From: Candidatus Zipacnadia bacterium
GTDB lineage: Bacteria; Armatimonadota; Zipacnadia; Zipacnadales; UBA5352
Assembly (NCBI GenBank): GCA_029820295.1
Contig: JALGVA010000054.1
Location: forward strand, 1-35,746
DNA length: 35,746 bases
Direction: 5' to 3'
This document shows positions 1 through 35,746 of the stretch, one piece after another. Each line of letters starts with the position of its first letter. Within the stretch, counting starts at the first letter, position 1. The translations under genes were made by a program, and so were the position numbers. Below the pieces are notes generated by a model that saw nothing but the letters and a program-made list of their open reading frames with translations, ran no database searches and was not told where the DNA came from.

Positions 1-13
1 GCACTGTGCACTC

Positions 14-77
14 ACGGCAGGAGCCTCCCGAAACGGCGCTTTGGGCTATCACCACGCCATTTCGACGCTCCTGCCGT
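14..77 (+). terminator. Long stem-loop with T tract, probable terminator of an upstream gene
   Basis: An 11-bp perfect stem pairs 14-24 (ACGGCAGGAGC) with 67-77. Inside it a 5-bp stem pairs 29-33 with 60-64 and a 4-bp stem pairs 35-38 with 55-58. The + strand continues TTTTCCTTTCT from 77, which fits intrinsic termination of a + strand gene ending before the window. The stem is longer and more branched than a usual terminator, so a structured RNA end is also possible. Confidence 0.6.
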
Positions 78-186
78 TTTCCTTTCTCACCACGCATGAA
101 TAATCCGGGCTAGACACGAGTACCTGCCTCACCAGTAAGAAAGCTTGCACAGCCAAGACCGGTGCTCCTGGGGCTCACGAGCACCC

Positions 187-215
187 TTGCACACTCGCCG
201 CCTTCGCTCTAAGAT
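187..215 (+). promoter_or_regulatory. Candidate sigma70-type promoter for the deacetylase-like gene
   Basis: The -35 element is TTGCAC (187-192) and the -10 element is TAAGAT (210-215), separated by exactly 17 nt. Each matches the consensus at 4 of 6 positions. Transcription would start near 222, about 25 nt before the GGAGG ribosome-binding site at 246-250. A second TTGCAC at 145-150 has no clear -10 partner. Confidence 0.45.
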
Positions 216-259
216 ACCGCGAGTTCGGCAGGCTGCTGCAGATGCGGAGGCGATGCGCC

Positions 260-997
260 ATGTGGCCGGACGACAAGCGCTGGGTCTACTCCATCACCTA
301 CGACGAGGGCTGCCAGGCGCTGCTCGACAACGCGCTGATCATGCATCGGCGCTACGGCGTGCCGGGCCACGTCTGCCTGGTCGCGAGCCAGGTCGGAGTC
401 CCGCGCGACGTGCCCGGCAGCAGCTACGACGGCATGATGATCCTCTCGCGCGAGGAGATCGACATGCTCCGTGAAGAGGGCTGGGGAGCGTCCTGCCACG
501 GCATGACCCACGGCACCATCACCGAGGAGAACTGGCGCGAGGAGCTGCTCGACAGCCGCACGCTGCTCGAGGACACACTGGGCACGCCCATCCCGCTCTT
601 CTGCCTGCCGGGCAGCAATCACCACTATGACGCGGTGCTGGCGCACGCCGCCGAGGCCGGCTACGACGGCATCATGACCATCTACGATGACACCAACCAC
701 CGGCCCATCGAGCCGATGCGCCTGTGCCGGGTACCGCTGCACACACAGTACCCGGGGCCGTTCTTCTCGGCCTTCGACCCCTTCAAGCGCATCCACCAGG
801 CGCAGGCACTGGGCGGCTGGATCATCGACTACTGCCACTGCCCGATGCCCGGCAGGCCCATCCATCCTGCGAAGGACTGCACCCTCGAGCAGCTCGAGGA
901 GCGCTTCGCGACCGTGTGCGCGATCGGCGGCGACGAGGTCTGGCTCGCCGAGCCCAACGAGGTCGTGGAGTGGGTGCTCAGGGACGCCGGCAGGTGA
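260..997 (+). CDS. NodB-type polysaccharide deacetylase-like protein
   Basis: This is a 245-aa protein with features of the NodB/carbohydrate esterase 4 fold, whose members remove acetyl groups from N-acetylated or O-acetylated sugars using a divalent metal. Motif 1 is SITYDEGC near the N-terminus, a variant of the usual TFDDG. Motif 2 is CHGMTH, the H-x3-H metal pair. The TYDEG change (Glu for the second Asp) is conservative and may keep activity. The start at 260 is preferred over the in-frame ATG at 242 because GGAGG (246-250) lies 9 nt upstream of 260 and would fall inside the longer version. No signal peptide is visible, so a cytoplasmic role on imported sugars is inferred. Its 3' end overlaps the converging heparinase-like gene by 20 bp. 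The substrate is unknown. Confidence 0.75.
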   Translation: MWPDDKRWVYSITYDEGCQALLDNALIMHRRYGVPGHVCLVASQVGVPRDVPGSSYDGMMILSREEIDMLREEGWGASCHGMTHGTITEENWREELLDSRTLLEDTLGTPIPLFCLPGSNHHYDAVLAHAAEAGYDGIMTIYDDTNHRPIEPMRLCRVPLHTQYPGPFFSAFDPFKRIHQAQALGGWIIDYCHCPMPGRPIHPAKDCTLEQLEERFATVCAIGGDEVWLAEPNEVVEWVLRDAGR

Positions 998-2684
998 CCC
1001 GCAGGCGGATGACGCCCCCGGCAGTCGGCTCGACGGTGATGCGCGGATAGCGCATCGGCATGGGATCGACCAGGTGCAGCTTCCCCAGGCCCACGATCTT
1101 CTCGTCCAGGTAGCCCTCGGGCTCGACCGCAGCCATCGTCCCCTCCTCCACCACGAGCGTCACCCTGCCCGGCCACCTGAGCGTGTCGCCATCGCGCTGG
1201 GGCAGGGCGTGGCACCACCACCGCATGCTCCCGGCCCCCGTGCGCGTGAGCAGGGCGGTGTCCGGCCGACGCAACTCGAGCTGCTGGCTGGCCGGGTCGC
1301 CCTCACAGGCGATCACGGCAGTCGAGCCATCATCGCTCAGCGTCGTCGCCTCGGCGGTCCATCCCGGCTGGCCGGTCTGATCGACCACCACCGCGTCACC
1401 GCCCGCGTGGATGATGACTGCCCCGTGTCGCACTGCGACCGCCAGGCCGCCCGGCTCCCAGCCCACGCGCGCGTAGGCCTCCCCGACGTCCGCGAACGCG
1501 AACGAGAGCGGCAGGTCCGGCTCGACCTGCGCGGCCACCGTCGAGTCATACCACGCGTAGGCGTAGCCACCCATCTCGAACAGGAGCTGCTCCCCGTGCT
1601 CCGTGACGTAACGCGTCTGCTGCAGCGACCCGAGCGACTCGTCCCAGAGCGCGAGGTGCTGGTAGATGGACCGGCGGTACTCGCGCGCGAGGTAGAGCAG
1701 CACCGGCGACCAGTAGTCGAGCTGGCCGTAGGAGGGCGCGAACAGCACCGAACGGTTGTCCTCGTTGTGACCGGGATGCTTGCGCGCGACCACCGCCGCG
1801 AGGCCCATGCGCCCATCCATCTGCGCGGCGAACTCGTCGAACAGGTCGCGGCCGGTGACGCGCCGCAGCGCGTCCATGAAGAACAGGCGGTACTGCATGG
1901 TCGAGGCCCAGAAGTTCGAGGTCTGCTCCTGGGCGCCGCTGGGGGTGAGCGCCTCGGGCAGCAGGTAGTCGGTGTGCTTGCGCACCGCCAGCTCCAGCCA
2001 GTCGCTCGCCTCAGGCACCTCGTCCAGCAGCGCCAGCGCGGCCACGCCGAACGAGGACGCCTCCACGCTGCCGTGGTGGCTGTCCTGCCCGGGCCCGGCC
2101 ATGCCCGGGTTGTCGAGATACCACTGGTAGTACCTGGCTGCGATGTCCGCCATGATCCCGCGGATCTCGTCGCGCTCGGCGGGGGGCAGATCGCTGCAGA
2201 GCAGGTCGTAGCTGACCGCCAGCCCCTTGAGCAGGCGCATGACCGCGTAGGCCTTGCTGGCGTTCGGTTCACCCCCGGCCTCGCGGCTCCACAGCCGCCC
2301 GCAGGCCAGCGTCCACTGCCGCGCGCCCTCGAAGTAGCGCCGATCGCCGCTGTACGCCCACGCGAAGGCGAGGTGCTCCATGACCGCCATGTCGTGCATC
2401 ATGGCGTAGAAGCGGTCGTAGAGGTTCAGGTAGACCGGATCGGGCGCCACCGGTGCGATCCACTCGGTCCGCGGCTCCTGCGTCAGGCACCACTCGGCGG
2501 ACTCGGCGAGGTTCTGCCACATGCGCGCGTGCAGGCCAGACGTGCGCAGCGCGCGCAACTGCGCCAGCTCAGCGGGCGTGAAGTAAAGGCGCGGGTGGCC
2601 GGTCAGTGACGGCTCCCGGGCGAAGACAGTCCCGGCCAGCAGCATGGCCCCCAGGACCAGGCAGGTCTCGACCAGCCATCCCAT
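978..2684 (-). CDS. Secreted heparinase II/III-like polysaccharide lyase-like protein
   Basis: A 568-aa protein with a signal peptide (residues 1-22, cleavage after VFA). The next roughly 350 residues are helix-rich and resemble the (alpha/alpha) toroid of heparinase II/III-type and alginate lyases, including an early HPRLYFTPAEL segment and a GQDSHHGSVEASSFG segment near residue 192 with paired histidines. The C-terminal part, from about residue 375 (FADVGEAYARVGWE), looks like the beta-sandwich of the same group. Such enzymes cleave uronic-acid glycosidic bonds by beta-elimination; the substrate here is not identifiable. AGGAGG lies 9 nt upstream of the start. It is the last gene of a tight minus-strand series, 21 bp after the GH42-like gene. 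Catalytic residues could not be assigned with certainty. Confidence 0.65.
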   Translation of the reverse strand: MGWLVETCLVLGAMLLAGTVFAREPSLTGHPRLYFTPAELAQLRALRTSGLHARMWQNLAESAEWCLTQEPRTEWIAPVAPDPVYLNLYDRFYAMMHDMAVMEHLAFAWAYSGDRRYFEGARQWTLACGRLWSREAGGEPNASKAYAVMRLLKGLAVSYDLLCSDLPPAERDEIRGIMADIAARYYQWYLDNPGMAGPGQDSHHGSVEASSFGVAALALLDEVPEASDWLELAVRKHTDYLLPEALTPSGAQEQTSNFWASTMQYRLFFMDALRRVTGRDLFDEFAAQMDGRMGLAAVVARKHPGHNEDNRSVLFAPSYGQLDYWSPVLLYLAREYRRSIYQHLALWDESLGSLQQTRYVTEHGEQLLFEMGGYAYAWYDSTVAAQVEPDLPLSFAFADVGEAYARVGWEPGGLAVAVRHGAVIIHAGGDAVVVDQTGQPGWTAEATTLSDDGSTAVIACEGDPASQQLELRRPDTALLTRTGAGSMRWWCHALPQRDGDTLRWPGRVTLVVEEGTMAAVEPEGYLDEKIVGLGKLHLVDPMPMRYPRITVEPTAGGVIRLRVTCRRP

Positions 2685-2705
2685 CGCGCCGATCCTCCTG
2701 TCGGG

Positions 2706-5700
2706 CTACCCGCCGACCGTCAGCGTCACCGTCGCCTGCTCGCCCGAGATGACATCGCGCGCGGTGATGGTCCACGCGCCCTCCGGATCGTTGGCGGCCA
2801 GCGGCAGCACGAAGCTGGCGCGGCCGGCGGCGGTGGTCAGGTTGCGCGCGTACCAGTAACGGTCCTCCGCGCTCTCTCCCGGCGCCTGCACCTCGACCCG
2901 GAGCACATGCCCCTCGGGCAGACCGCCCTCGGCCTGCAACGACAGCGCGAACTCCAGCGCCTCCCCCGGCTGCGCCGTCTGCGGGCCCTGCATCGCCAGC
3001 CCGGTCACGCGCCCGGGCAGCAGCGCGTAGAGCTGCGCCACGCCGCGCAGGGCCTGGCCTTCGATGCGCTCGACCTCGCCCAGATACGCGCCCTGACGAA
3101 CGTCGTAGACATGCCGCGCCTCCGGCAGCACCAGCGCATACGGCAGCACGTCATCGCGGTCGATGGCGCCCGAGGTAATCGAGCGCAGCACGCCGATCAG
3201 CTCGACATCGCCCACGAGCTGGCGTGAGGTCTCGAGCTGCGGCGCGAGGTCACCCGCCTCGATGCGGAAGGCGGGCGCCACGCCCGCCCGGTCGAACAGG
3301 CCGCTCATGAGCTGCCGGATCGGCCGCGTGACGGCCTCGGCGGACTGCGTCTCCTCCTGGGTCTCGCCTGCGACGCCGGTGGCGCGCACCTGCATGTAGT
3401 TGCTGAACGAGCAGTTGAGGAAGACCGCGGTGCCCTCACCCACGTCGCGCGCGATCAGCGCGGGCGCGCCGTCGATGCTGCCCGCGGCATGGCCATCGAC
3501 GACCTCCAGGTCCGCGCAGCCGGACGCCACCGGGACGCGGTCGAGGCCGAGATCGGCGTCGGCACTGACGGCCAGCGTCGCGTGCGCCAGCTCGGGCGGA
3601 TCCAGCGGCTGGCGGATGCCGAACAGGTCGTCGAGCATGGCGCGGGCGTGGCCGTGGTCGTCGCGCACGCCGCAGTAGCTGTCGGCGATGACCGTGCCGC
3701 CCGCCTCGACGAACTCGCGGATGGCGGCGGCCTCGGCCTCGCTGATCGCCGAGGACCACGGGAGGATGAGCACCCGGTAGTTGCTCAGCTCACCCGCCTG
3801 CATCTGGTCCTCGTGGATGAAGTCGAACTGCAGGTGCAGTTGCTGGATGATCCGGCCCACGTTGGTCACGTTGGTCTGCCAGTTGCGGAGCTGGTTGCCG
3901 GGCTCGAACAGCCCGGTGGCGGTCGCGGCGTGTACGCTCGGCGGCGAGTAGTGGATGGCGATGCCATCGTCGACGTACTCGCCGGCGATCAGCAGCCGGC
4001 CGATGCCGCGCTTGAGTTCCTGCACCTCGGGGAAGAACCACTCGGCGTGATGCGCCAGGCTGCCGTCGGGCCGCACCAGCGGGCAGTTGAGCGTGTTCGA
4101 GACCAGCGTGTAGTAGTTGATGCCGCTGGCGCCATGCAGCAGCAGATCCCAGGGCGCGTAGCGGGCGCGCTGCTCGTTGTTGTCCTTGTAGTCATAGCCC
4201 AGGAAGGTCGAGTAGAAGGTCCCGGGGAGCATGAACGAGCGCTGCAGCTCGCGCTGTACGCCTCCGTAACCCGAGAGGTGCGTCAGTGCTTCCTGCATGA
4301 GCTGCCACCAGTCGTGGCCCGAGTACGAGTTCGGCCGCGGGGTGCCGGAGATGCCCACGCGCGCCTCGGGGATCACGGCCTCGATCAGCCCGCGCAGCCA
4401 GGTGTGGTAGTCGGTGAACAGCCACTCCATGTAGCGCCGGTGGTCGAGCCACTGGCCCAGGTTCTCGCGCCCCTCGACATCGGAGAGCGTGCACGGCGCC
4501 ACGTCGTCCCAGGTCGCGAAGTCGGTGCCCCAGCTTGCGTTGAGGTCGGCGACGGTGTCGAAGCGCTGCTGCAGCCAGCGCCGGAACTCGGCCAGGCAGG
4601 TGGGTGAGGTGCAGTAGTCGCGCCGGCCGAGCGTGCTCTCGTCGCCCAGCGACCACTCTTCGACGCCGAAACGCCGCACCTCCGCGGCCATGTTCGTGAC
4701 GCGCTCGGCGACCTGCGCGCGATACTCGGGGTCGGTCAGGCAGGGCACGCGCACCAGCGAGTCGTCGGTGTTCTTGGGCACCACGCGCTCGACGTTCTCC
4801 GGGCCGTGGCGCATGTTGGCGTAGCACGCGTTCTCGGCGCGCCACGCGCCCGGCAGTGACACGTAGGTGTCCACGCCCATCTTCTCGAGCATGCGCAGGC
4901 CCCAGTTGGCGATCGGTTGGAAGTCCCAGGCGTACCAGGCGCAGAAGATCAGGTCGTCACGGTCCTCGGGCGTGGCGATGAAGGCGCGATCGAGGCGCTT
5001 CTCCAGCACCTCCTCGCCGCGCACCAGCTCGGTGTGCAGATCGGCCACCAGCGTCAGCGCATCGGGTGCGGGCATCGACAGCGCGAGCGCGCCCGCCGCG
5101 GGAACGGGGATCTCCTGCGTCGGGCCGAGCTGCCGGCCGTAGGTGTCCACCAGGGTCGCGCGCAGCGTCAGGCCCTGCCGATCCCCCGCGATGTTGACCA
5201 TCGCCTCCACCGCCTCGCCGTGCGCGAAGACCTCTTCAAGCATCTCGACGCTCTCGATGAGCGCATCGCGCTCGACTACGTACGACTCGACCGCGAAGTC
5301 CACCACCGCGCCATCGGCGTCGCGCAGCCACGACGTGATCGTGTTGCGGCCGTTGAGCTGGCACCGATCCTGCTCCGCGCCCAGCAGCCCCTCGGCGGCG
5401 GCGGCGGTCACGCGCGCCTGCTCGTCGAACTGCCGGTCGCGCCAGACGCGCTCGATGGTTGCGCCTGCGGGCGCGGCGCCGGGATCGCGCTGCGCCGCCC
5501 ACAGCAGCAGCCTGGCGAAGGCCGCGTGGGCGATCTCGCCCGGGCCCATGCCGTCGTCATCGATGTCCTCGAGGCGCAGGTTGGGCAGCATCGAGTGCTC
5601 GGGGCGCGTGAACTCGCCCCAGCGCACCCGCGCCACCCGGCCCTGACCGTAGGTGCCCAGGTGGAAGTGCGCCTCGCGCGGCGGCCGGTAGTCGGGCAGC

Positions 5701-7220
5701 GCATCCATGGCGATGCCGTCGAGGATGCCCTGGTCCCCGGGCAGCGGGCTCTCCTCGAAGATGTCCGCGATCGGATCGAGCCAGCCCGGCTGAATGCTCA
5801 CGCACACCAGGCCCATGCCCGCGCGCACACGCGCCCGGACCTTCTCCAGCAGCTCCGCGGGCATGGCCGCCCAGCGGAAGCCCGCGACCACCATCACCTC
5901 CGCCTCGGGCAGCGTCCGCTCGATCTGCTCCTGCATGAGCTGGCCCAGCTCGGTGTCGCGATAGAACGAGAAGTGCTGCACCGGCTCGTAGTCGAGGTCC
6001 ACGCGCTGCGCGACCTCGCACACGTCGCGCATGTCGCCCGAGTAGCACACCATGATCGCGCGCACCGGCCCGCTCGCCAGCGGCTTCGCCCACTCGATGT
6101 GCGGGCTCTCGGGGAAGTGCCCCGGCCGGTAGCTGTCGGGGGTGATCCCGTACTGCGCGAAGGCCATCTCGGTGCGGCTGACCGGCGGCGAGGCGAAGGT
6201 CACGGCGTCCGGGTCGTGGTCGCCGGCGTAGATCTCCAGCTCATCGGCGAAGACCGTCGAGCCCGCCTTGTCGAGCACGATCATGACGTAGCGCCCGCGC
6301 GTGTTCAGGTCGTCGGCGAGGAAGCGGTGAGTGTACCAGTTGGTGCCGTCCTGGCGCAGGCCCGCGGGCGTGAGCTGCGCGACCTGGTGGAAGGTCTCGC
6401 CATCATCGCTGACCAGATAGGTGACGGTCTGCGGGAACCTGACTCCCGCGCGCCCGCCGCCGGGGCAGTTGATCATGATGCCGTCGATGGCCCGCACCTC
6501 GCCCAGGTCCACAATGATCTGCGGCGAGTACAGGTACCAGCCGACGGTCGAGAGCTGGGTCCAGAAGTAGCCGACGGTGTACTCGCCGTCGGTGAGCTGC
6601 GTGAGGTCGCCGGGGTCGGTGCAGTACTGGTAGCTGGGGGGCGGGGAGAGCGTGTAGGGCCTGCCGAGGGCGATGTTGTCGCGCTCCTCGCCGGTCTCGG
6701 CCTCGGTCAGGGTGGCGCGCACCTCGTCGGCCGGGCCCACCAGCAGGTCGTCGAACCAGGCGGCGCCGGTGGCGGCGCGCAGCGACAGCTCCACGGTCGC
6801 CTGATTGACGCCGCCGGGGTTGAAGGCCAGCCGCACGCGCCGCCAGCCCACGGTCCCGGTCAGCGGCTCGGTCTGCGCGACCAGGGTGTCGTCGGGGCCG
6901 AGCACGCGGATGCGGGCGCCCTCGCCGGCCACGTCCTCCAGCCGCACCCACGCCAGCAGCAGATACTCGCGGGAGCCGGCGCCGATCGCCTGGCGGGCGG
7001 TCGAGGTCGCCGCCTGGTCGTGGCTCATGCGCAGGCCCATGGCCCCCGCATAGAACTGCGCGTCGTCGAGCGAGACTGCGCCGGACAGCTCCCACGCGAC
7101 CGGCGCCCCGGCCTCGATCTCCTCGAAGCCCGGATTGGCGACCAGGTTCGGCGGCTCCTGGGCGATGGCCCAGGCCAACAGTGTGGCCGACGCGATCGTA
7201 ACAAGCATGATGCGGCGCAT
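2706..7220 (-). CDS. Large secreted GH42-like glycoside hydrolase with carbohydrate-binding modules
   Basis: This 1504-aa protein has a signal peptide (1-20, cleavage after AIA). A CBM4/9-like jelly roll follows (NLVANPGFEE, about 24-165). A discoidin/F5-8C-like module spans about 180-335 and starts NIALGRPYT. A flavodoxin-like segment with ThuA/amidotransferase character lies at about 380-550. A GH42-like TIM barrel starts near 750. The barrel shows WSLGDES near residue 860, whose Glu sits 9 residues before a Cys, matching the spacing between the GH42 acid/base Glu and the first zinc Cys. It also has the family phrase LNASWGTDFATWDD. A trimerisation-like domain at about 1150-1185 (AIREFVEAGGTVIAD) and a C-terminal beta-sandwich complete it. 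GGAGGA lies 6 nt upstream of the start. GH42 enzymes are mostly beta-galactosidases, but here GDE replaces the usual NE, so specificity is open. Confidence 0.7.
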   Translation of the reverse strand: MRRIMLVTIASATLLAWAIAQEPPNLVANPGFEEIEAGAPVAWELSGAVSLDDAQFYAGAMGLRMSHDQAATSTARQAIGAGSREYLLLAWVRLEDVAGEGARIRVLGPDDTLVAQTEPLTGTVGWRRVRLAFNPGGVNQATVELSLRAATGAAWFDDLLVGPADEVRATLTEAETGEERDNIALGRPYTLSPPPSYQYCTDPGDLTQLTDGEYTVGYFWTQLSTVGWYLYSPQIIVDLGEVRAIDGIMINCPGGGRAGVRFPQTVTYLVSDDGETFHQVAQLTPAGLRQDGTNWYTHRFLADDLNTRGRYVMIVLDKAGSTVFADELEIYAGDHDPDAVTFASPPVSRTEMAFAQYGITPDSYRPGHFPESPHIEWAKPLASGPVRAIMVCYSGDMRDVCEVAQRVDLDYEPVQHFSFYRDTELGQLMQEQIERTLPEAEVMVVAGFRWAAMPAELLEKVRARVRAGMGLVCVSIQPGWLDPIADIFEESPLPGDQGILDGIAMDALPDYRPPREAHFHLGTYGQGRVARVRWGEFTRPEHSMLPNLRLEDIDDDGMGPGEIAHAAFARLLLWAAQRDPGAAPAGATIERVWRDRQFDEQARVTAAAAEGLLGAEQDRCQLNGRNTITSWLRDADGAVVDFAVESYVVERDALIESVEMLEEVFAHGEAVEAMVNIAGDRQGLTLRATLVDTYGRQLGPTQEIPVPAAGALALSMPAPDALTLVADLHTELVRGEEVLEKRLDRAFIATPEDRDDLIFCAWYAWDFQPIANWGLRMLEKMGVDTYVSLPGAWRAENACYANMRHGPENVERVVPKNTDDSLVRVPCLTDPEYRAQVAERVTNMAAEVRRFGVEEWSLGDESTLGRRDYCTSPTCLAEFRRWLQQRFDTVADLNASWGTDFATWDDVAPCTLSDVEGRENLGQWLDHRRYMEWLFTDYHTWLRGLIEAVIPEARVGISGTPRPNSYSGHDWWQLMQEALTHLSGYGGVQRELQRSFMLPGTFYSTFLGYDYKDNNEQRARYAPWDLLLHGASGINYYTLVSNTLNCPLVRPDGSLAHHAEWFFPEVQELKRGIGRLLIAGEYVDDGIAIHYSPPSVHAATATGLFEPGNQLRNWQTNVTNVGRIIQQLHLQFDFIHEDQMQAGELSNYRVLILPWSSAISEAEAAAIREFVEAGGTVIADSYCGVRDDHGHARAMLDDLFGIRQPLDPPELAHATLAVSADADLGLDRVPVASGCADLEVVDGHAAGSIDGAPALIARDVGEGTAVFLNCSFSNYMQVRATGVAGETQEETQSAEAVTRPIRQLMSGLFDRAGVAPAFRIEAGDLAPQLETSRQLVGDVELIGVLRSITSGAIDRDDVLPYALVLPEARHVYDVRQGAYLGEVERIEGQALRGVAQLYALLPGRVTGLAMQGPQTAQPGEALEFALSLQAEGGLPEGHVLRVEVQAPGESAEDRYWYARNLTTAAGRASFVLPLAANDPEGAWTITARDVISGEQATVTLTVGG

Positions 7221-7255
7221 GACGATTCCTCCGTGTCAGCAACCAGCATACGCGG

Positions 7256-10162
7256 CTACAGCTCCGCCAACTCCGTCAGCGCGTCCAGGATCTCGATGCG
7301 TACCCGGTCCTGCACCGCGCGGTCCTTGACCTCGTCCCAGCGGTAGTTCGGCTGCGTGTCCATCGCCATCACGCGATCGACCGCGGTCGTGAGCAGCTCG
7401 CGCGCGGGCGCCAGGCGCTCGGCGGGTGCGCCGTCGGCCTCCAGCTCGTCAATCCGGTCGCGCAGGATGGTCAGGTACTCGTAGTCCTCGATGCCCTCGC
7501 GGATGGCCTCCATGTACTTGGCGGGCGTGACCGAGGTGTCGTCGATGTACGTGGGGCAGTAGGGCCCGTTGCCCGGCGCCGGGTACTCATTCCAGCACGA
7601 CACTCGCCCGTTGTCGCCGAAGGCCCAGAAGTTCGAGCCGATCCCGCCGATGCCGAAGGCGTGCCACTCCTGCACCAGGTAGTAGCTGAACGGGTCAAAG
7701 GTGCGCGCGGGACCGTCGGCGCTGTAGAGCCAGATCTGCTTGCCCTGCCCGCGCATCTCCTCGATCAGCTCGGTGTACCACTCGCCACGCGTGAGGAACT
7801 GGTGACGATAGGGGCAGATGGCGTCGATGGCGTCGAACATCTCCAGCAGCGCATCCTCGATGTTCCCCGGCTGCGGGTCCTCCCAGGTCACGATCCCCGG
7901 CGCGGCGGCCTCGATGGCGTTGGCCCAGGTGGTGATGGTCCGGTACTGCTCGCGGTCGTGCGGCTCATCAACGAGAAGTATGCCGAGCTGGTCGGGGCGC
8001 AGGCCCAGCTCGACCATGTGATCGGCCCAGAAGCGGGCCCAGCCGCCGACCTTGTTGGCGAACACCTGTGTGCCCATCTGCGTTCCATCGAAGCTGTCGC
8101 CGACCGCCGCGAAGACCATGTACATCTTCGCGTCCGGCCAGAGGCGCACCCACGCATCGAAGCGGTCCGTGCTCGGGGCCTCGATGATGTTGCCCTCGTC
8201 GTCGAAGCGGCCGGACTTGATCGACGAGCCGCCCGCCCATGGCGCGTTCACGTAGTGCTCCTGCAGGTGCCGCAACACCGCGTCGAAGTTCTCCGGCGTC
8301 AGGCCGTAGGTTTCCTGCGAGTCCGTGTAGGTCCAGCCACCCACCAGCAGCGTAGTCTCATCCGGGAAGCGCAGCGGGTAGATCCGCAGTCGCACGGGTA
8401 CCTGGGCCGAGAAGCCGGTCGCCGAGGATAGCTCGACGGCGCCCTCGTGCAGGCCAGGCTCGATCTCCGGGCGGTTGATCGCGACCCAGACCTGCCGCGT
8501 CATGCCGCGCGGCACGTCGATCTCCCAGGCCCCGCCGGACATCTCCGCCTCGGGCAGCGCCGCCGCGACCGAGGTGAACCAGCGGGTGCCCACGTGCTCG
8601 ACCTGGTGCACCGAGATCCACTCGGGATTGTCGCCGCCGGGCAGGCCGGTGATGCGCAGGCGCAGGTGCTCATCGTGGTCTGAGGCGTTGGTGATGTTGA
8701 ACACATCCGCCCGGTACTCGTTGTTCATCATCGCGACCTCGACCGCCGCCGGTGCGTCATCCACCGGCTCCTCCGATGGAGCCAGCGGCTCCCAACGGTG
8801 CTGGTCCCAGAGGCGCAGCCCAGGCTTGCCCTGCGCGCGCCACACGTCCGCCTGCAGCCGGAAGATCTCCACCTCGAGCGTGGTCATCGGCAGGATGGCG
8901 ATGAAGCCGTCCATGTCGATGGGCGCCATCTCGGCGATGGCGGTCTCGAGGTCGTCGGCGCGCGCGGACAGCTCCGCGCGGGCGCCGGGGGGCAGCTCGG
9001 CAAGGTCCTCGCGCACGGCCGCGAGATCGCGCTCGAACTGCGCGGCGATCAGCCGATTGATGCGCGCCTGCTCGAGGTGCGTCTGCACGTCCTCGAGCGG
9101 CTCGGTGTCGTAGGCCTGCGCGAGCCACGCGTCGTCGCCGCGGAAGACCTCGATTTCGTCGCAGAACAGGTAGTGCTCCGTCGGCTCGATGACGAGCTGC
9201 AGGTAGCGACCGTGGGTGCGGAGGTCGCCGGTGAAGATGGGGCGCACGGCGTACTCGCCGAACGGGGGCAGCGTGTGGTCGGCGAGGTACATCCTCACGA
9301 GGTCGCCGAGGGGATGCCACAGGTTGCCGTCGAGGCTCACGTACATGAGGATGCTGGCCGGCCAATGGACGCCCGCGACTCCCGCCGCGGTGTTGAACGA
9401 CACGCCGCGGATGGGCCGGTCCTCGCCGAGGTCGATGGTCACGTACTTCAGGTTCGTGCCGCTCCAGCCGACGGTCGTCGGCCGCGTCCAGAAGTGCCCT
9501 TGGCTGTACTCGCCATCGGTGAGCTGCGTCACGTCGCCTTCATCCCGGGTGTAACCGTAGGCCGGCGCCGGCGTCATCGTGTACGGCCGGCCGAGCGCCA
9601 TGTTCTCGCCCAGGTCCGGCAGCGTCATGTCGGCCCCATCCTCGACCTGCGCCAGCGTCACCTCGGCGACCGCGACCTCGCCCGGACCGGCGACCTCGCC
9701 GCGCACGTGAGCCGGGTCGGCCCAGATCTGCACCTCAACATCGGCGCTGAGCGTGCGGAAGCTGGCGGCGATGCGCTGCCATTCGGTCTCAGGCCGCGCG
9801 GCCACGATAGTGAGTTCGGCCTGCTCGGGCAGGTCGATCACGCGAATGGTCGGCAGCAGCGCGCCATCGCTGCGCACCAGCGCCTCGATGCGGTACTCGG
9901 CGTCGGGTGTCAGAAAGTCGGGCTGCTGGCGCACCGCGCCGTCGGCGCGGGCGTCGGCCTGCCAGCGCATCACGGCGCCGCCCTGCGGGCCGTCGGTCGG
10001 GACACGCTGCCAGGCGCTGCCCGCGGGCACACCCCAGCTCGCCGGCACAGTCGCGCCGACCGCGTCGGCCTCGGCGAAGTCCGGGTTGACGATGGCGTCG
10101 GGCGCGGCGCCCGCCGGCAGGCAGATGCAGGCGACGATGAATGCGATCGGCAGAGAGCGCAT
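7256..10162 (-). CDS. Secreted DUF4091/GH123-like hydrolase with discoidin-like module
   Basis: A 968-aa protein. The open frame extends further upstream, but the start at 10162 is favoured by AGGAGG 7 nt before it and a signal peptide directly after it (1-19). A short CBM-like jelly roll (AIVNPDFAEAD) comes first. A discoidin-like module follows at about 186-340 (NMALGRPYT), closely related to the one in the next gene. A helical, possibly coiled-coil, linker lies at about 350-410. The C-terminal half resembles DUF4091/GH123: LLVDEPHD near residue 729 gives the adjacent Asp-Glu pair used by GH123 for substrate-assisted cleavage of N-acetylgalactosaminides, and REGIEDYEYL near 884 is typical of DUF4091. 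It is the first gene of the minus-strand operon, 35 bp before the GH42-like gene. Activity on N-acetylhexosamine is inferred, not shown. Confidence 0.72.
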   Translation of the reverse strand: MRSLPIAFIVACICLPAGAAPDAIVNPDFAEADAVGATVPASWGVPAGSAWQRVPTDGPQGGAVMRWQADARADGAVRQQPDFLTPDAEYRIEALVRSDGALLPTIRVIDLPEQAELTIVAARPETEWQRIAASFRTLSADVEVQIWADPAHVRGEVAGPGEVAVAEVTLAQVEDGADMTLPDLGENMALGRPYTMTPAPAYGYTRDEGDVTQLTDGEYSQGHFWTRPTTVGWSGTNLKYVTIDLGEDRPIRGVSFNTAAGVAGVHWPASILMYVSLDGNLWHPLGDLVRMYLADHTLPPFGEYAVRPIFTGDLRTHGRYLQLVIEPTEHYLFCDEIEVFRGDDAWLAQAYDTEPLEDVQTHLEQARINRLIAAQFERDLAAVREDLAELPPGARAELSARADDLETAIAEMAPIDMDGFIAILPMTTLEVEIFRLQADVWRAQGKPGLRLWDQHRWEPLAPSEEPVDDAPAAVEVAMMNNEYRADVFNITNASDHDEHLRLRITGLPGGDNPEWISVHQVEHVGTRWFTSVAAALPEAEMSGGAWEIDVPRGMTRQVWVAINRPEIEPGLHEGAVELSSATGFSAQVPVRLRIYPLRFPDETTLLVGGWTYTDSQETYGLTPENFDAVLRHLQEHYVNAPWAGGSSIKSGRFDDEGNIIEAPSTDRFDAWVRLWPDAKMYMVFAAVGDSFDGTQMGTQVFANKVGGWARFWADHMVELGLRPDQLGILLVDEPHDREQYRTITTWANAIEAAAPGIVTWEDPQPGNIEDALLEMFDAIDAICPYRHQFLTRGEWYTELIEEMRGQGKQIWLYSADGPARTFDPFSYYLVQEWHAFGIGGIGSNFWAFGDNGRVSCWNEYPAPGNGPYCPTYIDDTSVTPAKYMEAIREGIEDYEYLTILRDRIDELEADGAPAERLAPARELLTTAVDRVMAMDTQPNYRWDEVKDRAVQDRVRIEILDALTELAEL

Positions 10163-10318
10163 GACAGGTCCTCCTCGCGGCCGGGCTGGCTGCGCGCACA
10201 GATTACGCGCGCGGGGGCCGGTGACCTCCCGGCCGGGCCGACCGGAGGACATCGTGCTCGCGCCGAGGAAGCGGCCCGCCGAGCGCGCCCATCGCGACCG
10301 TCCCGGGGATGAGACCAG
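10163..10318. other. Divergent intergenic region between two secreted-enzyme genes
   Basis: This 156-bp gap separates oppositely directed start codons, so it should hold promoters for both the minus-strand operon and the + strand lyase-like gene. It is very GC-rich and I could not identify a convincing -35/-10 pair on either strand. A short GCCGG/CCGGC inverted repeat lies near 10217-10233. Confidence 0.4.
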
Positions 10319-13300
10319 ATGCCGACAAGGATCGCCGCCGCCGTCGCGCTGCTGACGCTGAGCGCCGCCTGCGCGTGGGCGCAGCCGACCGAAGTCACGC
10401 TCGTGAACCCCTCGTTCGAGGAGGGCGCAGACGAGGGCGGCGTACCCGCCGGGTGGACCCTCTACGGCAGCGTGGGGGAAGACAGGGCCGTAGGCATTGC
10501 CGAGCTGGATGACGGGCACGCGCTGCTGCTCTCCGACGCCGACCCGAGCGCCGAGATCGGCGTCTTCCAGGACTTCCCGGTCGCGGGCGGCTTGGCCTAC
10601 TGCGTGACCGCGTCGGTGCGCCGCGTCGGCGACGCCTCGCCGGGCGGCGCCAACCTGCAGCTCCGCTTCCTCCCCGGAGACTACTACGAGCAGACCGGAC
10701 TGGCGGCGGAGTCGGCGGATGGCTTCAACGACATCACGCTCTACGCGGTCGCGCCCGAGAACGCGACCATCGGCCGCATCTACCTCTACACGCACGCCGA
10801 GCCGACGCCGAAGGTGATGGTGAACACCGTGACTGTCGAAGCAGGAGTGGAGATGCCGGTCTTCCCTGACGGCCCCGCGCCCGATCCGGTCCCGCCGCAG
10901 TATGACGCGCTCAAGGACCTGCACCTGACCACGGTGCTGGTCGAGGGCGGGGAGCCGGCCGCGGTCATCGTCCGGCCCGCATCCGGGGAGCACGACGCCG
11001 AGGCCGAGGCGATCCAGCAGGCCATCGCCGACGTGACCGGCGTGACCGTGCCCGTGGTCACCGATGCCGACCCGGCCGCTGCGCTCCCGCCGCAGACCAA
11101 CCTGATCGTGCTGGGCAGCCGCGACTGGAACGCGACCATCGAGGGCCTCTACGAGGGCTTCTTCACGCTGGTGGACGCCAAGTACCCCGGCCCGGGCGGC
11201 TGGGTGGTGCGCTCAATCCACAACCCGTTCGGCAACGGGCGCAACGTCATCCTCGCCGGCGCGAGCGAGGCGGCTCAGGTCGCTCCCGCGACCGATGCGC
11301 TCATCGCACACCTGCGCGAGGCCGGCGGCCGTCGGGGCGAGCTGAGCGTGGGCTGGCTGCGCGAAATCAGGCTCAGCGATCAGTACCAGGTGCCACGCGC
11401 CCCCGAGGAGATAGAGATCTGGGAGGCGTCGGGCAGCTACGGCTCGTCCGGCTACTTCGGCTGGAACATCATCAGCAAGCACATGGCCGCCTACTACGAG
11501 ACCGGCGACGAGTATCACGCGCGCGAGTTCCTGCGCCTGGCCTTCCCCGACGACGAGGCCATCGCCGAGATCGAGCGGCTGGATGGCGAGCGCATCGAGA
11601 ACAAGCACGACCCGCTGGCCGGGCCCTATCACTACTCCGCGCACATGATGGTCATGTTCTGGGACCTGATCGAGGAGGACCCGTTCTTCACCGACGAGCA
11701 GCGGCTGCAGATCACGAACGCCCTCGCGCGCCAGCTCACCCACCGCGCGGTCGAGGGTGTCTACGGAGACACCGCGCCGCCGCCGCATGTGGGCAACCGC
11801 CACGGCGACTGGTCGGCGATGTCGCTCTACGCGCTGGCGCGCTACTTCGCGCGCGACTACGACGATCCGGTCTGGGACGCCGCGCTGCGCTCGAGCGAGA
11901 TCTACTTCTCGGGCATCGAGAACAGCGCGTGGCTGGCGGGCAACAACGACCACCTGTTCTGGTACACCAGCTACTACGACCCGATCCTCGACTACATGCA
12001 CCTGTCGGGCTACCGCGGTGGGATGGACAACCTCAAGCAGGCGCTGAGGACCCAGGACATCCTGTTCACCGGGACTGAGGACGACTGGGGGCTGCGCGCC
12101 TCGTCGCTGAACTTCCTGCACCGCGCCGCGGCCATCACCGGCGACGGGCGCTTCGTGTTCTACCGCAACCGCACGGGCCTCGACACCGATGTCTTCCGGC
12201 TCGGCCAGTCGTGGTGGCCCACGCACATCCCGCCGCGCGCGCCGACCGAGCTTGTGGGCACGTGGACGCTGCAGCCGATGCCCGAGCCGATGTGGGCCGC
12301 GCGCGGCTCAGGTATCCCGCTGCAGCAGCAGTTCCTGTGGGGCACCTGGCGTAACACCCTCGACGACCGCGGCGACCTGGTGATGATCAAGGGTCACAAC
12401 GGCGGCGGGCGCCTGCCCTACCACACCTTCTCGATTATGGAGCAGCGCCTCGCCGACCGCACGCTGCTCAAGGGCTACCGCACGCAGGTGCTGACCTCCG
12501 CCGATGGCATGGTCGAGCCGATCGTGGCCATGGATTCGGGGCTGCTCGACCACGGCACGGTGGGCGAGACGCTCTACGCGGTTGGCGACGTGCCCGCGAT
12601 GGCCTTCGCCGACTGGCGGCGCAGCTTCATCCAGCGCACAGGGCGCTACGCGCTCTTCGTCGATGACCTGGGCTTCCGCACCGACAGCGACAACGTGAAG
12701 GTCGAGACCGAGTGGAACACCGTCGGCGGCGCGTGGAACGCGCGGCGCAACGTGCTGGCGATCCAGGGCACCGGCCCGGCCGCGGAGCGTGAGGGGTGGA
12801 TCGAGCGGCGCGCACTGGACGCGGACGTGATCTGCGGCCCGGGCACGCCCGAGGAGCTGCTCTCGAACCTGGACAGCATCGACATCGTGCTGCTCAAGGC
12901 CGCTGAGCCCGGCACGTGGATGGAGCTGCCCTTCACGCTCGACGAGCCGGTGACCGGGCAAGTCTACGCCGACCTGCTCGATTACACCGACCGCGGTATC
13001 CTGCGCATCTGGCTCGACGGTGAGCCGATCGTCGATGGCGTCAATCACTATGCGCCGGCGGCGACGCGCTCGCTGGCAGACCTGGGCGAGCACACGCTGG
13101 CGGCGGGCGAGCACACCATGCGCGTCGAGGTCAGCGCGGGCCGGCCCGAGAGCGAGCGCATGTACGTCGGCCTGGTGGGCGTCGCCATCCGACCCGAGGG
13201 CGTCGCGGATGCGCGGTCGCAGGTCTTCGAGCTGCACCCGTCGGACGTGCTGCAGGCCGAGGGCGGTGGCATCGTGGTCATGCGGTGGCTGGGCGCCACG

Positions 13301-14953
13301 CGCGAGGGCCAGCACCGCATCTTCTTCCACCTGCTGGCGCACCGCGACAGCGCCGCGGCCGACGCACTCGCGTGCTACCGCATCGCCGACAATGCGGCGG
13401 CTCTCGCGCTGCCCGAGGCGGCGGTCGCCTTCACCGGCGAGTGGGAGGGCGTGACGGCCGCTGTGGGCGTGCTCGCATCGGATCACCTGTTCGCACGCGG
13501 CCTGACCGCCTCACCCCTGGCGAGCGCGACGGCACCCGTGACCATCGACTGGGACTTCAGCGCCGGCACGCTGGCGGCATCGGCCGACGAGGCGGCCGTT
13601 CTGACGGTCAGGACCGCCGATGGCGAGCGCGAAATCGCCATCGCCCCGGGCGAGACCGTGTCCGCTGATGCGATGCCCGACGCGAACGTACTCGCCCACC
13701 TGGGCCAGCAGCTCTCCGCCCATCTCGCCGAGGGCCGTGCGCGGCGCGATCAGCAGCGTGCCGCCGCCGCCGAGCCCGCCACGGTCACGGCGCCGGAGAT
13801 CGCGCCCGAGATGACCGCCGAGATCGGCGGCGCGCCGGTGGCGGCGATCACCATCCCGCGCGAGGGCGGCGACCTGACCGCCCTCGCCGAGGGCACGACC
13901 GTGCACCTGCTCGCGGCCGACGGCTCCGACGCGGGCACGATGCAGACCGACGGCCCGATCCGCGTCATGGCCTGGTGGCCCGCACATGAACTGCTGCTGG
14001 TCGGCTGCGAGGACGAGCGGGTCATCGCCTTCGGCCTCGACGGCGAGCGGCGCTGGAGCTTCGTGTCGGAGATGGACCAGGCGGTGTGGGAGGCGGGCAA
14101 GCAGTACTGGTTCAAGTCGGCCTACCCGGGCATCCACGGCCTCGCCACCGGCACCTTCATCGGCGGCGAGAGCCAGGCGTTCGTGGGCAGCGCATGCACG
14201 CTCGAGATTCTCGACGGCGACGGGCAACTCGTCCGCCGCATGCCCGTCTTCTGGGGCAACGGCTGGAAGTTCCGGCTCATTGACGGGCCGGGCGATGCGC
14301 GCCGGCTGCTGGTGGCGCGCTGGCCCAACGGCACCGACACGCTGGCCGTGATCAACTCCGAGACGCTGAGTCAGACGAAGAGCTTCTACGGCGTGCCCGC
14401 GGGCCACACCATGGTCGGTGGCTGGACGCAGCAGAACCGCACCGGGATCATCTACGAGGACATGGACGGCGACGGGACGCGCGAGCTGGTGACGGCCACC
14501 AACGGCATCTGGAACCGCGTGACCGTGTTCAGCGACGAGGGCGCGCCGCTCTTCAACGCGCAGTTCGGCCCCGGTGAGAGCAATCGGCCCTACTCGACCA
14601 TGCGCGATTTGGCCGTGGCCGACCTCGATGGCGATGGCGACCGCGAGATCCTCGTGGCCATCGCCGAGGGGCTCATCGTTACGCTCGACCACGAGTGTCA
14701 GAAGGTCTGGGCCACGCGCCTGCCCTCGCCGCCGACACAGCTCGAGGCGATCACGCCCGCCGGCGCGGAGCTGCCCGTGATCCTCGCCGGCTGCGAGGAC
14801 GGGACGGTGGTGCGGCTGAACGGGGCGGGCGAGATCGTGGCGCTGGGCAGCGCCGGCGGCCGCGTCGCGACGACGACCGTCGCCGACACGCCGGCCGGCC
14901 CGCTCGCGGTCATGGCGACCTCCGAGGGCGCGGTCAGCGGCTGGCGGATGTAG
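10319..14953 (+). CDS. Very large secreted lyase-like protein with C-terminal beta-propeller
   Basis: A 1544-aa protein with a signal peptide (1-21, cleavage after AWA). A CBM4/9-like module (VNPSFEEG, about 26-165) is followed by a segment at about 193-345 that resembles the N-terminal domain of GH67-type enzymes (LIVLGSRDWN, VILAGASEA). Residues about 375-630 are helix-rich with many Trp, Tyr and His (HVGNRHGDWSAMS, GNNDHLFWYTSYYD), like an (alpha/alpha) toroid lyase. A beta-sandwich and a PA14/CBM-like insert follow at about 660-960. The last 380 residues look like a beta-propeller carrying two FG-GAP-like acidic loops, DMDGDGTRE near 1380 and DLDGDGDRE near 1435. The ribosome-binding site is weak, but the start is supported by the signal peptide. 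It ends 6 bp before a converging gene. Uronate polysaccharide cleavage is a guess from the fold. Confidence 0.6.
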   Translation: MPTRIAAAVALLTLSAACAWAQPTEVTLVNPSFEEGADEGGVPAGWTLYGSVGEDRAVGIAELDDGHALLLSDADPSAEIGVFQDFPVAGGLAYCVTASVRRVGDASPGGANLQLRFLPGDYYEQTGLAAESADGFNDITLYAVAPENATIGRIYLYTHAEPTPKVMVNTVTVEAGVEMPVFPDGPAPDPVPPQYDALKDLHLTTVLVEGGEPAAVIVRPASGEHDAEAEAIQQAIADVTGVTVPVVTDADPAAALPPQTNLIVLGSRDWNATIEGLYEGFFTLVDAKYPGPGGWVVRSIHNPFGNGRNVILAGASEAAQVAPATDALIAHLREAGGRRGELSVGWLREIRLSDQYQVPRAPEEIEIWEASGSYGSSGYFGWNIISKHMAAYYETGDEYHAREFLRLAFPDDEAIAEIERLDGERIENKHDPLAGPYHYSAHMMVMFWDLIEEDPFFTDEQRLQITNALARQLTHRAVEGVYGDTAPPPHVGNRHGDWSAMSLYALARYFARDYDDPVWDAALRSSEIYFSGIENSAWLAGNNDHLFWYTSYYDPILDYMHLSGYRGGMDNLKQALRTQDILFTGTEDDWGLRASSLNFLHRAAAITGDGRFVFYRNRTGLDTDVFRLGQSWWPTHIPPRAPTELVGTWTLQPMPEPMWAARGSGIPLQQQFLWGTWRNTLDDRGDLVMIKGHNGGGRLPYHTFSIMEQRLADRTLLKGYRTQVLTSADGMVEPIVAMDSGLLDHGTVGETLYAVGDVPAMAFADWRRSFIQRTGRYALFVDDLGFRTDSDNVKVETEWNTVGGAWNARRNVLAIQGTGPAAEREGWIERRALDADVICGPGTPEELLSNLDSIDIVLLKAAEPGTWMELPFTLDEPVTGQVYADLLDYTDRGILRIWLDGEPIVDGVNHYAPAATRSLADLGEHTLAAGEHTMRVEVSAGRPESERMYVGLVGVAIRPEGVADARSQVFELHPSDVLQAEGGGIVVMRWLGATREGQHRIFFHLLAHRDSAAADALACYRIADNAAALALPEAAVAFTGEWEGVTAAVGVLASDHLFARGLTASPLASATAPVTIDWDFSAGTLAASADEAAVLTVRTADGEREIAIAPGETVSADAMPDANVLAHLGQQLSAHLAEGRARRDQQRAAAAEPATVTAPEIAPEMTAEIGGAPVAAITIPREGGDLTALAEGTTVHLLAADGSDAGTMQTDGPIRVMAWWPAHELLLVGCEDERVIAFGLDGERRWSFVSEMDQAVWEAGKQYWFKSAYPGIHGLATGTFIGGESQAFVGSACTLEILDGDGQLVRRMPVFWGNGWKFRLIDGPGDARRLLVARWPNGTDTLAVINSETLSQTKSFYGVPAGHTMVGGWTQQNRTGIIYEDMDGDGTRELVTATNGIWNRVTVFSDEGAPLFNAQFGPGESNRPYSTMRDLAVADLDGDGDREILVAIAEGLIVTLDHECQKVWATRLPSPPTQLEAITPAGAELPVILAGCEDGTVVRLNGAGEIVALGSAGGRVATTTVADTPAGPLAVMATSEGAVSGWRM

Positions 14954-14959
14954 TGAGAC

Positions 14960-16387
14960 CTACGCCCGCTCGAACATGGGGTTCACGTGCCGCCCGAGGA
15001 CTACGCCCGGGCCGTAGTCATCCGCGGTGAATGCCGGCTTCAGCGTCCAGCACTGGCGCCGGAACGGGTCGAGAATCCCCGCCGGGTGGTACTGCTGTCC
15101 GTGGCAGCGCCACTCGCGCGCGCGCCGCACATTGGCGATCGCCTCCGGCACGCCCGGGATGGCCTCGACCGACTCCTGCCGCCGATCCGCCGGGATCAGC
15201 TCCCGCCCCAGCGCCGCGCAGGCCAGCACGATCAGCGCCTGCTCGGGCGTGATCGAGCCGCACGCCTCGCTCAGCTCCGGCGGCAGGTAGCCCGAGGCGT
15301 TCCCCGCCGCCACGATCTCCTCCGCGACGGCTGCGGGCGCCACTGCCTCCAGGCGCGCCGCCGGCCGCCCCTCGCGCTGCGCCGGGCCCATCACGTGGGG
15401 CACCTCGTAGCTCTCGGCGGGCGCCGACACACGCTTCGCGAGCAGGAACAGCAGCTCCGCCGCGCTCAGCTCGTCGGTGAAGATCGGCCCACCGCGCTCC
15501 ATGACCGCCTCCGCGCCGCGCAGTACCACTTCATCCGAGACGCGCACCGGCCGTGCGCCAAACCGCTCATCCAGCCCCGCGACATCGGTCCACTCGATGC
15601 CCGTCTGCGCGAGTAGCGCGCGCACCAGGCGCTCGAAGTTCTCGAGAATCAGCGGGATGGAGACACCGTCGATCATCGCAGGCGGCCGCCACTCGTGCGG
15701 CGGCGGCGCCGCGCCACGCCCGAAGTTGATAGCGTCGGGGAAGCGCTCCATCACGGTGATGACCGGGTGGCAGCCGAACATGGCCGTAAAGTCGTACTCG
15801 CGCACGCGCCCGGTCAGATAGCCCTCGACCTTCGCGAGCTGCTCCTCGAACCCGGGCGTGTCGCGGTAGAACTGGTCGAAGGCGAAGCCGGCCTGATAGC
15901 CGCCTATGAGCAGGTTCTGGCAGAACCAGACGATGTTCGTGCCGGGCAGGCGGAAGGGCGAGTACAGGAACGGCTTGCCCAGCCGCCCGGCGGCGAAGAC
16001 GATCTGGGCGGCGAAGGTGCCGCCGTGCTGAGTCAGGCCCGAGCACTTGCCGAAGATGCGCTGCAGCGCCTGGAAGCCGGGCAGCTCGCGGAAGAGCACG
16101 CGCTCGACGCCCTCGAACCAGCCGAGCTGTGAAACCTCCTCGGCGGTGGTCGGGTGCACCGAGCCGCGGTCGAAATGCAGGCTGACGTCGTGGCGGCGGA
16201 TGGCGTCGATAACCGCGCGCTGGCCGTGGCGCTCCATGAAGCGCGCCTTCTCGCCGTGGATGTGGAAGCAGCCGGTGAGACCGTGGCGGGCCATGACCCG
16301 GGCGAGCTGCCCCGGCAGCCGATGAACCGGATGATCCGGCGGCGAGAAGAAGTCCTCGGTGTCGAAGTAGATCAGCGCGTACATCAT
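14960..16387 (-). CDS. Polysaccharide deacetylase-like protein
   Basis: A 475-aa protein that opens MMYALIYFDTEDFFSPP, resembling the first acidic motif of deacetylase-like TIM barrels. It continues with HGLTGCFHIHGEKARFMERHG and DVSLHFDRGSVHPTT, which offer His and Asp ligands where NodB-type proteins bind metal, although the spacing (H-x6-H) differs from the standard H-x3-H. The frame is open far upstream, but GGAGG lies 5 nt before the first ATG (16387) and 8 nt before the second (16384), so the start is one of these two. No signal peptide is visible, suggesting a cytoplasmic protein. It is divergent from glmM and converges on the lyase-like gene. Enzymatic activity is uncertain; assignment is to a fold, not to a reaction. 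Confidence 0.6.
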   Translation of the reverse strand: MMYALIYFDTEDFFSPPDHPVHRLPGQLARVMARHGLTGCFHIHGEKARFMERHGQRAVIDAIRRHDVSLHFDRGSVHPTTAEEVSQLGWFEGVERVLFRELPGFQALQRIFGKCSGLTQHGGTFAAQIVFAAGRLGKPFLYSPFRLPGTNIVWFCQNLLIGGYQAGFAFDQFYRDTPGFEEQLAKVEGYLTGRVREYDFTAMFGCHPVITVMERFPDAINFGRGAAPPPHEWRPPAMIDGVSIPLILENFERLVRALLAQTGIEWTDVAGLDERFGARPVRVSDEVVLRGAEAVMERGGPIFTDELSAAELLFLLAKRVSAPAESYEVPHVMGPAQREGRPAARLEAVAPAAVAEEIVAAGNASGYLPPELSEACGSITPEQALIVLACAALGRELIPADRRQESVEAIPGVPEAIANVRRAREWRCHGQQYHPAGILDPFRRQCWTLKPAFTADDYGPGVVLGRHVNPMFERA

Positions 16388-16438
16388 GGGCACCTCCCGG
16401 CGTCGCCCGTGGCTTGGACGGTATTCGAGCGCCGACCG

Positions 16439-16466
16439 CCCCGGCCCTCCCGGGAGGAAGCCGGGG
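16439..16466. repeat. Inverted repeat in the deacetylase/glmM divergent region
   Basis: CCCCGGC (16439-16445) pairs with GCCGGGG (16460-16466), and between them lies the 12-bp palindrome CCTCCCGGGAGG (16446-16457), with only an AA bulge at 16458-16459. It sits 52 bp from the deacetylase start and 62 bp from the glmM start, so it could be an operator or an RNA hairpin in the leader of either gene. Confidence 0.5.
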
Positions 16467-16528
16467 ACCGCAGGGCGAACCATCACCTGACGGATCTCCC
16501 CGTGCCGCATGGTGCCGTGAGGTGAGTG

Positions 16529-17869
16529 ATGCCGGCGTACTCCCATAGACTCTTCGGAACCGACGGCGTGCGTGGCCGGGCGGATGACGAGATCACACCC
16601 CACCTGGCGGCGCAGGTCGGTGGAGCCTTCGCCACGCTGCTGCGCGAGCGCAGCGACGCGCCCACGGTGCTGCTCGCCCGCGACACGCGGGTCTCGAGCC
16701 CGGCGCTCGCCGAGGCAGTGGGACACGCGCTCGCCGGTTGCGGAGTGCGGGTGGCGGACCTGGGCGTGTTCCCGACCGGCGGCCTGTGCCTGCTGGTGCG
16801 CGCGCGCGGCGCCGATGGCGGCGTGATCGTGTCGGCCTCGCACAACCCGCCGGAGAGCAACGGCATCAAGCTGGTGGACCGCGGCGGGCTCAAGCTCCCC
16901 CTCGAGGACCAGCGGCGCATCGAGGCGCTCATCTGCGACGAGGGCCTCGGGCCGCCGGGCACGCGCGACGGCGTGAGCGCGGAGGACGGCAGTGAAGAGT
17001 ACCTCGCGCTGGTGCTCGACGGCCTGCCGCCCGACTTCCTGCGCGGCATGCGCGTGGTGCTCGACTGCGCCCACGGCTCGGCGTGGCGACTCGCGCCCGA
17101 GGCCTTCCGGCGCGCCGGCGCCACCGTCGAGCCGCTCAACTGCGACGGCGACGGCGCGCGCATCAACGTCGCCTGTGGTTCCACCGCGCCGGCGGCGCTC
17201 GCGGCGGCGGTGGCCACCTCGGGCGCGGACCTGGGCGTGGCCTTCGACGGCGACGCCGACCGCGCCATCTTCGCCGATCACCTCGGCCACGTCATCACCG
17301 GCGATGGCATGAAGTACGTGCTCGCGGTGGATCTGCAGGAGCGAGGGCTGCTGACACCACCGGTGGTAGTGGGCACGGTGATGAACAACTTCGGCCTCGA
17401 GCGCGCCCTCATCGGGCGCGGCATCCGCCTGGTGCGCACACCGGTGGGCGACCGGCACGTCGTCGCACAGATGCGCGAGAGCGGCGCGCTCATCGGCGGC
17501 GAGCAGTCCGGGCACATCATCTTCGCCGAGACGCTCATCGGCGACGGCACGTACACGGCGCTGCGGGTGTGCGAGGTGGTGGCGCGCAGCGGGCGGCCGC
17601 TGGCGGAGCTGGCCGCGCCGGTGCGCACGATCCCGCAACTGCTGGTCAATGTGCGCGTGCAGGACCGCACGGCGTGGGAGAAGTGCGCGAAGGTGCGGGC
17701 GGAGATCGCCCGCTGGGAGCAGCGGCTGCAGGGGTGCGGGCGCGTGCTGGTGCGCTCCTCCGGCACCGAGCCGCTGGTGCGCATCATGGTCGAGGCCGAG
17801 AGCGACGAGCTGGCGCGCGAGGCCAGTCACACGCTGGCCGTCGTCATACGCCGGACATGCGCCGAGTAG
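16529..17869 (+). CDS. glmM: Phosphoglucosamine mutase
   Basis: GlmM interconverts glucosamine-6-phosphate and glucosamine-1-phosphate, feeding UDP-GlcNAc and peptidoglycan synthesis in the cytoplasm. The 446-aa length is normal. All family motifs are present: LFGTDGVRG at the N-terminus, the phosphoserine loop SASHNPPESNGIK, the metal site FDGDADRA, the sugar-recognition loop GGEQSGHII (the GEQSGH form typical of GlmM rather than phosphomannomutase), and the phosphate loop RSSGTEPLVRIMVE near the C-terminus. The ATG at 16529 is preferred over the in-frame GTG at 16526 because GAGGTGA (16519-16525) directly abuts the GTG. The gene stands alone between enzyme genes of other transcription units. 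It may be the housekeeping copy, or may also process amino sugars released by the locus; the sequence does not decide. Confidence 0.92.
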   Translation: MPAYSHRLFGTDGVRGRADDEITPHLAAQVGGAFATLLRERSDAPTVLLARDTRVSSPALAEAVGHALAGCGVRVADLGVFPTGGLCLLVRARGADGGVIVSASHNPPESNGIKLVDRGGLKLPLEDQRRIEALICDEGLGPPGTRDGVSAEDGSEEYLALVLDGLPPDFLRGMRVVLDCAHGSAWRLAPEAFRRAGATVEPLNCDGDGARINVACGSTAPAALAAAVATSGADLGVAFDGDADRAIFADHLGHVITGDGMKYVLAVDLQERGLLTPPVVVGTVMNNFGLERALIGRGIRLVRTPVGDRHVVAQMRESGALIGGEQSGHIIFAETLIGDGTYTALRVCEVVARSGRPLAELAAPVRTIPQLLVNVRVQDRTAWEKCAKVRAEIARWEQRLQGCGRVLVRSSGTEPLVRIMVEAESDELAREASHTLAVVIRRTCAE

Positions 17870-17917
17870 GCCGTGCCCGGAAGCGATGCCTGCCGGGCGG
17901 TGCCCCGGCGCACGCGA

Positions 17918-17938
17918 AGGCGGGCGTAGCGGCCGCCT
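17918..17938. terminator. Possible hairpin between converging glmM and PL26-like genes
   Basis: AGGCGG (17918-17923) pairs with CCGCCT (17933-17938) around a 9-nt loop in the 70-bp gap between two converging stop codons. No T tract follows on either strand, so function as a terminator is uncertain. Confidence 0.3.
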
Positions 17939-17939
17939 G

Positions 17940-20900
17940 CTATTCCCGCACCAGCGTCACGAAATCCAGCGCCAGGCCGTCGCCAAGGTTGGTCATGCGC
18001 AGCGTGTGTTCGCCGGCGCTCAGCGGCAGCAGCACGTCGTTGCCGTCGGCATCCTGCAGCGCCAGGTAGTGCCAGTCGCCGGGGTTGCCGCCGTAGCCGC
18101 CCGTGCGGGCGAAGGCCACCTCTTGCGCGCACTCGACCGGCACCGCCCCGTCGATCTCCACCCGCCGCCGCGAGTTCTCGCTGTCGGTCCCGTAGCGGAA
18201 GATCATGCGGTAGCGCGCATCCTCGGGCACCGTGAATTTCCACTCGATCCAGTGCCCGATGTCGGCGTGCCACTTGGTCACCGCGGTGCCCCAGACGGCG
18301 TGTCGGTCGGCCACAACCTCCGCCAGCCCCTCGCCCTGCTCGGCGAAGTCCTCGGCCTGGATGACGATCATGCGCTCGGCGGGAGTTTCGTTCATCCAGT
18401 CGGGCTTGACGAAGGGCGCCAGCGCCTGCTGCTCGGGCTCCTCGAGGGTCAGTCCCACCGCCGCCAGGTCGGCGAGCAGCCGCGGGGCGCAGCGGTAGTA
18501 CATCGAGAAGCCCTTGCCGTAGCTGCTCCCCCCCGCCCCCAGCGCCAGACCGTGCGTGAGCGGGTCGAGGAAGCGCTCATCGCCGGTCCAGCGGTAGGCG
18601 CGCGCGATGCCCTCAGCCATCAGCGGCGTCACGCCCGAGCCGTAGCGCATGTTCGGGCACGAGGTGTATTTGAAGCCGTGGGTCTCGGTGGAGTACATGT
18701 CATCCACGAGGAAGCGGGCGCCGCGGATGATGCACTCCTTGACCGCCGGCTCCTGGGTGACGTCGTGGTAGTAGGTCAGGCCGGTGAGCAGGATGGCGAT
18801 CATGAAGTTGGCGTTGCCCCGGTGGCGCGGCTCGCAGCGGCAGTGACCGGGCACCATCATGCGCGTCCAGCCGCCTACCTGGTACTCGCGCCCGGGCTGC
18901 TTCTGGTAGTCGGGCAGCTCGCGCGGCTCGACGTCCTGGGTCTCGAGCACGCGATCGACCACGATACGCGCGGCGTTGAGGTAGTAGGGATCGTTGGTCG
19001 CGGCCAGGGCCGAGGCGAGCATGATCAGATGCCAGCCGGGCTCGCGCGCGCTGAGCCAGTCGTAGGGCCGCGACAGCTCCTTGTCGGTGAAGTAGTCGAC
19101 CACCGCCATGCCGGTCTGCAGCGAGCGCGGGTCGCCGGTCAGGAAGTAGTGGTCGAAGTGCCCCTCGGTCCAGGCGTGGGTGACCGAGCCGCCTGCGCTG
19201 GGGAAGCCGAGGGTCCCGGGCACCGACTCGGTGTAGTAGCCGCCCACGTGGCCCATCTGATGGATCCAGACGAGGCCGATACCGTGGGGGTCAGGCGCCC
19301 AGTGCACGGTGTCGATGTCGCGGTTGTGGGTCTCGGTCACGTCGCCCAGCTCGAAGGCATCCAGGTTGCCCGAGCGGATGTACTCGAGGAAGAACGCGTG
19401 CTGGGTGTCGTACTCGATGTTGCCCCAGTTGGCCCCGCGCTCGCCGTACCAGTCGCCGTAGTTCATCAGGCCGAAATCGTGCTGGCGCTCGCGCGCGGCG
19501 ATGTAGTTGTCGATGTTGCGGTCGATGGCTTCCTCGTAGGCCGCGAAGCGTTCCTCATCGCGCGGCGCCACGTTGTAGAAGGCCATGCTGCCGCAGTACC
19601 ACTCGGGCTCGGCGGTGAGCATCAGCGGCTGCTGGAAGACCTCGGTGCGGTCGGCCATCTGCGCGTCGCCGCTGAAGTCCAGCAGCAGCTCGTGCGTCTT
19701 GGCCATGCCCTGCTTGAAGCGATAGTGGCCGTCGAGCAGGTAGAAGTAGAGGTGATGGCCCTCCTGCTCGAAGGGAAACTCGTCGTAGAGCCCGGCCTCG
19801 AAGTCGGGCGCCAGGTCCACGCGCAGGCCCTCGTCGGTGACCTCGAAGCCCTTGGGGTAGTTCTGCCAGCAATCGCGCACGGTCACCGCCAGCGAGCCGT
19901 CTTGGGCCAGGGCGCCCCCGGTGAACCGGCCCTCGACGCCGTCGCCATCGTTGACCACGTATTCCCGATCGAAGCGCTGCCACGTCGAGTCGCCGGGCCC
20001 CAGCGCCAGGACTTCGCCGCCCTCGAGCGTGGCGTCCCAGGTCTGCGCGGCCGCGGGCACGAGGACGCTCAGGCTCTCGATGTTGGTGTAGCGGTCCTCG
20101 CGGTCGTTGACGAAGGTGTGGTAGACCTGCACGAAGGGCCGGTCGCGCCAGGCCACGATGCGCTGCTCGATGCGGAAGGACTCGCCGCCGTCCTCGGCGG
20201 TCAGGTTGCCCACCGTCTTCACCACCGCGCGCACCGGCCCGGACTCCTCGATGGTGATCTCGGCATCGGCGAGGGCGCTGGAGAACTCCGTCCCACCCTC
20301 GCCCACCAGCCGCGTCACGCATGGCCCGTTCGGCCCCACGAGCTGGCCGTGCTCGTCGATGCTGAGCAGCACGCCGCCCGTGTCGATGGTCACGCGCCCG
20401 TCGCGCTCGACTGCGATGGGAGTGTAGCGCGCCGTGGCCGCCATGCTGTCGACGTCGCGTCCGAACTCCAGCGTGTACTGCGTGCTCCCGCCCGCAGCCA
20501 CGTCCGCCAGCGTAGTCACCAGCACCCACTTCAGGCTGCCATCGGGCCAGGTGCCCAGTGGCTTGAACTGCGCCGGCACCTCACCCTCAGGGCCCATCAG
20601 CCGCAGATCGCCCTCATTGCCCAGCGCCCCCTGCGGGAAGGGCACGCCGCTGGTGACCGGCCAGTTGATCGCGTCCGCGTCATGCGGGTTGCGCACGGTC
20701 AGCGGGACCTGGGTTACGCCCCCACGGGTGGGCGGGGGGTCGATGCCGTCGGCGGTGAAGGTCACGTCCGGGCCGTAGTACTCGCTGCCGTCGGGCCGGA
20801 TGCCCACGCCCCGCCCGTGGTAGGTCGTCCCGGGCTCGAGGCCCGTCAGGTAGGCACGGTGCACCAGCCGGTAGCAGTCCTCGGTCGCGACCTCTCCGTA

Positions 20901-22115
20901 GTCGGTGGTGGGACCGTACTCGAAGCGGCTGGCCGAGGGCCACGTGGTGGTCCAGGAGATGCTGACCTCGCCGTCGGTGCCGACGGGCGCGATCCAGTTG
21001 GTGTTCTCGACTGCGTACTCGATCTCGCGCACCTCGGGCGGCTCAGCCAGGAAGAGGATGTTGCAGATGCCGTGCTTACCGCTGCCCAGGCCGCTGAGCG
21101 TGACGGTGTCGCCCGCGCGCAGCTCCTGCGGCTCGGTGAGCCAGTAGACCCAGGTGCGATTGTTGTTGGCGTTGCCGACCGCCAGCCCCCGGAACTCGTC
21201 GTTGATGGCGATGCCGACACGATCGTCGGTGCCGCCATCATACATCATGAAGCCGACGTACCACTGACCGGGGCGGCGCACGCGGGTGGAGACGGTGCCG
21301 CCCTGCCGGTCCATGCGCACGTGGCCGTAGCGCTGCGAGGTGAACAGGTCCACCGAGAACCCGTCCATCGCCAGCTCATCGTAGTTGACCACGATGTTGC
21401 GCTCATCGACCAGCATCGGCCGGATGATGTCAAGGCCGAAGGTCGCGGTCACGTTAAAGTTGGTGGTGTAATCGCCCGGTCGCATGATCTTCTCCCGATC
21501 CTGCAGCGGGATGTTCTGCACGAGGAAGGCCCCGGTGCTGTCGGTCATGGGCGGCTCGCTGACCGCGGTGTGGCACAGCACCCACATCTCGAAGCGCGCG
21601 CCGTTGTCGTCACGGCCCAGCTCCACGTCGGCACAGGTCAGCAGCGAATTGCCGTCGGTGACGTAGTAGACCACCGGCCCGCCGGTGCGCTCGCCGGTGG
21701 GCGAGTAGTAGCTGGAAGTGCCGTTGCCACCGACCACGCTGAGCATGTAGTCGGTGCCGGTGCCATTGGTGCGCCCGGTCTCGTCGTTGCAGTCGGCGTC
21801 GATGTAGATGTGGTGCACGGTGTCCTCGAGGTGCGGGGGCGCCGCGAAGGTGGTGCGCCACAGGTAGCGGTTCTCAGCAACGTGGCAGCACTCGACCGAG
21901 ACGACGTCCTTGGTCGGGTCGTAGCCCTCGCCGCGCCGCGCCTCGGGTTCGACGCCATCTTCGTTGACAACTACGAGCGTCTCAGGCGCGCCTGGGTCTG
22001 TCCCGAGGCTCTCCTCGATGGCGTCGGACAGGCCATCGCCGTCGGTGTCGGCGGCGAGGCACGGAATACTGACAAGCGCGATGAGCGCGATCACGATGAC
22101 AGGTCGCAGGTGCAT
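17940..22115 (-). CDS. Secreted PcRGLX/YetA-like (PL26-like) protein with TSP3, Fn3 and CBM modules
   Basis: A 1391-aa protein. The frame is open well upstream, but the start at 22115 has GGAGG 8 nt before it and a signal peptide after it (1-21, cleavage after CLA). The mature protein begins with a thrombospondin-3-like calcium motif, DTDGDGLSDAIEESLGTDP. A beta-rich domain with a cysteine pair spans about 50-340. A fibronectin III-like domain (about 358-450) ends in TGLEPGTTYHGRG. From about 468 the text VRNPHDADAINWPVTSGVPFP, GEVPAQF and WPDGSLKWVL matches the N-terminal RIFT-barrel style of PcRGLX/YetA proteins. A helical region rich in His, Trp and Tyr follows to about 1200. The C-terminal 140 residues (IQAEDFAEQ, about 1248 on) look like a CBM35/CBM6 module. 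PcRGLX is an exo-rhamnogalacturonan lyase of family PL26, so pectin side-chain or backbone attack is plausible but unproven. Confidence 0.68.
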   Translation of the reverse strand: MHLRPVIVIALIALVSIPCLAADTDGDGLSDAIEESLGTDPGAPETLVVVNEDGVEPEARRGEGYDPTKDVVSVECCHVAENRYLWRTTFAAPPHLEDTVHHIYIDADCNDETGRTNGTGTDYMLSVVGGNGTSSYYSPTGERTGGPVVYYVTDGNSLLTCADVELGRDDNGARFEMWVLCHTAVSEPPMTDSTGAFLVQNIPLQDREKIMRPGDYTTNFNVTATFGLDIIRPMLVDERNIVVNYDELAMDGFSVDLFTSQRYGHVRMDRQGGTVSTRVRRPGQWYVGFMMYDGGTDDRVGIAINDEFRGLAVGNANNNRTWVYWLTEPQELRAGDTVTLSGLGSGKHGICNILFLAEPPEVREIEYAVENTNWIAPVGTDGEVSISWTTTWPSASRFEYGPTTDYGEVATEDCYRLVHRAYLTGLEPGTTYHGRGVGIRPDGSEYYGPDVTFTADGIDPPPTRGGVTQVPLTVRNPHDADAINWPVTSGVPFPQGALGNEGDLRLMGPEGEVPAQFKPLGTWPDGSLKWVLVTTLADVAAGGSTQYTLEFGRDVDSMAATARYTPIAVERDGRVTIDTGGVLLSIDEHGQLVGPNGPCVTRLVGEGGTEFSSALADAEITIEESGPVRAVVKTVGNLTAEDGGESFRIEQRIVAWRDRPFVQVYHTFVNDREDRYTNIESLSVLVPAAAQTWDATLEGGEVLALGPGDSTWQRFDREYVVNDGDGVEGRFTGGALAQDGSLAVTVRDCWQNYPKGFEVTDEGLRVDLAPDFEAGLYDEFPFEQEGHHLYFYLLDGHYRFKQGMAKTHELLLDFSGDAQMADRTEVFQQPLMLTAEPEWYCGSMAFYNVAPRDEERFAAYEEAIDRNIDNYIAARERQHDFGLMNYGDWYGERGANWGNIEYDTQHAFFLEYIRSGNLDAFELGDVTETHNRDIDTVHWAPDPHGIGLVWIHQMGHVGGYYTESVPGTLGFPSAGGSVTHAWTEGHFDHYFLTGDPRSLQTGMAVVDYFTDKELSRPYDWLSAREPGWHLIMLASALAATNDPYYLNAARIVVDRVLETQDVEPRELPDYQKQPGREYQVGGWTRMMVPGHCRCEPRHRGNANFMIAILLTGLTYYHDVTQEPAVKECIIRGARFLVDDMYSTETHGFKYTSCPNMRYGSGVTPLMAEGIARAYRWTGDERFLDPLTHGLALGAGGSSYGKGFSMYYRCAPRLLADLAAVGLTLEEPEQQALAPFVKPDWMNETPAERMIVIQAEDFAEQGEGLAEVVADRHAVWGTAVTKWHADIGHWIEWKFTVPEDARYRMIFRYGTDSENSRRRVEIDGAVPVECAQEVAFARTGGYGGNPGDWHYLALQDADGNDVLLPLSAGEHTLRMTNLGDGLALDFVTLVRE

Positions 22116-22127
22116 GAGGTGCACCTC
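22116..22127. promoter_or_regulatory. Palindrome overlapping the ribosome-binding site of the PL26-like gene
   Basis: GAGGTGCACCTC is a perfect 12-bp palindrome lying directly before the ATG at 22115. On the minus strand its left half is part of the Shine-Dalgarno GGAGG, so folding would hide the ribosome-binding site. It could instead be a protein-binding site. Confidence 0.4.
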
Positions 22128-22334
22128 CCTGATGATGCCGTCGCCGCCCCCGCGAGTCGGCACGATGACACTGCGACGCCTGTTTCCCGTCGCACCGGCC
22201 CTACACCTGCGTGCCTCGCCCGCATGTGCCAACGCGACGAAGCACCGTCGGCTCGCCGAGGTGCGTCCGTCCCAAACCGGGAAGACTCCGCCCGACGGCC
22301 GCTCTGATCTCGCTGGTGTGGGGAGGTCACGACG

Positions 22335-23555
22335 ATGGCCCACTGGGTGTCTGGGTACGCGGTAGCAGGCGGCGCGATCGCGCTCGCAGTTGTCGGCGCG
22401 TGGCCGGATGACTCCGCGGGCCTGGGGTGGAAGCCTCACTTCATCCGCCACGGCAACGGGAACGGCGGCTGGCTCCTCAAGCACGCGCAGTGCCAGGTCC
22501 TGCGCTACCGTGAGTACGGCTGGACCGCGGGCTTCGGCGTGGCGCAGATGGATAACGGCGAGATCGTGGTCATGGGCATCTGCGCCCCGCGCAAGAGTCT
22601 GTGGTACGGCGGCGGCGAAGACGAGATCACCGTCGCCGCCTTCAGCCGCGATGGCGGGGACACGTGGACCAACCTCGAAGCGGTCGAGGGCCCGACCGGC
22701 CGGCCGATCATGCTCACCTACCTGGGCGGGCCGAACCTCTCGGTGGTCGCCGGCGATCGCTGGTTCAGCAGCGACTACGGCCGCACCTGGACCGAACGCG
22801 TGCCGGTGCCGCCGGCGAGCAACGGCGCGTTCTTCGGCATGGAGGGCAACCCGCTGGTCGATCGCGATGTCGAGGGCAATGCCGTGCGCATCGCCGAGAT
22901 CGGCTACAACTTCGGCCCGGACGGGAGCTACGTCCCCGCCGAGCCCACCCGGGCCTTCGTGCGCTGGTCGCAGGATGGCGGGCGTACGTGGGGCGGCGAG
23001 TCCGAGCCGATGGCCTGGCGCCGGCAGGACACCTGGGGCGGGCGCACCTGCGAGCGCGGCGTCAGCGAGGGCTCGCTGGTGCGCGCGGACAACGGCTGGC
23101 TGGTGGCGGCGCTGCGCACCGACATGCCCGCGCGCTTCATAGAGGGCCGCCACAGCGACCAGATGGAGGGCACCGGCATCTCCATCTCGCGCGATGACGG
23201 CCGGACCTGGTCGCCGGTGCAGACACTCTTCCCCGCCGGGCGCATGCACGGGCATCTGCTCAAGCTCCCGGGCGGCGAGCTGGTGCTGACCGTCACCGTC
23301 CGCCACGATGTCGTGGATGGCGAGCTGGCCAGCTACCGCCGCGGCTGCGAAGCGGTCATCAGCCGCGACCACGGCCTGACCTGGGAGCTGGACCGGCGCT
23401 ACGTGCTCGATGAGTGGGAGTTCCACGACACCCTGTCGCCGGCCATCGGGCAGGCCGGGCACCTGTACGCGACGCTGCTCGATGACGGGTCGATCCTGAC
23501 CGTGCACAACAACTACCTGACCATGGGCATGACGCTGATCCGCTGGCGGCCGTGA
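22335..23555 (+). CDS. Sialidase-fold (BNR/Asp-box) protein
   Basis: A 406-aa beta-propeller protein. Five Asp boxes (S-x-D-x-G-x-T-W) are visible: SRDGGDTW near residue 104, SSDYGRTW near 144, SQDGGRTW near 211, SRDDGRTW near 285 and SRDHGLTW near 342. These define the six-bladed fold of sialidases and related exo-hydrolases. The sialidase arginine triad and Tyr/Glu pair could not be placed, so a true sialidase is not claimed. The N-terminus (YAVAGGAIALAVVGAWP) is hydrophobic but lacks a basic start, making export possible but unsure. GGAGG sits 8 nt upstream of the start. It opens a probable four-gene operon, with the next start 20 bp after its stop. The unrelated PL26-like gene is divergent across a 219-bp gap. 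Confidence 0.75.
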   Translation: MAHWVSGYAVAGGAIALAVVGAWPDDSAGLGWKPHFIRHGNGNGGWLLKHAQCQVLRYREYGWTAGFGVAQMDNGEIVVMGICAPRKSLWYGGGEDEITVAAFSRDGGDTWTNLEAVEGPTGRPIMLTYLGGPNLSVVAGDRWFSSDYGRTWTERVPVPPASNGAFFGMEGNPLVDRDVEGNAVRIAEIGYNFGPDGSYVPAEPTRAFVRWSQDGGRTWGGESEPMAWRRQDTWGGRTCERGVSEGSLVRADNGWLVAALRTDMPARFIEGRHSDQMEGTGISISRDDGRTWSPVQTLFPAGRMHGHLLKLPGGELVLTVTVRHDVVDGELASYRRGCEAVISRDHGLTWELDRRYVLDEWEFHDTLSPAIGQAGHLYATLLDDGSILTVHNNYLTMGMTLIRWRP

Positions 23556-23575
23556 CCGCCGAGGAGGTCCGCACG

Positions 23576-24235
23576 ATGGGCGCAGAGGGCAAGCCGACGC
23601 GCGTGCGCGTGCTCAACCCGCATCGCGAGGGCGAGGAGCTGACCGCCAAGGAGCGCGAGGCGCAGACCATGGCGGCTGAGGGCACACCCCAGCAGCGCCT
23701 GGTCTACGCGCTGCGCCACTACGAGTATGAGGCGCCCTTCAACTACCCCAACGTGAACTGCGAGTACGGGCGCGAGGGCGCGGGCGTGGGGCCGCATCCC
23801 GACGGCGTCGAGCTGGACGTGCCGCCCTTCGGCGCGGTCACCGTCGAGGAGGCCGAGCCGATCATCGGCGTGACCGTGATCGGCAGCCCGTGCACGCCGC
23901 CCGGGACGGTCTACGTCTGGGGCGAGCCGGTCGAGTGGAAGTACGGGCGCAGCGGCGTCAAGTTCAAGCGCACCGACCTGTGGGGCGAGCACCTCTTCGG
24001 CTGGAAGGCCGGCACGCCGCTGGACGAGGGCAACCGGCACGCGGGCCTGGTGTCGGCGCACTTCGACATCCCCGACTGCACCAAGGTCACCATCATGGGC
24101 TCGGGGCAGCTCGACGTGGTGGTCGGCCCCGGCGCCGGGCCGAACGTGCCGCTCGAGAACCTGGACGGCTGGTGGAATGACGCGCACTTCAACATCCGCG
24201 TGGTGCGCATCACCGTGCGTGTGCCGGTGGACTGA
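23576..24235 (+). CDS. Uncharacterised 219-aa protein
   Basis: I do not recognise this protein. It is 219 aa, has no signal peptide or membrane segment, and starts MGAEGKPTRVRVLNPHREGEEL. A short helical part (about 25-55, EREAQTMAAEG, RLVYALRHYEYE) is followed by a beta-rich region with many Gly, Pro and Val (VTVIGSPCTPPGTVYVWGEPVEWKYGR cut to VTVIGSPCTPPGTVYVWGEP). The start at 23576 is chosen over the in-frame GTG at 23552 because AGGAGG (23562-23567) lies 8 nt before it. It lies 20 bp after the sialidase-fold gene and 55 bp before the GH42-like gene, so it is probably co-transcribed and works in the same process. A sugar-binding or structural role is possible but is only inferred from position. 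Confidence 0.6.
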   Translation: MGAEGKPTRVRVLNPHREGEELTAKEREAQTMAAEGTPQQRLVYALRHYEYEAPFNYPNVNCEYGREGAGVGPHPDGVELDVPPFGAVTVEEAEPIIGVTVIGSPCTPPGTVYVWGEPVEWKYGRSGVKFKRTDLWGEHLFGWKAGTPLDEGNRHAGLVSAHFDIPDCTKVTIMGSGQLDVVVGPGAGPNVPLENLDGWWNDAHFNIRVVRITVRVPVD

Positions 24236-24236
24236 G

Positions 24237-24252
24237 CCCGCCCACGGGCGGG
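24237..24252. repeat. GC-rich intercistronic hairpin
   Basis: CCCGCCC (24237-24243) pairs with GGGCGGG (24246-24252), immediately after the stop codon of the 219-aa protein. No T tract follows. It may protect or separate the transcript segments of the operon. Confidence 0.35.
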
Positions 24253-24290
24253 GCGGCCGGGGACAGCACGCACAGACGGAGGGCCCGACC

Positions 24291-27200
24291 ATGAAGCTCA
24301 CGCGCATCGCCGTGACGGTCGCACTGATCTCGCTGTGCCTGAGCGCCGCCGCACAACTGCCCGGTGACCCGCCGTGGCGTGCCGGGGCGCAGGGCTTCGA
24401 GGGCCGCGACGGTGTGATCTACGCCGATGGCAACCCGTTCCTGCTGATCTACGACTTCACCTGGTCGGCGGAGCGCGACGACCGCTTCTACGAGTTCGCC
24501 GAGGACTGGGGCAACACCACCACCTACGCGCCGGTAGAGATGTACGACCCCGCCTCGGCGCATCACGTGTTCTACTCATGGTCGGGCTCTGTAGGCCACG
24601 CCGGGGGCTACCTGCGTGATCATCCCGAGGCCGCGATGATCAACCGCAACGGCCGGCCCGCTCGCCGCGCCCAGACCTGCTACCTCAACTCCGGCTACCG
24701 CGAGTTCCTCGGCGCTCAGCTCGCCGAGCTGGCCGACAGCCTGCGCGACCGCCCCTACCAGCTCGGCTACTACCCGCAGGACGAGTTCGCCTACCGGGAG
24801 GTCGGCTGCTACTGCCCGGTGTGCCGGCAGGCCTTCGCCGACCGCATGCGCGCGCAGTACCGGACCATAGCGGCGCTCAACCAGGCCTGGGGCACCGACT
24901 ACGCGGACTTCGACGCCATCGAGATGCCGACCCAATTCGAGCGTTCGCGCCGCTTCTGCGACTGGCAGGAGTTCCGGCGCTGGTCGCAGCTTGACTTCGC
25001 GAAGTTCGTCTACGACACGCTCAAGCAGCATGACCCGAACCACCTGGTCATCTGGAGCATCCCGTTCTGGGGGAGCTGGACCACGGCCGCAGGCTGGTGG
25101 GACTTCCCCGAGGTCTCTGACGTGCTCATGCGCCACGGCATCGGTTACCAGAGCGGCATCTACCGCTTCAGCCTGCTGCGCGACATTGCCGAGTGGTCGG
25201 GCGATCCGGGCAACGCGTTGGCCATGCCGCCCGACTACAACCCCGGCTACGTGCAGATGTCGCTCATCATGGACTGCCCGCGCACCGGCCTGTCGCACGT
25301 GTGCATCGCCGGCGCCCCCGACCCCACCTACCAGGGCGTCGCGAACTCGGATGACGGCTACGCCCGCCGCGAGCCCATGTACACCGTCTCGCGCTCGATC
25401 AACAGCCAGATGTACCAGCTCGGCGACATCTACCTGCACTCGCGCCAGCGCACGCCGCAGGTGGGCGTCTACGTCTCGGACCGCACAGTGCTGGTCAACG
25501 GCACGGACACGCGCGCGCTCAACGGCGTGCTGCTGATGCTCCACGACCTGAACCTGGACTTCCAGACCTTCTCCGAGCGCAACCTCGGCGACCTCGCACG
25601 CTACCCGGCCATCATAGCGGGCCCGTTCTCGCGCGTCGCGAATGACGAGATCGCGGAGCAGTTCCGCGACTACGTCGCGGGCGGCGGCCACCTGATGCTC
25701 CTCGAAGGCGCCTTCGCGGCCGACTGGTACAACCAGGACGTCGGCGGCCCGGGATTCGGCCTCGATGCAGTCATCGGCTCCACCGAGGCCGAACGCGTGT
25801 CGATGACTGCAGCGATGGCCCTCGACGCGGGCGCGACCGTCCTCGTCGGCCTGCCCGCCGAGGCGCCCGTGCAGGGCGAGCTGTCGGTGCGCGCGTCCAC
25901 CTCGGCGACGGTGGTGGGCACGGTGGACGACGGCCGGCCGATCGCAACCCTCAGCGAGTTCGGCGAGGGCCGCGCGCTCTACGTGGGCGCGAACATCGGC
26001 TCGGTCTACGCCGCGTCGTGGACCGACGGCTTCCGCGATGTGCTGCAGACCGACGAGCAGGCGCAGGCGCTCGACGACAACGCCTACGGCTACGACTTCC
26101 GCCCCTCGAGCGGCCCGGACGTGCAGCCCGCGAAGGGCGCGAAGGCCTGGGCCCAGCTCCTGCGCGCGTTCCTGCGCTCGGCGGGCATCGGCGACAACGT
26201 GGTGGTCGAGGGCTACACCGACGCCATTGGCGTGCTCAAGGCAAAGAGTTTCCGCACCGGCGACGCCTACTGGGTCGGCCTCGCCAACCGCATCGTGCAG
26301 CCCGGCGCCGACCATCGCGTGACGCCGCCGGAGGAGTTGCATCGGCGCCTGACCGACCTGCCGGTGCGCGTGCGGCTCGACGCCGACGGGCCCGCACCCG
26401 AGGTCGCGTGGCTGCTGGCGAACACCCGCCGCGTTCATCGCGGGCGCGCCGCGGTCCCGGAGGTGCTGCCGCTGACCGTCGAGGAGCGCGACGGCGCTCG
26501 CTGGGCGAGCTTCACGCTGCCGGAGCTGATCGACTTCGCCAACGTGGTGCTCATGCCCGCGGGGGAGCGCGCGGCGGTGCTGGGCGTCGCGACCGACCGC
26601 GAGACCATGACCGCCCGCGAGAGCATCACCGCGACCGCGACCGTCATCAATACCTCCGGCGCGCGCCTTGCCGGCACGGTCGCGCCCGGCCTCGAGGAGG
26701 GCCTCGCCTGTGCCGATGACCCGGCCGCCTTTGACCTGGCGCCCGGCGAGCGCGTCACCGCCGACTTCACCATCAGCGCGCCCGCCGGCATCGCGCCGGA
26801 TTACTACCAGCTCAACATGATCGCGCGTCTCGACGGCGGCGCCCAGGTGGTCTCGCCCTGGGTCGAGGTGCACGTGTTGCGCGACATCATCGTGCGCGTG
26901 GACAACGACCGCACCATCTTCCCGCTCGGCCACCTCGAGCCGGTGCTGCCCGTCACCGTCACGGTCAACACCGCCGCGCCCGCGGAGCTGACCGCGTCGG
27001 TCGAGCTGCCCGAAGGCTTCGCGGCCGAGCAGGCGTCGCTGCCGCTGCGCGCGCTGGCCGGGGGGGACGAGCAGACGGTGAGCTTTCGCTTCACCACGGA
27101 AGACGACACGCCGCGCGTGGCCGATGGCGCGCTGACCATCGCGGGGAGGCTGCGCGGCGAGCGGTTCGCGCTCAGTTTCCCGCTCCGGCTCGCGGTGGGC

Positions 27201-27941
27201 ACGGTCATCTACGAGAAGCAGGAGGAGTACCGGCTGGGCGCGTCGGGGAGTCTGGAGCCCCGGCCGCTGGTGTGCCTGGAGAACAGCCACCTGCTCGCGA
27301 CCATCGTCGAGGGCGGCGGCTGGGTGCACGACCTGGTGCTGCGCGACACCAACACCGACCACCTCGTCCCGACCGCCTACCCCTTCGGCTGGGTGTGGTA
27401 CGGCTTCAGCGCCAGATGGCGGCGCGACGACATCTCCGGCTGCGGCGACGAGGCGTGGCTGCGGCTGCGGGGCACCCATCCCGACGACGGCTCGCCCATC
27501 ACTATGACCTACACGCTGGCCAAGGGCGAGAACCACCTGCGCATCGACATCGACAGCGATGGTTCCGGGCCGGTCGCCGCGCCCTTCTACCTGATGTCGC
27601 GCATCGGCATTGACGGCCGCGATGAGCGCACCATCTGGCCGACCGCCGATGGCCTGCTGGAACTGCCCTGGCGTGGCGGGCAGCGCGATGTTCCCGCCGA
27701 GGACTTCGCCGAGCACTGGCTGGCGGTGCAGGATGACGCCACCGGCCAGACCTTCGGGTGCATCTACAGCTTCGACTCACTGCACCACGTGAACCTGTTC
27801 CCGGGCAACAGCAACTTCAACTACATGATCTTCTACCCGCGCGACGATCTGCCCATCGGCAACATCACCTTCGCGCTCTCCGCGACGCCCGGAGGCGTCG
27901 AGGAGGTGCAGGCGCTCTACGAGCGTCTCGGTGTGTACTGA
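24291..27941 (+). CDS. Secreted GH42-like glycoside hydrolase
   Basis: A 1216-aa protein with a signal peptide (1-21, cleavage after AAA). GGAGGG lies 7 nt before the ATG at 24291. The TIM barrel occupies about residues 35-390. Its YYPQDEF motif near residue 165 carries a Glu 8 residues before CYCPVC, and C-x-C-x2-C is the zinc cluster known from GH42 beta-galactosidases. LNQAWGTDYADFD follows, as in that family. The usual NE at the acid/base is QDE here, and the expected nucleophile region reads LIMDCPRTGL, where I see Asp rather than a clear Glu. A trimerisation-like domain follows (about 390-475, FRDYVAGGGHLMLLEG), then several beta-sandwich domains to the end. It shares the operon with the sialidase-fold and unknown genes. 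Hydrolysis of a beta-linked sugar is likely; substrate is not. Confidence 0.72.
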   Translation: MKLTRIAVTVALISLCLSAAAQLPGDPPWRAGAQGFEGRDGVIYADGNPFLLIYDFTWSAERDDRFYEFAEDWGNTTTYAPVEMYDPASAHHVFYSWSGSVGHAGGYLRDHPEAAMINRNGRPARRAQTCYLNSGYREFLGAQLAELADSLRDRPYQLGYYPQDEFAYREVGCYCPVCRQAFADRMRAQYRTIAALNQAWGTDYADFDAIEMPTQFERSRRFCDWQEFRRWSQLDFAKFVYDTLKQHDPNHLVIWSIPFWGSWTTAAGWWDFPEVSDVLMRHGIGYQSGIYRFSLLRDIAEWSGDPGNALAMPPDYNPGYVQMSLIMDCPRTGLSHVCIAGAPDPTYQGVANSDDGYARREPMYTVSRSINSQMYQLGDIYLHSRQRTPQVGVYVSDRTVLVNGTDTRALNGVLLMLHDLNLDFQTFSERNLGDLARYPAIIAGPFSRVANDEIAEQFRDYVAGGGHLMLLEGAFAADWYNQDVGGPGFGLDAVIGSTEAERVSMTAAMALDAGATVLVGLPAEAPVQGELSVRASTSATVVGTVDDGRPIATLSEFGEGRALYVGANIGSVYAASWTDGFRDVLQTDEQAQALDDNAYGYDFRPSSGPDVQPAKGAKAWAQLLRAFLRSAGIGDNVVVEGYTDAIGVLKAKSFRTGDAYWVGLANRIVQPGADHRVTPPEELHRRLTDLPVRVRLDADGPAPEVAWLLANTRRVHRGRAAVPEVLPLTVEERDGARWASFTLPELIDFANVVLMPAGERAAVLGVATDRETMTARESITATATVINTSGARLAGTVAPGLEEGLACADDPAAFDLAPGERVTADFTISAPAGIAPDYYQLNMIARLDGGAQVVSPWVEVHVLRDIIVRVDNDRTIFPLGHLEPVLPVTVTVNTAAPAELTASVELPEGFAAEQASLPLRALAGGDEQTVSFRFTTEDDTPRVADGALTIAGRLRGERFALSFPLRLAVGTVIYEKQEEYRLGASGSLEPRPLVCLENSHLLATIVEGGGWVHDLVLRDTNTDHLVPTAYPFGWVWYGFSARWRRDDISGCGDEAWLRLRGTHPDDGSPITMTYTLAKGENHLRIDIDSDGSGPVAAPFYLMSRIGIDGRDERTIWPTADGLLELPWRGGQRDVPAEDFAEHWLAVQDDATGQTFGCIYSFDSLHHVNLFPGNSNFNYMIFYPRDDLPIGNITFALSATPGGVEEVQALYERLGVY

Positions 27942-27967
27942 TCTCGTCGTCGAGAGCGGAGCAGACG

Positions 27968-29065
27968 ATGGCCTTCGATGACCGCTACCTGGCGTTCATG
28001 GGCATGGCCCCCAGGCGCATCCCGCACTGGGAGCACTGGTCGTGCCCGGATGCCGAGACCTTCCTGACCGGCATCGACTACTATGAGCACCCGCGCCGGT
28101 GCCGCGAGAAGCTGCGCGAGCTGTACCCCGAGCTGAACCTGCCCATTCCCGCGAGCGATGACCCCATCGAGCGCCCGGAGCTGGACCTGCGCGGGCGCAG
28201 CTCGACCACCGACGAGCAGGGACGCCGGCACGTACGCTGGGGCGCGAACATGACCGGCCACTGGGACTGGGGCGAGCGCTTCCACACGCGCGAGCAGGTG
28301 CTGGCGTTCTCGCCGCTGGAGCAGGGCGACTTCACCGACATTCCGGTGGTCGAGTCGCGCGACTACTCCGACGAGGAGCGGCTCTACGAGCAGTGGCGCG
28401 CGCACTTCCCGGCCGAGCATGGCGACCGCGCACCCGAGGGCTCCACCGCCATGATCTCGTTCTACAACACCATGTTCATGTGGCCACTGCTGACCTTCGG
28501 CTGGGAGCTGTTCCTGCAGACCTGCCTCGACCCGGGCTTCGCGCGCATCATGGACGAGTTCGCCGAGATCAACCGCCGCGTGTTCCGCTGCTTTGCGCGC
28601 CTGCCGGTCAACTTCGTGCTCTGCCACGATGACATCGTCAACTCGCGCGGGCTGATCTGCTCGCCCGCGTGGATGCGCCGCTACATCTACCCGCGCTATG
28701 AGGAGTTCTGGGGGATGCTGCGCGCGGCGGGCAAGCAGGTCCTGTTCATGACCGACGGCCGCGCCGATCCGATCGCCGATGACGTCATGGCCTGCGGCGC
28801 GCGCGGCATCATCACCGAACCGTATACCGACTTCAAGGCGATCGCGCGCCGCTGGGAGAATTGCTTCCTGGCCGGCGAGGGCGACAACCGCGTGCTGATG
28901 AGCGACGACCCGGACGCCATCGAGCGCATGGTCCGGTCGATGGTGGCGACCGCGCACATCACCGGCGGCTACATGATGTGCGTGGGCAACCACATCCCCT
29001 GGAACGTGCCGCCGACCGCCATCAAGCGCTACCTCGACCTGTCGCGCGAGCTGGCGCATCGGTAG
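27968..29065 (+). CDS. Uroporphyrinogen decarboxylase-fold protein
   Basis: A 365-aa protein with the URO-D/MtaA TIM-barrel pattern. The text YNTMFMWPLLTFGWELF, DDIVNSRGLICSPAWMRRYIYPRYEEF and QVLFMTDGRADPIADDVMACGARGI (cut to QVLFMTDGRADPIADDV) follows the order seen in these proteins. True HemE and the cobalamin methyltransferases MtaA/MtbA share the fold. No haem genes are near, and the H-x-C zinc pair of MtaA is replaced by F-M-T-D near residue 260, so neither role is supported. There is no signal peptide, hence it is cytoplasmic. It is the last gene of the operon, 26 bp after the GH42-like gene, with only a weak GGAG upstream. Such proteins are common in sugar-degradation neighbourhoods of this type of bacterium; their reaction is not established. 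Confidence 0.72.
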   Translation: MAFDDRYLAFMGMAPRRIPHWEHWSCPDAETFLTGIDYYEHPRRCREKLRELYPELNLPIPASDDPIERPELDLRGRSSTTDEQGRRHVRWGANMTGHWDWGERFHTREQVLAFSPLEQGDFTDIPVVESRDYSDEERLYEQWRAHFPAEHGDRAPEGSTAMISFYNTMFMWPLLTFGWELFLQTCLDPGFARIMDEFAEINRRVFRCFARLPVNFVLCHDDIVNSRGLICSPAWMRRYIYPRYEEFWGMLRAAGKQVLFMTDGRADPIADDVMACGARGIITEPYTDFKAIARRWENCFLAGEGDNRVLMSDDPDAIERMVRSMVATAHITGGYMMCVGNHIPWNVPPTAIKRYLDLSRELAHR

Positions 29066-29091
29066 AGCAACGCAGCCGACCACGAATGAAA

Positions 29092-29129
29092 CGGGAGCCG
29101 CTCGCGCTCATGAGCGCGAGCGGCTCCCG
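29092..29129 (-). terminator. 38-bp perfect palindrome between converging genes
   Basis: Positions 29092-29110 and 29111-29129 are exact reverse complements, giving a long GC-rich hairpin between the UroD-fold gene (+) and the intact prepilin gene (-). On the minus strand it is followed by TTTCATTCG, a weak T tract; on the + strand no T tract follows. It is therefore best read as the terminator of the prepilin gene, possibly acting in both directions. Confidence 0.7.
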
Positions 29130-29156
29130 CGTGGTGCGTCGGTCAGCCGGCGACGA

Positions 29157-29819
29157 TCAGGGACCGTGCCAGACGTGGCACATGTGCGCGTCGCGCCACG
29201 CCCACGGCCCGTCCGACTTGATGGTGCCCACATTGAGCGCCTTCACGTGGCCGTCGAGGAAGAGGTAGTTCGACATGCCGTTGTGGCGCGCCGTGGACCA
29301 ACCGTAGTTGCCCGCGCCGTAGGCGGCCGCGCAGGTCGGGCCGCAGAACCAGCGGCAGTAGTTGTTGCTGCCCTCGACCACGAACAGGGTCTGGGCCGGC
29401 TCCGTGATGTCGGGCATCGGCCGGCCCTGGCACAGCCAGTTGATGGTGTAGTCGATGTTGTAGCGACTGTCGTACTGGCCGCCCGAGCGGACGCGCCGCG
29501 TGCTCTCGGAGGGACAGGCCAGTATCTGTTCGTTCTTCATGTAGGGCATAAGGCCCTCCCACCAGTAGAAGTACGTCCGCGGCACCGCGTCCAGAACCTG
29601 AGCCGGTGTGCGGTAGCCACAGTCGCGCACCAGGAACTCGTCGTAGTCCTGGGCGTACTGCAGCACCGCCAGGCCGATTTGCTTCACATTGCTCATGCAG
29701 CTCGACTGCTTCGCCTTCTCGCGCGCCCGGGCAAAGACCGGGAACAGGATCGCCGCGAGGATGGCGATGATGGCGATCACAACCAGCAACTCGATTAGGG
29801 TGAAGCCATGTCGTCTCAT
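29157..29819 (-). CDS. Prepilin-like (type II pseudopilin style) H-x9-DG protein, intact copy
   Basis: A 220-aa protein. It begins with a type III prepilin leader (MRRHG followed by [16 protein letters not shown]), so a prepilin peptidase would cut before Phe6 and methylate it. The hydrophobic helix runs on to [11 protein letters not shown]. The globular part contains [19 protein letters not shown] and [14 protein letters not shown], and ends with [12 protein letters not shown], the H-x9-DG motif. Proteins of this family occur in many copies per genome in Armatimonadota and Planctomycetota; they are thought to be surface or secretion-associated, but their job is not settled. AAAGGAG lies 7 nt before the ATG. 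Two broken paralogues follow in tandem (29920 and 30873); this copy is very similar to the one at 30873. Confidence 0.9.
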
Positions 29820-29862
29820 GTCGCAACTCCTTTCCAGATGATGAGCGTGCTGAGTCTGATCA

Positions 29863-29910
29863 CGGGCACGGTCCCGATGCGCACACGTCGGACCGGCCCG
29901 GGCGTGCCCG
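29863..29910 (-). terminator. Hairpin downstream of the frameshifted prepilin gene
   Basis: CGGGCACG (29863-29870) pairs with CGTGCCCG (29903-29910), and an inner imperfect stem forms between GGTCCCGA-like and TCGGACC (29888-29894) sequence. It starts 9 nt after the stop of the prepilin copy at 29920. There is no clear T tract on the minus strand, so terminator function is tentative. Confidence 0.4.
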
Positions 29911-29919
29911 CGTAACGCG

Positions 29920-30590
29920 CTACCGGCTGCCGTCGCGGTACCACTTGAGGCCCGTCGGTGGGAGCGTCAGCGGCACCTCGCCGGTGCCGGTGTAGCTCGG
30001 GTCGAGCAGAACGCGGTACCACTTGGCGTGGCCGTCCACCAGCACGAAGTTGGAGCCGCCATTGTGCCGCTGCGGGGTGAAGCGGCTCACATGGTACGGG
30101 ATGGTCAGCATGGCCGAGTTGCTCCAGCCGTAGTCGGCGGTGCTACGGGTCCAGTCGGAATCGGCGATGAGCACCGTCTCGGCGGGAAAGGCGACGGAGG
30201 TCTGGATGACGCCCTCGTACAGCTCGCCGGTGCGCGTCGGGTGAGCGCCGATGTAGCCCATGCGGAGGTTCCAGCCGTAGCCCCAGGCCTTGGGCACGGT
30301 CGGGCAGCGGAAGATCTGCCTGTTCTTCACGTAGGGGTAGAGGAGGTCCCACCAGTAGTGGGTGCCGGTGCCGCCCGTCACCGGGCGCGGCGTGCCGGCG
30401 GGGACGTAGGTGGCGTAGTAACAGAACTTGTCGTCATAGTCCTGGGCGTACATGTTGGTGGCAAGGCCCATCTGCTTGGCGTTGCTCAAGCACGAGGCCT
30501 GCCGTGCTTTCTCGCGCGCCCGTGCGAACACGGGATGGCGATGATCGCAATCACGACCAACAGCTCGATCAGCGTGAATCCGCGTCTCAT
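29920..30590 (-). pseudogene. H-x9-DG prepilin-like gene broken by a frameshift deletion
   Basis: The gene starts normally: AAAGGAG lies 7 nt before ATG (30588-30590) and the product opens [19 protein letters not shown]. The reading frame then shifts. After GCCATC (30534-30539) the sequence jumps straight to CCGTGTTCGCACGG, so the codons for LAAILF are missing. Compared with the intact copy about 19 nt are lost, which is not a multiple of three. The rest, [22 protein letters not shown] through H-NGGSNFVLV-DG, continues in another frame to the stop at 29920. As written, no full-length protein can be made. A short microhomology (TCC) flanks the gap, fitting a slippage deletion, although an assembly error is possible because these paralogues are alike. 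The protein differs more from the other two copies than those do from each other. Confidence 0.85.
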
Positions 30591-30802
30591 CGTACTGCTC
30601 CTTTCGCGAGCGATGTTCACTGCTCCGCCCGGCCGGGACCGCTTCCCTCGACCGCGGCGATGCGTACATTTCTGCACCTGCCTGTGGTCACCTCCATCGG
30701 GCGAAGATGTTTCGCGGCCACCAGAGCTTGACAGCACGATGGCTGTGTTGTGGGATCTTCTTCGTGCCTGCGGCGGTCGGGGCGACTCGCGAGAACATGA
30801 AA

Positions 30803-30848
30803 CGGGGGCCAACCGCATCCCGCTTGCGAGCGGAAGCGCTGGCCCCCG
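30803..30848 (-). terminator. Hairpin downstream of the third prepilin copy
   Basis: CGGGGGCCA (30803-30811) pairs with TGGCCCCCG (30840-30848), with a smaller inner stem CCGC/GCGG (30813-30816 with 30830-30833). It lies 24 nt after the stop of the prepilin copy at 30873 and is followed on the minus strand by TTTCATGTTC. The same ATGAAACGGG sequence (+ strand) borders this hairpin and the one at 29092. Confidence 0.6.
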
Positions 30849-30872
30849 AGCAGTGCGACAGTCTCGCCGTGG

Positions 30873-31487
30873 TTACGGATGGAAGGTCTCGTGGAAGTGG
30901 AAGTCGATGCTGCCCGGCGTACGGGCGCCGTAGGTCTGCTGCTGGTTCTTGACGTGCCCATCCACGAACAGCACGTTCGACGTGCCGTTGTGCCGGGTCT
31001 GCGCCCACACGTAGTTGTTGGTGCTCGAGGGGAAGCAGCCCGGGCAGTACAGGCGCGCGTAGTTGTTCGTGCCCTCGACCACGTTCACGCAGGCCGAGGG
31101 ATACTTGATGTCGGCGAGCGGGTCGGTATTGAGGAAGGTGTTCCAGGTGTAGTCAATGTCGTGGCGCGGGTCGCTCTGGCCGCCCGAGTACACGCGCCGG
31201 GTGGTCTCCGAAGGGCACGACAGGATCTGCTCGTTCTTCATGTAGGGCATCACGCACTGCCACCAGTAAGCGTAGACGTCCGGGTTGTCGTCGAGCACGA
31301 TGGTCGGCGCTCAGTAGCCCGCGTAGCGCGGGAAGCACTCGTCATAGTCCACGATATACTGCGCGATGGCCGGTCCTATCTGCTTCATGTTGCTCGCGCA
31401 GCTCGCCTGCTTCGCCTTCTCACGCGCCCCCCGACGGTCCGGAGCGCCACGCGACCGGTCTCAGGCCCAGTGCGTTCCCTCGTTCAT
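30873..31487 (-). pseudogene. H-x9-DG prepilin-like gene with lost N-terminus and nonsense codon
   Basis: From AREKAKQASCASNMKQIG (codon at 31425-31427) to H-NGTSNVLFV-DGHVK the frame matches the intact copy and ends at TAA (30873-30875). Two lesions are present. First, the prepilin leader and hydrophobic helix are missing: after AAAGGAGGA the only ATG (31485-31487) is one base from the ribosome-binding site, is followed by about 60 nt of unrelated sequence and meets TGA at codon 9. Second, an in-frame TGA (31311-31313) interrupts the globular part exactly where the intact copy has Arg ([10 protein letters not shown] against GY-stop-APTIVLD), as expected from CGA to TGA. Other genes in the window stop at TGA, so recoding is unlikely. 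A 141-aa internal fragment starting at 31298 remains open but would lack the export signal. Confidence 0.85.
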
Positions 31488-31515
31488 TCCTCCTTTACAC
31501 GAGTGGTGCTGTACA

Positions 31516-31544
31516 ATGGTATATCAACCTTAAGGAACCGTCAA
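31516..31544 (-). promoter_or_regulatory. Candidate promoter upstream of the prepilin cluster
   Basis: On the minus strand, TTGACG (31539-31544) is followed after 17 nt by TACCAT (31516-31521). This is the most AT-rich patch of the region and lies just before the AAAGGAGGA ribosome-binding site at 31488-31496. It would drive the degenerate third copy and possibly readthrough into the others. Confidence 0.45.
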
Positions 31545-31636
31545 GCGGCGATTCGCCCGCAGCCGCGCACTCCCCTCCATGCCCGCGAGAAGAAAGGTGC
31601 CGCCGGTCTGCCGGCCGACTTCTGTCCCGACGCGCT

Positions 31637-32683
31637 TCAGCGCCCCTGGAGCCACTCCAGCGGGTAGCGCCCGTAGCGGTAGAACGCTGCGTAGAGCGCC
31701 TCGATGTTTGCCAGCGGCACCTCCTGCCCCACCTCGCCGTGGAGCATGACGCCACCGTCGGGGGTGCTGAAGGCCGCGATGGCCTCACGGACCGCGGCCT
31801 CGATCTGCTCGGGCGTGCCGAAGGGGATGGTCCACTGCCGGTCGATGTCGGTGCGGATGCACACCCGCCCGCGGCAGATCTTCCCCACGCGCGCGCTGCC
31901 CATGCAGTCGTGCTGGGGGTTGAGCAGCGTGACCCCGATCTCGATCAGGTCCTCGATGATCTCGAGGATCCAGCCGTCGGTGTGGAACCACACGTGCACG
32001 CCCGCCTCGCGCGCCGGCGCGAACATGGCCGCGTAACGCGGCTTGAAGAACCGGCGCCACATCTCCGGATGCATGAGCAGCCGGTCCTGGCCGCCGAGGT
32101 CGTCGCCGAAGCGGATGCAGTCCACCCCGGCCGCCACCGAGCGCGTGATCATCTCGACGTTGCGCTCGACCATGCGGTCGGCCAGCTCGTGCGCGCCCGG
32201 GTGGTCCTCGGCAAGGTCCACGTAGAAGTTGGCCGGGCCACGCAGGTGGCACATGTGCGCGAAGAAGCCGCCACCGGACGCGGCGACGAAGTGCTCGGGA
32301 TGCTGCTCGCGCACACGCGCGGCGAGCGCCTCGTAGTGCTCGTCGCCGGGCATTGCCGGGAACTGGTAGTCGCGCCAGGCGTCCCAGTCGGGGATGGCGG
32401 GTGCCAGCACCTCGCCCGAGGTATAGCCGCGCAGCCGCCGCCAGGTGATCCCCCACGCGTCGCGATACTCGATCACATCCTCGTCGGTCTGGTCATCCTG
32501 CGGCAGATTACGCAGGTTGGCCACGATGTTCTCGTTGCCGAAGTCGTCGGGGTAGCGCTCGACCAGGTCGAGCAGCCTCTGCCCATGCCGCCACAGCGCG
32601 CCGGGGAAGATGTAGTGATGGATGGGGCAGCGATCGGGCCCGGTGAACTCCATCGCCGCCAGGATGCGCTCGCGCGGGGTCAT
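31637..32683 (-). CDS. Uroporphyrinogen decarboxylase-fold protein
   Basis: A 348-aa protein opening MTPRERILAAMEFTGPDRCP, the usual start of MtaA/URO-D-like proteins. Further family text includes CIRFGDDLGGQDRLLMHPEMW and FHTDGWILEIIEDLIEIGV near residue 233, where the fold's HxDG loop is expected. As in the copy at 27968, the H-x-C zinc pair of methylcobamide methyltransferases is absent (H-T-D). An alternative GTG start at 32704 has GGGGAG 11 nt upstream, whereas the ATG at 32683 has no good ribosome-binding site, so the true start may be 7 codons longer. No signal peptide is present. The gene is divergent from the GH43/GH32-like gene across about 190 bp. The two UroD-fold proteins are clearly different from one another. 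The reaction is unknown. Confidence 0.75.
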   Translation of the reverse strand: MTPRERILAAMEFTGPDRCPIHHYIFPGALWRHGQRLLDLVERYPDDFGNENIVANLRNLPQDDQTDEDVIEYRDAWGITWRRLRGYTSGEVLAPAIPDWDAWRDYQFPAMPGDEHYEALAARVREQHPEHFVAASGGGFFAHMCHLRGPANFYVDLAEDHPGAHELADRMVERNVEMITRSVAAGVDCIRFGDDLGGQDRLLMHPEMWRRFFKPRYAAMFAPAREAGVHVWFHTDGWILEIIEDLIEIGVTLLNPQHDCMGSARVGKICRGRVCIRTDIDRQWTIPFGTPEQIEAAVREAIAAFSTPDGGVMLHGEVGQEVPLANIEALYAAFYRYGRYPLEWLQGR

Positions 32684-32807
32684 GGTGTCGTTTTCGACGC
32701 TCACCGGAAAACCAGCTCCCCTGGCGGGTTCTTGCGGCACCGTCCGCGGCCGTCCATTTCCGTTCAGAGATGACATGGAAGCAGTTCGCCGCACGTGGCG
32801 AGGATTC

Positions 32808-32824
32808 TTCCCGCCGCGCGGGAA
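32808..32824. promoter_or_regulatory. Operator-like inverted repeat in a divergent promoter region
   Basis: TTCCCGC (32808-32814) and GCGGGAA (32818-32824) are exact inverted arms around CGC. The site lies 48 bp upstream of the GH43/GH32-like start and about 125 bp from the UroD-fold start. Its size and position suit a dimeric repressor, but no regulator gene is present in the window. Confidence 0.4.
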
Positions 32825-32872
32825 TTGCCCGGCGCGGAGCCGCGCGAGTGTGTCACGCGGGAGGCGCTGAGC

Positions 32873-34351
32873 ATGGAGCGGCGGGTGTTCTTCTACGACG
32901 ATCGGGACCTGGAGAGCTGTCACGGGCTGCATCTGGCCTACGGGCCGGTGACCAAGCTGGGGCTGATCGACTGGCCGCGGCCGGAGTGGGAGATGGCGAG
33001 CGCCTCGGTATTCGCGGGCGCGGTGGTCGAGATGCCCGGCGGCGGCTGGCGCTGCTACTACTCGGGCCGGACGCCGCCGGAGCAGGGCGGCTTCGGTCTT
33101 GCGCTGGCCGAGTCGGCCGATGGCACGCGCTGGGAGAAGCCGGGGCTGGGGCAGCTTGAAATCGATGGCGCGAATACCAACCGGATCGTGTTCGAGAACG
33201 CGCCCGAGGACGGCAGCTTCACGCAGCCGCAGGTGGTGCTGCTGCCCGACGGCTCGTGGCGCATGTGGTCGTGGTGGCACGCGCACAGCATCGGCTACTG
33301 CCGCTACTGGCCCGCCGAGAGCGACGACGGCATCCGCTGGCGGCTGCTGGACATGGACCGGCCGGCGGTCATGCACCCGTCCGACTGCGAGCTGGGACAG
33401 AACGCCTGGGTCGCCGGGCTGACTGCGGCGGGGGCCGAGGACAGGTTCGCTCACCAGCGGCGGATGGACTGGAACGAGGCCAAGCGCCTGCGCAGCAACG
33501 ACGCGACCTACGTCTACTGGAACGATGCCGCACGGCGCTTCGAGATGTACTCGGTGTGGCTGCTGCCCTGCGACCCGGAAAGCTACCGCTACACGCCGCA
33601 CGACAACGCGCCGCGGGTGTTGCGCACCATCCATCGCCGCGAGAGCGCCGACGGGCTGAGCTGGTCGGACCCGGAGATGCTGATCCTCGCCGACGAGCAT
33701 GACCCGATGCACCAGGAGTTCTACCACCTCGCGGTGCAGCCCGATGGGGAGTGGCACATCGGCATGCTCGGCCACTACCGCTGCTGGGAGCAGACCATGG
33801 ACCTCGAGCTGTGCTTCTCGCGCGACGGACATCGCTGGGAGCGTCCGTTGCGCGGCGGCTGGGTGCCGCGCGGCGACCTGGATGAGATCGACTGCATGTC
33901 GATCTACCCGACGAGTCGGCTGATCGACATGGGCGAGCGCTGGCGGCTGCTCTACCGCGGCGGCAATGCCAGGCACAACCGGCAGCTCCCCGAGGGCGTG
34001 GCCGAGGCGCGGCAGGAGACCTTCGTGGCCGACGCGCCCAAGGGCCGCTTCGTCGGCCTGGCGACCACCGATCGGGCGTTGGGCGCGCTGACGCTGAGGC
34101 GCTTCAACCACGGGGCGGAGTGCATCACGGTGGACGCGGAAGTGCACGGGCGGCTGCAGGCGGAGCTGCGCGACCCCTACGGCCGGCCGCTCCCGGGCTT
34201 CGAGCTGAACTCGTGCGCGCTCACCACCGGCGATTCGCAGCGCCACGTGCTGACCTGGGAGGGCGGGAAGACCAGCGCCGAGTACCGCTACGACGTGGTG
34301 AGCCTGCGCATCGAGGTCGAGGATGGGGTGGTGTACTCGGTGGGGGTATGA
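32873..34351 (+). CDS. GH43/GH32-superfamily beta-propeller protein
   Basis: A 492-aa protein with no signal peptide. The start at 32873 has GGGAGG 8 nt upstream; the frame is open for 26 more codons but those lack a ribosome-binding site. Repeated blades of the type ESADGTRWEKP, ESDDGIRWRL, ESADGLSWSDP and SRDGHRWERP, each following a strand such as WRCYYSGR or WRLLYRGG, indicate the five-bladed propeller of the GH32/43/62/68/117 superfamily. The last 100 residues (about 395 on, RRFNHGAECITVDAEVHG) look like the C-terminal beta-sandwich of GH32-type proteins. Typical members hydrolyse arabinose, xylose or fructose links, but the catalytic acidic triad was not assigned with confidence. It is divergent from the second UroD-fold gene, and its product is probably an intracellular oligosaccharide-degrading enzyme. 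Confidence 0.65.
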   Translation: MERRVFFYDDRDLESCHGLHLAYGPVTKLGLIDWPRPEWEMASASVFAGAVVEMPGGGWRCYYSGRTPPEQGGFGLALAESADGTRWEKPGLGQLEIDGANTNRIVFENAPEDGSFTQPQVVLLPDGSWRMWSWWHAHSIGYCRYWPAESDDGIRWRLLDMDRPAVMHPSDCELGQNAWVAGLTAAGAEDRFAHQRRMDWNEAKRLRSNDATYVYWNDAARRFEMYSVWLLPCDPESYRYTPHDNAPRVLRTIHRRESADGLSWSDPEMLILADEHDPMHQEFYHLAVQPDGEWHIGMLGHYRCWEQTMDLELCFSRDGHRWERPLRGGWVPRGDLDEIDCMSIYPTSRLIDMGERWRLLYRGGNARHNRQLPEGVAEARQETFVADAPKGRFVGLATTDRALGALTLRRFNHGAECITVDAEVHGRLQAELRDPYGRPLPGFELNSCALTTGDSQRHVLTWEGGKTSAEYRYDVVSLRIEVEDGVVYSVGV

Positions 34352-34362
34352 CGGCACGGATT

Positions 34363-34432
34363 CCTCCCCCCGTCCCGGCTCCGCCGGGCCCCCCTCCTTT
34401 CCGACCTTCGGCCGGGGGCAGGAGGGGGGAGG
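34363..34432. repeat. C-rich/G-rich inverted repeat between converging genes
   Basis: CCTCCCCCC (34363-34371) is exactly complementary to GGGGGGAGG (34424-34432), and a second CCCCCCTCCT tract (34389-34398) can pair with AGGAGGGGGG (34420-34429), so two foldings compete. The G-rich strand has several runs of four to six G in a short span, which could also form a quadruplex. It fills most of the 120-bp gap between two stop codons. A 12-nt mirror repeat, GAGCGAAGCGAG, lies just after it at 34441-34452. Confidence 0.55.
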
Positions 34433-34471
34433 GGTGGTCCGAGCGAAGCGAGGACCGCGGAGGGGCGGCCG

Positions 34472-35746
34472 TCAACGCACCTGCGCGATGACGCCGATAT
34501 TGCGCGCGCCCAGGTCCAGCTCGATGGTCGCGTATCCGCCCTCGATGTGCGGCGTCAGCTCGCGGTCGTTCCACAGATCGCGGTAGCTCGCGCCCTCGAC
34601 ATGGGGGACGCGCAGCACCGGGCCGGAGTAGCTCTGCCAGCGGCCGTTGTGCAGCGTCCAGATCGTCTCGGCCTCACCAGGGAAGGCGTTGCAGTAGACC
34701 TGGTCGGCCATGGTCGCCACGAACATCTCGGGCTCCATGCTCAGGAAGGCGTCCTCGTGCGCATGCAGCAGCGCGTTGGCCTTGCGGATCAGCTCGAAGG
34801 CCTCCGGGTCATGGCCCCATGACAGGCTGTACATCGCGCAGCCGTTGAACACCGAGTAGCGCAGGCCATCCCAGATGCCGAACGATATGCTGCCCGCGCT
34901 GGTGATGGGGAGGAGCTTGAAGTCCGGGAAGGCGAAGCGGTGGATGTGCACGAAGCCCGGACAGATCTGGAAGTCCGAGCGCCCCATCGCGGTGGTGTAG
35001 CCGCCGTCGATGTAGGGGATGATGAAGTCGGCCGGGGCGACCTCGGTGTAGAGCACCGTCTCCGCGGGGATCTTCGCCCGGGTCTCGCGGCACAGCTCGA
35101 GGAAGCCCTCCTGGCTGCAGCCGGGGACCTCGTGCGGGTGGTCATCGCGCCAGCACCAGTAGTTGCGCAGGTCGGCACCGCCCTCGTCGATGTAGACGCC
35201 GTCGGCGCCGGTCATGCGCACGGCCTCGGCGCAGCGCGATGACAGGTAGTCGCGCCAGGCGGGGTGCCATACGCACATGTTCCAGACAGGGTCCTCAGGC
35301 GTCGAATAGCCGCCGGGGAAGGTCCCGTTCTCGCGCTTGATCGCCCACTCCTCCCCGTGTGTCCGGCCGATCTCGGACTTCTTCGAGCACAGGTAGGTGT
35401 CCAGGTAGAGGCCGACGCGGATGCCCGCCGCGTGGTGGTCGGCGATCATCTGGCGGAAGGCGTCGAGCCCGCCGATCTCGTCGAAGTGGTTGTAGTCGCC
35501 CCAGCGGCCGTACTGCTCGGACTGGCGCCAGTCGAAGAAGTGGTTCATGTCCACCGGCCCGAACAGCTCGGTGTCACGCGCAATCATCTCCGCCGTCCGG
35601 TACTGTCCGGTCTCGGGGTCAATCCAGGTATCGCCCTTGAAGAACTTGACCCACGAGGTGCGGAAGTTCCAGACACGCCGGAACCAGTCGTTGCGCGGCA
35701 CCATTGGGTGCTGCCAGGTGCGCAGCCAGTCGCGGTAGCGCTCCCA
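34472..35746 (-). CDS. TIM-barrel glycoside hydrolase-like protein (5' end beyond the window)
   Basis: The open frame runs off the window edge: upstream of the internal Met at 35704 it continues WERYRDWLRTWQHP without a stop, so at least 424 residues are encoded here and the N-terminus is missing. The protein looks like the catalytic barrel of a GH36/GH31-type or DUF6259-type enzyme. Segments include FFDWRQSEQYGRWGDYNHFD, GIRVGLYLDTYL and GADGVYIDEGGADLRNYWCW, the last giving an acidic D-x3-D-E site at a strand end as in clan GH-D enzymes. The C-terminal part (WTLHNGRWQSYSGPVL onward) is a small beta-sandwich. Whether the full protein is secreted cannot be seen. It converges on the GH43/GH32-like gene. 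Confidence 0.65.
   Translation of the reverse strand, partial: WERYRDWLRTWQHPMVPRNDWFRRVWNFRTSWVKFFKGDTWIDPETGQYRTAEMIARDTELFGPVDMNHFFDWRQSEQYGRWGDYNHFDEIGGLDAFRQMIADHHAAGIRVGLYLDTYLCSKKSEIGRTHGEEWAIKRENGTFPGGYSTPEDPVWNMCVWHPAWRDYLSSRCAEAVRMTGADGVYIDEGGADLRNYWCWRDDHPHEVPGCSQEGFLELCRETRAKIPAETVLYTEVAPADFIIPYIDGGYTTAMGRSDFQICPGFVHIHRFAFPDFKLLPITSAGSISFGIWDGLRYSVFNGCAMYSLSWGHDPEAFELIRKANALLHAHEDAFLSMEPEMFVATMADQVYCNAFPGEAETIWTLHNGRWQSYSGPVLRVPHVEGASYRDLWNDRELTPHIEGGYATIELDLGARNIGVIAQVR

Follow-up and report, generated by a model that had tools for sequence, protein, structure and literature searches.

In a stretch of 35,746 nucleotides from a Candidatus Zipacnadia bacterium (contig JALGVA010000054.1, analysed at its full length and referred to here as the window), one gene encodes a multi-modular protein, P0001, that carries a toroid-sandwich core and a C-terminal β-propeller in one chain. 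P0001 belongs to an unannotated, expanded toroid-lyase/propeller family with many copies in this genome, and what is new is this family together with a clade in it, that of P0001, in which the catalytic and metal-binding residues of toroid lyases are replaced by others that are strictly conserved. Our tentative reading is that P0001 diverged from the toroid lyases and has an active site built anew, which, judged from its sequence, would work without a metal on an acidic polysaccharide.

Gene, modules and neighbourhood

The open reading frame starts with ATG and has no internal stops. Relatives of P0001 align with it at 44-70% identity, mostly over the full length, and it is thus not a chance frame; the named ones come from Candidatus Zipacnadia, candidate division WS1 and Armatimonadetes UBA5352 MAGs. 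The alignment A1 holds 21 rows of relatives at 44-70% identity (three truncated at the ends), and the module borders in Table 1 were drawn from A1, from single-module profiles on paralogs and from a model of residues 345-1544. In Pfam searches P0001 matches propeller families only, the toroid, sandwich and N-terminal modules receiving no name, while NCBIfam gives no family and a PDB sequence search with P0001 alone gives no credible relative (one chance match, E 0.48). The protein is probably a large multi-modular carbohydrate-active protein, and presumably a secreted one.

Table 1. Features of the P0001 gene and its neighbours in the window
Feature	Coordinates	Strand	Basis
Whole gene, 1544 aa	10319..14953	+	ORF translation; relatives
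Signal-peptide-like N-terminus, aa 1-21, AWA/Q	10319..10381	+	by eye
N-terminal CBM, aa 22-176	10382..10846	+	CBM_4_9 in 3/21 rows
GH67-N-like domain, aa 190-344, label uncertain	10886..11350	+	found again in distant paralogs; 14 copies aligned
(α/α) toroid, aa 345-655	11351..12283	+	paralog homology; model matches to toroid lyases; family profile vs 3nfv
R494-H495 at the Asn-His position of toroid lyases	11798..11803	+	23/23 clade rows
L546...Y549: L546 at the catalytic Tyr column, Y549 three further	11954..11965	+	both 23/23 clade rows
β-sandwich, first part, aa 656-835	12284..12823	+	paralog profiles; model; PF07940 in 9/37 family rows
R698-L-P700-Y-H702 replacing HxHxD (catalytic His, metal ligands)	12410..12424	+	R, P, H in 23/23 clade rows
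R721 at the last metal-ligand His column; metal-Asp loop before it deleted	12479..12481	+	alignment
Inserted CBM-like domain, aa ~840-965	12836..13213	+	profile match to MiXBM 7ehg
β-sandwich, second part, aa 966-1110	13214..13648	+	strands in model; 5/145 columns invariant
Helical linker, aa 1111-1155	13649..13783	+	helix 778-805 of model
C-terminal β-propeller, aa ~1160-1544, probably 8 blades	13796..14950	+	Pfam, structure matches; blade number by analogy
Ca-type loop DMDGDGTRE, aa 1381-1389	14459..14485	+	D1381, D1385 invariant in 21-row A1
Ca-type loop DLDGDGDRE, aa 1435-1443	14621..14647	+	D1435, D1439 invariant in 21-row A1
Polysaccharide deacetylase	242-997	+	Pfam
DUF4962 match, below cut-off	978-2684	-	Pfam
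GH42-type protein	2706-7220	-	Pfam
Divergent upstream neighbour, signal-like start, weak F5/8 match below cut-off	7256-10162	-	
NodB-type polysaccharide deacetylase-like, from Met at 16387	14960-16387	-	by eye; Pfam: no family for longer ORF
PcRGLX protein, above cut-off for 2/3 PcRGLX models; bacterial TSP3 repeat just below cut-off	17940-23507	-	
BNR repeats	22335-23555	+	Pfam
GH42-type protein	24177-27941	+	Pfam
DUF6259/GHL15 protein	34472-35704	-	Pfam

The order proposed in the earlier note (CBM, GH67-N-like domain, helical core, β-sandwich, propeller) holds, the GH67-N-like part on weak evidence. The first module is matched by CBM_4_9 in three of 21 relatives (best E 1.9e-4), P0001 itself giving no match. 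For the second, a profile of 14 family copies returned 20 PDB matches, mostly chance, with weak matches to the xylan α-1,2-glucuronidases 7pug and 7pxq (E about 0.5), to 4zmh (E 0.036), which we take to be a GH115 enzyme, and to a hexosaminidase (E 0.95). The GH67-N model is absent from these matches and from the Pfam matches of the 14 members, which comprise S_layer_C in 3/14 (best E 3e-4) and GH20b in 1/14 (E 0.066). S_layer_C, outranking GH20b, gives the GH67-N-like label no support. Its matches might instead connect this domain with proteins of the cell surface; no cell-wall anchor was seen in P0001 by eye.

The sandwich is split by a second CBM-like domain that the earlier note did not mention. 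The A1 profile matches it to MiXBM (7ehg, which we take to be a xanthan-binding module) with E 0.0027, over columns corresponding to residues ~885-945, and the model has a pLDDT of 58-90 in this region (model residues 511-620).

The propeller is recognised by FG-GAP_3 (31.5 bits, cut-off 26.9) and Beta-prop_CGLA (PF25292, 31.3 bits, cut-off 26.8). Its model is most similar to WD40 proteins (best Z 31.1), the designed Cake8 (6tjg, Z 30.9 over 312 residues) and BamB (8orr, Z 29.6); the last two we take to be eight-bladed, and by analogy with these structures the P0001 propeller probably has eight blades. Both calcium-type loops listed in the earlier note are present, and the four Asp given for them in Table 1 are invariant in A1. 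That note had also suggested that the propeller could anchor the enzyme to the cell or the substrate, which is a guess. Propellers of the λ-carrageenase type have been proposed as catalytic, and the propeller of P0001 could in principle be the catalytic part with the toroid ancillary to it: PF25292 recurs in 19/21 A1 rows, and Y1263, W1264 and K1266, invariant in the clade, lie in a propeller loop that is not seen in nine aligned paralog propellers. However, the PF25292 match in P0001 covers 80 residues only, and the toroid is the most invariant domain of the protein (80/311 columns in the 18 full-length rows), making a catalytic propeller the least probable of the readings considered here.

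The neighbouring genes were compared at six named ortholog loci (L066-L071, E 1e-30). The divergent upstream gene, whose C-terminal half presumably resembles DUF4091/GH123, is kept in L066, L067 and L071, i.e. in three of the four loci with at least 5 kb of upstream sequence. The GH42 gene is kept in L067 and L071, the NodB-type gene in L067 (at 72%), and the PcRGLX gene, presumably for a rhamnogalacturonan exolyase, lies near the ortholog in three of six loci (L067, L070, L071), with no match in L066, L068 and L069 despite ~10 kb of downstream sequence. These neighbours point to an acidic, perhaps rhamnogalacturonan-like, polysaccharide. In L071, a distant paralog of the same family (15690-20528, +) lies ~1 kb downstream of the ortholog. 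An ORF of 1552 aa in the window (17649-22307, +), considered as a second copy, was rejected, having no family match and running antisense to the PcRGLX ORF; it looks like a shadow of that long overlapping frame. The window further contains two URO-D (uroporphyrinogen-decarboxylase-like) matches near the glycan genes (27758-29065, +; 31637-34357, -) and two DUF1559 (SBP_bac_10) proteins (29157-29819, -, with an N-methylation motif; 29920-30669, -).

An expanded family with a probable toroid-lyase core

Profiles built from the P0001 clade find paralogs outside their building set, as in a frame on contig C217 of the same genome (toroid E 6e-16, core E 5e-19). With single-module profiles from A1, run on the open frames of paralogous contigs of this genome, seven contigs (C33, C217, C54, C199, C252, C258 and C207) show a GH67-N-like domain followed by the toroid and, C-terminally, the propeller. 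Two further frames, one on C274 and another on C217, match the GH67-N-like domain and the propeller; their toroid responds only to A3, a profile built from 13 toroid-sandwich domains to which these two frames contributed. The recurrence of the design in distant paralogs, and of the same layout in many genomes, rules out a one-off gene fusion or an assembly error.

The genome of the window contains at least 24 A3 matches (33 of 86 candidates scored). Among the 14 listed, which include P0001, a propeller is indicated in the same frame for 13, by FG-GAP_3 or by a propeller profile; the remaining one (on C7) has none, and its frame runs into the contig end. A3 matches occur in 34 of 46 genomes of the class and, with five candidates scored per genome, in 62 of 291 genomes of the phylum. 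A match to P0001 of at least 40% identity over more than 300 residues is present in 22 of 41 close genomes (in G032 over the N-terminal modules only), and these 22 probably hold the clade of P0001 itself. Among the titles that literature searches listed, none describes a toroid-lyase/propeller fusion, which is not proof of absence. The earlier note knew of no standard family with this module order. No single Pfam or NCBIfam family indeed covers the whole protein, Pfam naming its propeller end only, but the order is no peculiarity of P0001, recurring in a multi-copy family across the genome and the phylum.

The relationship of the core to toroid lyases was seen only once distant paralogs entered the profile. 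The 21-row A1 profile finds no lyase above noise in the PDB, its matches being designed propellers and the MiXBM module, with YesX among the weak ones (E 0.17, over the propeller). The profile of A4, consisting of 37 dereplicated family rows (six of the window clade and 31 others), finds as its best PDB matches the alginate lyases 3nfv (E 1.5e-4), 1hv6 (0.0059) and 4f13 (0.0063) and heparinase III 5jmd (0.014); seven of its 14 matches are lyases, and the other seven look like chance. The alignments with 3nfv and 1hv6 reach as far as the NNH motif of those lyases. At a permissive limit, PF07940 (Hepar_II_III_C) is found in nine of the 37 rows (best E 3.9e-4).

The structural models of the core are poor. 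The AlphaFold model of residues 345-1544 has a pLDDT of 55.9 overall and 31-51 over the toroid, and the structure matches given for it all cover the propeller (model residues 806-1200); a no-template model of residues 345-835 has a pLDDT of 38. The two models contain 12 and 13 helices, at low pLDDT, in the helical core (345-655). The first 12 structure matches of the shorter model (Z 9.6-7.1) are all toroid lyases or DS-epimerase 1, comprising PL33, the alginate lyase Atu3025, the PL35 GAGase VII, a chondroitinase, Dp0100 and DS-epimerase 1; members of PL33, PL15, PL35, PL39 and PL17 are represented, and 14-3-3 proteins come next, from Z 6.8. Values of Z below about 13 in helical models may mean a common arrangement only, so these ranks are supportive only. 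Taken together with the profiles, they make it likely that the core of P0001 is homologous to the heparinase II/III-like toroid lyase superfamily, the fold itself being unproven. The earlier note was right in describing a core that resembles toroid lyases and is joined to a propeller of the FG-GAP type.

A survey of Zipacnadia reports few kinds of recognised extracellular CAZymes (PMC10290634). The nearest named relatives of the window gene include Zipacnadia. With at least 24 matches in one genome, and with Pfam recognising hardly more than the propeller in the members scanned, the present family could help to explain polysaccharide use in these bacteria.

Replacement of the active site in the window clade

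In the PL35 enzyme GAGase II, N192 is the neutraliser and Y246 and H401 are acid and base, and activity is abolished or strongly reduced when H403, D405, D421 or H457, which surround the Mn, is mutated (PMC12088678). The 31 non-clade rows of A4 largely have the same residues at the matching columns: N in 24, H in 26, Y in 26, H/H/D of the HxHxD motif in 29/23/28, D in 27 and H in 29. All eight are present together in 18 of the 31 rows and the N/Y/H triad in 21, divergent rows that lack most canonical residues (L084, L115) being kept in these counts. The column spacing in these rows is 51-58 from N to Y and 155-181 from Y to H, compared with 54 and 155 in GAGase II.

The clade of P0001, examined in a test alignment of 23 rows, differs at nearly every one of these columns. 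In all 23 rows N is replaced by R494, the adjacent H495 is kept, Y is replaced by L546, and the H, H and D of HxHxD are replaced by R698, P700 and H702 (R698-L-P700-Y-H702 in P0001). The last metal-ligand His column is variable (R 13, H 5, L 2, Q 1, N 1, M 1). An Asn beside the His, the toroid Tyr, the sandwich His and a PL35-type metal site are all absent from P0001 at the aligned columns. Six of the seven alignable active-site positions are nonetheless invariant in 23/23 clade rows, against 76 of 491 columns overall (hypergeometric p 7.1e-5). With these positions invariant and the toroid the most invariant domain, the site appears to have been rebuilt and then fixed, and does not look decayed. 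The contrast of this clade with canonical paralogs in one genome, such as the 1356-aa frame on C54, is a natural experiment on the change of catalytic residues and metal use in toroid lyases. Outside the clade, a further paralog of the same genome (L084, frame 1223-5149 on C207) has also lost the canonical site, perhaps in an independent event: it reads RH, has H where the Tyr is expected and Y and G for the two His of HxH, and shows Q in the columns of both the metal Asp and the metal His.

In an unrooted tree of 42 rows, the 11 clade rows lie on one side of a single branch with support 100/100. This stem is very long (2.33 changes per column), and local misalignment in the clade is possible. 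If misalignment accounted for the apparent replacement, P0001 could be an ordinary metal-dependent toroid lyase, and lyase-like spacings do exist among other residues of the clade: R494 to Y549 is 55 residues and Y549 to H702 is 153, equal to the 153 residues from Y291 to H444 given for PL33 (PMC11848413). An ordinary metal-dependent lyase is very unlikely, since R698 lies, ungapped, 6 residues from G692, a position without variation across the 37 A4 rows, H495 anchors the register of the toroid, and no HxH is left near 698-704 in the clade.

A pseudo-enzyme is the least remote of the alternatives, although unlikely. Its cleft would bind a carboxylated or sulfated glycan through arginines and aromatics, and P0001 would be a glycan-binding protein serving active paralogs. 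The loss of Asn, Tyr, the sandwich His and the metal ligands at aligned positions fits this, as does the large share of binding modules in the remaining protein. On the other side, the toroid is the part that varies least, and a set of H, Y, R and D residues fit for acid-base chemistry is invariant in 23/23 rows, although the invariance of the site residues could likewise come from binding instead of catalysis.

Different chemistry on the same scaffold is less probable again: a glycoside hydrolase using D544, E424 and E427, or a C5-epimerase such as DS-epi1. Seven acidic residues (D411, D422, E424, E427, D544, D609 and D622) are invariant in 18 clade rows, and a hydrolase could use the kept D422, E424, E427 and D544; among the structure matches of the core model, DS-epi1 (6hzn) ranks seventh (Z 8.6) and a GH76 mannanase 30th (Z 6.3, at noise level). 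However, the paralogs carry a lyase site, and H495 is kept.

In the lyase reading that we tentatively favour, the toroid and sandwich would descend from metal-containing lyases of the heparinase-II/III-like type. With the metal ligands and the Asn/Tyr/His triad gone from the window clade, the invariant R494, H495, Y549, R698 and H702 would take their place in a metal-free β-elimination on an acidic (uronate) polysaccharide. The arginines may neutralise the carboxylate, with Tyr549 and either His495 or His702 as acid and base, while the two CBM-like modules and, putatively, the FG-GAP-type propeller would hold the polysaccharide chain. According to PMC12088678, the neutraliser in some toroid-lyase families is His, Arg or Glu, and a PL15 lyase has an Arg 3 residues past its His; by analogy with the latter, Arg is conceivable as the neutraliser in P0001. 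The PL33-like spacing from Y549 to H702 and the PcRGLX neighbour speak for this reading. Counting against a lyase are the change of every known toroid-lyase catalytic residue except the toroid His at aligned positions, the lack of a PcRGLX match in three of the six loci, and the poor quality of both core models, which leaves the spatial positions of the residues unfixed. Uronate lyase activity, for which the earlier note proposed a test, fits P0001 as ancestry, but the defining catalytic and metal-binding residues are missing from its clade.

A bolder version, which we regard as rather doubtful, would have the old site re-registered to give a lyase that cleaves polysaccharide without a metal, or another enzyme acting on uronates, in a large, unrecognised family that would be a main polysaccharide tool of uncultured Armatimonadota. 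Y549 lies three residues beyond the former Tyr column (546), and H702 four beyond the former His column (698). In this version the Tyr would have shifted by roughly a turn of helix and the base His by two same-face strand positions, with the Asn becoming Arg and the metal site being erased.

Comparison with known systems

A toroid followed by a sandwich, the order predicted for this family, is the layout of PL35 GAGases, PL21 heparinase II, PL39 Dp0100, PL33, PL15, PL17, PL12 and PL40. The 18 non-clade rows with a complete site have N, H, Y, HxHxD, D and H near the spacing of PL35/PL21-type lyases. In contrast to toroid PL lyases, the window clade shows R, L, R, P and H at those positions with the metal loop deleted, and the chain of P0001 is extended by a GH67-N-like domain, two modules of CBM type and the propeller at its C-terminus. 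P0001 is placed in no PL family, since the tested defining residues are not found in its sequence.

The best sequence-profile matches, the alginate lyases 3nfv and 1hv6 (the latter presumably of PL5 type), cover the toroid up to NNH, where P0001 has R in place of the N before His; to our knowledge, neither PL5-type alginate lyases nor 3nfv have a propeller. The likeness to MiXBM is confined to the inserted domain, which in P0001 lies between two parts of the toroid-associated sandwich. With Beta-prop_CGLA and FG-GAP propellers (PF25292, PF13517), above both of whose cut-offs it scores, the propeller of P0001 has the calcium-type loops in common, but unlike those propellers it sits C-terminal to a toroid-sandwich core.
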